A DNA stretch of 36,881 nucleotides, from IMG/VR virus record IMGVR_UViG_3300000115_000078, positions 1-36,881 of that record; one strand, given 5' to 3'. Within the stretch, counting starts at the first letter, position 1. Each line of letters begins with the position of its first letter. Both the position numbers and the translations under genes were made by a program. Positions 1-36,881 of this stretch are shown here, one piece after another. This stretch comes from a virus. The notes under the pieces were generated by a model that did no database searches, was not told the origin of the DNA, and saw only the letters and a program-made list of their open reading frames with translations.

Positions 1-1547
1 GTCTGTGCATCGCTCGTGCTTTACACGGTGTTGAAGTGGGTGGCAGTCTTGCGGTGTTGGCTGAACGATACGGTATCGGCAAGAAAGGAACCGAAGTGCT
101 CGACGCAGTGGGACTTAGAAGACTAGACTTCTCTGACGAACAGCTCGACAGTTACGGCGACTACTGCATCAACGATGTGGAACTAACATATAAGTTATTT
201 ACCATCATGGGTAAAAACTTCCCGAAGAAAGAGATGCGCATCATAGACATGACCTTACGTATGTTTATTGAGCCAGTGTTGGAGTTAAACCTACCACTAC
301 TGGAGACACATCTAGAGAACACTAAGAAGGCCAAGGAAGCGTTAGTTGAATCTTCTGGGGTTACCAAGACAGACTTAATGAGTAACCCAAAGTTCGCTAA
401 GTTACTAGAAGGGCATGGGGTGCACCCCCCGATGAAGATAAGCCTGACCACAGGCAAGCAGACATACGCGTTTGCTAAGAACGATGAAGGGTTCAAGGCA
501 CTACTAGACCACGAAACCCCTGAGGTAGTTGCACTGGTAGAGTCACGACTAGGGGTTAAAAGTTCTCTCGAAGAATCACGTACAGAGAGGTTTATAGGTA
601 TTGCACAACGTGGGCTTCTCCCGGTACCTGTGAGGTATTACGCTGCGCACACTGGCAGATGGGGTGGGGATGACAAGATTAACATCCAAAACCTACCGAG
701 CCGTGGTGTGAATGGTAAGGTACTGAAGACGAGTATCGTAGCCCCTGAGGGACACGTATTGATTGACTGTGACTCCTCGCAGATTGAAGCTCGCGTACTA
801 GCGTGGTTGGCGGGGCAGGATGATTTGGTACAAGCGTTCGCCGACAAGGAAGATGTGTATATAAAGATGGCGGCACGTATCTATGACATACCCGAGGGAG
901 AAGTTACAGGGGAGCAACGGTTTGTAGGTAAGACTACTATCCTCGGCGCAGGGTATGGCATGGGGTCGGTACGGTTTGCGGAACAGTTGAAGTCCTTCGG
1001 TACTACTATGGCGCCCGCCGAAGCACAGCGGGTAGTACAAATATACCGCGACGCTAACTGGAAGATCGCACAGCTATGGCGTTCGTCACAACACATGTTG
1101 GTAGCTATGTCACGGGGAGACGACTTTACATACGGAGTCAACGATATAGTCCGGTGTGTAACGCGTAATGGTACGGCGGGTATCAAGTTGCCGTCAGGGT
1201 TGTGGATGAAGTACACCGACCTACAGTTTGAACAAGGGGCGCGGGGGCCAGAGTTTAGCTATCGAACACGCCGTGGTCGGACACGTATATACGGTGGTAA
1301 GGTAGTAGAGAACGTATGCCAAGCTATTGCTAGGTGTATCATGGGAGAGCAGATGCTAGATATTGCGCGCAGGTATAAGATTGCGCTTACAGTACATGAC
1401 TCCGTGGTATGCTGCGTTAAGGAAAGTGAAGTAGATGAAGCACGTGAGTACATCGAGTCGTGCATGAATAAGACACCGGCATGGGCAGACGGGTTACCTA
1501 TTGCGTGCGAGTCTGGTACTGGTAAATCATACGGAGAAGCAGGATGA
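1..1547 (+). CDS. polA: DNA polymerase I (family A), 5'-truncated by the window edge
   Basis: Replicative phage DNA polymerase with a 3'-5' exonuclease and a polymerase domain. The reading frame is open to the left edge (frame of position 3; it reads LCIARALHGVEVGGSLAVLA), so the GTG at 36 is internal and the true start is upstream. Numbering from that GTG, the exonuclease III motif is YCINDVELTYKLF (43-55). The polymerase domain has TGRWGGDDKINIQNLP (206-221), motif A DCDSSQIEAR (244-253), motif B RFVGKTTILGAGYG (295-308, with R295, K299, Y307) and motif C VHDS (453-456). Two things are odd. The position equivalent to E. coli Pol I Phe762 is Leu303, and motif C has Ser where Glu is usual. 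The stop overlaps the next gene by 4 bases (ATGA). Family assignment is firm; length and any N-terminal insertions cannot be seen. Confidence 0.96.
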   Translation, partial: LCIARALHGVEVGGSLAVLAERYGIGKKGTEVLDAVGLRRLDFSDEQLDSYGDYCINDVELTYKLFTIMGKNFPKKEMRIIDMTLRMFIEPVLELNLPLLETHLENTKKAKEALVESSGVTKTDLMSNPKFAKLLEGHGVHPPMKISLTTGKQTYAFAKNDEGFKALLDHETPEVVALVESRLGVKSSLEESRTERFIGIAQRGLLPVPVRYYAAHTGRWGGDDKINIQNLPSRGVNGKVLKTSIVAPEGHVLIDCDSSQIEARVLAWLAGQDDLVQAFADKEDVYIKMAARIYDIPEGEVTGEQRFVGKTTILGAGYGMGSVRFAEQLKSFGTTMAPAEAQRVVQIYRDANWKIAQLWRSSQHMLVAMSRGDDFTYGVNDIVRCVTRNGTAGIKLPSGLWMKYTDLQFEQGARGPEFSYRTRRGRTRIYGGKVVENVCQAIARCIMGEQMLDIARRYKIALTVHDSVVCCVKESEVDEAREYIESCMNKTPAWADGLPIACESGTGKSYGEAG

Positions 1548-1831
1548 GCGACGATAAAGTTATATCAATGAAAGACTTCAAGAAGACTGAGATGGAGTTG
1601 AATGGTACACGACCTTCTGAGGAAAATTACGTTGGGTACACCAAGGTGATGATAGTGAAGGATGACGAACATATACTCGCCATAGTTGAACAGGGTGTAG
1701 AGGATGATGATGGTAACGATGTAGGCGTATCCGGCATAACTTTGGATTACAACGAGCTACTGGTAGTGATGGGCCAACTAGAGGAATGTAAAAATAAGAT
1801 GGCGGACATCCTGCGAGAGGGAGAAGACTAG
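1544..1831 (+). CDS. Small acidic protein of unknown function
   Basis: A 95-residue acidic protein that I do not recognise. The start overlaps the polymerase stop by 4 bases (ATGA), and a purine-rich stretch (GGAGAAGCAGG) just upstream serves as ribosome binding site, so translation is probably coupled. The sequence has a charged N terminus, a central mixed region with likely beta strands (YTKVMIVKDDEHILAIVEQG), a DDDGND turn, and a C-terminal helix with LEECKNKMADILREGED. No catalytic motif is visible. Its place between the polymerase and a RecB-like nuclease suggests a role in DNA replication or its control, but this is only a guess by context. Confidence 0.8.
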   Translation: MSDDKVISMKDFKKTEMELNGTRPSEENYVGYTKVMIVKDDEHILAIVEQGVEDDDGNDVGVSGITLDYNELLVVMGQLEECKNKMADILREGED

Positions 1832-1917
1832 TGAAAAGATTACTCGTTTTGGCGGCCTACTTCGGTGGGGGCTTTATAGTCGGTAGCGTGTTAGTCGCGT
1901 TATGGAGAATGTTATGA
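1831..1917 (+). CDS. 28-residue single-span membrane peptide
   Basis: A very short ORF starting at GTG 1831, whose G is the last base of the upstream TAG stop, and ending with TGA at 1915-1917, which overlaps the ATG of the nuclease gene at 1914. The upstream GAGAGGGAGA supplies a ribosome binding site. The peptide is a Lys-Arg head followed by a hydrophobic span (LLVLAAYFGGGFIVGSVLVAL) and a Trp-Arg-containing tail, the layout of a one-pass inner membrane peptide. Filling the gap exactly, with start and stop overlaps at both ends, is the main argument that it is real. Function unknown. Confidence 0.6.
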   Translation: MKRLLVLAAYFGGGFIVGSVLVALWRML

Positions 1918-2597
1918 GTCTAATAGATAAAGTAAAGCCGTGGTCGTTCTCAAGGATTAAATCTTTTGAACAGTGTCCCAAGAAGTTCTACCACCTGAAG
2001 ATCTCAAAGGATTATAGGGAGCCTGAGACTGACGCTATGTTGTACGGTACTGCCGTACACTTGGCCGCTGAGGAATACATACGTGATGGCACACCTGTAC
2101 CTGAGAAGTATGCGTACGTTAAGCCTGTGCTAGATAGCCTAATGCGTTTTGAGGGAGAGTTCCTATGTGAGTACGAGATGGGACTGACTGAAGACCTAGA
2201 GGCGTGCGGGTTCAAGGCCGATGACGTGTGGTATAGAGGCATCGCTGACTTGGTTATCCTGAATAGGGAAGAGAAGACCGCATATGTTATTGACTACAAG
2301 ACAAGTAAAAACACTCGCTATGCAGACAAAGGTCAGCTAGAATTGATGGCATTAGCTACCTTTAAACACTTCCCTGAAGTAGAGACAGTCAAAGGTGGCC
2401 TCTTGTTTGTAGTATGTGAAGAGCTAATCAAAGACGAGTATAAGAAAGAAGATGCTCCGAAGCTATGGGCTAAGTGGTTAGGTGACTACAAGCGTATGGA
2501 GAAAGCCTTTGAAGCAGATGTCTGGAACGCACACCAAAGTGGCTTGTGCCGTAGGCATTGCATCGTAACTGAATGTGTACACAACGGTAGAAACTAA
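1914..2597 (+). CDS. PD-(D/E)XK nuclease, RecB/Cas4-like exonuclease
   Basis: A 227-residue nuclease of the PD-(D/E)XK superfamily (PDDEXK_1, RecB/Cas4-type), probably acting in phage recombination or host DNA breakdown. Visible motifs: WSFSRIKSFEQCPKKFYHLK near the N terminus (the usual WSxSxLxxFxxCPxxF), GTAVHLAAEEY (45-55), the metal-binding GIADLVI (109-115) and VIDYKTSK (125-132), then QLELMAL (141-147), the QxxxY/motif-III-like helix. The C-terminal Cys cluster (C212, C216, C221) with the N-terminal CP is like the iron-sulphur or zinc cysteines of Cas4/AddB nucleases. The ATG at 1914 is chosen over the in-frame ATG at 1902 because it has GGAGA 5 bases upstream and overlaps the previous stop as ATGA. 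Confidence 0.9.
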   Translation: MSLIDKVKPWSFSRIKSFEQCPKKFYHLKISKDYREPETDAMLYGTAVHLAAEEYIRDGTPVPEKYAYVKPVLDSLMRFEGEFLCEYEMGLTEDLEACGFKADDVWYRGIADLVILNREEKTAYVIDYKTSKNTRYADKGQLELMALATFKHFPEVETVKGGLLFVVCEELIKDEYKKEDAPKLWAKWLGDYKRMEKAFEADVWNAHQSGLCRRHCIVTECVHNGRN

Positions 2598-2845
2598 TGC
2601 CCTACAAGAACAAAGCTGATCGTAAGAAACAAACTAACGCACCCGTAGGTAGCCCTGCACATGAAGCACGTATGGAAAGACAACGTGCTAGACGTAAGTT
2701 TGATAAGAATAACGGTTATGAGAAGCGTAAGGGCAAAGACTTGAGCCACCGTAAGGCGTTGGCAAAAGGTGGTAGTAATAAGGATGGAGTGTACGTGGAG
2801 TGTTCAAGTAAGAACCGCGCCCGTAATGGGCACTCAAAGAAATAA
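2597..2845 (+). CDS. Small basic protein with HNH-like signature
   Basis: An 82-residue, strongly basic protein. It starts on the last base of the upstream TAA (TAATG). The first half is Lys/Arg-rich and probably disordered or helical. The second half, DLSHRKALAKGGSNKDGVYV then SSKNRARNG, resembles the core of small phage HNH endonucleases (Asp-x-x-His, a GGxN turn around residues 58-61, a late Asn-Arg near 73-74). It lacks the CxxC zinc knuckles and is short, so it may be a degenerate HNH protein or just a nucleic-acid binder. Coupled to the nuclease gene and followed by the structured intergenic region. Nuclease activity is uncertain. Confidence 0.7.
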   Translation: MPYKNKADRKKQTNAPVGSPAHEARMERQRARRKFDKNNGYEKRKGKDLSHRKALAKGGSNKDGVYVECSSKNRARNGHSKK

Positions 2846-3093
2846 GTGTGTGTAGGTTGAGACGCTTACTATGATGCGTCTATAAACAACGTGGTATGTA
2901 GCTCAGTATCCTCTGGCTACGATGTGCTCATTCAGGCACTATCAACCGCAAAAATCGTAGCAGCTCAGTGGGGGGTTGTAAATCATGGCCCTCCATGATA
3001 AGCGGGACTAGCCCCACCGGAGCGGACGGGGCCACTAAATTCAAAGCGCGTTGTGGACACCCACTTCGTGCTATTTCTCATCGGAGTTAATAA
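2846..3093 (+). other. Structured intergenic region with four hairpins
   Basis: This is the only gap above 200 bases in the replication operon and no ORF fits it. It holds, in order: an inverted repeat AGACGC...GCGTCT (2860-2865/2876-2881); an 8-bp perfect stem GCTACGAT/ATCGTAGC (2916-2923/2954-2961) with an inner GTGC/GCAC stem (2924-2927/2936-2939); a 7-bp hairpin ATCATGG-CCCT-CCATGAT (2982-2999); and GCCCC/GGGGC (3011-3015/3028-3032). The word GCTCAGT occurs twice (2901-2907, 2963-2969), reminiscent of a tRNA D-arm, but no tRNA folds here. No T-run follows any stem, so these are not ordinary terminators. It may be a leader RNA, a small RNA or an origin-like segment. Confidence 0.55.
2857..2886 (+). 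promoter_or_regulatory. Candidate sigma70-like promoter with palindrome in the spacer
   Basis: TTGAGA (2857-2862) and TATAAA (2881-2886) match five of six bases of the -35 and -10 consensus each, with an 18-base spacer. The spacer and hexamer edges contain the inverted repeat AGACGC/GCGTCT (2860-2881), placed as an operator would be. Transcription would start near 2893 and read the structured leader and then the SNF2 helicase operon. Not tested; short AT-rich matches occur by chance. Confidence 0.45.
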
Positions 3094-4629
3094 ATGGAAA
3101 TCATTGATAACAAGGCGTTGCTGCTTAGACTACGCAACCCTAAACACGTGACAACAGTTATACCTAAGAGCAAAGAGTTGTCTGACAATCGAGTACTTGT
3201 GAGTTGGGGTATGGAAGAAGCGCGAGTACTTAGGAACTTAAACATTAAAGCCCCATCCCCAATACTACGAGAGTATGAGTGGACAGGTAAGTACGATCCC
3301 TTCGACCACCAGAAAGACACGGCAGGGTTCTTTACTATGAACCAAAAGTCATTCTGTTTTAACGAGCAGGGTACAGGTAAGACAGCCAGTGCTATATGGG
3401 CGGCTGACTACTTACTAAACAAAGGCATCATCAATAGAGTGTTGGTTATATGCCCACTGTCTATTATGGATTCCGCATGGCGCAACGACCTGTTTACCTT
3501 TGCCATGCACCGATCAGTTGACGTGGCCTACGGAGCTAAAGATAAGAGGCGTAAGATAATCGAGGGGGACGCTCAGTTCGTCATCATCAACTACGATGGT
3601 GTAGAGATAGTACAAGACGCTGTAGCGGATGGGGGGTTTGACTTAATAATTATTGATGAAGCTACCCACTACAAGAACCCGCAGACTAAACGATGGAAGG
3701 TGCTCAACAAGTTAGTCAAGCCAGAGACATGGCTATGGATGATGACAGGTACACCCGCTGCACAAAGTCCCGTGGACGCATATGGATTAGCCAAGTTGGT
3801 AAACCCTAATAAGGTACCGAGGTTCTTAGGTTCGTTCCGTGATCAGGTTATGCAGAAGGTCACTAACTTTAAGTGGGTGCCTAAAGAGACGGCGACGGAT
3901 ACAGTCCACAGAGTACTACAACCTGCAATACGTTTCACTAAAGATGAGTGTCTAGACCTACCGCCCATGGTATACGTTAAGCGTGAGGTAGAACTAACTC
4001 GACAGCAGAAGAAGTACTACAAAGAACTGAAGAGTAAGATGGTCATGCAAGCGGCGGGGGAACAGATCACAGCGGCTAACGCGGCGGTTAATATGAATAA
4101 GCTACTACAAATATCTGCGGGCGCAGTGTATACCGACGATGGAGATTCTGTAGAGTTTGACATCAAGCACCGATACAAAGTGCTACAAGAGGTGATTGCC
4201 GAATCTAGTAAGAAGGTACTCGTGTTCGTACCGTTCAGGCATACCATTGATATGCTAGTAGAGAAGTTACACAAAGACAAGGTAACCACTGAGGTAATAC
4301 GGGGGGATGTACCTGCGGGCAAGCGAACTGAGATATTTAAGAAGTTCCAAACAAGCGATGACCCACAAGTGTTAGTTATTCAGCCACAGTCAGCCGCGCA
4401 TGGTGTAACCCTAACTGCGGCGAATACGGTTGTATGGTGGGGGCCGACAAGTTCGCTGGAAACCTACGCGCAAGCTAACGCACGTGTACACAGGTCTGGA
4501 CAAGATCAGAAGTGTACCATCGTCCAGCTAGTTGGTAGTCACGCAGAGAAACGCGTATATGCGTTACTTGACAATAGAATTGACGTACATACAAAGATGA
4601 TCGACCTTTATAAAGAAATACTTGACTAG
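3094..4629 (+). CDS. SNF2-family DNA helicase/translocase
   Basis: A 511-residue superfamily 2 ATPase of the SNF2/RapA group, expected to translocate on double-stranded DNA during replication or recombination. Motifs in order: Gln motif FDHQ (70-73), Walker A EQGTGKT (91-97), motif Ia VLVICPLSIM (116-125), Walker B IIIDEATHY (185-193), motif III TGTPAAQSP (218-226), motif IV VLVFVPFRH (375-383), motif V around AAHGVTLTAAN (434-444) and motif VI QANARVHRSGQ (460-470), the last being a hallmark of SNF2 proteins. Both RecA-like lobes are complete, with no accessory domain apart from about 65 N-terminal residues. The ATG has GGAG 8 bases upstream and follows the structured leader, so expression may be controlled separately from the polymerase. 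Confidence 0.95.
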   Translation: MEIIDNKALLLRLRNPKHVTTVIPKSKELSDNRVLVSWGMEEARVLRNLNIKAPSPILREYEWTGKYDPFDHQKDTAGFFTMNQKSFCFNEQGTGKTASAIWAADYLLNKGIINRVLVICPLSIMDSAWRNDLFTFAMHRSVDVAYGAKDKRRKIIEGDAQFVIINYDGVEIVQDAVADGGFDLIIIDEATHYKNPQTKRWKVLNKLVKPETWLWMMTGTPAAQSPVDAYGLAKLVNPNKVPRFLGSFRDQVMQKVTNFKWVPKETATDTVHRVLQPAIRFTKDECLDLPPMVYVKREVELTRQQKKYYKELKSKMVMQAAGEQITAANAAVNMNKLLQISAGAVYTDDGDSVEFDIKHRYKVLQEVIAESSKKVLVFVPFRHTIDMLVEKLHKDKVTTEVIRGDVPAGKRTEIFKKFQTSDDPQVLVIQPQSAAHGVTLTAANTVVWWGPTSSLETYAQANARVHRSGQDQKCTIVQLVGSHAEKRVYALLDNRIDVHTKMIDLYKEILD

Positions 4630-4637
4630 GGGGTTAT

Positions 4638-4697
4638 ATGGGAATAGAGTGTACTTCCTGTCACCAAGTAGAGGTTAATTATGAGCGATGTAGTTAA
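4638..4697 (+). CDS. Possible 19-residue CxxC micro-ORF
   Basis: ATG at 4638 is preceded at good distance by AGGGGG (4628-4633) and encodes MGIECTSCHQVEVNYERCS, a peptide with CxxCH and a third Cys. It bridges the 51-base gap and overlaps the next gene's start by 17 bases in another frame. It may be a tiny zinc-binding peptide, or only a leader that carries ribosomes to the next start. Weak evidence, listed because the gap is otherwise empty. Confidence 0.3.
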   Translation: MGIECTSCHQVEVNYERCS

Positions 4698-5076
4698 TGC
4701 GGAGAAGCTGACGGAGACCTATCTAAAGATAAGAGATAAACGGTCTAAGATGTCCGCAGAGTTTAAGGAAAAGGACAAGGCACTTACTGCCCAAATGGAT
4801 AAAGTAAAACGCGCACTACTAGATTACTGTGCTGAGCATGGACTAGATAGCGTTAAAACTCCTGCGGGACTGTTTTACAGGTCAGTTAAGACTAGATACT
4901 GGACGAGCGATTGGGAATCTATGTATAAGTTTGTTCTAGAGAACGAGATACCTGAGTTCTTCGACAAGCGTCTTAACCAAGCCAGTGTGAAGCAGTACTT
5001 GGAGGAAAACCCCGACCTCGTACCTAAAGGTCTTAATGTAGATTCAGAATACGCAATAGCGGTGAGGAAGAAATAA
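4681..5076 (+). CDS. Conserved phage protein with N-terminal coiled coil
   Basis: A 131-residue protein. Residues 1-55 are a charged, heptad-like helix (KIRDKRSKMSAEFKEKDKAL and on). After this comes a compact part with KTRYWTSDWESMYKFVLEN, then FFDKRLNQASVKQYLEENPD and GLNVDSEYAIAVRKK. The coiled-coil-then-small-domain layout and the position beside ssDNA-binding genes recall Mu Gam-like/host-nuclease-inhibitor proteins. I also recall similar YWTxDWxxMYxF sequences in other marine phages, without known function. The stop overlaps the next ATG by one base (TAATG), so it belongs to the same operon. Function uncertain. Confidence 0.82.
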   Translation: MSDVVNAEKLTETYLKIRDKRSKMSAEFKEKDKALTAQMDKVKRALLDYCAEHGLDSVKTPAGLFYRSVKTRYWTSDWESMYKFVLENEIPEFFDKRLNQASVKQYLEENPDLVPKGLNVDSEYAIAVRKK

Positions 5077-5321
5077 TGGAACAATTTGTAACTACTGAGG
5101 ACGTGGCAAAACATTTTCAAGTGTCGATTGCTACTGTCCGTGCATGGGTTCGTAAGGGTGACATACCTGAAGACACCTACGCGCACTTCGGTAACACGTA
5201 CCGGTTTAAGTTAAGCTCTGTAGTTGAGTCTCTGTTAAAGAATAAGTCTGATGCAGATGATGCGCAAGAAGTGGACTCTCTGGTCGAAGACCTGTCGTGG
5301 GATGCAGGAGAGGATGTATAG
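5076..5321 (+). CDS. Small helix-turn-helix DNA-binding protein (excisionase/MerR-like)
   Basis: An 81-residue protein whose first 50 residues match the HTH_17/excisionase-type winged helix: TTEDVAKHFQVSIATVRAWV (6-25) is the helix-turn-helix, RKGDIP the wing lead-in, and YRFKLSSVVESLL the closing strand and helix. The C-terminal 25 residues are acidic (DADDAQEVDSLVEDL). It could be a transcriptional regulator of the phage operons or a DNA-architectural protein. There is no integrase in the window, so an excisionase role is not supported. Coupled to the genes on both sides by one-base overlaps (TAATG, TAGTG). Confidence 0.85.
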   Translation: MEQFVTTEDVAKHFQVSIATVRAWVRKGDIPEDTYAHFGNTYRFKLSSVVESLLKNKSDADDAQEVDSLVEDLSWDAGEDV

Positions 5322-5983
5322 TGAGTCGCCGAATCAGTATCCGTGGTGGAGAGATTAGAACCATAGATGGTGCCGTAGCTTCACAGGCTAAAGACTCAAT
5401 AGACATTGTTATTGTAAACGCCGCCCCTATATCACGTTCGTACTACGACAACACGTATGACCCGAACGTAGTAAAGGCTCCGGTATGTTGGTCACCTGAT
5501 ACGCAAGTACCCGCATCGGATGTACCAGAAGGACAGATACAATCTAGTAGGTGTATGGATTGCACCCAGAACGTAAGAGGTTCAGGACAGAACGGTGGTA
5601 GAGCGTGTAGGTTTGCCCAACGCCTTGCCATTGCATTGCCCAACGACCTAGGTGTAGTTTACAGACTACAGTTACCCGCTACTTCTATATACGGTAGAGG
5701 GAGTAATGGCGACATGCCCTTACAGGAATACGTGAAGTTTTTATCCGCACGTGATTCTGTAGCTACTGGGGTTGTTACCAAGATGTATGTTGATAAAGAA
5801 AGTGTAGTACCTAAACTCTATTTTAAAGCTGTACGACCACTAACCGAAGATGAGTTGGATGTAGTAGATGTGGTGATCTCTGGGGATGACTCGCTAGAAG
5901 CGATACGCCAAGACGCATACAAACCACCTGAATCCTCGAATCCTTTTGGTGTGGTAGATGGCTTTGACATAGACGCAAATTAA
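5321..5983 (+). CDS. Putative zinc-binding, ssDNA-metabolism protein
   Basis: A 220-residue protein. The GTG at 5321 is chosen over the in-frame GTG at 5297 because AGGAGAGG (5306-5313) lies 7 bases upstream and the G overlaps the previous TAG. Cys56, Cys78, Cys81 and Cys96 (pattern C-x21-C-x2-C-x14-C, with CMDC and GGRACRFAQR) form a likely zinc site. Similar C..CxxC..C modules occur in other phage proteins of unknown role. The C terminus has SNPFGVVDGFDIDAN, and the next gene, an ssDNA-binding protein, has SPFGVVDGFELE in its own tail. This ties the two functionally, either as partners or by shared descent. Exact biochemical role unknown. Confidence 0.85.
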   Translation: MSRRISIRGGEIRTIDGAVASQAKDSIDIVIVNAAPISRSYYDNTYDPNVVKAPVCWSPDTQVPASDVPEGQIQSSRCMDCTQNVRGSGQNGGRACRFAQRLAIALPNDLGVVYRLQLPATSIYGRGSNGDMPLQEYVKFLSARDSVATGVVTKMYVDKESVVPKLYFKAVRPLTEDELDVVDVVISGDDSLEAIRQDAYKPPESSNPFGVVDGFDIDAN

Positions 5984-6001
5984 ATTATAGGAAAAATTGA
6001 T

Positions 6002-6703
6002 ATGACACATTTAGTAAGTAACGTAGAAATCCTTTACCCACGCATTAACCAGTGCTACCGTTTTTGTAACACCGAAAACAAAAGCATCCCATGCGACCCG
6101 TTTGAAGATGGCGCTAGGTACGAGACTAAGTTCCGTATGGATAAAGATCAAGCCAAGGCACTGTACAAAGCTATGGCTACTGCGTACGCAGAACGTAAAG
6201 AGAAGTCTTGGCCGGAGAAGTTAGCTATGCCATTCGAGCAGGACGACGACGATATGTTCGTAGGTAAAGCTGTACTCAAGGCCGCATATGGTAAAGACGC
6301 TACCGCCAAGCCTAAGCAGTTCGACGCTAAGAGTAAGGAACTACCTGAAGACTTCCGTCTCACTACTGGCAGTACTGTCAACGTGGCCGTGGTGTTCGTA
6401 CCCTACAACATGCGTGACAATGGCGTATCACTACGCTTAAAAGCTGTACAGGTTATCAAGTATCAAGAGCCACAGTCAGCCGGTTCTCCGTTTGGTGTTG
6501 TAGATGGATTTGAATTAGAGGTTGACGATAATCCATTTGCAGTGCAAGATGCTCCTAAGGCTGCCGTAGAAGCAGTCAGTGATGAGATCTTTGAGGACGA
6601 ACCAAAGAAAGTCTCCGAGCCTAAGAAGGTAGTAAAGAAAGCGGCTCCCGCACCAAAAGATGATGCTGATCTTGCATCAATCGTTGACGAATGGGATGAC
6701 TAG
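6002..6703 (+). CDS. ssb: Single-stranded DNA-binding protein (gp2.5/DUF2815-like)
   Basis: A 233-residue protein resembling the T7 gp2.5/DUF2815 type of phage ssDNA-binding protein, which coats single strands and recruits polymerase and primase. It has an OB-fold-like N-terminal part starting NVEILYPRINQCYRF, the conserved region TTGSTVNVAVVFVPYNMRDN and VSLRLKAVQVIKY, then GSPFGVVDGFELE. A Lys/Pro-rich linker (KKVSEPKKVVKKAAPAPKDD) leads to an acidic tail ending DLASIVDEWDD, which is typical of SSB protein-docking tails. The ribosome binding site AGGAAAAA precedes the ATG. The stop codon lies inside the palindrome at 6698-6712. Confidence 0.87.
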   Translation: MTHLVSNVEILYPRINQCYRFCNTENKSIPCDPFEDGARYETKFRMDKDQAKALYKAMATAYAERKEKSWPEKLAMPFEQDDDDMFVGKAVLKAAYGKDATAKPKQFDAKSKELPEDFRLTTGSTVNVAVVFVPYNMRDNGVSLRLKAVQVIKYQEPQSAGSPFGVVDGFELEVDDNPFAVQDAPKAAVEAVSDEIFEDEPKKVSEPKKVVKKAAPAPKDDADLASIVDEWDD

Positions 6704-6712
6704 TAACTAGTC
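6698..6712. promoter_or_regulatory. Perfect 15-base palindrome at the end of the SSB gene
   Basis: GACTAGT-A-ACTAGTC, two 7-base arms around one base, includes the TAG stop of the SSB gene. It could be an operator for a dimeric regulator such as the HTH protein encoded upstream, or a small RNA hairpin. No partner site with the same sequence was noticed in the window. Confidence 0.35.
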
Positions 6713-6729
6713 CCAATTAAGAACTAATC

Positions 6730-6781
6730 CCACAGCTAGGGCTGATTACCTGAAAAGGGCACTTCGGTGCCCCTGCTGTGG
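6730..6781 (+). promoter_or_regulatory. Nested stem-loop with UUCG tetraloop upstream of the primase-helicase
   Basis: Inner hairpin GGGCAC-TTCG-GTGCCC (6757-6762/6767-6772) is a perfect 6-bp stem with the very stable UUCG loop. An outer 7-bp stem CCACAGC/GCTGTGG (6730-6736/6775-6781) encloses it. There is no U-run after the stem, so it is more likely an RNA processing or mRNA-stability element, or an attenuator between the SSB and primase-helicase genes, than a complete terminator. Confidence 0.6.
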
Positions 6782-6806
6782 TGACTCTCGGAATTAGGAA
6801 ATCGTT

Positions 6807-9638
6807 ATGGATACAAAAGCATTTCTAGATAGCACGTTGGGGAACGGTGGCTACTATTGTTTGTTTGCGAATAACCTGAACACTGGGCACAAGCCACAGA
6901 TGTTCTTCGAGTCTACTGGGGATCTGCTTGACGCGGCGACCGAGCTAGACGCAAAAGGGTACGATGCGTACTTTGCGCTATGTACATTTACAGATAATAA
7001 CTCCCGAAAAGCGATCAACGGGAAGCACCTAAAGGCTTTCTTTCTCGACATAGATTGCGGGGAAGATAAGGACTACAGCACGCAAGCTGAAGCTGTACAA
7101 GAATTAGCCAAGTTTTGTAAGACTGTGAAGCTACCACGCCCACTACTAGTAAACTCAGGTAGGGGAATCCACGTGTACTGGAGGCTTACTGAGACCGTAT
7201 GCCCCGACGACTGGAAACCGGTAGCTACACGACTGAAGAAGTTGTGCCAAGAGCATGACTTCCACTGCGACAATCAGGTCACCGCCGATTCCGCTAGGGT
7301 ACTACGAATACCCCACACTCATAACCATAAGACTACACCTCCGTCTGAAGTTGCGTATTTTGGCTCCATCCCTTCGACGGTAAACTTTGACACGTTCTCA
7401 AATATAATCGGTATAGACCAGATACCAGTCCCCACGAGAAGGTCTGCGGGGGCGAACTCGGTCATGGCGGCACTCACGCCGAACTATAAAAGTTACTTCA
7501 AGGACATCCTCACCAAGAGTAAAGAAGGTAGAGGCTGTGAGCAGTTGATGCAAGTACTACGTGACCCCAACAGTGTCAGTGAACCTACGTGGTTCGATGC
7601 TGTGTCTATCGTTAAGCATTGTGAAGACGGTGGTAGGGCAGGAGTACATAAAATATCTAGGGGCTACGACGGATACGACCCCGAAGAAACTGATAGTAAA
7701 TATGATACTACTAAACACGTACACCTATGTAGTAGTTTCGACGCTAGTAATCCCGGCATATGCCAAGACTGCCCGAACTGGGGGAAGATAAAGTCTCCCA
7801 TCACACTAGGTAACCGCGTAGAACAGGCGACTGCCGAAGATAATGTGGTAGAGGTTGTGGTAGAAGCTCCGGCACTAAACCTACCTAATACTCCAACCAA
7901 CACATATACCATACCTGAGTACCCGAAGCCTTACTTCAGGGGTAAGTACGGCGGGATCTATACTAGAACTACTGACCCCGATGGAGAGATAGAAGAGAAG
8001 TTACTCTACCACAACGACTTATATGTAGTGCGAAGACTACGGGACGTTGAGATAGGGGAAGCTATAGTTATGCGATTGCACCTACCTAAAGATGGGGTGC
8101 GTGAATTTACAGTGCCATTAACCGCTGTTACATCTAGAGATGAGTTCCGTAAACAGATGTCTATGCAGGGTGTGGCCGTCACTAAAATGGATGAACTAAT
8201 GCAATATACTACAACATGGGTAAACGAGTTACAGGCTACTGAAGTAGCAGATGAGGCGCATCGTCAGTTCGGTTGGTCGGACGACAAGCGCTCTTCTTTT
8301 ATTATAGGTAACCAAGAAGTAACACCACAAGGTGTAGGGTTTAACCCTCCATCCTCCGCCACTGCAAGTATGTTTCACATATTCGAGCCTAAGGGCACGC
8401 TAGAGCAGTGGAAGAAGAACGCTGATTTCTATAACCGCGACGGGTTCGAGATGCACCAGTACATCGTAGGCACTGCATTTGGTTCTGTGCTTATGGACTC
8501 TTCTCCGATTAGCTGCGCAGGATTTCACGTACACAGTAAGGCCAGTGGTATTGGTAAGACTACCGCTATGTACATGGCCGCGTCTGTGTGGGGTAACCCC
8601 AAAGAGTACGTACTCGAAGAACGTGACACACAGGCGTCGCATATGAACCGTGGTGAGATATACCACAACTTACCTCTCTACATTGACGAGCTTACTAATG
8701 CAGAGGGTAAAGAGCTATCTAACTTAGCCTATCAGTTGTCTGGCGGTAAACAACGTAATCGTATGTCTGGTAGCAGTAACAACGAACGCCTTAGAGGTAA
8801 ATCGTGGAGCCTGCTAGCTGTTAGCACAGGTAACACTAGTTTTGTAGAGCGTGTAAGTATGTTTAAGGACATGCCGAAGGCGGAAGCTCAACGTATCATG
8901 GAGACCCGCGCTGTAAGGAAATTCTTTACCACCGAAGAGAAAGAGACCACAGATGAGTTCGCTAGTAGCGTCAACGAGGTGTACGGTGTAGCAGGCGTGC
9001 CTTACGTACAGCATTTGATGGCTAACGGTACTGAAGCGGACGCATTGCGCGAGAAGGTACAGAAGAATATTGACCGCGAAGCAGGGCTTACCGCAGAAAA
9101 CCGATATTGGTCGGCAGGTGCTGCATCGACTATCGCAGGTTGTATCATAGCAAAACGTATTGGGCTAATTGATTACGACATACCGAAGTTGACCCAGTAT
9201 GTTATTGGGCTATTAAAGGAGAACTTACTGGCGGTACAAGGTATGGACTGCTCCGCTTCTGATACATTGAACGACTACATCCACGAGAACTGGGGTAGCA
9301 TTCTGAAGATTAAGAGCACTGACGACCTACGTAAAGGTAATGGCAACGGACTTGACACATTAATCATCCCAGAGCTAGACCCCAAAATACGTTTGATCGG
9401 TAGATACGAGACGGATATTAAACGGGCATACCTAATACCGAAAGCCCTGAAGGTGTGGTGTGGTAAGCAGCAGATAAATTACAGCTCGTTCGTACAGGAT
9501 CTAAAGGATAACTTCAACGCCAAGTCTGTTAAAATGCGTTTGACCAAAGGCACCAGTACTCAGCTACCCCCTTCTACGGTACTTGCAGTGGACTGTGCTG
9601 TTGGGGAGGCGGAGAGTGACAACTCGAAAGCTGAATGA
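6807..9638 (+). CDS. Primase-helicase: AEP primase-polymerase fused to DUF927-type helicase
   Basis: A 943-residue protein combining priming and unwinding. N-terminal archaeo-eukaryotic primase (AEP) domain: motif I FLDIDCG (79-85, acidic D81/D83), motif II SGRGIHVYW (117-125, with H122), motif III ADSARVLRIP (160-169). A middle Cys region follows (HLCSSF, GICQDCPNWG; C308, C319, C322 and C272), probably zinc-binding. After a linker at about 335-375, the DUF927/SF3-like ATPase domain has Walker A SKASGIGKTTAM (577-588) and Walker B LPLYIDELT (622-630). It likely replaces a T7 gp4- or DnaB-type helicase for this phage. AATTAGGAAA supplies the ribosome binding site, downstream of the UUCG stem-loop. 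Confidence 0.93.
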   Translation: MDTKAFLDSTLGNGGYYCLFANNLNTGHKPQMFFESTGDLLDAATELDAKGYDAYFALCTFTDNNSRKAINGKHLKAFFLDIDCGEDKDYSTQAEAVQELAKFCKTVKLPRPLLVNSGRGIHVYWRLTETVCPDDWKPVATRLKKLCQEHDFHCDNQVTADSARVLRIPHTHNHKTTPPSEVAYFGSIPSTVNFDTFSNIIGIDQIPVPTRRSAGANSVMAALTPNYKSYFKDILTKSKEGRGCEQLMQVLRDPNSVSEPTWFDAVSIVKHCEDGGRAGVHKISRGYDGYDPEETDSKYDTTKHVHLCSSFDASNPGICQDCPNWGKIKSPITLGNRVEQATAEDNVVEVVVEAPALNLPNTPTNTYTIPEYPKPYFRGKYGGIYTRTTDPDGEIEEKLLYHNDLYVVRRLRDVEIGEAIVMRLHLPKDGVREFTVPLTAVTSRDEFRKQMSMQGVAVTKMDELMQYTTTWVNELQATEVADEAHRQFGWSDDKRSSFIIGNQEVTPQGVGFNPPSSATASMFHIFEPKGTLEQWKKNADFYNRDGFEMHQYIVGTAFGSVLMDSSPISCAGFHVHSKASGIGKTTAMYMAASVWGNPKEYVLEERDTQASHMNRGEIYHNLPLYIDELTNAEGKELSNLAYQLSGGKQRNRMSGSSNNERLRGKSWSLLAVSTGNTSFVERVSMFKDMPKAEAQRIMETRAVRKFFTTEEKETTDEFASSVNEVYGVAGVPYVQHLMANGTEADALREKVQKNIDREAGLTAENRYWSAGAASTIAGCIIAKRIGLIDYDIPKLTQYVIGLLKENLLAVQGMDCSASDTLNDYIHENWGSILKIKSTDDLRKGNGNGLDTLIIPELDPKIRLIGRYETDIKRAYLIPKALKVWCGKQQINYSSFVQDLKDNFNAKSVKMRLTKGTSTQLPPSTVLAVDCAVGEAESDNSKAE

Positions 9639-9837
9639 CCTATGCCCCGATGGGGTTAGGGTAGTAGTTGATTGGGGCAGTATGGTAGTAGGTTCATCCA
9701 TATTTGTCCCCTGCATCAACACCAAGAAAGCTACACAAGAAATAAAAAATATAATCAAGAAGAAGGACTGGAAAATAGAGTCCCGAGTATGCATAGAAGA
9801 CGGCCTGTTAGGCGTTAGAGTATGGCGTACCTGTTAG
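9616..9837 (+). CDS. Small conserved phage protein at the end of the replication operon
   Basis: A 73-residue protein. The GTG at 9616 is preferred to upstream in-frame starts because GGGGAGGCGGAGA lies just before it. It overlaps the primase-helicase by 23 bases. The sequence starts MTTRKLNDLCPDGVRVVVDW and has GSSIFVPCIN and a Lys-rich helix (EIKNIIKKKDWKIESRV), ending GVRVWRTC. It contains three cysteines but no clear metal site. I recall similar short DWxxMxxGxSxFxP proteins in other podoviruses, without known function. The terminator follows 12 bases downstream. Confidence 0.8.
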   Translation: MTTRKLNDLCPDGVRVVVDWGSMVVGSSIFVPCINTKKATQEIKNIIKKKDWKIESRVCIEDGLLGVRVWRTC

Positions 9838-9849
9838 TTCCCCCTTTTA

Positions 9850-9890
9850 CCCCCCTAACCTGTTTCCGAGACAGGCGGGGGGTGTTTTTT
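9850..9890 (+). terminator. Rho-independent terminator of the replication operon
   Basis: Two-part stem CCCCCC (9850-9855) with GGGGGG (9877-9882) and CCTGT (9859-9863) with ACAGG (9871-9875), separated by a 3/1-base bulge, then TGTTTTTT (9883-9890). The T-run is on the + strand only, so it ends transcription of the left arm. It lies between two converging operons and stops read-through into the virion genes. Confidence 0.9.
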
Positions 9891-9896
9891 AGGGGT

Positions 9897-12800
9897 TTAT
9901 TCGTCCTTACCAAACAACACTTCAAATCCCTGTTGGTACTCATCACGACTTCGAGCCGCATCTTGGCGTAGAGACTTAGTGATAGTAACACCGTTGTGCA
10001 TAGTCGCAGTTGTACGGCTAAACTGACTGGCAGATCTTCTAATAGTCTCGCCGTTAATGGCTTGTCTTCTGTGGCGCTTATTGAACTTCTTTATATCTTT
10101 AAGTATTTCTTTAGCTTCCTTTAAATCACCAAAACGCCTAGCTATGTTCAGCTTCTTTAGTAGGTCTTGGCGTTTGCCCGTAACACCGCTCTCTATACGC
10201 TTACTCATACTAGCTTGCTCTTGTGCAAACGTGTACTCAGCGGGGGCGAAGCCCATAGTCTGGAACGCAAGGTCTTTAAACGACATGTCGTCGTAGATAG
10301 GATCACCTCGACGGGTGTATATACCTTCATCCCTAGCGAATCTACCGAAAGTAGACTTGTAACCATTCGACAGTGCCGCAGGTAAGATACTCTCTATACC
10401 TCGCTCCGTTTCTCCCTCTCTCAGATCTTTGACACCACGTATGAACCTATTACCCACACTCAGTGCAGGGCCACCAAGGTGGAAACCAATTATTTCTTCC
10501 GTAGAAGGATCATTGTTGTATCTGTTTGTCTGTATTACTAGGTCAGTCAGCTTTATACGTGTAGCAAAGTCTACGCCGAGGGCGTTTACCGCAAAGCCTT
10601 TGTAGAACCCTTCGCCGATGTACTTACGTACGATAGTGTCCGCATCATCTTCTTCTTCATCAAGGAACATGTCGGCAATAGCACGTACCAAACCGTATAG
10701 AGGTACGCCCTGTACCCCAGCCATTAGCGCGGAGGATAGATATACACCAGCGATCTGCTTCTTGGCTTGACGTCTAAGCTCTATGCCTTCAGGAGTGTTA
10801 TCTCCTATGTTATCCGTAAACAACTTAGCCGACTTGAACATTGTGTAGTACATCTGTAGGCCATAGGTCTTGTACATAAACGCAATACGACCAATACCTT
10901 GCTGTGCCCACTTCGGAGATGTCTCTAGTACCGCACCACCGTTGGTCTCTTGCACTTGGTATATAGCTTCTTCCGCTGCTAGGGCAGTTATGTCGGAGTC
11001 ACTCATAGTAGACAGGTCAACAAACTCAGCTTTCGTAGAGGCGTAGTACTTCTCACCTGCTTTCTTCTTAGCTCTTAGCTGTTTCAGTGAGAGGGCGTAA
11101 GTGGCTACCATAGCAGTCTGGCGGTTAAATCTTTCTGCCTGAGCAAAACCAAAGTGAGCGCCCATGTTGGATACTACGTCCAATGCCGAACCCATTATAC
11201 CCCCACGCGCCGCTCTACCCTGCTCATGTACTGCAAGTGCGTCCGGTAAGAATGCCTTGGTTAGCTGGCCCTGCTCCGCAGCAGCTTTGACGAGGACTCC
11301 TAAGTTCATGTCCTTTATCATCTTCTTCTGCCCATCGCTTAGGCTGTCCTTGGCGGTGTAGTTTCCATTAGCATCTAAGTCAAAGAGGTCGTCAATACCT
11401 GTACCGCCGCCGTAGTCACTAGTGCTCCCTACAATCTGAGACGCATTTGTGATCGCTTTGGTACTAGCCCCAAGTCCATGCCGAGAGGATAGATATGGTA
11501 GAACCACCAACGGTATCTGCGACAAGTTTACTAGCGCCGAGGATACGTTAAAGCCAATGGTGTATATAAAGGCAACTTGGTTAGCGTTCTTAACGAACTT
11601 CTCCATACCTTTCTTCTTTGCGCCGTTGATAGCAAAGTTTGCAACTCCATCCATGTGGGCTTGTAAGTCTGCGAAGACCTTTTCGTCTACATCTTTGGGA
11701 CGCTCTACGTTGTTTATTTCAGAGCGGATTCCAGATATACGTCCGCCGTATTCTATCTGCACTACCTGTCGGGCTAAGTCAAAACCTTTGGTACGTATAG
11801 CAGTCTTGGAATTACCCTCAAACCCTAACACCCCCGTACGTTTCCTCAGTGACTGAGCAAAAGAAGTTTCAGGTAAGTGATCCATATACATAGTCATAAA
11901 CGCATCTTGGAGTTCTTCGCTTGCGTTACCTTCTTTCAGTAGCTTGAGGGTCTTGCCGGCGAAGGTAGCTGGTGGGGCGTTGTCATACATAGTAGCCTTA
12001 CCAAGGTCACGCTTAGCTTCTATCGAGTCAGTAACTACCTTAGAGTCCTTCTCTAGCTCTGCCTTTACTCGTTCCATTTCTCGCTTAGTAGTGAAACGTC
12101 TGACGACATACGCCTGCTCTGGATTCTTTGGGTTATCAAAAGCATAGCTAAGTACGAAGTCACCTTCACGAGTAAGTGGGAAGTACACATCTAGAGTGGT
12201 GTTAGAGAACATCTGCTCAAGCACCTGCTGCTTCAACGTGTTGGCAGCTTCCTTAGACATACTCTCGTCGGATACAGCGTTATCAAGACGGTTGAATATA
12301 GAATCTTTTAGTTTTAAGAATTGGTTCTTGTACGCGTCACGTAACTCAACGTACATATCCTGTCCTTCTTTTCCTAACTTCTTCCACTCAACTTGCTGCT
12401 CCTTCCACGTAGCAAGGTCATCCGAGTTTTTGTACCTCTTCGTTGCCTCCGCTTCTGTTAGCGTAGGGTCTAACTGAGTAATGGTAGCGCCGATCACGGG
12501 GTCGTATATTACCTTGTCCAACTGAGGTTGGTTCTTCTCATCTGCGGCAGCGAACTTGGATAGTTTCTCTGTGACAGCACGCATATCTGCGTCAGCTTTA
12601 TCCATAGCGCCCCGGCGGAGGTTAAGCATCTTGTGTAGACGGATTCCTAGATCTCCGAACCCTTGCTTACGGGCAACATCACCTACGCCCTGTGAACCTA
12701 CTACGTTAAGTATGAACTTCTTTGCGTTGGCAGGGACATCTCCCAAAAGGTCAACGGCGTTGTCTATGAACGACTCCTTACTACCAGTAAGGTTTTTAAA

Positions 12801-15800
12801 CTTCTTCTGTATGTCGCCTAGGTCTTCCATAATTTTAGCGGCAGACTCGGCCGTACCGTTTATTGGGCCAAACTCTCCGGCGAACAAGGCTCGTTGCCCT
12901 ACATCAGAGGGTATAAGCATGTTGTAAATAACAGCGTCTACTTTGTCTAACATTGTGGGGGACGGGTCTAGTCCCATGAACCGGCGTACCATATCGGTAA
13001 TAGTGTGTACAAACTGGTTCCAGTAACTAAGTACTCTCTTACCTTCAAACCCCGCTATCTTCGCACGCATAGATCGGTCGAACTTGCCATCCACCTGTAT
13101 GCTATCTAGGATATGTTGGAACTCTGGATTACCAAATGCTTCCGCCACAAACTCGCCGACATTCGTCATGCCGTAGTACGTTTTTAGGGGAATCCCTCGA
13201 CCTTCCATCTCCGCCTTCACTGCCTCATACATTTTTATTAGTCGCTTGGCGTTGGGAGTAGTGCCCCTTGGCTTACCATCTTTTATATTTAGTTCAAATA
13301 TAGTAGCAGCGTGAGTTACCTCGTGGAGTAAGGTATCGACAGTCAGCCCTCCCTCCGCCTGCAAATATATAGCGTCTTCCGCTGCAACGTATAGCCCTAA
13401 CGTCTTCCTAGTTTGTTCTGGGAATGCTTGTACTAACGCATCCGCCGGTAACGTGAAGACTTTAGTAGGGCCGAGATTATCGGCTAACGCTTTGGCGATG
13501 TTCTTAACTCGTGGGCTTGTAGCCTCTGAAGCAAGAGTCTCTAATGCACCTTTCACGTCTCCGGCTATCAACTTACTCTGCACAGCAGCAGACAACGGGG
13601 TTTCCAGCGCACGTCTATCTTTAGTATCTAGTTTAGGTACTTGGAGTATTGATCCGCCCTTAGCTACAAAATCTTCTACCTGAGCACGTATCTCCTCAGC
13701 CTCTTGCTTCTTACTTTTAACTGTAGGATTTACTTCTACCGGCTTAGTTGCGGCTTCTTTACGGATAATCTCTTTTATCTGCTCAACAGTCAGCGGCTCG
13801 GCTTCTTCAACCTTGCCCTTCTTAGTAGCTGTGTCAGCTTTCTTAGCGTCTTTTACAGTCTTGGTTTCCGCCTGTTTTTTGGCTCTCTGAGCAGCAGCTT
13901 CTCTACGCTTCTTACGTGCAACGCGTTGGGCGGCGAGGTTCTTGCCTCCTTCTAGCTCCATCTTCGCCTGCTTTTTCTTTTGCTTCTCGTTAGCTTCGGC
14001 TAGCTCGGCAGCAGCTACTTCTTCACGTAGTTTCTTCTTTGTGTTCTCCACAGCCTTAGCGTCTTCCGCTTTGTCCGTTTCGATTTGTTTGTCCATAGCC
14101 GCGTTGGTTTCGGCAGGCAAATTATTTTTAGCCCACTCTACTACAGCCTTAGCGCTCTTACCGCCTGTACCTCTACGTTTGACTTCAACTGGGTCTACAG
14201 CGCCTTTCACATTCCTAACCGCTGGCATGTCGTTAGCCACTTCAAAAGCGGCAGCACGTAGGGCGCTCTCTGGGTTAGCATAGGCGTTGAAGTACTTAGC
14301 TATAACCCTGTCGGTGTTGAACTTATCTTTCGCGTCTTCGTAGCGTGGCACTGACTCTGCCGGACGCCTCTTGCGGAACTCTTTGTCTTTGCCCTTTTCA
14401 TCGACGTACTGGGCCACATCAGATACTGGAGCCAAAGCAGTGCGGTCTGTATCCGCAAGTTTAATTGGAGTATCAACAACTAACTTACCAGTCTCAGGGT
14501 CAACAGTGCTCATACCCGGGATTGGCTTTGTGGGGGTTGTTGTGGCAACAGGTTGTGGCGCTACTTTAGTTTTGGGCGCAGGTTGTACCTTTTTGGTCGC
14601 GGGTCGTACCTTTTTGGGCGCAGGTTGTACCTTTTGCTTGGGTACCTCAATACCCTTATCGGCTAATGCTTTTTGTGCGGCAGCGGGTAACTCAGGTAGT
14701 TCTTGGCGTTTAAATTCAGGGGTGGTCTTGAGTCCTTGCTTTTTAACTCCAGTCTTGGACTGCACTCCCGGCAGGGGTTCCTGCTGCCCACGTTCTTTCG
14801 GCTTGCGTTCTTTAACCTGAGATTCTAGTAAGTCTAGTGCTGCTCTGTTTTCGGTTGCGATAGCGGCATCTCTAGCCTCTGCTTCGGCAACATCTAGTGT
14901 GCCCTCAAACAGTACAGCGTATTCCTGCTCCACGGTACGTTTTTCTTCTGCACCTAATTTTTGGTTATCTTCGTCTGCTTTGATTAGGGCTTCAATCTCA
15001 GCCGTATCTTCCATGTCCTGTATCTGTGCTTCTTCCGCACGGTCAACCATGTCGGGCTGTTCTTTTATCTGGTCGTCATCTTCTAGACGCGCTAGTCTTT
15101 CTTGCTCCGCGTCTTCCATAGCCATAGTGTCGGCTAATTCTTCGTCGGTAACTTCTTTGGGTGTTCGGTCTGTATCTGGGAATAGGTCTCCCGCTTCCTG
15201 CTGTTCTCTACCCCGCTCGGCTTCAACTTGTTTACGGTTTCTCTGGTCAGTAGGGAAGCGTACATCTTCACTGGGCATATCACCCGTGGTAGCTTCGTCC
15301 TCTATTTCTTGTTGGCGTCGAGCCTCGTCCGCGTCTCTTCTAGCCTGTTCTATTTCGGCAGGAGTACCTGCGGTTCCCTCTTCGTCCACAACAATGGTAG
15401 GGTCTGGTGCGGGTAGGAGTCCGGCTATTACGACTTCAGCTTCTTCGGCGTTTTTAGCTCCACGTGCTCTACTACCGCCCGGCAACATCAAGTCAAGGGT
15501 AGCACCGACAAGGCCGCCGATTGTAGCTTCTTCACCCACACCCCCAAAGGTTTCGGCAAGGGCGTTGTACTGCTGTTCGTTGAGGTTTTGTAGGACACCC
15601 GATGTGGCTTCCTGAGCAGCCTCGAACCCACCGGAGATAAAGGCGCTATGCGCTCTCTGCCCTATAGTCTCTACAACTTCAGGGCCAATGTTGTTTGCTA
15701 GTTTGGTTATGACGGGGACGTCAATAGCTTTGATGAATCTACCCAGAGGTAATATGTCTAGGAACCCGATGGGAGCACCACGTAGAGTAGCGGCAGATCT

Positions 15801-16292
15801 TTCTTTTTCGGTAGCACCTGCGGCACGAGCACGTTCACTAGCTTCACCAGCAGCGGCGCCTACACCGAGTGCTCCAGCAACACCTGTGGCGGCGAGAGTG
15901 GGGGCACCCCCAAATACAGCGGCGGCGGCGGGAACAGCTATGCCCGCTACGGAACCTAAACCTTGCCCGAACTTATAAAAGAGCGAGTCCTTGTCTCCGC
16001 CTTCAGGAGTAATTATATCAAAGGTATCTTGAATAGCTTTCCTAGCTTTTGTCTCCGCCTCATCTTCTAGGAGCGCCGCAGCGCCGAGCGAAGCCATCTC
16101 ACCAACGTTTACCGCACCTGCGCCGAATCCAGTGAGTAGGTTCTCAATTACTCCTGACTCTTCCTCTTCTTCTACCGGCGCGGCAGAACCTTCTCGCTCT
16201 TTGATTGCGAAAGCTAGGGTAGTAGCAGTATCTTCGTCCCCATTTTCTAACGCTACTTCAAACCGACGGTATAACTCATCAAGTACGCTCAT
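9897..16292 (-). CDS. Giant virion protein with zincin metalloprotease motif, probably ejected
   Basis: A 2131-residue protein at the end of the virion operon, in the position of T7 gp16-like internal proteins. Residues 50-150 are Gly/Ala-rich and hydrophobic (membrane-active, e.g. GVAGALGVGAAAGEASERA). About 300-930 is charged, low-complexity and coiled-coil-like (E/K/A/Q-rich, with a 7-residue KVQPAPK repeat). A zincin domain follows: TLLHEVTHAATIF with H990, E991, H994, and a likely third ligand in NVGEFVAEAFGN (E1047 or E1051). The C-terminal half is helical with hydrophobic stretches near 1588-1605 and 1850-1874, and a basic tail (KKFNKRHRRQAINGETIRR). No lysozyme or transglycosylase motif is seen. 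It resembles phage polyvalent proteins in layout. Cleavage of peptidoglycan-linked or host proteins after ejection is an inference. Confidence 0.88.
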   Translation of the reverse strand: MSVLDELYRRFEVALENGDEDTATTLAFAIKEREGSAAPVEEEEESGVIENLLTGFGAGAVNVGEMASLGAAALLEDEAETKARKAIQDTFDIITPEGGDKDSLFYKFGQGLGSVAGIAVPAAAAVFGGAPTLAATGVAGALGVGAAAGEASERARAAGATEKERSAATLRGAPIGFLDILPLGRFIKAIDVPVITKLANNIGPEVVETIGQRAHSAFISGGFEAAQEATSGVLQNLNEQQYNALAETFGGVGEEATIGGLVGATLDLMLPGGSRARGAKNAEEAEVVIAGLLPAPDPTIVVDEEGTAGTPAEIEQARRDADEARRQQEIEDEATTGDMPSEDVRFPTDQRNRKQVEAERGREQQEAGDLFPDTDRTPKEVTDEELADTMAMEDAEQERLARLEDDDQIKEQPDMVDRAEEAQIQDMEDTAEIEALIKADEDNQKLGAEEKRTVEQEYAVLFEGTLDVAEAEARDAAIATENRAALDLLESQVKERKPKERGQQEPLPGVQSKTGVKKQGLKTTPEFKRQELPELPAAAQKALADKGIEVPKQKVQPAPKKVRPATKKVQPAPKTKVAPQPVATTTPTKPIPGMSTVDPETGKLVVDTPIKLADTDRTALAPVSDVAQYVDEKGKDKEFRKRRPAESVPRYEDAKDKFNTDRVIAKYFNAYANPESALRAAAFEVANDMPAVRNVKGAVDPVEVKRRGTGGKSAKAVVEWAKNNLPAETNAAMDKQIETDKAEDAKAVENTKKKLREEVAAAELAEANEKQKKKQAKMELEGGKNLAAQRVARKKRREAAAQRAKKQAETKTVKDAKKADTATKKGKVEEAEPLTVEQIKEIIRKEAATKPVEVNPTVKSKKQEAEEIRAQVEDFVAKGGSILQVPKLDTKDRRALETPLSAAVQSKLIAGDVKGALETLASEATSPRVKNIAKALADNLGPTKVFTLPADALVQAFPEQTRKTLGLYVAAEDAIYLQAEGGLTVDTLLHEVTHAATIFELNIKDGKPRGTTPNAKRLIKMYEAVKAEMEGRGIPLKTYYGMTNVGEFVAEAFGNPEFQHILDSIQVDGKFDRSMRAKIAGFEGKRVLSYWNQFVHTITDMVRRFMGLDPSPTMLDKVDAVIYNMLIPSDVGQRALFAGEFGPINGTAESAAKIMEDLGDIQKKFKNLTGSKESFIDNAVDLLGDVPANAKKFILNVVGSQGVGDVARKQGFGDLGIRLHKMLNLRRGAMDKADADMRAVTEKLSKFAAADEKNQPQLDKVIYDPVIGATITQLDPTLTEAEATKRYKNSDDLATWKEQQVEWKKLGKEGQDMYVELRDAYKNQFLKLKDSIFNRLDNAVSDESMSKEAANTLKQQVLEQMFSNTTLDVYFPLTREGDFVLSYAFDNPKNPEQAYVVRRFTTKREMERVKAELEKDSKVVTDSIEAKRDLGKATMYDNAPPATFAGKTLKLLKEGNASEELQDAFMTMYMDHLPETSFAQSLRKRTGVLGFEGNSKTAIRTKGFDLARQVVQIEYGGRISGIRSEINNVERPKDVDEKVFADLQAHMDGVANFAINGAKKKGMEKFVKNANQVAFIYTIGFNVSSALVNLSQIPLVVLPYLSSRHGLGASTKAITNASQIVGSTSDYGGGTGIDDLFDLDANGNYTAKDSLSDGQKKMIKDMNLGVLVKAAAEQGQLTKAFLPDALAVHEQGRAARGGIMGSALDVVSNMGAHFGFAQAERFNRQTAMVATYALSLKQLRAKKKAGEKYYASTKAEFVDLSTMSDSDITALAAEEAIYQVQETNGGAVLETSPKWAQQGIGRIAFMYKTYGLQMYYTMFKSAKLFTDNIGDNTPEGIELRRQAKKQIAGVYLSSALMAGVQGVPLYGLVRAIADMFLDEEEDDADTIVRKYIGEGFYKGFAVNALGVDFATRIKLTDLVIQTNRYNNDPSTEEIIGFHLGGPALSVGNRFIRGVKDLREGETERGIESILPAALSNGYKSTFGRFARDEGIYTRRGDPIYDDMSFKDLAFQTMGFAPAEYTFAQEQASMSKRIESGVTGKRQDLLKKLNIARRFGDLKEAKEILKDIKKFNKRHRRQAINGETIRRSASQFSRTTATMHNGVTITKSLRQDAARSRDEYQQGFEVLFGKDE
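14574..14635 (-). repeat. 21-base tandem repeat, three copies
   Basis: Three 21-base units beginning at 14574, 14595 and 14616 (GGGCGCAGGTTGTACCTTTTT on +, the middle one diverged) encode seven-residue units KVQPAPK-KVRPATK-KVQPAPK in the charged linker of the 2131-residue protein. Pro/Lys spacing suggests an extended hinge. Confidence 0.85.
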
Positions 16293-16304
16293 GGACTACC
16301 TTTA

Positions 16305-18578
16305 TTATTGTTGGGTTAAAGCGTCAACTTTACCTTTGAGGTCTTTTCTTTTATCAGACTGTTGCTGCTCGTTATCACTTGCTACTTCGTCTGTAGCCAA
16401 AGCTCTGAGATTGGGGTATAACTGCTTTAAGCGCAGGTCAAGTTCTTTCTGCCTTACGTCTATACCCGCCTCAAGTTCACGGTCGGTAATCATAGCCTTA
16501 ATTTCTGTATCTGTCATTGAAGAAACGGCAGCAATCTTACCCACTTCCTCTGCTATTTTCCCTCTAACCGTGTCTAACTGTTTGGCTATCTCATCTAACT
16601 GCTTAGAGTCAGCCTGTCGTATTTCTTGAGATTTTAGACTCGCGTCTAGCTGCGTCTTAATGGACGCCAGTCGGTTCTTAATCTTGTTGTCAGCGTTAGC
16701 GTATATCTGCGTGATCTTGGCATCCACAGCATCTAGGTTTTTTGCGCCAATGTCCGCCACTAAGTTTAGCCCTGATCGCCTATCTTCGACAGCGGATTTG
16801 TATGCGGTTTGTCCGGCTTCTCCTGAGGCTTTAATTATATCAAAGTCCTTATTGATAGCATCTACGTCCAAACCACGCTTTAGCATAAAGGTAGCACGTT
16901 CTTCGTTCATAACGTTTCTACGCATATTTCTGCCAGCTTGTGCGGCGCCACGGAAGCCTCCTTTAGATAGTCCGCCCCTCAACGCATCTATCTTACGTTG
17001 TTTAAGTGCGTCCCCTGAGGTCTGGCGGTCGATCATAGCTTGGTAGTCAGTTCCCTGCTTGAGCATTTCTTGGACTTTAGTTAGCGGCTTGCCGTCTGGC
17101 CCTACTTGCCCAGTGATTCCGCGATTCGCTCTATCTTCAGAACGCTTCTCTTCCGCCGCTCGCATTGCTACAGGATCTGTAGCAGCCAACTTAGCAGCCC
17201 CTTGGTCTATAGCAGCAAGTCCCTCTATAGGATTACCATCCGCATCCAAAGCGCGAGGCATAGAGTCAGAGAAACGTGTTGGGGATACGGCGTCCACTTT
17301 TTCCTGCGTTGAATCGAGTTCAGTGGCGGCTGTGCCCATACCTCCAAGTTCGTCCATGAGAAGCTGTTCTGCACTCTTCTTTACTTCGGTAACTTGTGGG
17401 CCAGCTTGTGGGCCAGCTTGTGGGCCAGCTTGTGGGCCAGCTTGTGGGCCATCCATAACGCTAGTATCATCGTCAGTTATGCCTAGTTCGGCCTTAACGT
17501 TGTCTATAGGAGCTTCTGTGATTACTTCTGGCTTGGCCTCGGGCTTATTGAAGTTGGCGCGTAGGTCAGCGATAGCGGCTTCTATCTCTTCAGCAGATTT
17601 TCCTTCTCTCCTTAGTTTCCTTTTTGTCTGGTACTCCTGCATCTCTAATTGCTGTTCAGGGCTACCTTCAAAGAACGCAGTAATTCCCGCTCTAGCAGCA
17701 GTACTTTCTTCGGCAGTGGGCATCTCTCTACCCATCTGCTTTGGGCGTGGTTTCTTCTTTTCCGGGCTAGGTACGGTAGTCAACCCAGCAAGTCCTTCTT
17801 TCGCTTGCCCTACACTTGGGAGGCTAGTGTCTAGCATTTCTGGCATTTCTACATTAGACCCGCCTCCATCTTCCGGCGCCGCTATAGATTCAAACCCCAC
17901 CGATCCTTCAAGATCCACAGCAGGCATGTCAGAGTCCATAGGGCCAGTAAGCGCTTCAGTGGTAGGCTCGTACGAATGCGACTCTTGTAGGTAGCCTACG
18001 ATCTCGTCTTTATTAGCGCCACTAGGTAGCGCTTTTACTAGGCCGTCGAACTGTGTTCTTTTTAGGCTGCCATTTTGAATCTTTTCTTTGACGTCGGCCA
18101 CTGTAATGCGGGCTTTTGTCTTCTGCATAGAGGTTGGTTGGCCGTCGCCCTCTACATCACCGCCTTCTTCAAACTGAGGCATACCTTGTGGAGGAGCCAT
18201 ACCTTGTGGAGGAGCCATACTTGCGATACCAGCGCCCTGTGGAGGTTTTGCCCCCGGTGCGGGTTGGCCCAGAGCCTGTGCGGTCTGTGCAGCTTTCTTC
18301 TGTTTCTGATCTAGGATGCCGGAGGTCTGTGCGACTAGATCGTCTTTCGTGCGACCTAACATCTCTTGTTCCATCTGCTCAGCAATGGTTCCGGGCATCT
18401 GTTCTGCCTTCATAGCCATATCACGTGCAGCAGCGTCTTTCTCTGCCTTTAGTTTCTGCATAGCCAGCAGATCCATCAGCTCTTGGTTTTTAGCGTAGCT
18501 CTGTTGTAACGCCTGAGGATTGCCTCGGTAAGCGTCGGCCTTCTGGTCTACTAGTTTGTCGATTCCGCCGTCTAACAT
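16305..18578 (-). CDS. Large coiled-coil virion protein (probable internal/ejected protein)
   Basis: A 757-residue protein preceded by GGGAG, starting 3 bases after the previous stop. The N terminus (DGGIDKLVDQKADAYRGNPQ, then ALQQSYAKNQELMDLLAMQK) is helical and of a type I recall in other marine podovirus virion proteins. The middle (about 100-490) is Pro/Gln/Gly-rich and likely disordered, with MAPPQG and GPQA repeats. The C-terminal 200 residues are strongly coiled-coil (KTQLDASLKSQEIRQADSKQ, EEVGKIAAVSSMTDTEIKAM). No enzyme motif. It sits between the 575- and 2131-residue genes in one transcription unit. Probably a T7 gp15-like or scaffold-like inner virion part, by position only. Confidence 0.85.
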   Translation of the reverse strand: MLDGGIDKLVDQKADAYRGNPQALQQSYAKNQELMDLLAMQKLKAEKDAAARDMAMKAEQMPGTIAEQMEQEMLGRTKDDLVAQTSGILDQKQKKAAQTAQALGQPAPGAKPPQGAGIASMAPPQGMAPPQGMPQFEEGGDVEGDGQPTSMQKTKARITVADVKEKIQNGSLKRTQFDGLVKALPSGANKDEIVGYLQESHSYEPTTEALTGPMDSDMPAVDLEGSVGFESIAAPEDGGGSNVEMPEMLDTSLPSVGQAKEGLAGLTTVPSPEKKKPRPKQMGREMPTAEESTAARAGITAFFEGSPEQQLEMQEYQTKRKLRREGKSAEEIEAAIADLRANFNKPEAKPEVITEAPIDNVKAELGITDDDTSVMDGPQAGPQAGPQAGPQAGPQVTEVKKSAEQLLMDELGGMGTAATELDSTQEKVDAVSPTRFSDSMPRALDADGNPIEGLAAIDQGAAKLAATDPVAMRAAEEKRSEDRANRGITGQVGPDGKPLTKVQEMLKQGTDYQAMIDRQTSGDALKQRKIDALRGGLSKGGFRGAAQAGRNMRRNVMNEERATFMLKRGLDVDAINKDFDIIKASGEAGQTAYKSAVEDRRSGLNLVADIGAKNLDAVDAKITQIYANADNKIKNRLASIKTQLDASLKSQEIRQADSKQLDEIAKQLDTVRGKIAEEVGKIAAVSSMTDTEIKAMITDRELEAGIDVRQKELDLRLKQLYPNLRALATDEVASDNEQQQSDKRKDLKGKVDALTQQ
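17393..17451 (-). repeat. 12-base tandem repeat encoding GPQA units
   Basis: Four complete copies of CTTGTGGGCCAG plus an 11-base partial copy, almost perfectly identical at DNA level, encode consecutive Gly-Pro-Gln-Ala units in the 757-residue protein. The identity of the copies suggests recent slippage, so copy number may vary between relatives. Confidence 0.93.
18180..18215 (-). repeat. 18-base direct repeat encoding MAPPQG
   Basis: Two perfect copies of CATACCTTGTGGAGGAGC (18180-18197, 18198-18215) encode MAPPQG twice in the Pro-rich part of the 757-residue protein; a shorter related piece (CCCTGTGGAGG) lies just beyond, encoding PPQG. Confidence 0.88.
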
Positions 18579-18581
18579 TGC

Positions 18582-20309
18582 TTACACTCCCGATGAGGTT
18601 GGTGGTGTTGTTGTTGTTTCTTCTTCTGGTTTTATGGCGTCAAGAGCATCTTCAGTCGTACCAAGTGCGCCTTCAAGTGCCGATAGATCACTAGGCTGAG
18701 AATACTGATAGCTTTGAGCTGCCAGTGGAAGACCCTGTAACAAAGACTGCTGAAACTGTATAGCCTTGTATGGGTAGTCTCGTTCTTCCTCAAACTGCGC
18801 TTTATCCGCAGCGATGCCTTCAGCAGTAATACCCCTCTGTATAGCGCCTGCGTCAGCTTGTAGTCCAAGTACGTCCATACCATACTTGTTAGTCTTATCT
18901 TGGGCAGTCATGCTACGATCTTGCTCAGTGTTAAACTGATTCTGCGCGTTTTGGAATGCGGTGTTGTACCCCTGTGCAGTTATGTCCTGCTGGTTTTGCA
19001 TCAAGTTACGCATGCCTTCAGCTTCCATTATAGCCTGTCGAGAACCACCAAAAGCACCGGCCTTAGTCATACGTCCTGCATCAGCTATTCTTGAAATCTC
19101 CGCTTGTCTACGTGCCTCTCGCAACTGTGGGTCTAGTGACCCTTGTAGATACGGGTTCATGTACTGTTGTTGGGCAGCCGCATCGAAAGTACCGGGGGTA
19201 TAGTCGCCGCCCATACCTGTTGGAGTTTGTAGCCCGCCAATACCCGTAAATGCCTGATCCTGTAGTTGGCTTTGATCCGCAGTAAGTGGGCCTGTATAAG
19301 CATCATAGTCTTGATTAGATAGCGCCTGACCTTTGCCGAGCATGTCAGTAACATACTCACCTGCCCAGTTAGATAGCGAGGACTCTTGACCAGTATTTAC
19401 CCCGACCATTGGGTCTTCCGTACCTGCGGTATCATCAGCAACAGTATCAGTAGTACCGCCTGCTTCAAACTTCTTAATAGCGCCACCACCATAATACGTA
19501 GCAATGCCACCCTGAGCCATCTTAGGCATGAACTGGTTAGGGTTAATTTCTTTACCTTGGTTGACGTTGCCGGTACGCTCTTTGCGCACGTTATCCATCA
19601 TACTGTGTAGCTGCTTGGCACCTGCATCAGAGTTACCGTTACCTAGGTGACTTACTACATCAGCAGGGATTACAAACTCGCCGTCACTCAGACGGGCTTC
19701 TTGCTTACCATCAATGTTAGCTTTAACTTCATCCGCCATACCATCAGTAGTACCACCTAAGTAGTACCCTTGACCCGGAGAGGTAGCCATACCACCTGCC
19801 GCCATTTTCTTCTCTTCTTCACGTCTAGCGTAAGGGCTAAGTCGACTATTACCATACATACCCGCAAGACCACCCGCTGCTAATTGTTGCGCAGGAGGGG
19901 TTTCGACTGGAGGGGCAGTATTCGCGTTTATTTGTTGGTTGTCATAACGCAACTGCGACGCTTGGGCGTCTACAATAGTTTGTGCTTCTTCCAGTGTGGG
20001 GACTTTTTGGTCTTCTGGGCGTTGTGCATATATAGTATCAGTAAAGGAGCGCTGCCCACCTTGACCGGGACGACGGTCTTCGCTACCGTAAATAGGGGTA
20101 TTCATTGGCTGTGTTTGCCTACGCACGGCTTCGTATTTAGGGATCTTGCCCTGATACCCTGTTTTAGGGATGTTCGGCTGACCTATGCCGGATTTTTCTA
20201 GTCCGTAGGCCACGAGCAGTGGGCCTAAGTCCTTCGCATCTAATCCCTCCAGTCCTCCTAAGCCAAACTCTCCTAGCTGTTTATTTACCCATTCTCCAAA
20301 TTTACTCAT
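18582..20309 (-). CDS. Virion structural protein with LSDGEFVIPADVV motif
   Basis: A 575-residue protein starting after GGAGAATAGAA. The middle carries ANIDGKQEARLSDGEFVIPA followed by DVVSHLGNGNSDAGAK (197-232), a signature I recall in structural proteins of many marine phages, and several GG-rich patches (AAGGLAGMYG, AQGGIATYYGGG). The C-terminal third has KAGAFGGSRQAIMEAEG (416-432) and FEEERDYPYKAIQFQQSLLQ (506-525), also typical of this class, with Gln/Asn-rich coiled helices between them. No enzyme motif and no clear membrane span. Probably an inner virion or neck-associated protein made together with the giant neighbours. Function unproven. Confidence 0.85.
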   Translation of the reverse strand: MSKFGEWVNKQLGEFGLGGLEGLDAKDLGPLLVAYGLEKSGIGQPNIPKTGYQGKIPKYEAVRRQTQPMNTPIYGSEDRRPGQGGQRSFTDTIYAQRPEDQKVPTLEEAQTIVDAQASQLRYDNQQINANTAPPVETPPAQQLAAGGLAGMYGNSRLSPYARREEEKKMAAGGMATSPGQGYYLGGTTDGMADEVKANIDGKQEARLSDGEFVIPADVVSHLGNGNSDAGAKQLHSMMDNVRKERTGNVNQGKEINPNQFMPKMAQGGIATYYGGGAIKKFEAGGTTDTVADDTAGTEDPMVGVNTGQESSLSNWAGEYVTDMLGKGQALSNQDYDAYTGPLTADQSQLQDQAFTGIGGLQTPTGMGGDYTPGTFDAAAQQQYMNPYLQGSLDPQLREARRQAEISRIADAGRMTKAGAFGGSRQAIMEAEGMRNLMQNQQDITAQGYNTAFQNAQNQFNTEQDRSMTAQDKTNKYGMDVLGLQADAGAIQRGITAEGIAADKAQFEEERDYPYKAIQFQQSLLQGLPLAAQSYQYSQPSDLSALEGALGTTEDALDAIKPEEETTTTPPTSSGV

Positions 20310-20311
20310 TT

Positions 20312-23300
20312 CTATTCTCCAAGCAAGCGTAAAAGCTCGTCATTTGTCTGTATTATGCCACCCTGCGCGGCTCTTTGTGTGGGTTGTCGTCTACCGTAAG
20401 GGGACGCAAATAATTCTTTCTGTTGAGGGGTAGCAAATATCTCATCCCCATACACGTCAAACAAGTAGTCAATCTGCGTCAGTGGTGACGGCTTCTGAGC
20501 GCCTACAGATACTTGCTGCTGTACAGCCCCTATAGCTTGCTCCCCTAGCTGATCTAGTTGTTCTCGCTGCGCCTGCACCTCAGCTAAGTAGTTAGCATCA
20601 GAGTATGCCTGTTGTTGCTCTTGCTGTTGCTGCTGTTGCGCTGCTAGGTCAGCTTGACGTTGTGCTTCTTGCTCAGCCAATGCCTCGTTTTGCTGCGCTA
20701 TCTGTAGGTATAACCCTGTAGCATCGCCAAATTGACTATCTGCCGCGAACTCTACGTCCTGTCCACCAAACGAGTCTTCGAGTAATACCTGATCTATTGC
20801 GTCTATTACACCATCATTGTTCACATCATACAACATATCCTCAGAAGTTGGTACATAGCCTTCCGGGTTTTGTAGTACGTCTTGTGATGCTATAAGGTCT
20901 GCTACATTATCTATATCTTCCTGCGTTACTTCCCTTTCTGGCTTACCAAGTATCTCCGCTACAGCAGCGGTCTGACTCTTTTGCTCTTCTAGTAACTTCG
21001 TTAGGGCTTCAACATCAGTATCTTGCTGCTGCGCCAGCTCACTTACAGCCTGCGCTATTGCCGCATCTCTGTCTCCAGATTCAGCTTCTAGCTCGTCAAT
21101 ACGGGCGTTAAGAGTAGTACCTAAATCAGTTACATTAGATTCTAGAGAGGCTAGCCACTCAGTTTCAGTACCTACAAATCCGTCTTCTACAGCTATATCG
21201 TATGCAGACAGACCTCTAGCACCTCTAGCTCCATCAGTGCCCTGTAGAGAAGTTACCCACTCTGCTTCAGTACCATCGTACCCGTCGGCTACAGCTATAT
21301 CATATGCAGAATTACCGTCTGTACCATCTACACCTTCTAGAGAGGCTAGCCACTCTGATTCAGTACCAGTGTATCCCCCAGCTTTAGCTAGTTCGTATGC
21401 GGATGCACCATCTACACCATCAATACCATCTACACCGTTAGTACCATCTTGACCGTCTTTACCGTCTTCCGGCACTTTAAAGCCAAACTCTGGATCATCA
21501 TTTATTCTATTTTCTATTGCGGTTGTACCCCAATTTAGAGGCTTACGGATAAACTCATCGGCTTCCTCGTCGGTAAGCATATACCCTAAAGATTCGGCAT
21601 ACTCCTTTACCTGCTGTCGGGTCATGGTGGGGCGTATATCTTCTGGCTCACTAGCCACCCACTCGCCGATAGCCGCACTAATATCTTCTGTGCCGTACTT
21701 ATTTAGGAACTGCTGCATCTGCGCATTGGTCAAATAAACGCCGTGGTCGTCAATACCTTTAGCACGTATAAACCCAGTTCCAACCGTGGCGGTACCGTAG
21801 CCCGGCTTTTCTTCTAGGAACTCAGATATATCTGTTTGTGCGCTTTCTAATGTATCCCCAAGGAACTGCTCTGCCTGTGCATCAGTAATAATTCTACCGT
21901 TACTAAGGAACTCGTTCTTAATCTGTTCTACAGTTACAGCAGGGGTACCTACATCTGTATCAGGGTCTTGTATGTCTAGTTTCAATACCGTCGCTACGTT
22001 CTCTTCCGTATCCTGCTGTACATATAAATCTGCTTCTTCGTCGGTAAGAATGATGCCCTCTGCTAGCGCAGCTTCTTGCACCTCGCCTCGGTCGGTAAAT
22101 AGGGGGTCAATGAAAGTGGCAATGTCGCTGGATAGGGTTGTATCGGCGTCAACTGCACCCACAAAGTTTGCTATGTCAGCCTCGCTAGCTACAAACCCTA
22201 GGTCTTCAAACATCACCGACACTTCTTGACTACTGTTATATTCTGAGTCAAAAGACAGGTCTAGTATATCTGTGCGGATAACAGAGTCTTCTAGACCAAA
22301 GTTATCTAGCACGGCTTCCACATCTGCTGCGCTACCACCGTTACCTATTGTGTCCGCTAGTTCTAGTTGGAAAGTGGGATTCCCGTTCATTAGAATCCTA
22401 CCCTCTACACTGCCCGGATCACTACTACCGGGGGCACTAGGGTCAATAATATTTAATCCCCCAACAGTACCTGCGACAGTGCCTTCGAGAATTGCCCCCA
22501 AAGTTGCGGACGTCAGTATATTTTGCGACCAGTCGCGGTCGGGGTCTAGTCCAGAGTTATATATCAACAACTCTTTAACGGCGGCTACACTGCCCTCTTC
22601 TATACCCCCAGTTACAAATTCTGAACTCATGGGTTTGAGGGTTTCGTACATTTGCAAAAATGTATTTTTCTCTTTGAGTGTGGCTGTAGACATGTCTTTA
22701 CCAAATACTTTTTTGTACATGTCAGCACCACCGATACCCATGGTTAGGCCGGTAATCATCATAGAACTTATACCCACGGCATGGGCGTTCTCGGATGCAA
22801 ATCTCTCCGCTTCTTCTACGGTCATGGGGGCTTCCATTTCCCCGGTCACGGCGTTAAATTTTGGGGTTGTAGCTAGGGTATAGAACTCATCGTATGCGCC
22901 GCTAGCTTCTCCGCCGTACGCCTCTGCCATGTCGATTGCTACAGCTCCAGTAAAGCCAAAAGTATTAGACATGGATGCTACAATATCGTCAGACTGCTTT
23001 AGTCCTCTACCTACAAGTTGTCCCGCGATTTTGAACCCGCCACCAAACAGTAACGTAGGTACCTCTTGTATGACTTCTTTTATAACGAGGTCTTTTACAA
23101 ACATACCGGGGTAAGTGCTTATAGCTTCCCAGACTCCATCACTCTCTAACAGCGCGTACATCTTATCGCGCTCTTGGCGGTACTCTTCGGTATGCGTGGC
23201 GTTAGCCATACCACTTATAGCATTTGTGACTTGTTGGAAAGTAGAACCCGGTATCTCTTCTTGCCCAGATTGAAAATCTTCTATCATGGCTTTGTGTATG

Positions 23301-26300
23301 TTTTCGTTATACTCTAACCCAGCCGCAGCATAGTGTGGCGCAGGAGACATACCTATAGGGACGTTCTTAACAGTCTCTATAAACCAATCTATACCGCCCA
23401 TGAACTCGTTAGTTGCTTCAATCACGTTTACGTAGTCGTCTACAAACTGCTCGGCTGTTTTCTCCCCAACCTCGGGGTTGCCACTTATTATGCCGGAGAC
23501 ACTACCGGAGTAGGATAAAGTAAACCCTTCCTCCTTATACTTATCTAGAGTTTCCAGCATGCCCTTAGCGGTCTTGTACCACCAGTTACCCGCGACGTCT
23601 TCTCCTACGTCTTGAGGCATCTCTCCGATGGTTTTTAACCACGCTTCGGGGTCTGTAAACAATAAAGTCTCTAGGGGATCACTTGACCCAAATACGGCTT
23701 GAAACTCTTCGGTTTGCATGGCTGGGACGGCTTCTGTTAAGTTACCCTCCGCGTCTTGCTCCTGCACGTACGTTGTGCCGTTAGCATTGGCTTCGTAGAA
23801 CCTAAACCCACCATCATCCGTTTGTTCTGTTATCGTCTGGTTCTTGCGTAACTTAATGTCTCCGTTTACATACTGTACATCTTGCCCATCTGGCCCAGCA
23901 AAGGTGCCGTTTAGAGGCTTCATCTCTCCATCTACTATCGCATACTGATTGTTATTCTCCTGTACGGTCAGTACATCGTTACCAAACCTATCCGTACCTT
24001 GTAGAACTAGTCCGTACTCGTCGTCGTAGGAAACAGATTGCATACCCTCAGTGGACAGCACTTCCCACGTTAGTTTGCCTGATACAGGGTCAAAGGTCAG
24101 TTGCGCATCTCCAGACACCACATCTGCCCAGTCCGCAGCGCCCCCAAGTTCAATACCCATAGAACTCTTTTGGTTGCTCTCTGATACTGCTAAGTTACGT
24201 CTGTCCGCAACGGGTATTTTGGAGCCGACCGCTAACTCGTCGATGTAGTCTTCGCTAAATCCAGCCGCCTCAAGTCGCTCTTTCATGCTGTCGATGTTTT
24301 GCTCAGTAAGCACGAAGTCTTGCGCGTTACCCAGATCAGACAGCGCCATAAGAGAACTTTGCACACGCCACTTTAGTGCGCTTTCGTTGGCTATTCCGTC
24401 TTTCAGAGATTGTATGTCGTCCCCATAACGATTAGTAAGTTGGTTTCTGATTCTCTGAAGTTCTTCTGGAGACAGTTTGGCTGGATTTATACCCGATGCG
24501 GTTATAGCGGTGTTCATCAACTTATTAAATGCCGCGTCGTACTGCGCGGTGTACGCGTCTGCGTTAGTAGGGGTGCCGAACTGGACTCCAGAATTAATGT
24601 AATGGTCGTACGCGCTCACACCGTCAGGTATATCATACTTCTGTCGGTACCACGCCTCGTCAAAGTTAGGGTCTATTTCCGCTACCGCTCCCTTCATCAC
24701 GTCCTGATATACAGGGGCTACGTTATCGTTTAGTACGACTGTAGCATCATTGAGGTCTACACTGGCGGCGTCAAAGTCTGTTTTGGCATCTGTAAAGTCT
24801 TGTTCCGCATCGTTCATTGTGGTTACGAAGTTGTTGTATCTCGGCCCCGCCTCGTTAGCTATGTACATGCTATAGGATTGGAACGCGTCGTCGTAGGCGT
24901 CTTGGTCGGACTCTCTTCCTGTAGTTTCCGCCCGTACACGTAGTACTTCCAGTGCTTCCTCTCGCCCCTGCATTTCTGCTTCGAGGGCTTTTGCACCTGT
25001 AACTGCTTGGTTATATGTAGACTGCGCAGTATTCATTCTGTCCGTAGCTAGTCTTGTCTTGGTGTACTCTCCCGTTACCTTGTCTTGGTACTGAGCAAGG
25101 TCATCAAACAAAGTACCTTCATCTATAGATTTTTGGATAGCTTTAGTTGCGGCAGTGGCTATGGTCTGTAAGAACGCATCTGACGCATCCCCACCTAACA
25201 TAGCGGAAGTCACGGCGTTTTGTATAGATTGAGTTATTAGTCTAGCGCCCGCTACGTCTTGTAAATACTCAGGAAACTGCTCTCCAATAGCATTAACAGT
25301 TATAGCCCCTGCTGACACTGCGCGAGCCATAGCCGCTTCGTCAACTTCCCCGTTGATTACCGCGTCTTGCAGCCCTTGCTCTAGTGCGTCTTTGATTCCT
25401 TCATCTAGGTTGTCAAACACGCCTCCGGTCATCTGCCCCAGTTTACTTATGGCGGACTCAATATTTGTAGTAGGTATGGCCTCGACAAACTCCCCTATTA
25501 CCGTTCTAGATTCGTCACTTATCCCCGGAATTATGTTATTCATCTCTGACAGTATGACTTTAAACCCGTCTGTGAGTCCTCCTACTGACCCCGCTGCCCA
25601 CTCGGTTATTTCGTCCCAGCTAGGCAGGTTTAAATCCCCAGAGTTTATTTCGTCAGGTATAGCGTCTAATATCGGTTGTAAGTACTGGTCGTCTAGGTCT
25701 CGCCCAATTTCTCTCAGGCTATCTATAAAATCCCCACCAAGCTCTGTGTCTCGTAACCACGTAGCTACGCCGGAAGCAAACGCCTCTTCCCAGTCTTCCC
25801 CCTGCGCTAACTTGTTCATTCCTTTGTATAGTCCCTGCTTTATACCGGGATCTAGTGTATCTAGGTCTACCCCAAACTCTTCTAATGCGCCATCCATTAG
25901 GTCTGAGCCAAACTCAGAGAATACAAAGCTCATAGGGTCGCCAGTAGCGACAGCGTTAATTAGTCCTACGGTCTGAGAGTAGGACATACCGGCAAGCCCT
26001 ACACCAACATTAGCGGCCCTGTGAGCATCCATTGCTGACCTACCCACACTAGTAAACGCATCGCCCACTTTCCACGTGGCGTCTGCTGCCACCTCTGCGG
26101 CTTCGCCAGCAGCTTTTACTTCCTTAGCGCTCGCTGGGGGTGTGATAATATCAAACGCTTTTAACGCTGATAGCCCCGCAGACATGTAATCCGCTAAGGT
26201 CAACGTCTTATCATTAAATACTACATCCATCGCCGTAACGGTTAGCGCTACCCAAGGAGATATAAAACTACTAGCGACACGAGCAAAAGCGGGCATAGCG

Positions 26301-27820
26301 AAAGCCTTGTCTATGCTTACATCTAAGTATTCACCCAACCCGCCGATGGTCTCCAGCTTACCCACGTCTTTACGCAGTGCTCTGTCTTCTTCGCTAACCT
26401 CATCGTCAATGAAATACTCTGCGTAAGTATTGGTAACATTTAGATTTCTGTAAGTTCCCGATGGGCCATATACTCCACCCGCTTTGAGCGTCTCCTCAGG
26501 AAAAAACTTAACCCTCTGGTACCCGTACTGCCCAGCAGTGGACACTGGATCGTCCCCAAAAAAGAAGTTATCATCAATTTCGTAGCTGGCGTCTTTATTA
26601 AATGCAGACCCTTTCATTTTCACTGCATACATGTCTTCTGTGGTTTTGCTGCCTCCTTGAGGTGACCCCGCAGGTAGTATGTACACATGGTCGTACTCGC
26701 CTGACTGCTCCATGTTACTCATTACAAATTGCTTGTATTGCTTTGTAGCCTCGTCCCCAACTATCGCGTCGATCTGAGCATCGGTATATTTACGTGCGCC
26801 CCCGCGACTTGTCTGGTTCTCTAATTCTTGTCTACGTCCGGGGGGTTCCAGCATACCCTTTTCGTACATCTTGAACGCTTGGACGTTCTTGTCCTTCAGG
26901 CTCAAGCTATTCCACGCCTCGTCGTACTTCTCTGGGGCCAAGAGCTGTATTATATTTAGTTCTATTAGCTTATTGTCGTGGTACTCTACTGCTTTTTTGT
27001 CGTACGCTACTTGGAAGTCGTCTAATATCCCACCAAAGACCGCAGCCTCTTCATAGCGGGACTTCATGGTGTCTTCCCACTTAGTCCTGTTTTGCGCACT
27101 AAAGGTAGCGTTATTGCCTGTAGACGATCCACCAACATTTGTAGAAAGCGCGGACTTGTTTAGGATCTCTCCAGCTTCTTCGATAGAGTACCCAACTTTG
27201 ATAAGCTCATCCATCATGCCGAAGTTATCGACTATCATGTCACGGATCATGTTGGTACTTTGAGCTACGCCGTCGTAGTTACTGTTATGCCAATCCCTAG
27301 TGCCAGAGAACTCTGCGGCATAGTCAGCGTTGGACATACCTCCAGTAGGAACAGTTGACCTACCAACGCCATAGTTACTGTCCAAGTCGTAAAGGCCAGC
27401 TCTATACGCATCTACAGCAGCGTTAAAGTCAGCGGAGTTGGGTTTGTGTCCTTGGTAACGCTGTTCTGGTAAGGTAAACGCGGGGTCTCCCGAGTAATCG
27501 GGCACTTCGTTCCCGTACGCTTCAGCCATGCTGCCCTGCGGGCCGGTACCAAAAGAACCAAAGAAGTTTCTACTGTAGTCTCCGTAAGTGTCATCAACAT
27601 CTCTAGCTACGTTTTGTAGCCCGTAGTGCGGACTATCTACATAACCACCTTCAGGGCGACCCATCATCCTACTCATGTGGGCAAAACGCTGAGACATAGA
27701 CTGCCAATATAAATTTTGGTTCGGAGAACCCTGCCCGCCGTATCTCGGTAGTGGATTTCCTTGTCCATCTGTGCCGTCGCGGCTCATAAAGGTGCCAGAG
27801 GTTCTGTTGTAGTAAGACAT
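20312..27820 (-). CDS. Giant 2502-residue virion protein with repeats, collagen-like segment and dockerin-like loop
   Basis: The largest gene in the window, in one piece. N terminus: MSYYNRTSGTFMSRDGTDGQ, Gly/Arg/Tyr-rich. About 500-900 is Ala/Gly-rich and helical. Near 1052-1085 is EAWYRQKYDIPDGVSAYDHY with a following GVQFG, like a short repeat seen in bacterial surface proteins. Hydrophobic helices lie near 1690-1710 and 1770-1790. Residues 1862-2117 hold five tandem ~52-residue units (G at 1875, 1922, 1975, 2027, 2079, then hLTDxxA-like). A collagen-like DG-rich run (2119-2138) is followed by three SAYxxA...GTExEWxxSL units (2140-2228). NDGVIDAIDQVLL (2331-2345 region) resembles a dockerin/EF-hand calcium loop. 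A Gln-rich coil and an AAQGGIIQ tail end the protein. The start has a poor ribosome site 1 base after the upstream stop, so translation is likely coupled. Confidence 0.88.
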   Translation of the reverse strand: MSYYNRTSGTFMSRDGTDGQGNPLPRYGGQGSPNQNLYWQSMSQRFAHMSRMMGRPEGGYVDSPHYGLQNVARDVDDTYGDYSRNFFGSFGTGPQGSMAEAYGNEVPDYSGDPAFTLPEQRYQGHKPNSADFNAAVDAYRAGLYDLDSNYGVGRSTVPTGGMSNADYAAEFSGTRDWHNSNYDGVAQSTNMIRDMIVDNFGMMDELIKVGYSIEEAGEILNKSALSTNVGGSSTGNNATFSAQNRTKWEDTMKSRYEEAAVFGGILDDFQVAYDKKAVEYHDNKLIELNIIQLLAPEKYDEAWNSLSLKDKNVQAFKMYEKGMLEPPGRRQELENQTSRGGARKYTDAQIDAIVGDEATKQYKQFVMSNMEQSGEYDHVYILPAGSPQGGSKTTEDMYAVKMKGSAFNKDASYEIDDNFFFGDDPVSTAGQYGYQRVKFFPEETLKAGGVYGPSGTYRNLNVTNTYAEYFIDDEVSEEDRALRKDVGKLETIGGLGEYLDVSIDKAFAMPAFARVASSFISPWVALTVTAMDVVFNDKTLTLADYMSAGLSALKAFDIITPPASAKEVKAAGEAAEVAADATWKVGDAFTSVGRSAMDAHRAANVGVGLAGMSYSQTVGLINAVATGDPMSFVFSEFGSDLMDGALEEFGVDLDTLDPGIKQGLYKGMNKLAQGEDWEEAFASGVATWLRDTELGGDFIDSLREIGRDLDDQYLQPILDAIPDEINSGDLNLPSWDEITEWAAGSVGGLTDGFKVILSEMNNIIPGISDESRTVIGEFVEAIPTTNIESAISKLGQMTGGVFDNLDEGIKDALEQGLQDAVINGEVDEAAMARAVSAGAITVNAIGEQFPEYLQDVAGARLITQSIQNAVTSAMLGGDASDAFLQTIATAATKAIQKSIDEGTLFDDLAQYQDKVTGEYTKTRLATDRMNTAQSTYNQAVTGAKALEAEMQGREEALEVLRVRAETTGRESDQDAYDDAFQSYSMYIANEAGPRYNNFVTTMNDAEQDFTDAKTDFDAASVDLNDATVVLNDNVAPVYQDVMKGAVAEIDPNFDEAWYRQKYDIPDGVSAYDHYINSGVQFGTPTNADAYTAQYDAAFNKLMNTAITASGINPAKLSPEELQRIRNQLTNRYGDDIQSLKDGIANESALKWRVQSSLMALSDLGNAQDFVLTEQNIDSMKERLEAAGFSEDYIDELAVGSKIPVADRRNLAVSESNQKSSMGIELGGAADWADVVSGDAQLTFDPVSGKLTWEVLSTEGMQSVSYDDEYGLVLQGTDRFGNDVLTVQENNNQYAIVDGEMKPLNGTFAGPDGQDVQYVNGDIKLRKNQTITEQTDDGGFRFYEANANGTTYVQEQDAEGNLTEAVPAMQTEEFQAVFGSSDPLETLLFTDPEAWLKTIGEMPQDVGEDVAGNWWYKTAKGMLETLDKYKEEGFTLSYSGSVSGIISGNPEVGEKTAEQFVDDYVNVIEATNEFMGGIDWFIETVKNVPIGMSPAPHYAAAGLEYNENIHKAMIEDFQSGQEEIPGSTFQQVTNAISGMANATHTEEYRQERDKMYALLESDGVWEAISTYPGMFVKDLVIKEVIQEVPTLLFGGGFKIAGQLVGRGLKQSDDIVASMSNTFGFTGAVAIDMAEAYGGEASGAYDEFYTLATTPKFNAVTGEMEAPMTVEEAERFASENAHAVGISSMMITGLTMGIGGADMYKKVFGKDMSTATLKEKNTFLQMYETLKPMSSEFVTGGIEEGSVAAVKELLIYNSGLDPDRDWSQNILTSATLGAILEGTVAGTVGGLNIIDPSAPGSSDPGSVEGRILMNGNPTFQLELADTIGNGGSAADVEAVLDNFGLEDSVIRTDILDLSFDSEYNSSQEVSVMFEDLGFVASEADIANFVGAVDADTTLSSDIATFIDPLFTDRGEVQEAALAEGIILTDEEADLYVQQDTEENVATVLKLDIQDPDTDVGTPAVTVEQIKNEFLSNGRIITDAQAEQFLGDTLESAQTDISEFLEEKPGYGTATVGTGFIRAKGIDDHGVYLTNAQMQQFLNKYGTEDISAAIGEWVASEPEDIRPTMTRQQVKEYAESLGYMLTDEEADEFIRKPLNWGTTAIENRINDDPEFGFKVPEDGKDGQDGTNGVDGIDGVDGASAYELAKAGGYTGTESEWLASLEGVDGTDGNSAYDIAVADGYDGTEAEWVTSLQGTDGARGARGLSAYDIAVEDGFVGTETEWLASLESNVTDLGTTLNARIDELEAESGDRDAAIAQAVSELAQQQDTDVEALTKLLEEQKSQTAAVAEILGKPEREVTQEDIDNVADLIASQDVLQNPEGYVPTSEDMLYDVNNDGVIDAIDQVLLEDSFGGQDVEFAADSQFGDATGLYLQIAQQNEALAEQEAQRQADLAAQQQQQQEQQQAYSDANYLAEVQAQREQLDQLGEQAIGAVQQQVSVGAQKPSPLTQIDYLFDVYGDEIFATPQQKELFASPYGRRQPTQRAAQGGIIQTNDELLRLLGE
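21137..21466 (-). repeat. Collagen-like run and three SAY/GTExEW repeats
   Basis: The collagen-like DG triplets DGKDGQDGTNGVDGIDGVDG are followed by three related 24-residue units, e.g. SAYELAKAGGYTGTESEWLA, joined by 7- to 10-residue Gly/Asp linkers. These modules are known in surface and fibre-like proteins, where the Gly-x-y runs form trimers. The units are similar but not identical at DNA level, so the array is old. Confidence 0.85.
21470..22240 (-). repeat. Five tandem ~52-residue protein repeats
   Basis: Units start at Gly1875, 1922, 1975, 2027 and 2079 of the 2502-residue protein: GFVASEADIANFV, GIILTDEEADLYV, GRIITDAQAEQFL, GVYLTNAQMQQFL, GYMLTDEEADEFI. Each is followed by an acidic helix such as TDISEFLEEKPG or TTAIENRINDDPE. 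Spacing is 47, 53, 52 and 52 residues. I do not recognise the unit as a named family. Confidence 0.8.
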
Positions 27821-27821
27821 A

Positions 27822-28610
27822 TTAGTTTTTTACCAGTAATCCAGTGAATGACGCGGATATATCGTTACTACCCGTGCCGTCAATAGTGCCCCTACATTCT
27901 ATATCAGTCTTCTCCGGTATAGCTAGGGGTCTAGAAAACGGAGCGTCTAGCAGGGTTGAGCGGAGTGCATGTTTGTACAAGCTAACCCACGCGTCACTAT
28001 TGTAAGCCCTAGTGACAAAATTAACTAGTCCTCGGTTAGTAACGCTGGCGCGTATAGCAGTTTTAAACTGTATTAGGTCTATGTACAAAGTATGTCCGGC
28101 AGGTACCGTATATATCGCTGCGGCGGATTGATTGTCTGGAGCTTGTAATGAGTTATCTATTCGCAAGTAGTAAGTGCCTGTAGGTATTCCATTAGTGGCC
28201 CCACTGTCAGCTAGGTATATATCGCCGAATTGGTGTCCATTACTTCCCACGGTAAGTGCTTCCATCTTAAAAACACGTAGGTAGGTGTTGGCTGTCGCCG
28301 CTTGTGTTCTACCCTGCATAGTTATGTCTTCTGATACTAAGTTGTAGTCTCCGTCCAACCCTGTTATTCGCATACTGCGTATACCTGTCTGTACCCCCGA
28401 ATCCCCATCGTCGTTACCGGAACCACTACTAAGATACATGGTCTGTGCAGAAGAAGGGTAAGGCTGTAAGACTCTCGATCCGTCTGTCCACATTATGGTC
28501 TCTTCTATGTCACCTCTAATCTGCGGGTTTACGGCCCACACAAAGATTGGAGTAGCGCCTTCTACCTGCCCTTTTGCGACTTGTAACTTGTACGGTTCTA
28601 AAGTAGCCAT
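27822..28610 (-). CDS. Beta-rich virion protein, paralogue B
   Basis: A 262-residue protein sharing most of its length with the upstream 307-residue gene: VAKGQVEGATPIFVWAVNP against VARGEIAGASSVYVYGFNH, YPSSAQTMYLSS against YPSSAATVFISS, and VPAGHTLYIDLIQFK against VPAGHTLYMDLIQIK, ending GLLVKN against GILIQN. It lacks the 40-residue N-terminal helix of its partner. Glycine- and Thr/Ser-rich with alternating strands, as in decoration or fibre proteins; no enzymatic motif. It lies between the tail/stabilisation gene and the giant proteins, so a tail or decoration role is likely. Confidence 0.85.
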   Translation of the reverse strand: MATLEPYKLQVAKGQVEGATPIFVWAVNPQIRGDIEETIMWTDGSRVLQPYPSSAQTMYLSSGSGNDDGDSGVQTGIRSMRITGLDGDYNLVSEDITMQGRTQAATANTYLRVFKMEALTVGSNGHQFGDIYLADSGATNGIPTGTYYLRIDNSLQAPDNQSAAAIYTVPAGHTLYIDLIQFKTAIRASVTNRGLVNFVTRAYNSDAWVSLYKHALRSTLLDAPFSRPLAIPEKTDIECRGTIDGTGSNDISASFTGLLVKN

Positions 28611-28611
28611 A

Positions 28612-29535
28612 TTAGTTCTGTATTAGTATCCCGGTAAAGTTACCGCCCACTTCGTCTGCGTTGGCGTTAGTACAGTAACTACGTAGTTCTATATCTGTCT
28701 TTTCGTCAAACTTATAGTAGTTAGGGAACGGTATATCTAGAAGATTTGCGCGGAGAGCGTGCTCTATAAACTCCACAAACGGTTTGTCGCTACCAAACTC
28801 CCTATAGGCCGCTGCCACAATGTTAAACCCGCTTATGGTTGCCCGGTTGTCCGCCTTTATCTGTATCAAGTCCATATACAAGGTATGTCCGGCGGGCACT
28901 GTGTATACCGCTGCTTGGGATATGTTAATCGCAGATATGTCGTCGGATTCCATGACTAGATACGTAGTACCTGTAGGTACCCCACTAGATGCTCCGGTAG
29001 TAGCCACGTATATATCCCCTGCGTTCTTCTCTCCAGACCCAGCGGTTACTGTGGTTATTTTGAACAGTCGTATATAACTCTTAGAGCTTTCTACCTGAGT
29101 TTGCCCGTTCATAGTAATAGTCTCAGACACCGCGGCGTAGTCAGCATCCAACCCCTCTAGCAAAAGGGTACGCGCCCCCGTCCCTGCGGAGGTATCATTG
29201 GCGTTAGCACTACTAATAAACACCGTAGCCGCAGAGGAGGGGTACTGCATGAGGCCGCCTTGGTACTGTAATGTTTCAGTAGCGTTCTGCGCCATATCAT
29301 GGTTAAACCCATACACGTATACAGAAGACGCCCCAGCTATCTCTCCCCTAGCCACCTGCTCATTATACGGTACATCTACTGCCGCAATATTACGTAGAGC
29401 GTTGTCTAGTTGGTTGAAGTATTGACGTAGTATACGGTTGTGTTCGTTTGTTGCCCTTGGACTATATTCTGACTTAGCATTAGGTAGAGATGGAGCAACA
29501 AACGGTATGTTGTACTTAGTAGTATCGCCCGGCAT
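28612..29535 (-). CDS. Beta-rich virion protein, paralogue A, with N-terminal helical extension
   Basis: A 307-residue protein. The first 60 residues (YNIPFVAPSLPNAKSEYSPR, then a helix with RILRQYFNQLDNALRN) look like the start of many marine phage tail proteins, where they attach to the virion. The rest is the same beta-rich fold as the 262-residue neighbour (see the motifs listed there). The start overlaps the stop of the 635-residue gene by one base (TAATG). The two paralogues share the junction AACTAATATG at their ends, as expected from duplication. Role in the tail or on the capsid surface is inferred. Confidence 0.86.
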   Translation of the reverse strand: MPGDTTKYNIPFVAPSLPNAKSEYSPRATNEHNRILRQYFNQLDNALRNIAAVDVPYNEQVARGEIAGASSVYVYGFNHDMAQNATETLQYQGGLMQYPSSAATVFISSANANDTSAGTGARTLLLEGLDADYAAVSETITMNGQTQVESSKSYIRLFKITTVTAGSGEKNAGDIYVATTGASSGVPTGTTYLVMESDDISAINISQAAVYTVPAGHTLYMDLIQIKADNRATISGFNIVAAAYREFGSDKPFVEFIEHALRANLLDIPFPNYYKFDEKTDIELRSYCTNANADEVGGNFTGILIQN

Positions 29536-31442
29536 TATCTTCTCCCGTCTGGTCTAATATCCAACCTCTGTACGCCAGACTGCCACGCTACACCAGAAGC
29601 CGTAGATTCTAACTTTAAAGATATTTGTCGTCCGCGTATCCGCATGTTTATCTGCCCAGTGTATTCTTCCACAGGCGTAGTAACCGTACGTAAGACGTCT
29701 CCACTAGAGTTACCTCCTGTGCTAGCAGGGGTCTTACGCCCCGCCCCCGAGTTCTTCAGGGTGGATAACGACATGTTTATTGCCGCCCCATCTACAGTAG
29801 ACCCATCGAAGGTTACGTCTGGCAACAGCCTACTGACAAAGGAAAACTTATCCCCATCGTCGATGTCAAACTGCGCGGAGGTTATGTAGGCGTTAATAGG
29901 ATTTACCGTGGCTGTCTCCGCGTCGTCGTTACCTACTTCATGTTCTACCAACGTGTTGTTGTATGTAGCGGCGTACGGATGCCCCTGTAACCCTGAATCT
30001 AACCACGCGGTGCGCCCCATAGTACCGTAGTACCAAATATCTTCTTGGTAGTTATAGACTACGTACTTGTCGTTAGTGCTAGAGATGCTTGATGGGTAGA
30101 ACCACCATACCTCATGGAATGCTTCGTTAGTACCAGACGTAACTTGGTTGTATTGCGAGTCGTTAAAGTCGTTGAAGATAAACTTACGTAGGTCACAGCG
30201 TAACGGTTGTGTTGTACCATCGTACTTGTAAAACTTGTCTCTACCCATCCAATAAGCCACACCATTGGCGTAAGCAACAGAGGCTTTACTAGCAATAGAG
30301 GTGTTCTCTCCTACTAACTGTGCCGCCCACACTGCGGGTGCCCCTACGTACTGAAACGCGTACAAGGCGGAATCTGTCCATACTAATATTTCCTGTCTAG
30401 ATTGAACAGCAGATACTATCTTACTTCCCTTAGACAGAGTTAGGCTACCGGCTTGGTTTGTAGCGGAGGGTGCCCAGTTAGTAGCGTCTTCTTGGTCTGA
30501 CCAACGGATTAACATATCGTCTTGGTCTGCGCCTAGGTATGGGTTACACCCAAAAGCAAAACAGAATCTACTAATGTCAGATACGACGATACCGTTCTGT
30601 ATGGTAGGTACCCCCGCCGCGCCGGTTTCGGCGGACAATAAAGTAGCTCTAGTAGTCAACGTGTCACTAGCATCCCACAGGTAGATGGCTCCACCTACAG
30701 GGCCAAAAATAAGGTCTTCACCGAAGTTAGATTGGCTCCACAAACGGATTTGCGAAATAGCGGACAGTACGGTTCCATCTTTGTGTCCCCAGTCTCCCTG
30801 TCCCCAAGTACCACCACCCCATCCAGAGGTAGGTACGTCAATAGCTGACCCGGTGTTGAGCTGGTATGCAGCAGTTACGCTAGAACCCCCGCCAGCACCG
30901 GCACTTGTAGCGTTAGTAGCGACAACGACAGTAAAAGACTGCCCATTAGCGGCTACGGAAGTTATCTGGTGTTCTTTGTTTATGTCCGTTATAGGTATAC
31001 CATTAAAGGCCGCAGGGTCTCCCGTCCCCGCTACACCCCCAATAGTAACGAAGTCATTTAGCTTGTATCCGCCGGTAGTATCCGCAATACTTATGACGTT
31101 TTCTGTGCCGCCAGTTGTATTAGTAGTAATAGGGTTAGCAGCAAGAGTAGCCTGTGCCTTACGTAGAGGTGTAATGTCGTTATACGCAGCACCACTTTCT
31201 AGATAGAACTTCAGGTGCGTGCCCACACCGAATATGTCCAGCCCTGCTAATGTAGACCAATTCCACAGAGAACGGCACACGCCTAAAAACGTGTTGCTAG
31301 ATATAGCTTGCCAGCCGCCGATCTTCTCAGGGTTGCCTTGACGGAAACGTACCTTATCGGACTCCCACCAGCCACCTTCACTAGTGTACCGAGTATTCTC
31401 TCGGTTTACTCCGGGCTTAATTACTATCTTCTGTATGGTCAT
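29535..31442 (-). CDS. Tail/stabilisation protein (P22 gp10-like)
   Basis: A 635-residue virion protein. The N terminus, IVIKPGVNRENTRYTSEGGW then DKVRFRQGNPEKIGGW, is typical of podovirus tail accessory or stabilisation proteins of the Phage_stabilise/P22 gp10 group, which sit below the neck and hold the tail. The middle has repeated beta-strand/Gly-Thr-rich segments with many Trp residues (SGWGGGTWGQGDWGHKDG) consistent with a beta-propeller-like body. The C terminus has MRIRGRQISLKLES and RLDIRPDGRR. Position after the lysis genes and before the paralogue pair fits a tail gene. Family assignment from memory of the motif, so moderate. Confidence 0.78.
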   Translation of the reverse strand: MTIQKIVIKPGVNRENTRYTSEGGWWESDKVRFRQGNPEKIGGWQAISSNTFLGVCRSLWNWSTLAGLDIFGVGTHLKFYLESGAAYNDITPLRKAQATLAANPITTNTTGGTENVISIADTTGGYKLNDFVTIGGVAGTGDPAAFNGIPITDINKEHQITSVAANGQSFTVVVATNATSAGAGGGSSVTAAYQLNTGSAIDVPTSGWGGGTWGQGDWGHKDGTVLSAISQIRLWSQSNFGEDLIFGPVGGAIYLWDASDTLTTRATLLSAETGAAGVPTIQNGIVVSDISRFCFAFGCNPYLGADQDDMLIRWSDQEDATNWAPSATNQAGSLTLSKGSKIVSAVQSRQEILVWTDSALYAFQYVGAPAVWAAQLVGENTSIASKASVAYANGVAYWMGRDKFYKYDGTTQPLRCDLRKFIFNDFNDSQYNQVTSGTNEAFHEVWWFYPSSISSTNDKYVVYNYQEDIWYYGTMGRTAWLDSGLQGHPYAATYNNTLVEHEVGNDDAETATVNPINAYITSAQFDIDDGDKFSFVSRLLPDVTFDGSTVDGAAINMSLSTLKNSGAGRKTPASTGGNSSGDVLRTVTTPVEEYTGQINMRIRGRQISLKLESTASGVAWQSGVQRLDIRPDGRR

Positions 31443-31480
31443 GTCTAGTCTCTATTTAATAGGTTAGAAACGACAGGTGC

Positions 31481-31831
31481 TTAATAACACCACATCACTT
31501 CTTTACTGCATCGGATGTCAACGTGTACAAAACCTTTGGCTATGCCTATACCACCGAAGCCCAGTTCTAGAGCTTTCTTTACTATAAGGCGGCGTTGTTG
31601 GCCTCCAGATACTTTTATGTCTGCGGCGATACCTTGGGCATGTGTGCCCGGAGTCGCTTTGCGTTTCTCAATACTATGGAGAGGACTTCTGTACCCAGAC
31701 GTAACTATAAAAGGAAACCCGCAGGCTTCTCGTAGATCATCTAGTTGGTCAATGAAGTCAGGCTCCATATCGTTCTCGCCGGTCTCTTGGCAGTCAAAAT
31801 CGCTTATCTTGAAGTACTTGTACCGGCTCAC
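31481..31831 (-). CDS. Endolysin: M15-type zinc D-Ala-D-Ala/peptidoglycan peptidase
   Basis: A 116-residue peptidase of the M15A group (Peptidase_M15_3-like), which cuts peptide links of the cell wall. KYFKISDFDCQ at the N terminus, SGYRSPLHS (45-53), then the zinc ligands in THAQGIAADI (H64, D71) and FVHVDIR (H103), plus E56 upstream, form the expected active site. The GTG at 31831 is taken as start because it overlaps the holin-like gene's TGA (GTGA) with GGGAA just upstream; an in-frame ATG at 31912 would create an 85-base overlap. Short single-domain enzyme without cell-wall binding domain, as usual for Gram-negative hosts. It follows two holin-like genes. Confidence 0.9.
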   Translation of the reverse strand: MSRYKYFKISDFDCQETGENDMEPDFIDQLDDLREACGFPFIVTSGYRSPLHSIEKRKATPGTHAQGIAADIKVSGGQQRRLIVKKALELGFGGIGIAKGFVHVDIRCSKEVMWCY

Positions 31832-32205
31832 TTGCGCATTCCCATTATCTTGCTTGCCCCTCTTATACCAAAAGAGCTTGAGATAGCGATAAACAGTAGG
31901 TATTGATACCATTCTGGTAGACCTTCTAGTGCGGCAAACCCTAATGTAACTCGGTCGATTATCGTAGTGTCATCAGCAATAATAGCGTAGCCCACCATAA
32001 ACACGGGTATCGCTAACACAACCGTCCAGAACTCATCTTTCCAGCTTGTTGCCGAAGCATCAGCCATCTTCGATTCCCAGTCGGCATCGTTTTTGATGAC
32101 TTCCATTTTGGCTTGGTGGACAGCCTGCTTTTCTTCAGATTTGTTTTTAAAATAGCCTCCAACAAGTTTAGATACTGGAGCAATTAAGCTAGTCAGATTT
32201 AACAC
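31828..32205 (-). CDS. Holin-like membrane protein (GTA_holin_3TM-like)
   Basis: A 125-residue protein with an N-terminal amphipathic/charged part (KNKSEEKQAVHQAKMEVIKN) then hydrophobic segments at about 58-76 (EFWTVVLAIPVFMVGYAII) and 97-112 (WYQYLLFIAISSSFGI), with a further weak one around 86-94, and a basic end. The order WKDEFWT...LPEWYQYLL...GIRGASK is that of the 3TM holins of gene-transfer-agent-type lysis cassettes. It starts at GTG within the previous gene (17-base overlap) with GGGAGA upstream. Probably makes inner-membrane lesions to release the endolysin or to collapse the membrane. Confidence 0.82.
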   Translation of the reverse strand: MLNLTSLIAPVSKLVGGYFKNKSEEKQAVHQAKMEVIKNDADWESKMADASATSWKDEFWTVVLAIPVFMVGYAIIADDTTIIDRVTLGFAALEGLPEWYQYLLFIAISSSFGIRGASKIMGMRK

Positions 32206-32362
32206 GGTTAGTAATCTCCCTAACGGTATCAGATTCCCATATTCTTAACGCGAACCATAAGATACTGAAAATACCTGCTACGGGCGGAACCCACGCGGCA
32301 ACTGTAAGTAGTGCTGTTGAGCCTGCTATCACGTCTAGTGCATCCTTAGTTTCTTCGACCAT
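32189..32362 (-). CDS. 57-residue holin-like membrane protein
   Basis: A short gene beginning at ATG 32362 just after the fibre stop and ending at TAG 32189-32191, overlapping the 3TM holin start by 17 bases. The protein is MVEETKDALDVIAGSTALLT then VAAWVPPVAGIFSILWFALR and a charged tail IWESDTVREITNRVKSD. The Trp-Pro-Pro-x-x-x-x-x-x-x-I-x-W-F core with the Arg-Ile-Trp/Tyr-Glu end is familiar from small class II-type podovirus holins. Two helices around a proline, or one long one. Its place directly ahead of a second membrane gene and the endolysin supports a lysis role; it might act as holin or antiholin. Confidence 0.72.
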   Translation of the reverse strand: MVEETKDALDVIAGSTALLTVAAWVPPVAGIFSILWFALRIWESDTVREITNRVKSD

Positions 32363-32363
32363 T

Positions 32364-33272
32364 TTATTTCGCCACCCATCCAGTGTTGCCTGTGCCAGAT
32401 TCTTTTACATATAAAGAAGTACTAGCTCCCCCATCAGACCTCATATACAGAGACCCTACTACAGCAGTTTGGCTGCTTTCAGGAGTACCAGAACCAGAGT
32501 AAATAGATGGAGTACCTACTTTAATAGCCTTACCCGCAGGGAGATCAACACCTGTAGCACTAGTGGATATAGCCAGAGCGCCAGACCCATGTTTGAGGTC
32601 GATAGCGCCGTCTACGTCCATTACGAAGTTGTTTGCGCCACTAACAGTGCCCATCTCAATATCAATGGCCTTAATAAGTAGGTTTCCACTACCAGTTTCT
32701 TGGATGATGGAGTCACCAGAGGTAGCGTCGTGATAGATTTGTAGGTCACTATCACCACCAAATATAGCTCTAGAAGTGTCACTAAAAGTAACGTCGTCGC
32801 CAGCGGATACCACGATGTCTTTACCCGAGGTGCTGTTACCTGCGTCAAGTACGGTTTCTAGTGTGGTGGATGGGATTATTACGTTAGTGCCATCACATAC
32901 TAGAAGGGCGGTGCCGCCGTTGGCTACACTGATACCAGTGCCCGATGGTGTTTTTAACGTAGCTGCTTGGCCTGAAGAGTTTTGCATAACGAATAGCTTA
33001 GAGTTTGCAGGACAAACAACTGTAGCCGCGCCGGTCAAGTTAGTACCAGTATCCGTCAAAGTAAGGATAGCCGCTCTAGACCCCGACTCTGCGCCCTCAA
33101 CTATAGATAACGTGTGAGAGTTACCTGACCAAGTGTTTATCACCTGTCGGCCCGCAATGGCTTCTTCCACCATTTTGGTAACTTTGTTATTTACTTCGTC
33201 ACCCCAAGTGCCGTCTAGCTCCCCTTGTACAGGGAGTCCGAGCTTTAGGATTGTAGAATATGCTGTTGCCAT
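32364..33272 (-). CDS. Tail fibre protein
   Basis: A 302-residue tail fibre of a style common in marine phages. The N terminus, YSTILKLGLPVQGELDGTWG and EEAIAG, is the virion-attachment module. The middle is Gly/Thr/Ser-rich beta repeats with GGDSDLQIYHDATSGDSIIQ, the familiar GDxDLxIxHD motif of fibre shafts, and the end has SLYMRSDGGASTSLYVKESG leading to TGWVAK, a typical closing head. No chaperone or endosialidase domain, so the tip is short. It lies between the small structural protein gene and the lysis cassette. Confidence 0.83.
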   Translation of the reverse strand: MATAYSTILKLGLPVQGELDGTWGDEVNNKVTKMVEEAIAGRQVINTWSGNSHTLSIVEGAESGSRAAILTLTDTGTNLTGAATVVCPANSKLFVMQNSSGQAATLKTPSGTGISVANGGTALLVCDGTNVIIPSTTLETVLDAGNSTSGKDIVVSAGDDVTFSDTSRAIFGGDSDLQIYHDATSGDSIIQETGSGNLLIKAIDIEMGTVSGANNFVMDVDGAIDLKHGSGALAISTSATGVDLPAGKAIKVGTPSIYSGSGTPESSQTAVVGSLYMRSDGGASTSLYVKESGTGNTGWVAK

Positions 33273-33285
33273 TTTAGTATCTCGA

Positions 33286-33729
33286 TTAAGTTAGTCTAAC
33301 TATAGCATTATTTATGTCGGCATTGGGGAACTTGACAGTAAACGTACCATTAGAAACTGTCTTAGGGCCACCAAAATCTAGTACTACAATAGCGTAGTTA
33401 GCGCCAGATCCTGCGATTACGATAGCTCCACTCGCAGTAAACGTAGCGCTAGTCCATACCGCATCCGCAAAGTCTGCCATAACAGTGCCAGTAGTAGCGT
33501 CCTTAGATGTCGTTAGTGCTATGCCCTTGCGGGCGTAGTTACCTGTGGCGGCAAGCTCTCCAACGGGACTATTAACGCTGGTTGTGGTTGGGCCTACATC
33601 GACACTGCCATCTATTAGCACTATGCTCCAGTTGCTAGAACTAGTCCAGTCAGGCCCGCTGGATAGTCCGTCTGGATTACCCAGTAAGAACTGTTTAGCC
33701 ACATTTGTAATACATTGTGTAATAGCCAT
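33286..33729 (-). CDS. Small structural protein
   Basis: A 147-residue protein with mostly beta strands and a Gly/Ala/Thr-rich body. QCITNVAKQFLLGNPDG at the N terminus, SPVGELAATGNYARKGIAL in the middle, MADFADAVWTSATFTASG and IVVLDFGGPKTVSNGTFTVK towards the end match a family of small phage structural proteins usually found near tail fibres. I do not know its exact place in the virion. It starts on the last base of the previous stop (TAATG), so the two are coupled. No membrane span or active-site motif. Confidence 0.78.
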   Translation of the reverse strand: MAITQCITNVAKQFLLGNPDGLSSGPDWTSSSNWSIVLIDGSVDVGPTTTSVNSPVGELAATGNYARKGIALTTSKDATTGTVMADFADAVWTSATFTASGAIVIAGSGANYAIVVLDFGGPKTVSNGTFTVKFPNADINNAIVRLT

Positions 33730-34394
33730 TATTGCACCGGTACCCTTGTCTGCCCATTACGATAGGCGTCTTGTTTGTTTTTACCTTCTTGCTGTATTTT
33801 ATACTCTGATAGACTCTGATTAAACATATTGTCGTAGTTAGCAATAATATCCTGCTCCGCTTTCATAAAGCGTGCGGCTTCTACCAAAGCACCGTTAAGT
33901 AGTACGTTAGAGAACTTACGTGATAACTGCGTTTCGTTAGTACTATCGTCAAACTGAGGGTTAGTTATACTAAGAGGCTGTTCGGCGTAGTGTATAGTAA
34001 CCTGTACGCTGGTGCTGTTGAATACTGGCGCTACTGATGCAATGGTTCCGGCGTCTGATATTGCGTAGTATTTTGCTAGTGCGCTTACCTCATTATCCCC
34101 GCTGGTAAACGGGTACGCTTCTCTGAGAAATGACTCGTCCTTCCTTATGAGGCTAATCGTGTTACTTGCCGGGTCACTAATAGATACATTATAGATGTAC
34201 AAATAATCCGTCGGGAGGATAAAGAAATTCGCCCCCGCGCTCAGAGTTTTAGTCTCTTTCTTTCGCAAACCCGCCGAGTCTACCACCGCGTAAATTTTAT
34301 TTTCTGTCTGTGTTATGAACAGGTCTAACTGAGCAGTTGTAAAAGTCTGCTCAGTGGTGTCTTGTATCGCGGCTACTAATTCATTATAAGTCAT
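33729..34394 (-). CDS. Head-tail adaptor protein (SU10 adaptor-like)
   Basis: A 221-residue neck protein. The pattern MTYNELVAAIQDTTEQTF, LDLFITQTENKIYAVV, then TLSAGANFFILPTDYLYIYN and a C-terminal helix VLLNGALVEAARFMKAEQD is what I recall for phage adaptor/neck proteins of podoviruses, joining the portal to the tail; the beta strands around LPTDYLYIYNV form the core. No enzyme motif. The stop of the preceding zinc-ribbon gene overlaps its start by 4 bases (ATGA). Confidence 0.72.
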   Translation of the reverse strand: MTYNELVAAIQDTTEQTFTTAQLDLFITQTENKIYAVVDSAGLRKKETKTLSAGANFFILPTDYLYIYNVSISDPASNTISLIRKDESFLREAYPFTSGDNEVSALAKYYAISDAGTIASVAPVFNSTSVQVTIHYAEQPLSITNPQFDDSTNETQLSRKFSNVLLNGALVEAARFMKAEQDIIANYDNMFNQSLSEYKIQQEGKNKQDAYRNGQTRVPVQ

Positions 34395-34744
34395 GTAATC
34401 TCTACCGTTACGTTCCCAAGCTCTAGTTTAAGTACTAGCAAGTTATTCAGTACACCAAAAGCAGTCCCACTAAAGCCCACAGGATTAAAGCCAGACTCCC
34501 GTAGTGCTCTGCTAGCATCCAACCCCTGATCGGGTCTAGGATTACGTAGCGCTTGTGGGTCGTGTACTGGAAACTCCCCTAGTCTGTTCTGGGGGTGATC
34601 CCCATTCCAACACGACGGACACGCTTTTATGTTCGTGTCTACGCCTTTTCTAACTAAACTTTTTAGTTCCGTTAGTTTATACCTAAAAGCGCATAGGTCA
34701 CAGAACCCAAATGCTTTCTTACCTGCCGCAAACTTAGTCCCCAT
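34391..34744 (-). CDS. Zinc-ribbon protein of the virion operon
   Basis: A 117-residue protein with two CxxC pairs, CDLC (15-18) and CPSC (42-45), that would hold one zinc ion. FCDLCAFRYKLTELKSLVRK followed by CPSCWNGDHPQNRLG is a recurrent small phage motif, found next to neck genes; the C-terminal half after about residue 60 (GLDASRALRESGFNPVGFSG) is less clear and ends in hydrophobic strands. Likely a connector-associated or assembly protein; function unproven. Coupled at both ends by 1- and 4-base overlaps. Confidence 0.78.
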   Translation of the reverse strand: MGTKFAAGKKAFGFCDLCAFRYKLTELKSLVRKGVDTNIKACPSCWNGDHPQNRLGEFPVHDPQALRNPRPDQGLDASRALRESGFNPVGFSGTAFGVLNNLLVLKLELGNVTVEIT

Positions 34745-35430
34745 TACGGGTGCCCCATTCTAGGTACAAACCTAACTGACGCCTTCTCTCTATCTTCGTT
34801 AGCTGCCAGAGTAAATTGTTCGTCGTACGCAGCTTTCAGCATAGATAGTCTAGGCTCTAGCTCCGGCACCTTCATCGCTATATAGTACGCTAGTCCTGCC
34901 ACAAGACAAGGGAAGAAGCGGAAGTTCATGTCCGCAGTAAATACCCCTGCCCCCGCATCTTGTATCCTACGCATACGGTAATAGTTTATGGAGTATCCAG
35001 CCTTATCGGGTACAGGCCACACTGTAGCTACAGGTTTCTCTGCTCCCCGGTTAATCATAAGTTGTATGGGTCTACCTTGTGACAACTTGTTTGGGATAGT
35101 CGCGTAAGTACTCACACTGATACGTGTTAGGCTAAGATCGTTCTGAGTAGTCGCGTTCCCTGCATTGGTACGCAAGGTATGTTCTAGTAGGTCGATGGTA
35201 TCGGCAGGGAGGTCTACAGTTGCGGTGCCGCTAGTTAGGGCTACTGTGCCTTCTTCGATAGTCCACATGTTGATACCGCGATTCTGCCACTCAATGGTAA
35301 GCAGATTCATAGAGCGACGAGCAGTACGTAGGTCGTAACCAGAGCGCATCTCGCGTCCAGCTCTCTCCCACGCTTCTTCGGCGATCTCGGTAAAATCCAT
35401 GTTAAATGCTGTAGTGCCTGATGTAGCCAT
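34744..35430 (-). CDS. Virion neck/tail tubular-type protein
   Basis: A 228-residue protein starting MATSGTTAFNMDFTEIAEEA and containing AWERAGREMRSGYDLRTARR, SMNLLTIEWQNRGINMWTIE and a central strand-rich part, then TADMNFRFFPCLVAGLAYYI and YDEQFTLAANEDREKASVRF. It looks like the tail tubular A/adaptor class that closes the neck of podoviruses (similar in layout to the 221-residue protein downstream). The hydrophobic LVAGLAYYIAM patch is probably a buried helix rather than a membrane span. Assignment by motif memory and gene order; moderate certainty. Confidence 0.72.
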   Translation of the reverse strand: MATSGTTAFNMDFTEIAEEAWERAGREMRSGYDLRTARRSMNLLTIEWQNRGINMWTIEEGTVALTSGTATVDLPADTIDLLEHTLRTNAGNATTQNDLSLTRISVSTYATIPNKLSQGRPIQLMINRGAEKPVATVWPVPDKAGYSINYYRMRRIQDAGAGVFTADMNFRFFPCLVAGLAYYIAMKVPELEPRLSMLKAAYDEQFTLAANEDREKASVRFVPRMGHP

Positions 35431-35600
35431 TACTTCTTACCTTTCTTGGGGGCGTTTTTGTGAGCCTGAGTAAAGGTTTGTCCATCCTCTACTTTCTCTG
35501 CGATCTGCTTTAACACCTTAGGAGTGTGGTGTACAGAATGTTTCTTCAGCGTCTTCGTTTCGCGTTTAGTCAACCCGCCTTCTTTATAGTACCTACGCAT
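35430..35600 (-). CDS. 56-residue basic protein
   Basis: ATG at 35600 to TAA 35430-35432. The protein MRRYYKEGGLTKRETKTLKK then HSVHHTPKVLKQIAEKVEDG and ending KNAPKKGKK is very basic. It shares the MRRYYKxGG opening with the 45-residue gene upstream. A helix around KVLKQIAEKV is likely. One-base overlaps (TAATG) at both ends place it firmly in the operon. Could bind nucleic acid; nothing more can be said. Confidence 0.75.
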   Translation of the reverse strand: MRRYYKEGGLTKRETKTLKKHSVHHTPKVLKQIAEKVEDGQTFTQAHKNAPKKGKK

Positions 35601-35899
35601 TACTTCCTCCGTTTGGCGGCTGACACTCTACGTGGCTTGCCTGCTGGTTGCCCTAACCGCTTCTTCTCGGCTATCTTACTCTTCTTCTCCGCACTAGACA
35701 TCTCACCTGAGGTCTTTGGCGTCTTGGAAGACACACGCTTAGAAGGGCGGCAGTAAGGAGTACCCCTACCATCGCCTTTCTTTCTACCACAAGCCTTACC
35801 GGTCTTTACGTCTTTCCAATCTTCCTTGAACCAACGCTTTAGGGATGCACCCTTCTCGGTTTTGCGGACTTTGCCGCCCGACTTGTAGTCTTTACGCAT
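35600..35899 (-). CDS. Basic protein with CGRxxG...CRPSKRV motif (DUF5872-like)
   Basis: A 99-residue, very basic protein: MRKDYKSGGKVRK opening, then a core WKDVKTGKACGRKKGDGRGT, PYCRPSKRVSSKTPKTSGE and a Lys/Arg/Ala tail. The two cysteines and the W-D-V-x-T-G-K-x-C-G-R / C-R-P-S-K-R pattern resemble a small domain I recall as DUF5872, seen in marine phages and in giant viruses of eukaryotes; this identification is from memory. Part of a run of small basic genes ahead of the neck genes. Possibly a DNA-packaging or nucleic-acid-binding factor. Confidence 0.78.
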   Translation of the reverse strand: MRKDYKSGGKVRKTEKGASLKRWFKEDWKDVKTGKACGRKKGDGRGTPYCRPSKRVSSKTPKTSGEMSSAEKKSKIAEKKRLGQPAGKPRRVSAAKRRK

Positions 35900-36036
35900 T
35901 ACTTACCCGCCTTCTTTTTACGGCACTTAGCGATAGCCCCAGACGCATACGCGGAAGGGAAGACCTTGTAGCTGGCCTTCACCTTCTTATAGCATGAGTC
36001 TTTTACGGTACCGCCTTTCTTGTAGTACCTACGCAT
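35899..36036 (-). CDS. 45-residue basic protein with AYASGAIAKCR motif
   Basis: ATG at 36036 to TAA 35899-35901. The protein starts MRRYYKKGGTVKDSCYKKVK and continues ASYKVFPSAYASGAIAKCRK. The CYKKVKxxYKVFPSAYASGA pattern is familiar from small proteins of marine viruses, without known role. It has two cysteines, a basic N terminus and the same MRRYYKxGG start as the 56-residue gene, so both probably share an origin. Start and stop overlap the neighbours by one base each. Confidence 0.75.
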   Translation of the reverse strand: MRRYYKKGGTVKDSCYKKVKASYKVFPSAYASGAIAKCRKKKAGK

Positions 36037-36512
36037 TAGCGCATCTTACAGGCTTTACCACCACGGGCTTTGCCGTAACCACGAACCTTGCCGCCTTTCT
36101 TCATCTTAGGCATACCTGCGTTTGCTCCCATACCCATTTCGCCGCCCATAGCGCCAGCTTTTTTCTTACGCTCAGGTAGTTTCATCTTAGGCGGCAGATC
36201 TTTCTTAGGCGGTTTCTTAGGCATTGCTTTCTTCTTAGCCTTAGGATTCAATTTCTGTTCCTTTAGGTTTGCGATTGCCGCAGCAGCCTGTTCATCATCA
36301 AGCGGCATGTTGCCTTGCCCTTTCATAGGCATAACACCGCCACCTTCCTCATACGCTTGCATCTTTCCGCCTTTCATCATCTTAGGCATTTTCTTTTTGG
36401 CTTCTTCAGCCTCTGCCATACCTTCTTTCGTGTATGGGAATTTTTTACCAGCTACATTAGGCATCTTACCGCCCTCCAATTCTTTGGGTATTTGTGATCG
36501 TGAAATTGTCAC
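36036..36512 (-). CDS. Lys/Met/Gly-rich basic protein
   Basis: A 158-residue low-complexity protein starting at GTG 36512 directly after the previous stop (TAG GTG). SRSQIPKELEGGKMPNVAGK then KFPYTKEGMAEAEEAKKK is a conserved-looking opening. The rest is rich in KKMPKMMKGGKM-like stretches and Pro-Lys runs, and ends KGGKVRGYGKARGGKACKMR. An in-frame ATG 16 codons later has GGAGGG upstream and could be the real start. Unstructured, strongly cationic: a candidate for DNA condensation or packaging. No homologue can be named with certainty. Confidence 0.72.
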   Translation of the reverse strand: MTISRSQIPKELEGGKMPNVAGKKFPYTKEGMAEAEEAKKKMPKMMKGGKMQAYEEGGGVMPMKGQGNMPLDDEQAAAAIANLKEQKLNPKAKKKAMPKKPPKKDLPPKMKLPERKKKAGAMGGEMGMGANAGMPKMKKGGKVRGYGKARGGKACKMR

Positions 36513-36839
36513 CTAACACTTCCAACGCTTACGCGCCTGTCTTAATCTTGAGTTAGGGTCTTTTGCTGCTTTCGGGAACTTCTTCATCTGCCCTGCGGAA
36601 CGTGCGCAGTAAGACTTACGTCTAGATGCGCGTTTTCCTTTAGGCTTATCTTCCGTTACAGCCGTTTTTAACTTGCTACCGGGGTTATTCTTTCGGTACT
36701 TCGCTACACCTTTAGCGGTCATGCCCGCACCGGATTTAGTAGGACGTTTGTCGCCGCTCTTCTGGCTCATCCCCTTCATACCGGTGCCGACCTTCCCACC
36801 TTTCGCTAGCTTATAACAAACTCCGAAATCATTACGCAT
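36513..36839 (-). CDS. Basic protein with RRKSYCARSAGQM motif (DUF6321-like)
   Basis: A 108-residue basic protein with a Ser/Gly/Lys first half and a core AVTEDKPKGKRASRRKSYCA, then RSAGQMKKFPKAAKDPNSRL and RQARKRWKC. The SxCARxxG...DPNSRxxxAxRxWxC pattern resembles one I recall from phage and giant-virus proteins (possibly DUF6321), function unknown. ATG at 36839 has GGAG upstream; the reading frame is also open through the right edge, so a longer N terminus is possible. First gene of the basic run in the window. Confidence 0.75.
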   Translation of the reverse strand: MRNDFGVCYKLAKGGKVGTGMKGMSQKSGDKRPTKSGAGMTAKGVAKYRKNNPGSKLKTAVTEDKPKGKRASRRKSYCARSAGQMKKFPKAAKDPNSRLRQARKRWKC

Positions 36840-36843
36840 AGTG

Positions 36844-36881
36844 TTAGCTCCAGAAAAACGCCATGGCGGATATATTAGCCT
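36844..36881 (-). CDS. C-terminal end of an upstream gene (possible)
   Basis: Read on the minus strand, the right edge gives ANISAMAFFWS followed by TAA (36844-36846), 4 bases before the ATG of the 108-residue gene. This looks like the end of a coding frame whose start lies beyond the window, perhaps a virion gene, but eleven residues cannot identify it, and another frame is also open here. Confidence 0.35.
   Translation of the reverse strand, partial: ANISAMAFFWS

Follow-up and report, generated by a model that had tools for sequence, protein, structure and literature searches.

A tandem, predicted three-helix repeat of varying copy number in giant, putatively ejection-type proteins of uncultured short-tailed phages

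What is the module that is repeated five times in a 2502-residue phage protein, and what might it do there? The gene lies in a viral contig, itself a fragment (IMG/VR record IMGVR_UViG_3300000115_000078), the whole 36,881 nt of which were analysed and are referred to as the window. The original prediction described an unrecognised five-copy repeat and suggested a solenoid-like stalk or linker. We report that the copies belong to a repeat present in dozens of other phages, and our preferred reading, to which we give a probability of roughly 60%, is that tandem 46-53 residue three-helix modules form a modular spacer in a giant ejection-type virion protein of an uncultured short-tailed phage. The parts of the giant protein are as follows.

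20312-27820, minus strand: giant virion-type protein of 2502 aa that carries the array (ORF)
23993-25810, minus strand: conserved N-terminal part, residues 671-1276 (homology to the relative L084 and others)
22421-23536, minus strand: conserved region preceding the cap, residues 1429-1800 (homology)
22247-22384, minus strand: conserved helical cap ahead of the array, residues 1813-1858 (aligned in most of 28 relatives; three helices predicted)
22100-22246, minus strand: unit 1, residues 1859-1907 (37 bits with an HMM from other phages only)
21947-22099, minus strand: unit 2, residues 1908-1958, carrying an inserted linker (its aligned counterpart in relatives is the GVTLTEEQAQQYVGQ-type unit 2)
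21791-21946, minus strand: unit 3, residues 1959-2010 (self-alignment with unit 5 at offset 104; three predicted helices)
21632-21790, minus strand: unit 4, residues 2011-2063, the most divergent (self-alignment at offset 52; helices predicted)
21479-21631, minus strand: unit 5, residues 2064-2114 (self-alignment; window-free HMM; predicted helices)
21131-21469, minus strand: collagen-like Gly-X-Y stretch with three SAYELA...GTESEWLASL motifs, residues 2118-2230 (read from the sequence)
20315-20983, minus strand: conserved C-terminal region, residues 2280-2502 (homology)

The five-unit tandem repeat is confirmed. Its anchors are at residues 1875, 1922, 1975, 2027 and 2079, which reproduces exactly the predicted gaps of 47, 53, 52 and 52 residues within residues 1875-2117 (window 21470-22198). 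When this region was aligned with itself, the best off-diagonal segments, at offsets 104, 157, 53, 52 and 204, scored 71, 61, 38, 36 and 34, and the maxima of 200 shuffles had a mean of 31 and a peak of 47; the first two segments thus exceed every shuffle, and the other three are supported jointly, their offsets being those that a period of 52 residues would give. Pairwise comparison of the five anchors gave a mean score of +14.4, whereas sets of randomly placed anchors gave -33 +/- 5 and at best -14. As an independent test we used an HMM from other phages only, with no window unit included, and this recovered unit 1 with 37 bits (E 1e-13 when searching this single sequence), the whole array at 59.1 bits (best shuffle 10.7) and units 2-5 alone at 22.3 bits (best shuffle 10.0), where 2,000 shuffles were requested and those lacking any match were left unscored.

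The predicted start motif, G-h-h-[LIA]-[TS]-[DNE]-x-x-A, is loose when taken literally: its last position is I in unit 1 and M in unit 4, and R stands at position 2 of unit 3. Structurally, a unit further includes approximately 15 residues ahead of the anchor (the amphipathic helix 1), and the array begins at about residue 1859 (window 22246), directly after the cap. The acidic character ascribed to the units holds: residues 1858-2113 contain 55 D/E vs 14 K/R (pI about 4.05), and the mean net charge of the units is -6.7.

Relatives were found using a DNA pattern for GYTPTDxE, a motif that served as a lead only and that reached many viral contigs with tandem units spaced at 46-50 residues. After a second pattern scan and iteration the family comprised 588 units in 82 ORFs, nearly all of them from a single locus in uncultured phages; the units recur every 46-50 residues, and an array has 2-18 of them. 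"Unrecognised five-copy repeat" was therefore correct as to the five copies and understated otherwise, the window array being a divergent example of a repeat that is widespread among phages, and the variation in unit number among relatives that had been foreseen is present. The family consensus reads DPRQVTxxEARxFFxxLGYTPTDxEhAxFVGQ...hxxYV, with E at position 9 conserved in 97% and T at position 22 in 77%. In the turn between canonical units D, P and R reach 88, 94 and 85%, respectively; this Y-V-D-P-R turn is typical of canonical units rather than strictly defining. The window array lacks it except in unit 1, which has the variant FIDPL. In most of the 28 relatives the cap, unit 1 and unit 2 each have one direct counterpart in the alignment; the later window units have diverged further and no longer show the turn. 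The window array is accordingly a divergent version, five units long, of a widespread feature. The array scores above its shuffles with the window-free profile and occupies the same place in a homologous giant beside the nozzle and g575 genes (below). All five units recur in the close relative L006, whose unit 5 reads GYTLSDEEVATF.

Tandem helical repeats in large phage virion proteins are a known kind of thing; this family, as far as profile scans of the window protein go, is covered by no Pfam or NCBIfam family, in line with the prediction that no named family would fit. In PHROGs, phrog_25320 (52 positions) matches partially over the array (E 4e-8); it spans helix 1 to helix 2 of the units, but the match is confined to positions 1-28, and the entry has no assigned function and describes no tandem array. 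The profile search thus gave no clear match to a known repeat family. In the phage collection, tblastn with the window array, with a synthetic consensus (based on the lead motif and likewise taken as a lead only) and with L084 returned no isolate carrying the array. Five matches to a YVDPRQVT pattern in cellular genomes, none accompanied by a unit match, were set aside as chance. Our literature search returned no paper for the motif GYTPTD and, in the open literature, none on the repeat family, which is no proof of absence.

Giants encoded on many phage contigs (L084, L042, L105 and others) are homologues of the window protein over residues 671-1276, 1429-1860 and 2203-2501, such that N-terminal, middle and C-terminal parts all align outside the array. 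By hydropathy the hydrophobic segments of the window protein are weak, which counts against the ejection-type reading, and one of them, a Gly-rich segment at approximately residues 1772-1792, lies within residues 1429-1800. Comparison of the window and L006 giants shows sharp mosaicism: the N-terminal 500 residues (window 26321-27820) are almost unrelated and residues 1200-2100 nearly identical. In L003 (window 21131-21469 compared with L003 positions 1-700) g575 is 100% identical, yet extra copies of the collagen-like SAYELA...EWLASL block are present, and hence this block differs in copy number between very close strains. The C-terminal region contains a dockerin-like calcium loop, DVNNDGVIDAID, at residues 2331-2348 (window 20777-20830), which falls under the Pfam cut-off; weak dockerin matches also occur in two relatives, and the strict loop is present in 6 of 46 tails of array proteins. 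The genes surrounding the giant are listed below.

33729-35430, minus strand: two adaptor proteins on either side of a 117-aa ORF (Pfam SU10_adaptor, E 1e-17 and 4e-10, over cut-off)
32364-33272, minus strand: probable fibre attachment protein of 302 aa, a separate gene (N-terminus matches the annotated fibre protein of phage CRP-901, E 4e-12)
29535-31442, minus strand: tail nozzle protein of 635 aa (PDB nozzle gp16, 8zkk, E 3.7e-7; phrog_3287, E 3.5e-65)
27822-29535, minus strand: two paralogous proteins of 307 and 262 aa (both phrog_8198)
18582-20309, minus strand: g575, 575 aa, in the same module as the giant (found after the array gene at 40 of the 73 array loci)
9897-18578, minus strand: proteins of 757 aa (g757) and 2131 aa that complete the module (the latter with a DarB-like C-terminus)

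The SU10-type adaptor genes together with a nozzle gene that has a solved relative indicate a short-tailed phage. The order nozzle, array giant, g575, g757 and 2131-aa protein is kept in dozens of contigs. Among the 73 array loci, the nozzle is upstream in 38 and a g575 homologue downstream in 40; 12 have neither. In L177, one of these, the array protein and the g575 domain are fused; the rest leave hardly any space, or none, for the two genes. The L105 homologue of g575 resembles phrog_4287, annotated as a DNA ejection protein (E 4e-6). In the array proteins L182 and L146 the C-terminus likewise consists of the GEFVIPADVV domain of g575, as does that of a protein from phage DSL-LC04 which occupies the corresponding place and is called tail tape measure by annotation only. 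Several relatives have a match to the 307-aa phrog_8198 copy ahead of the giant. In the 2131-aa protein (window 9897-16292) the last 760 residues have a match to an antirestriction family of DarB type (E 2.5e-36).

Since the giant is placed between the nozzle gene and ejection-type genes, we infer that it is an internal (ejection or pilot) virion protein. Podovirus internal virion genes have been located downstream of the tubeA and tubeB genes (PMC10386132), and ejection proteins are described as mosaic and variable in size in the parts of a review (PMC8954989) drawn on here. The giant resembles the ejection proteins of podoviruses (T7 gp14-16; P22 gp7, gp20 and gp16) in that it follows tail tube genes, is large and helical and has mosaic relatives. 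It differs from them in having no sequence match in the PDB, where no characterised ejection protein was hit, or in the phage collection, in which the array and the rest of the giant outside the collagen-like part matched no isolate phage; moreover, it is about twice the size of T7 gp16, and the same parts of the review make no mention of a modular array that differs in its number of units.

An external fibre or adhesin, with the array as part of its stalk, is the main rival to this reading, owing to the collagen-like stretch; we consider it unlikely, although to be taken seriously. The Gly-X-Y stretch with its SAYELA...EWLASL motifs directly after the array resembles annotated tail fibre proteins and is more typical of fibres; it is, however, variable and absent from L006. 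Coiled-coil-like repeats, identified by eye, follow the array in some relatives, but the C-terminal domain of relatives is common to proteins annotated as tape measure. The two small paralogs upstream would also suit a fibre locus, whereas a separate 302-aa fibre-attachment gene is present ahead of the nozzle and the giant itself sits in the ejection-type module.

For the array of the putative ejection protein, alignment-based models predict the same three-helix unit as for the canonical L084 array, with pLDDT 80 (about 93 on canonical units) and pTM of only 0.43-0.50. Each modelled module runs from helix 1 through a turn (GYTPT) to a short helix 2, a loop and helix 3, which continues into the D-P-R turn and the next helix 1, and includes a short beta bridge. 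The strong helical character that had been proposed is thereby borne out at the level of prediction, and the units are predicted to share one fold rather than to have unrelated ones. As to the "solenoid-like stalk or linker", a linker is plausible by position, but the low pTM means that the relative arrangement of units is not fixed by the models, and with no significant match to a solenoid fold the solenoid is unproven. Each unit has two conserved T-x-x-E motifs, which look like helix N-capping boxes; read in this way, they account for most of the predicted motif, including its [TS]-[DNE] element.

A fold search with Foldseek against the PDB and viral libraries gave nothing at E <= 0.001. The top viral match was a DUF4214 protein (E 0.046), and DUF4214 (PF13946) likewise has helical units of ~50 residues, but in a profile-profile comparison it was no better than controls (hhalign score 8.2 vs 6.7-9.6 for column-shuffled profiles) and was rejected.

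Calmodulins were the top PDB sequence matches (E 4e-4 to 1e-3) and dominated the fold matches (E 0.06-0.2, probability 0.5-0.85), and the short beta bridges beside helices 1 and 2, the nearly invariant E, the acidity and the helix-loop-helix pattern recall a calmodulin-type EF-hand pair. That the units are degenerate EF-hand pairs, calcium-binding now or formerly, is nevertheless improbable: no Pfam EF-hand family matches the arrays, the alignment is limited to the helix-linker-helix part of a longer unit, TM-scores are low (0.2-0.4), and no PDB fold match reaches E <= 0.001. Inspection of the consensus and the models gave no D-x-D-x-D-G calcium loop and no counterpart of the acidic ligand positions 1, 3 and 5, since their place is taken by helix 3. 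Domains of HTH type that bind DNA or polymerase (sigma-70 region 3 or LexA like), suggested by weak summed Pfam matches to Sigma70_r3 and LexA_DNA_bind in relatives, are more improbable still, as none of the stretches or units passes when taken singly, the units are highly acidic, and the window protein has no such match and no such fold match. Both resemblances are local helix-loop-helix mimicry.

How the number of units varies bears on the spacer reading. The arrays of L042 and L105 have 13 and 18 units with upstream flanks that are 98% identical, and L048, L084 and L042 have 5, 9 and 13 units with both flanks 60-78% identical; among near-identical giants the number is constant. Complete proteins with more units tend to be longer (r 0.70 between length and unit number, n 26). 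Neighbouring units resemble each other slightly more than other pairs do (0.40 vs 0.36), and some arrays (L179 and L182) contain units up to 98% identical, which suggests recent tandem duplication in these two.

As an internal (ejection or pilot) protein, the giant would leave via the tail and help to build a conduit for the DNA. The acidic array would then act as a modular spacer between the glycine-rich hydrophobic part and the C-terminal parts, and its reach would change with gain and loss of units. A more specific version, in which an EF-hand-like three-helix repeat is an evolvable ruler in DNA delivery and gain and loss of units fits its length to the host envelope or to conduit geometry, is speculative and in our view doubtful.

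The outcome is a name-ready profile for a repeat that is missing from curated protein libraries and is seen in dozens of uncultured phages. Giant proteins at the apparent DNA-delivery locus of short-tailed phages contain a module that is gained and lost. Finally, if these giants are ejected, the array would supply a ready-made set of graded lengths with which to test how such proteins bridge the cell envelope.
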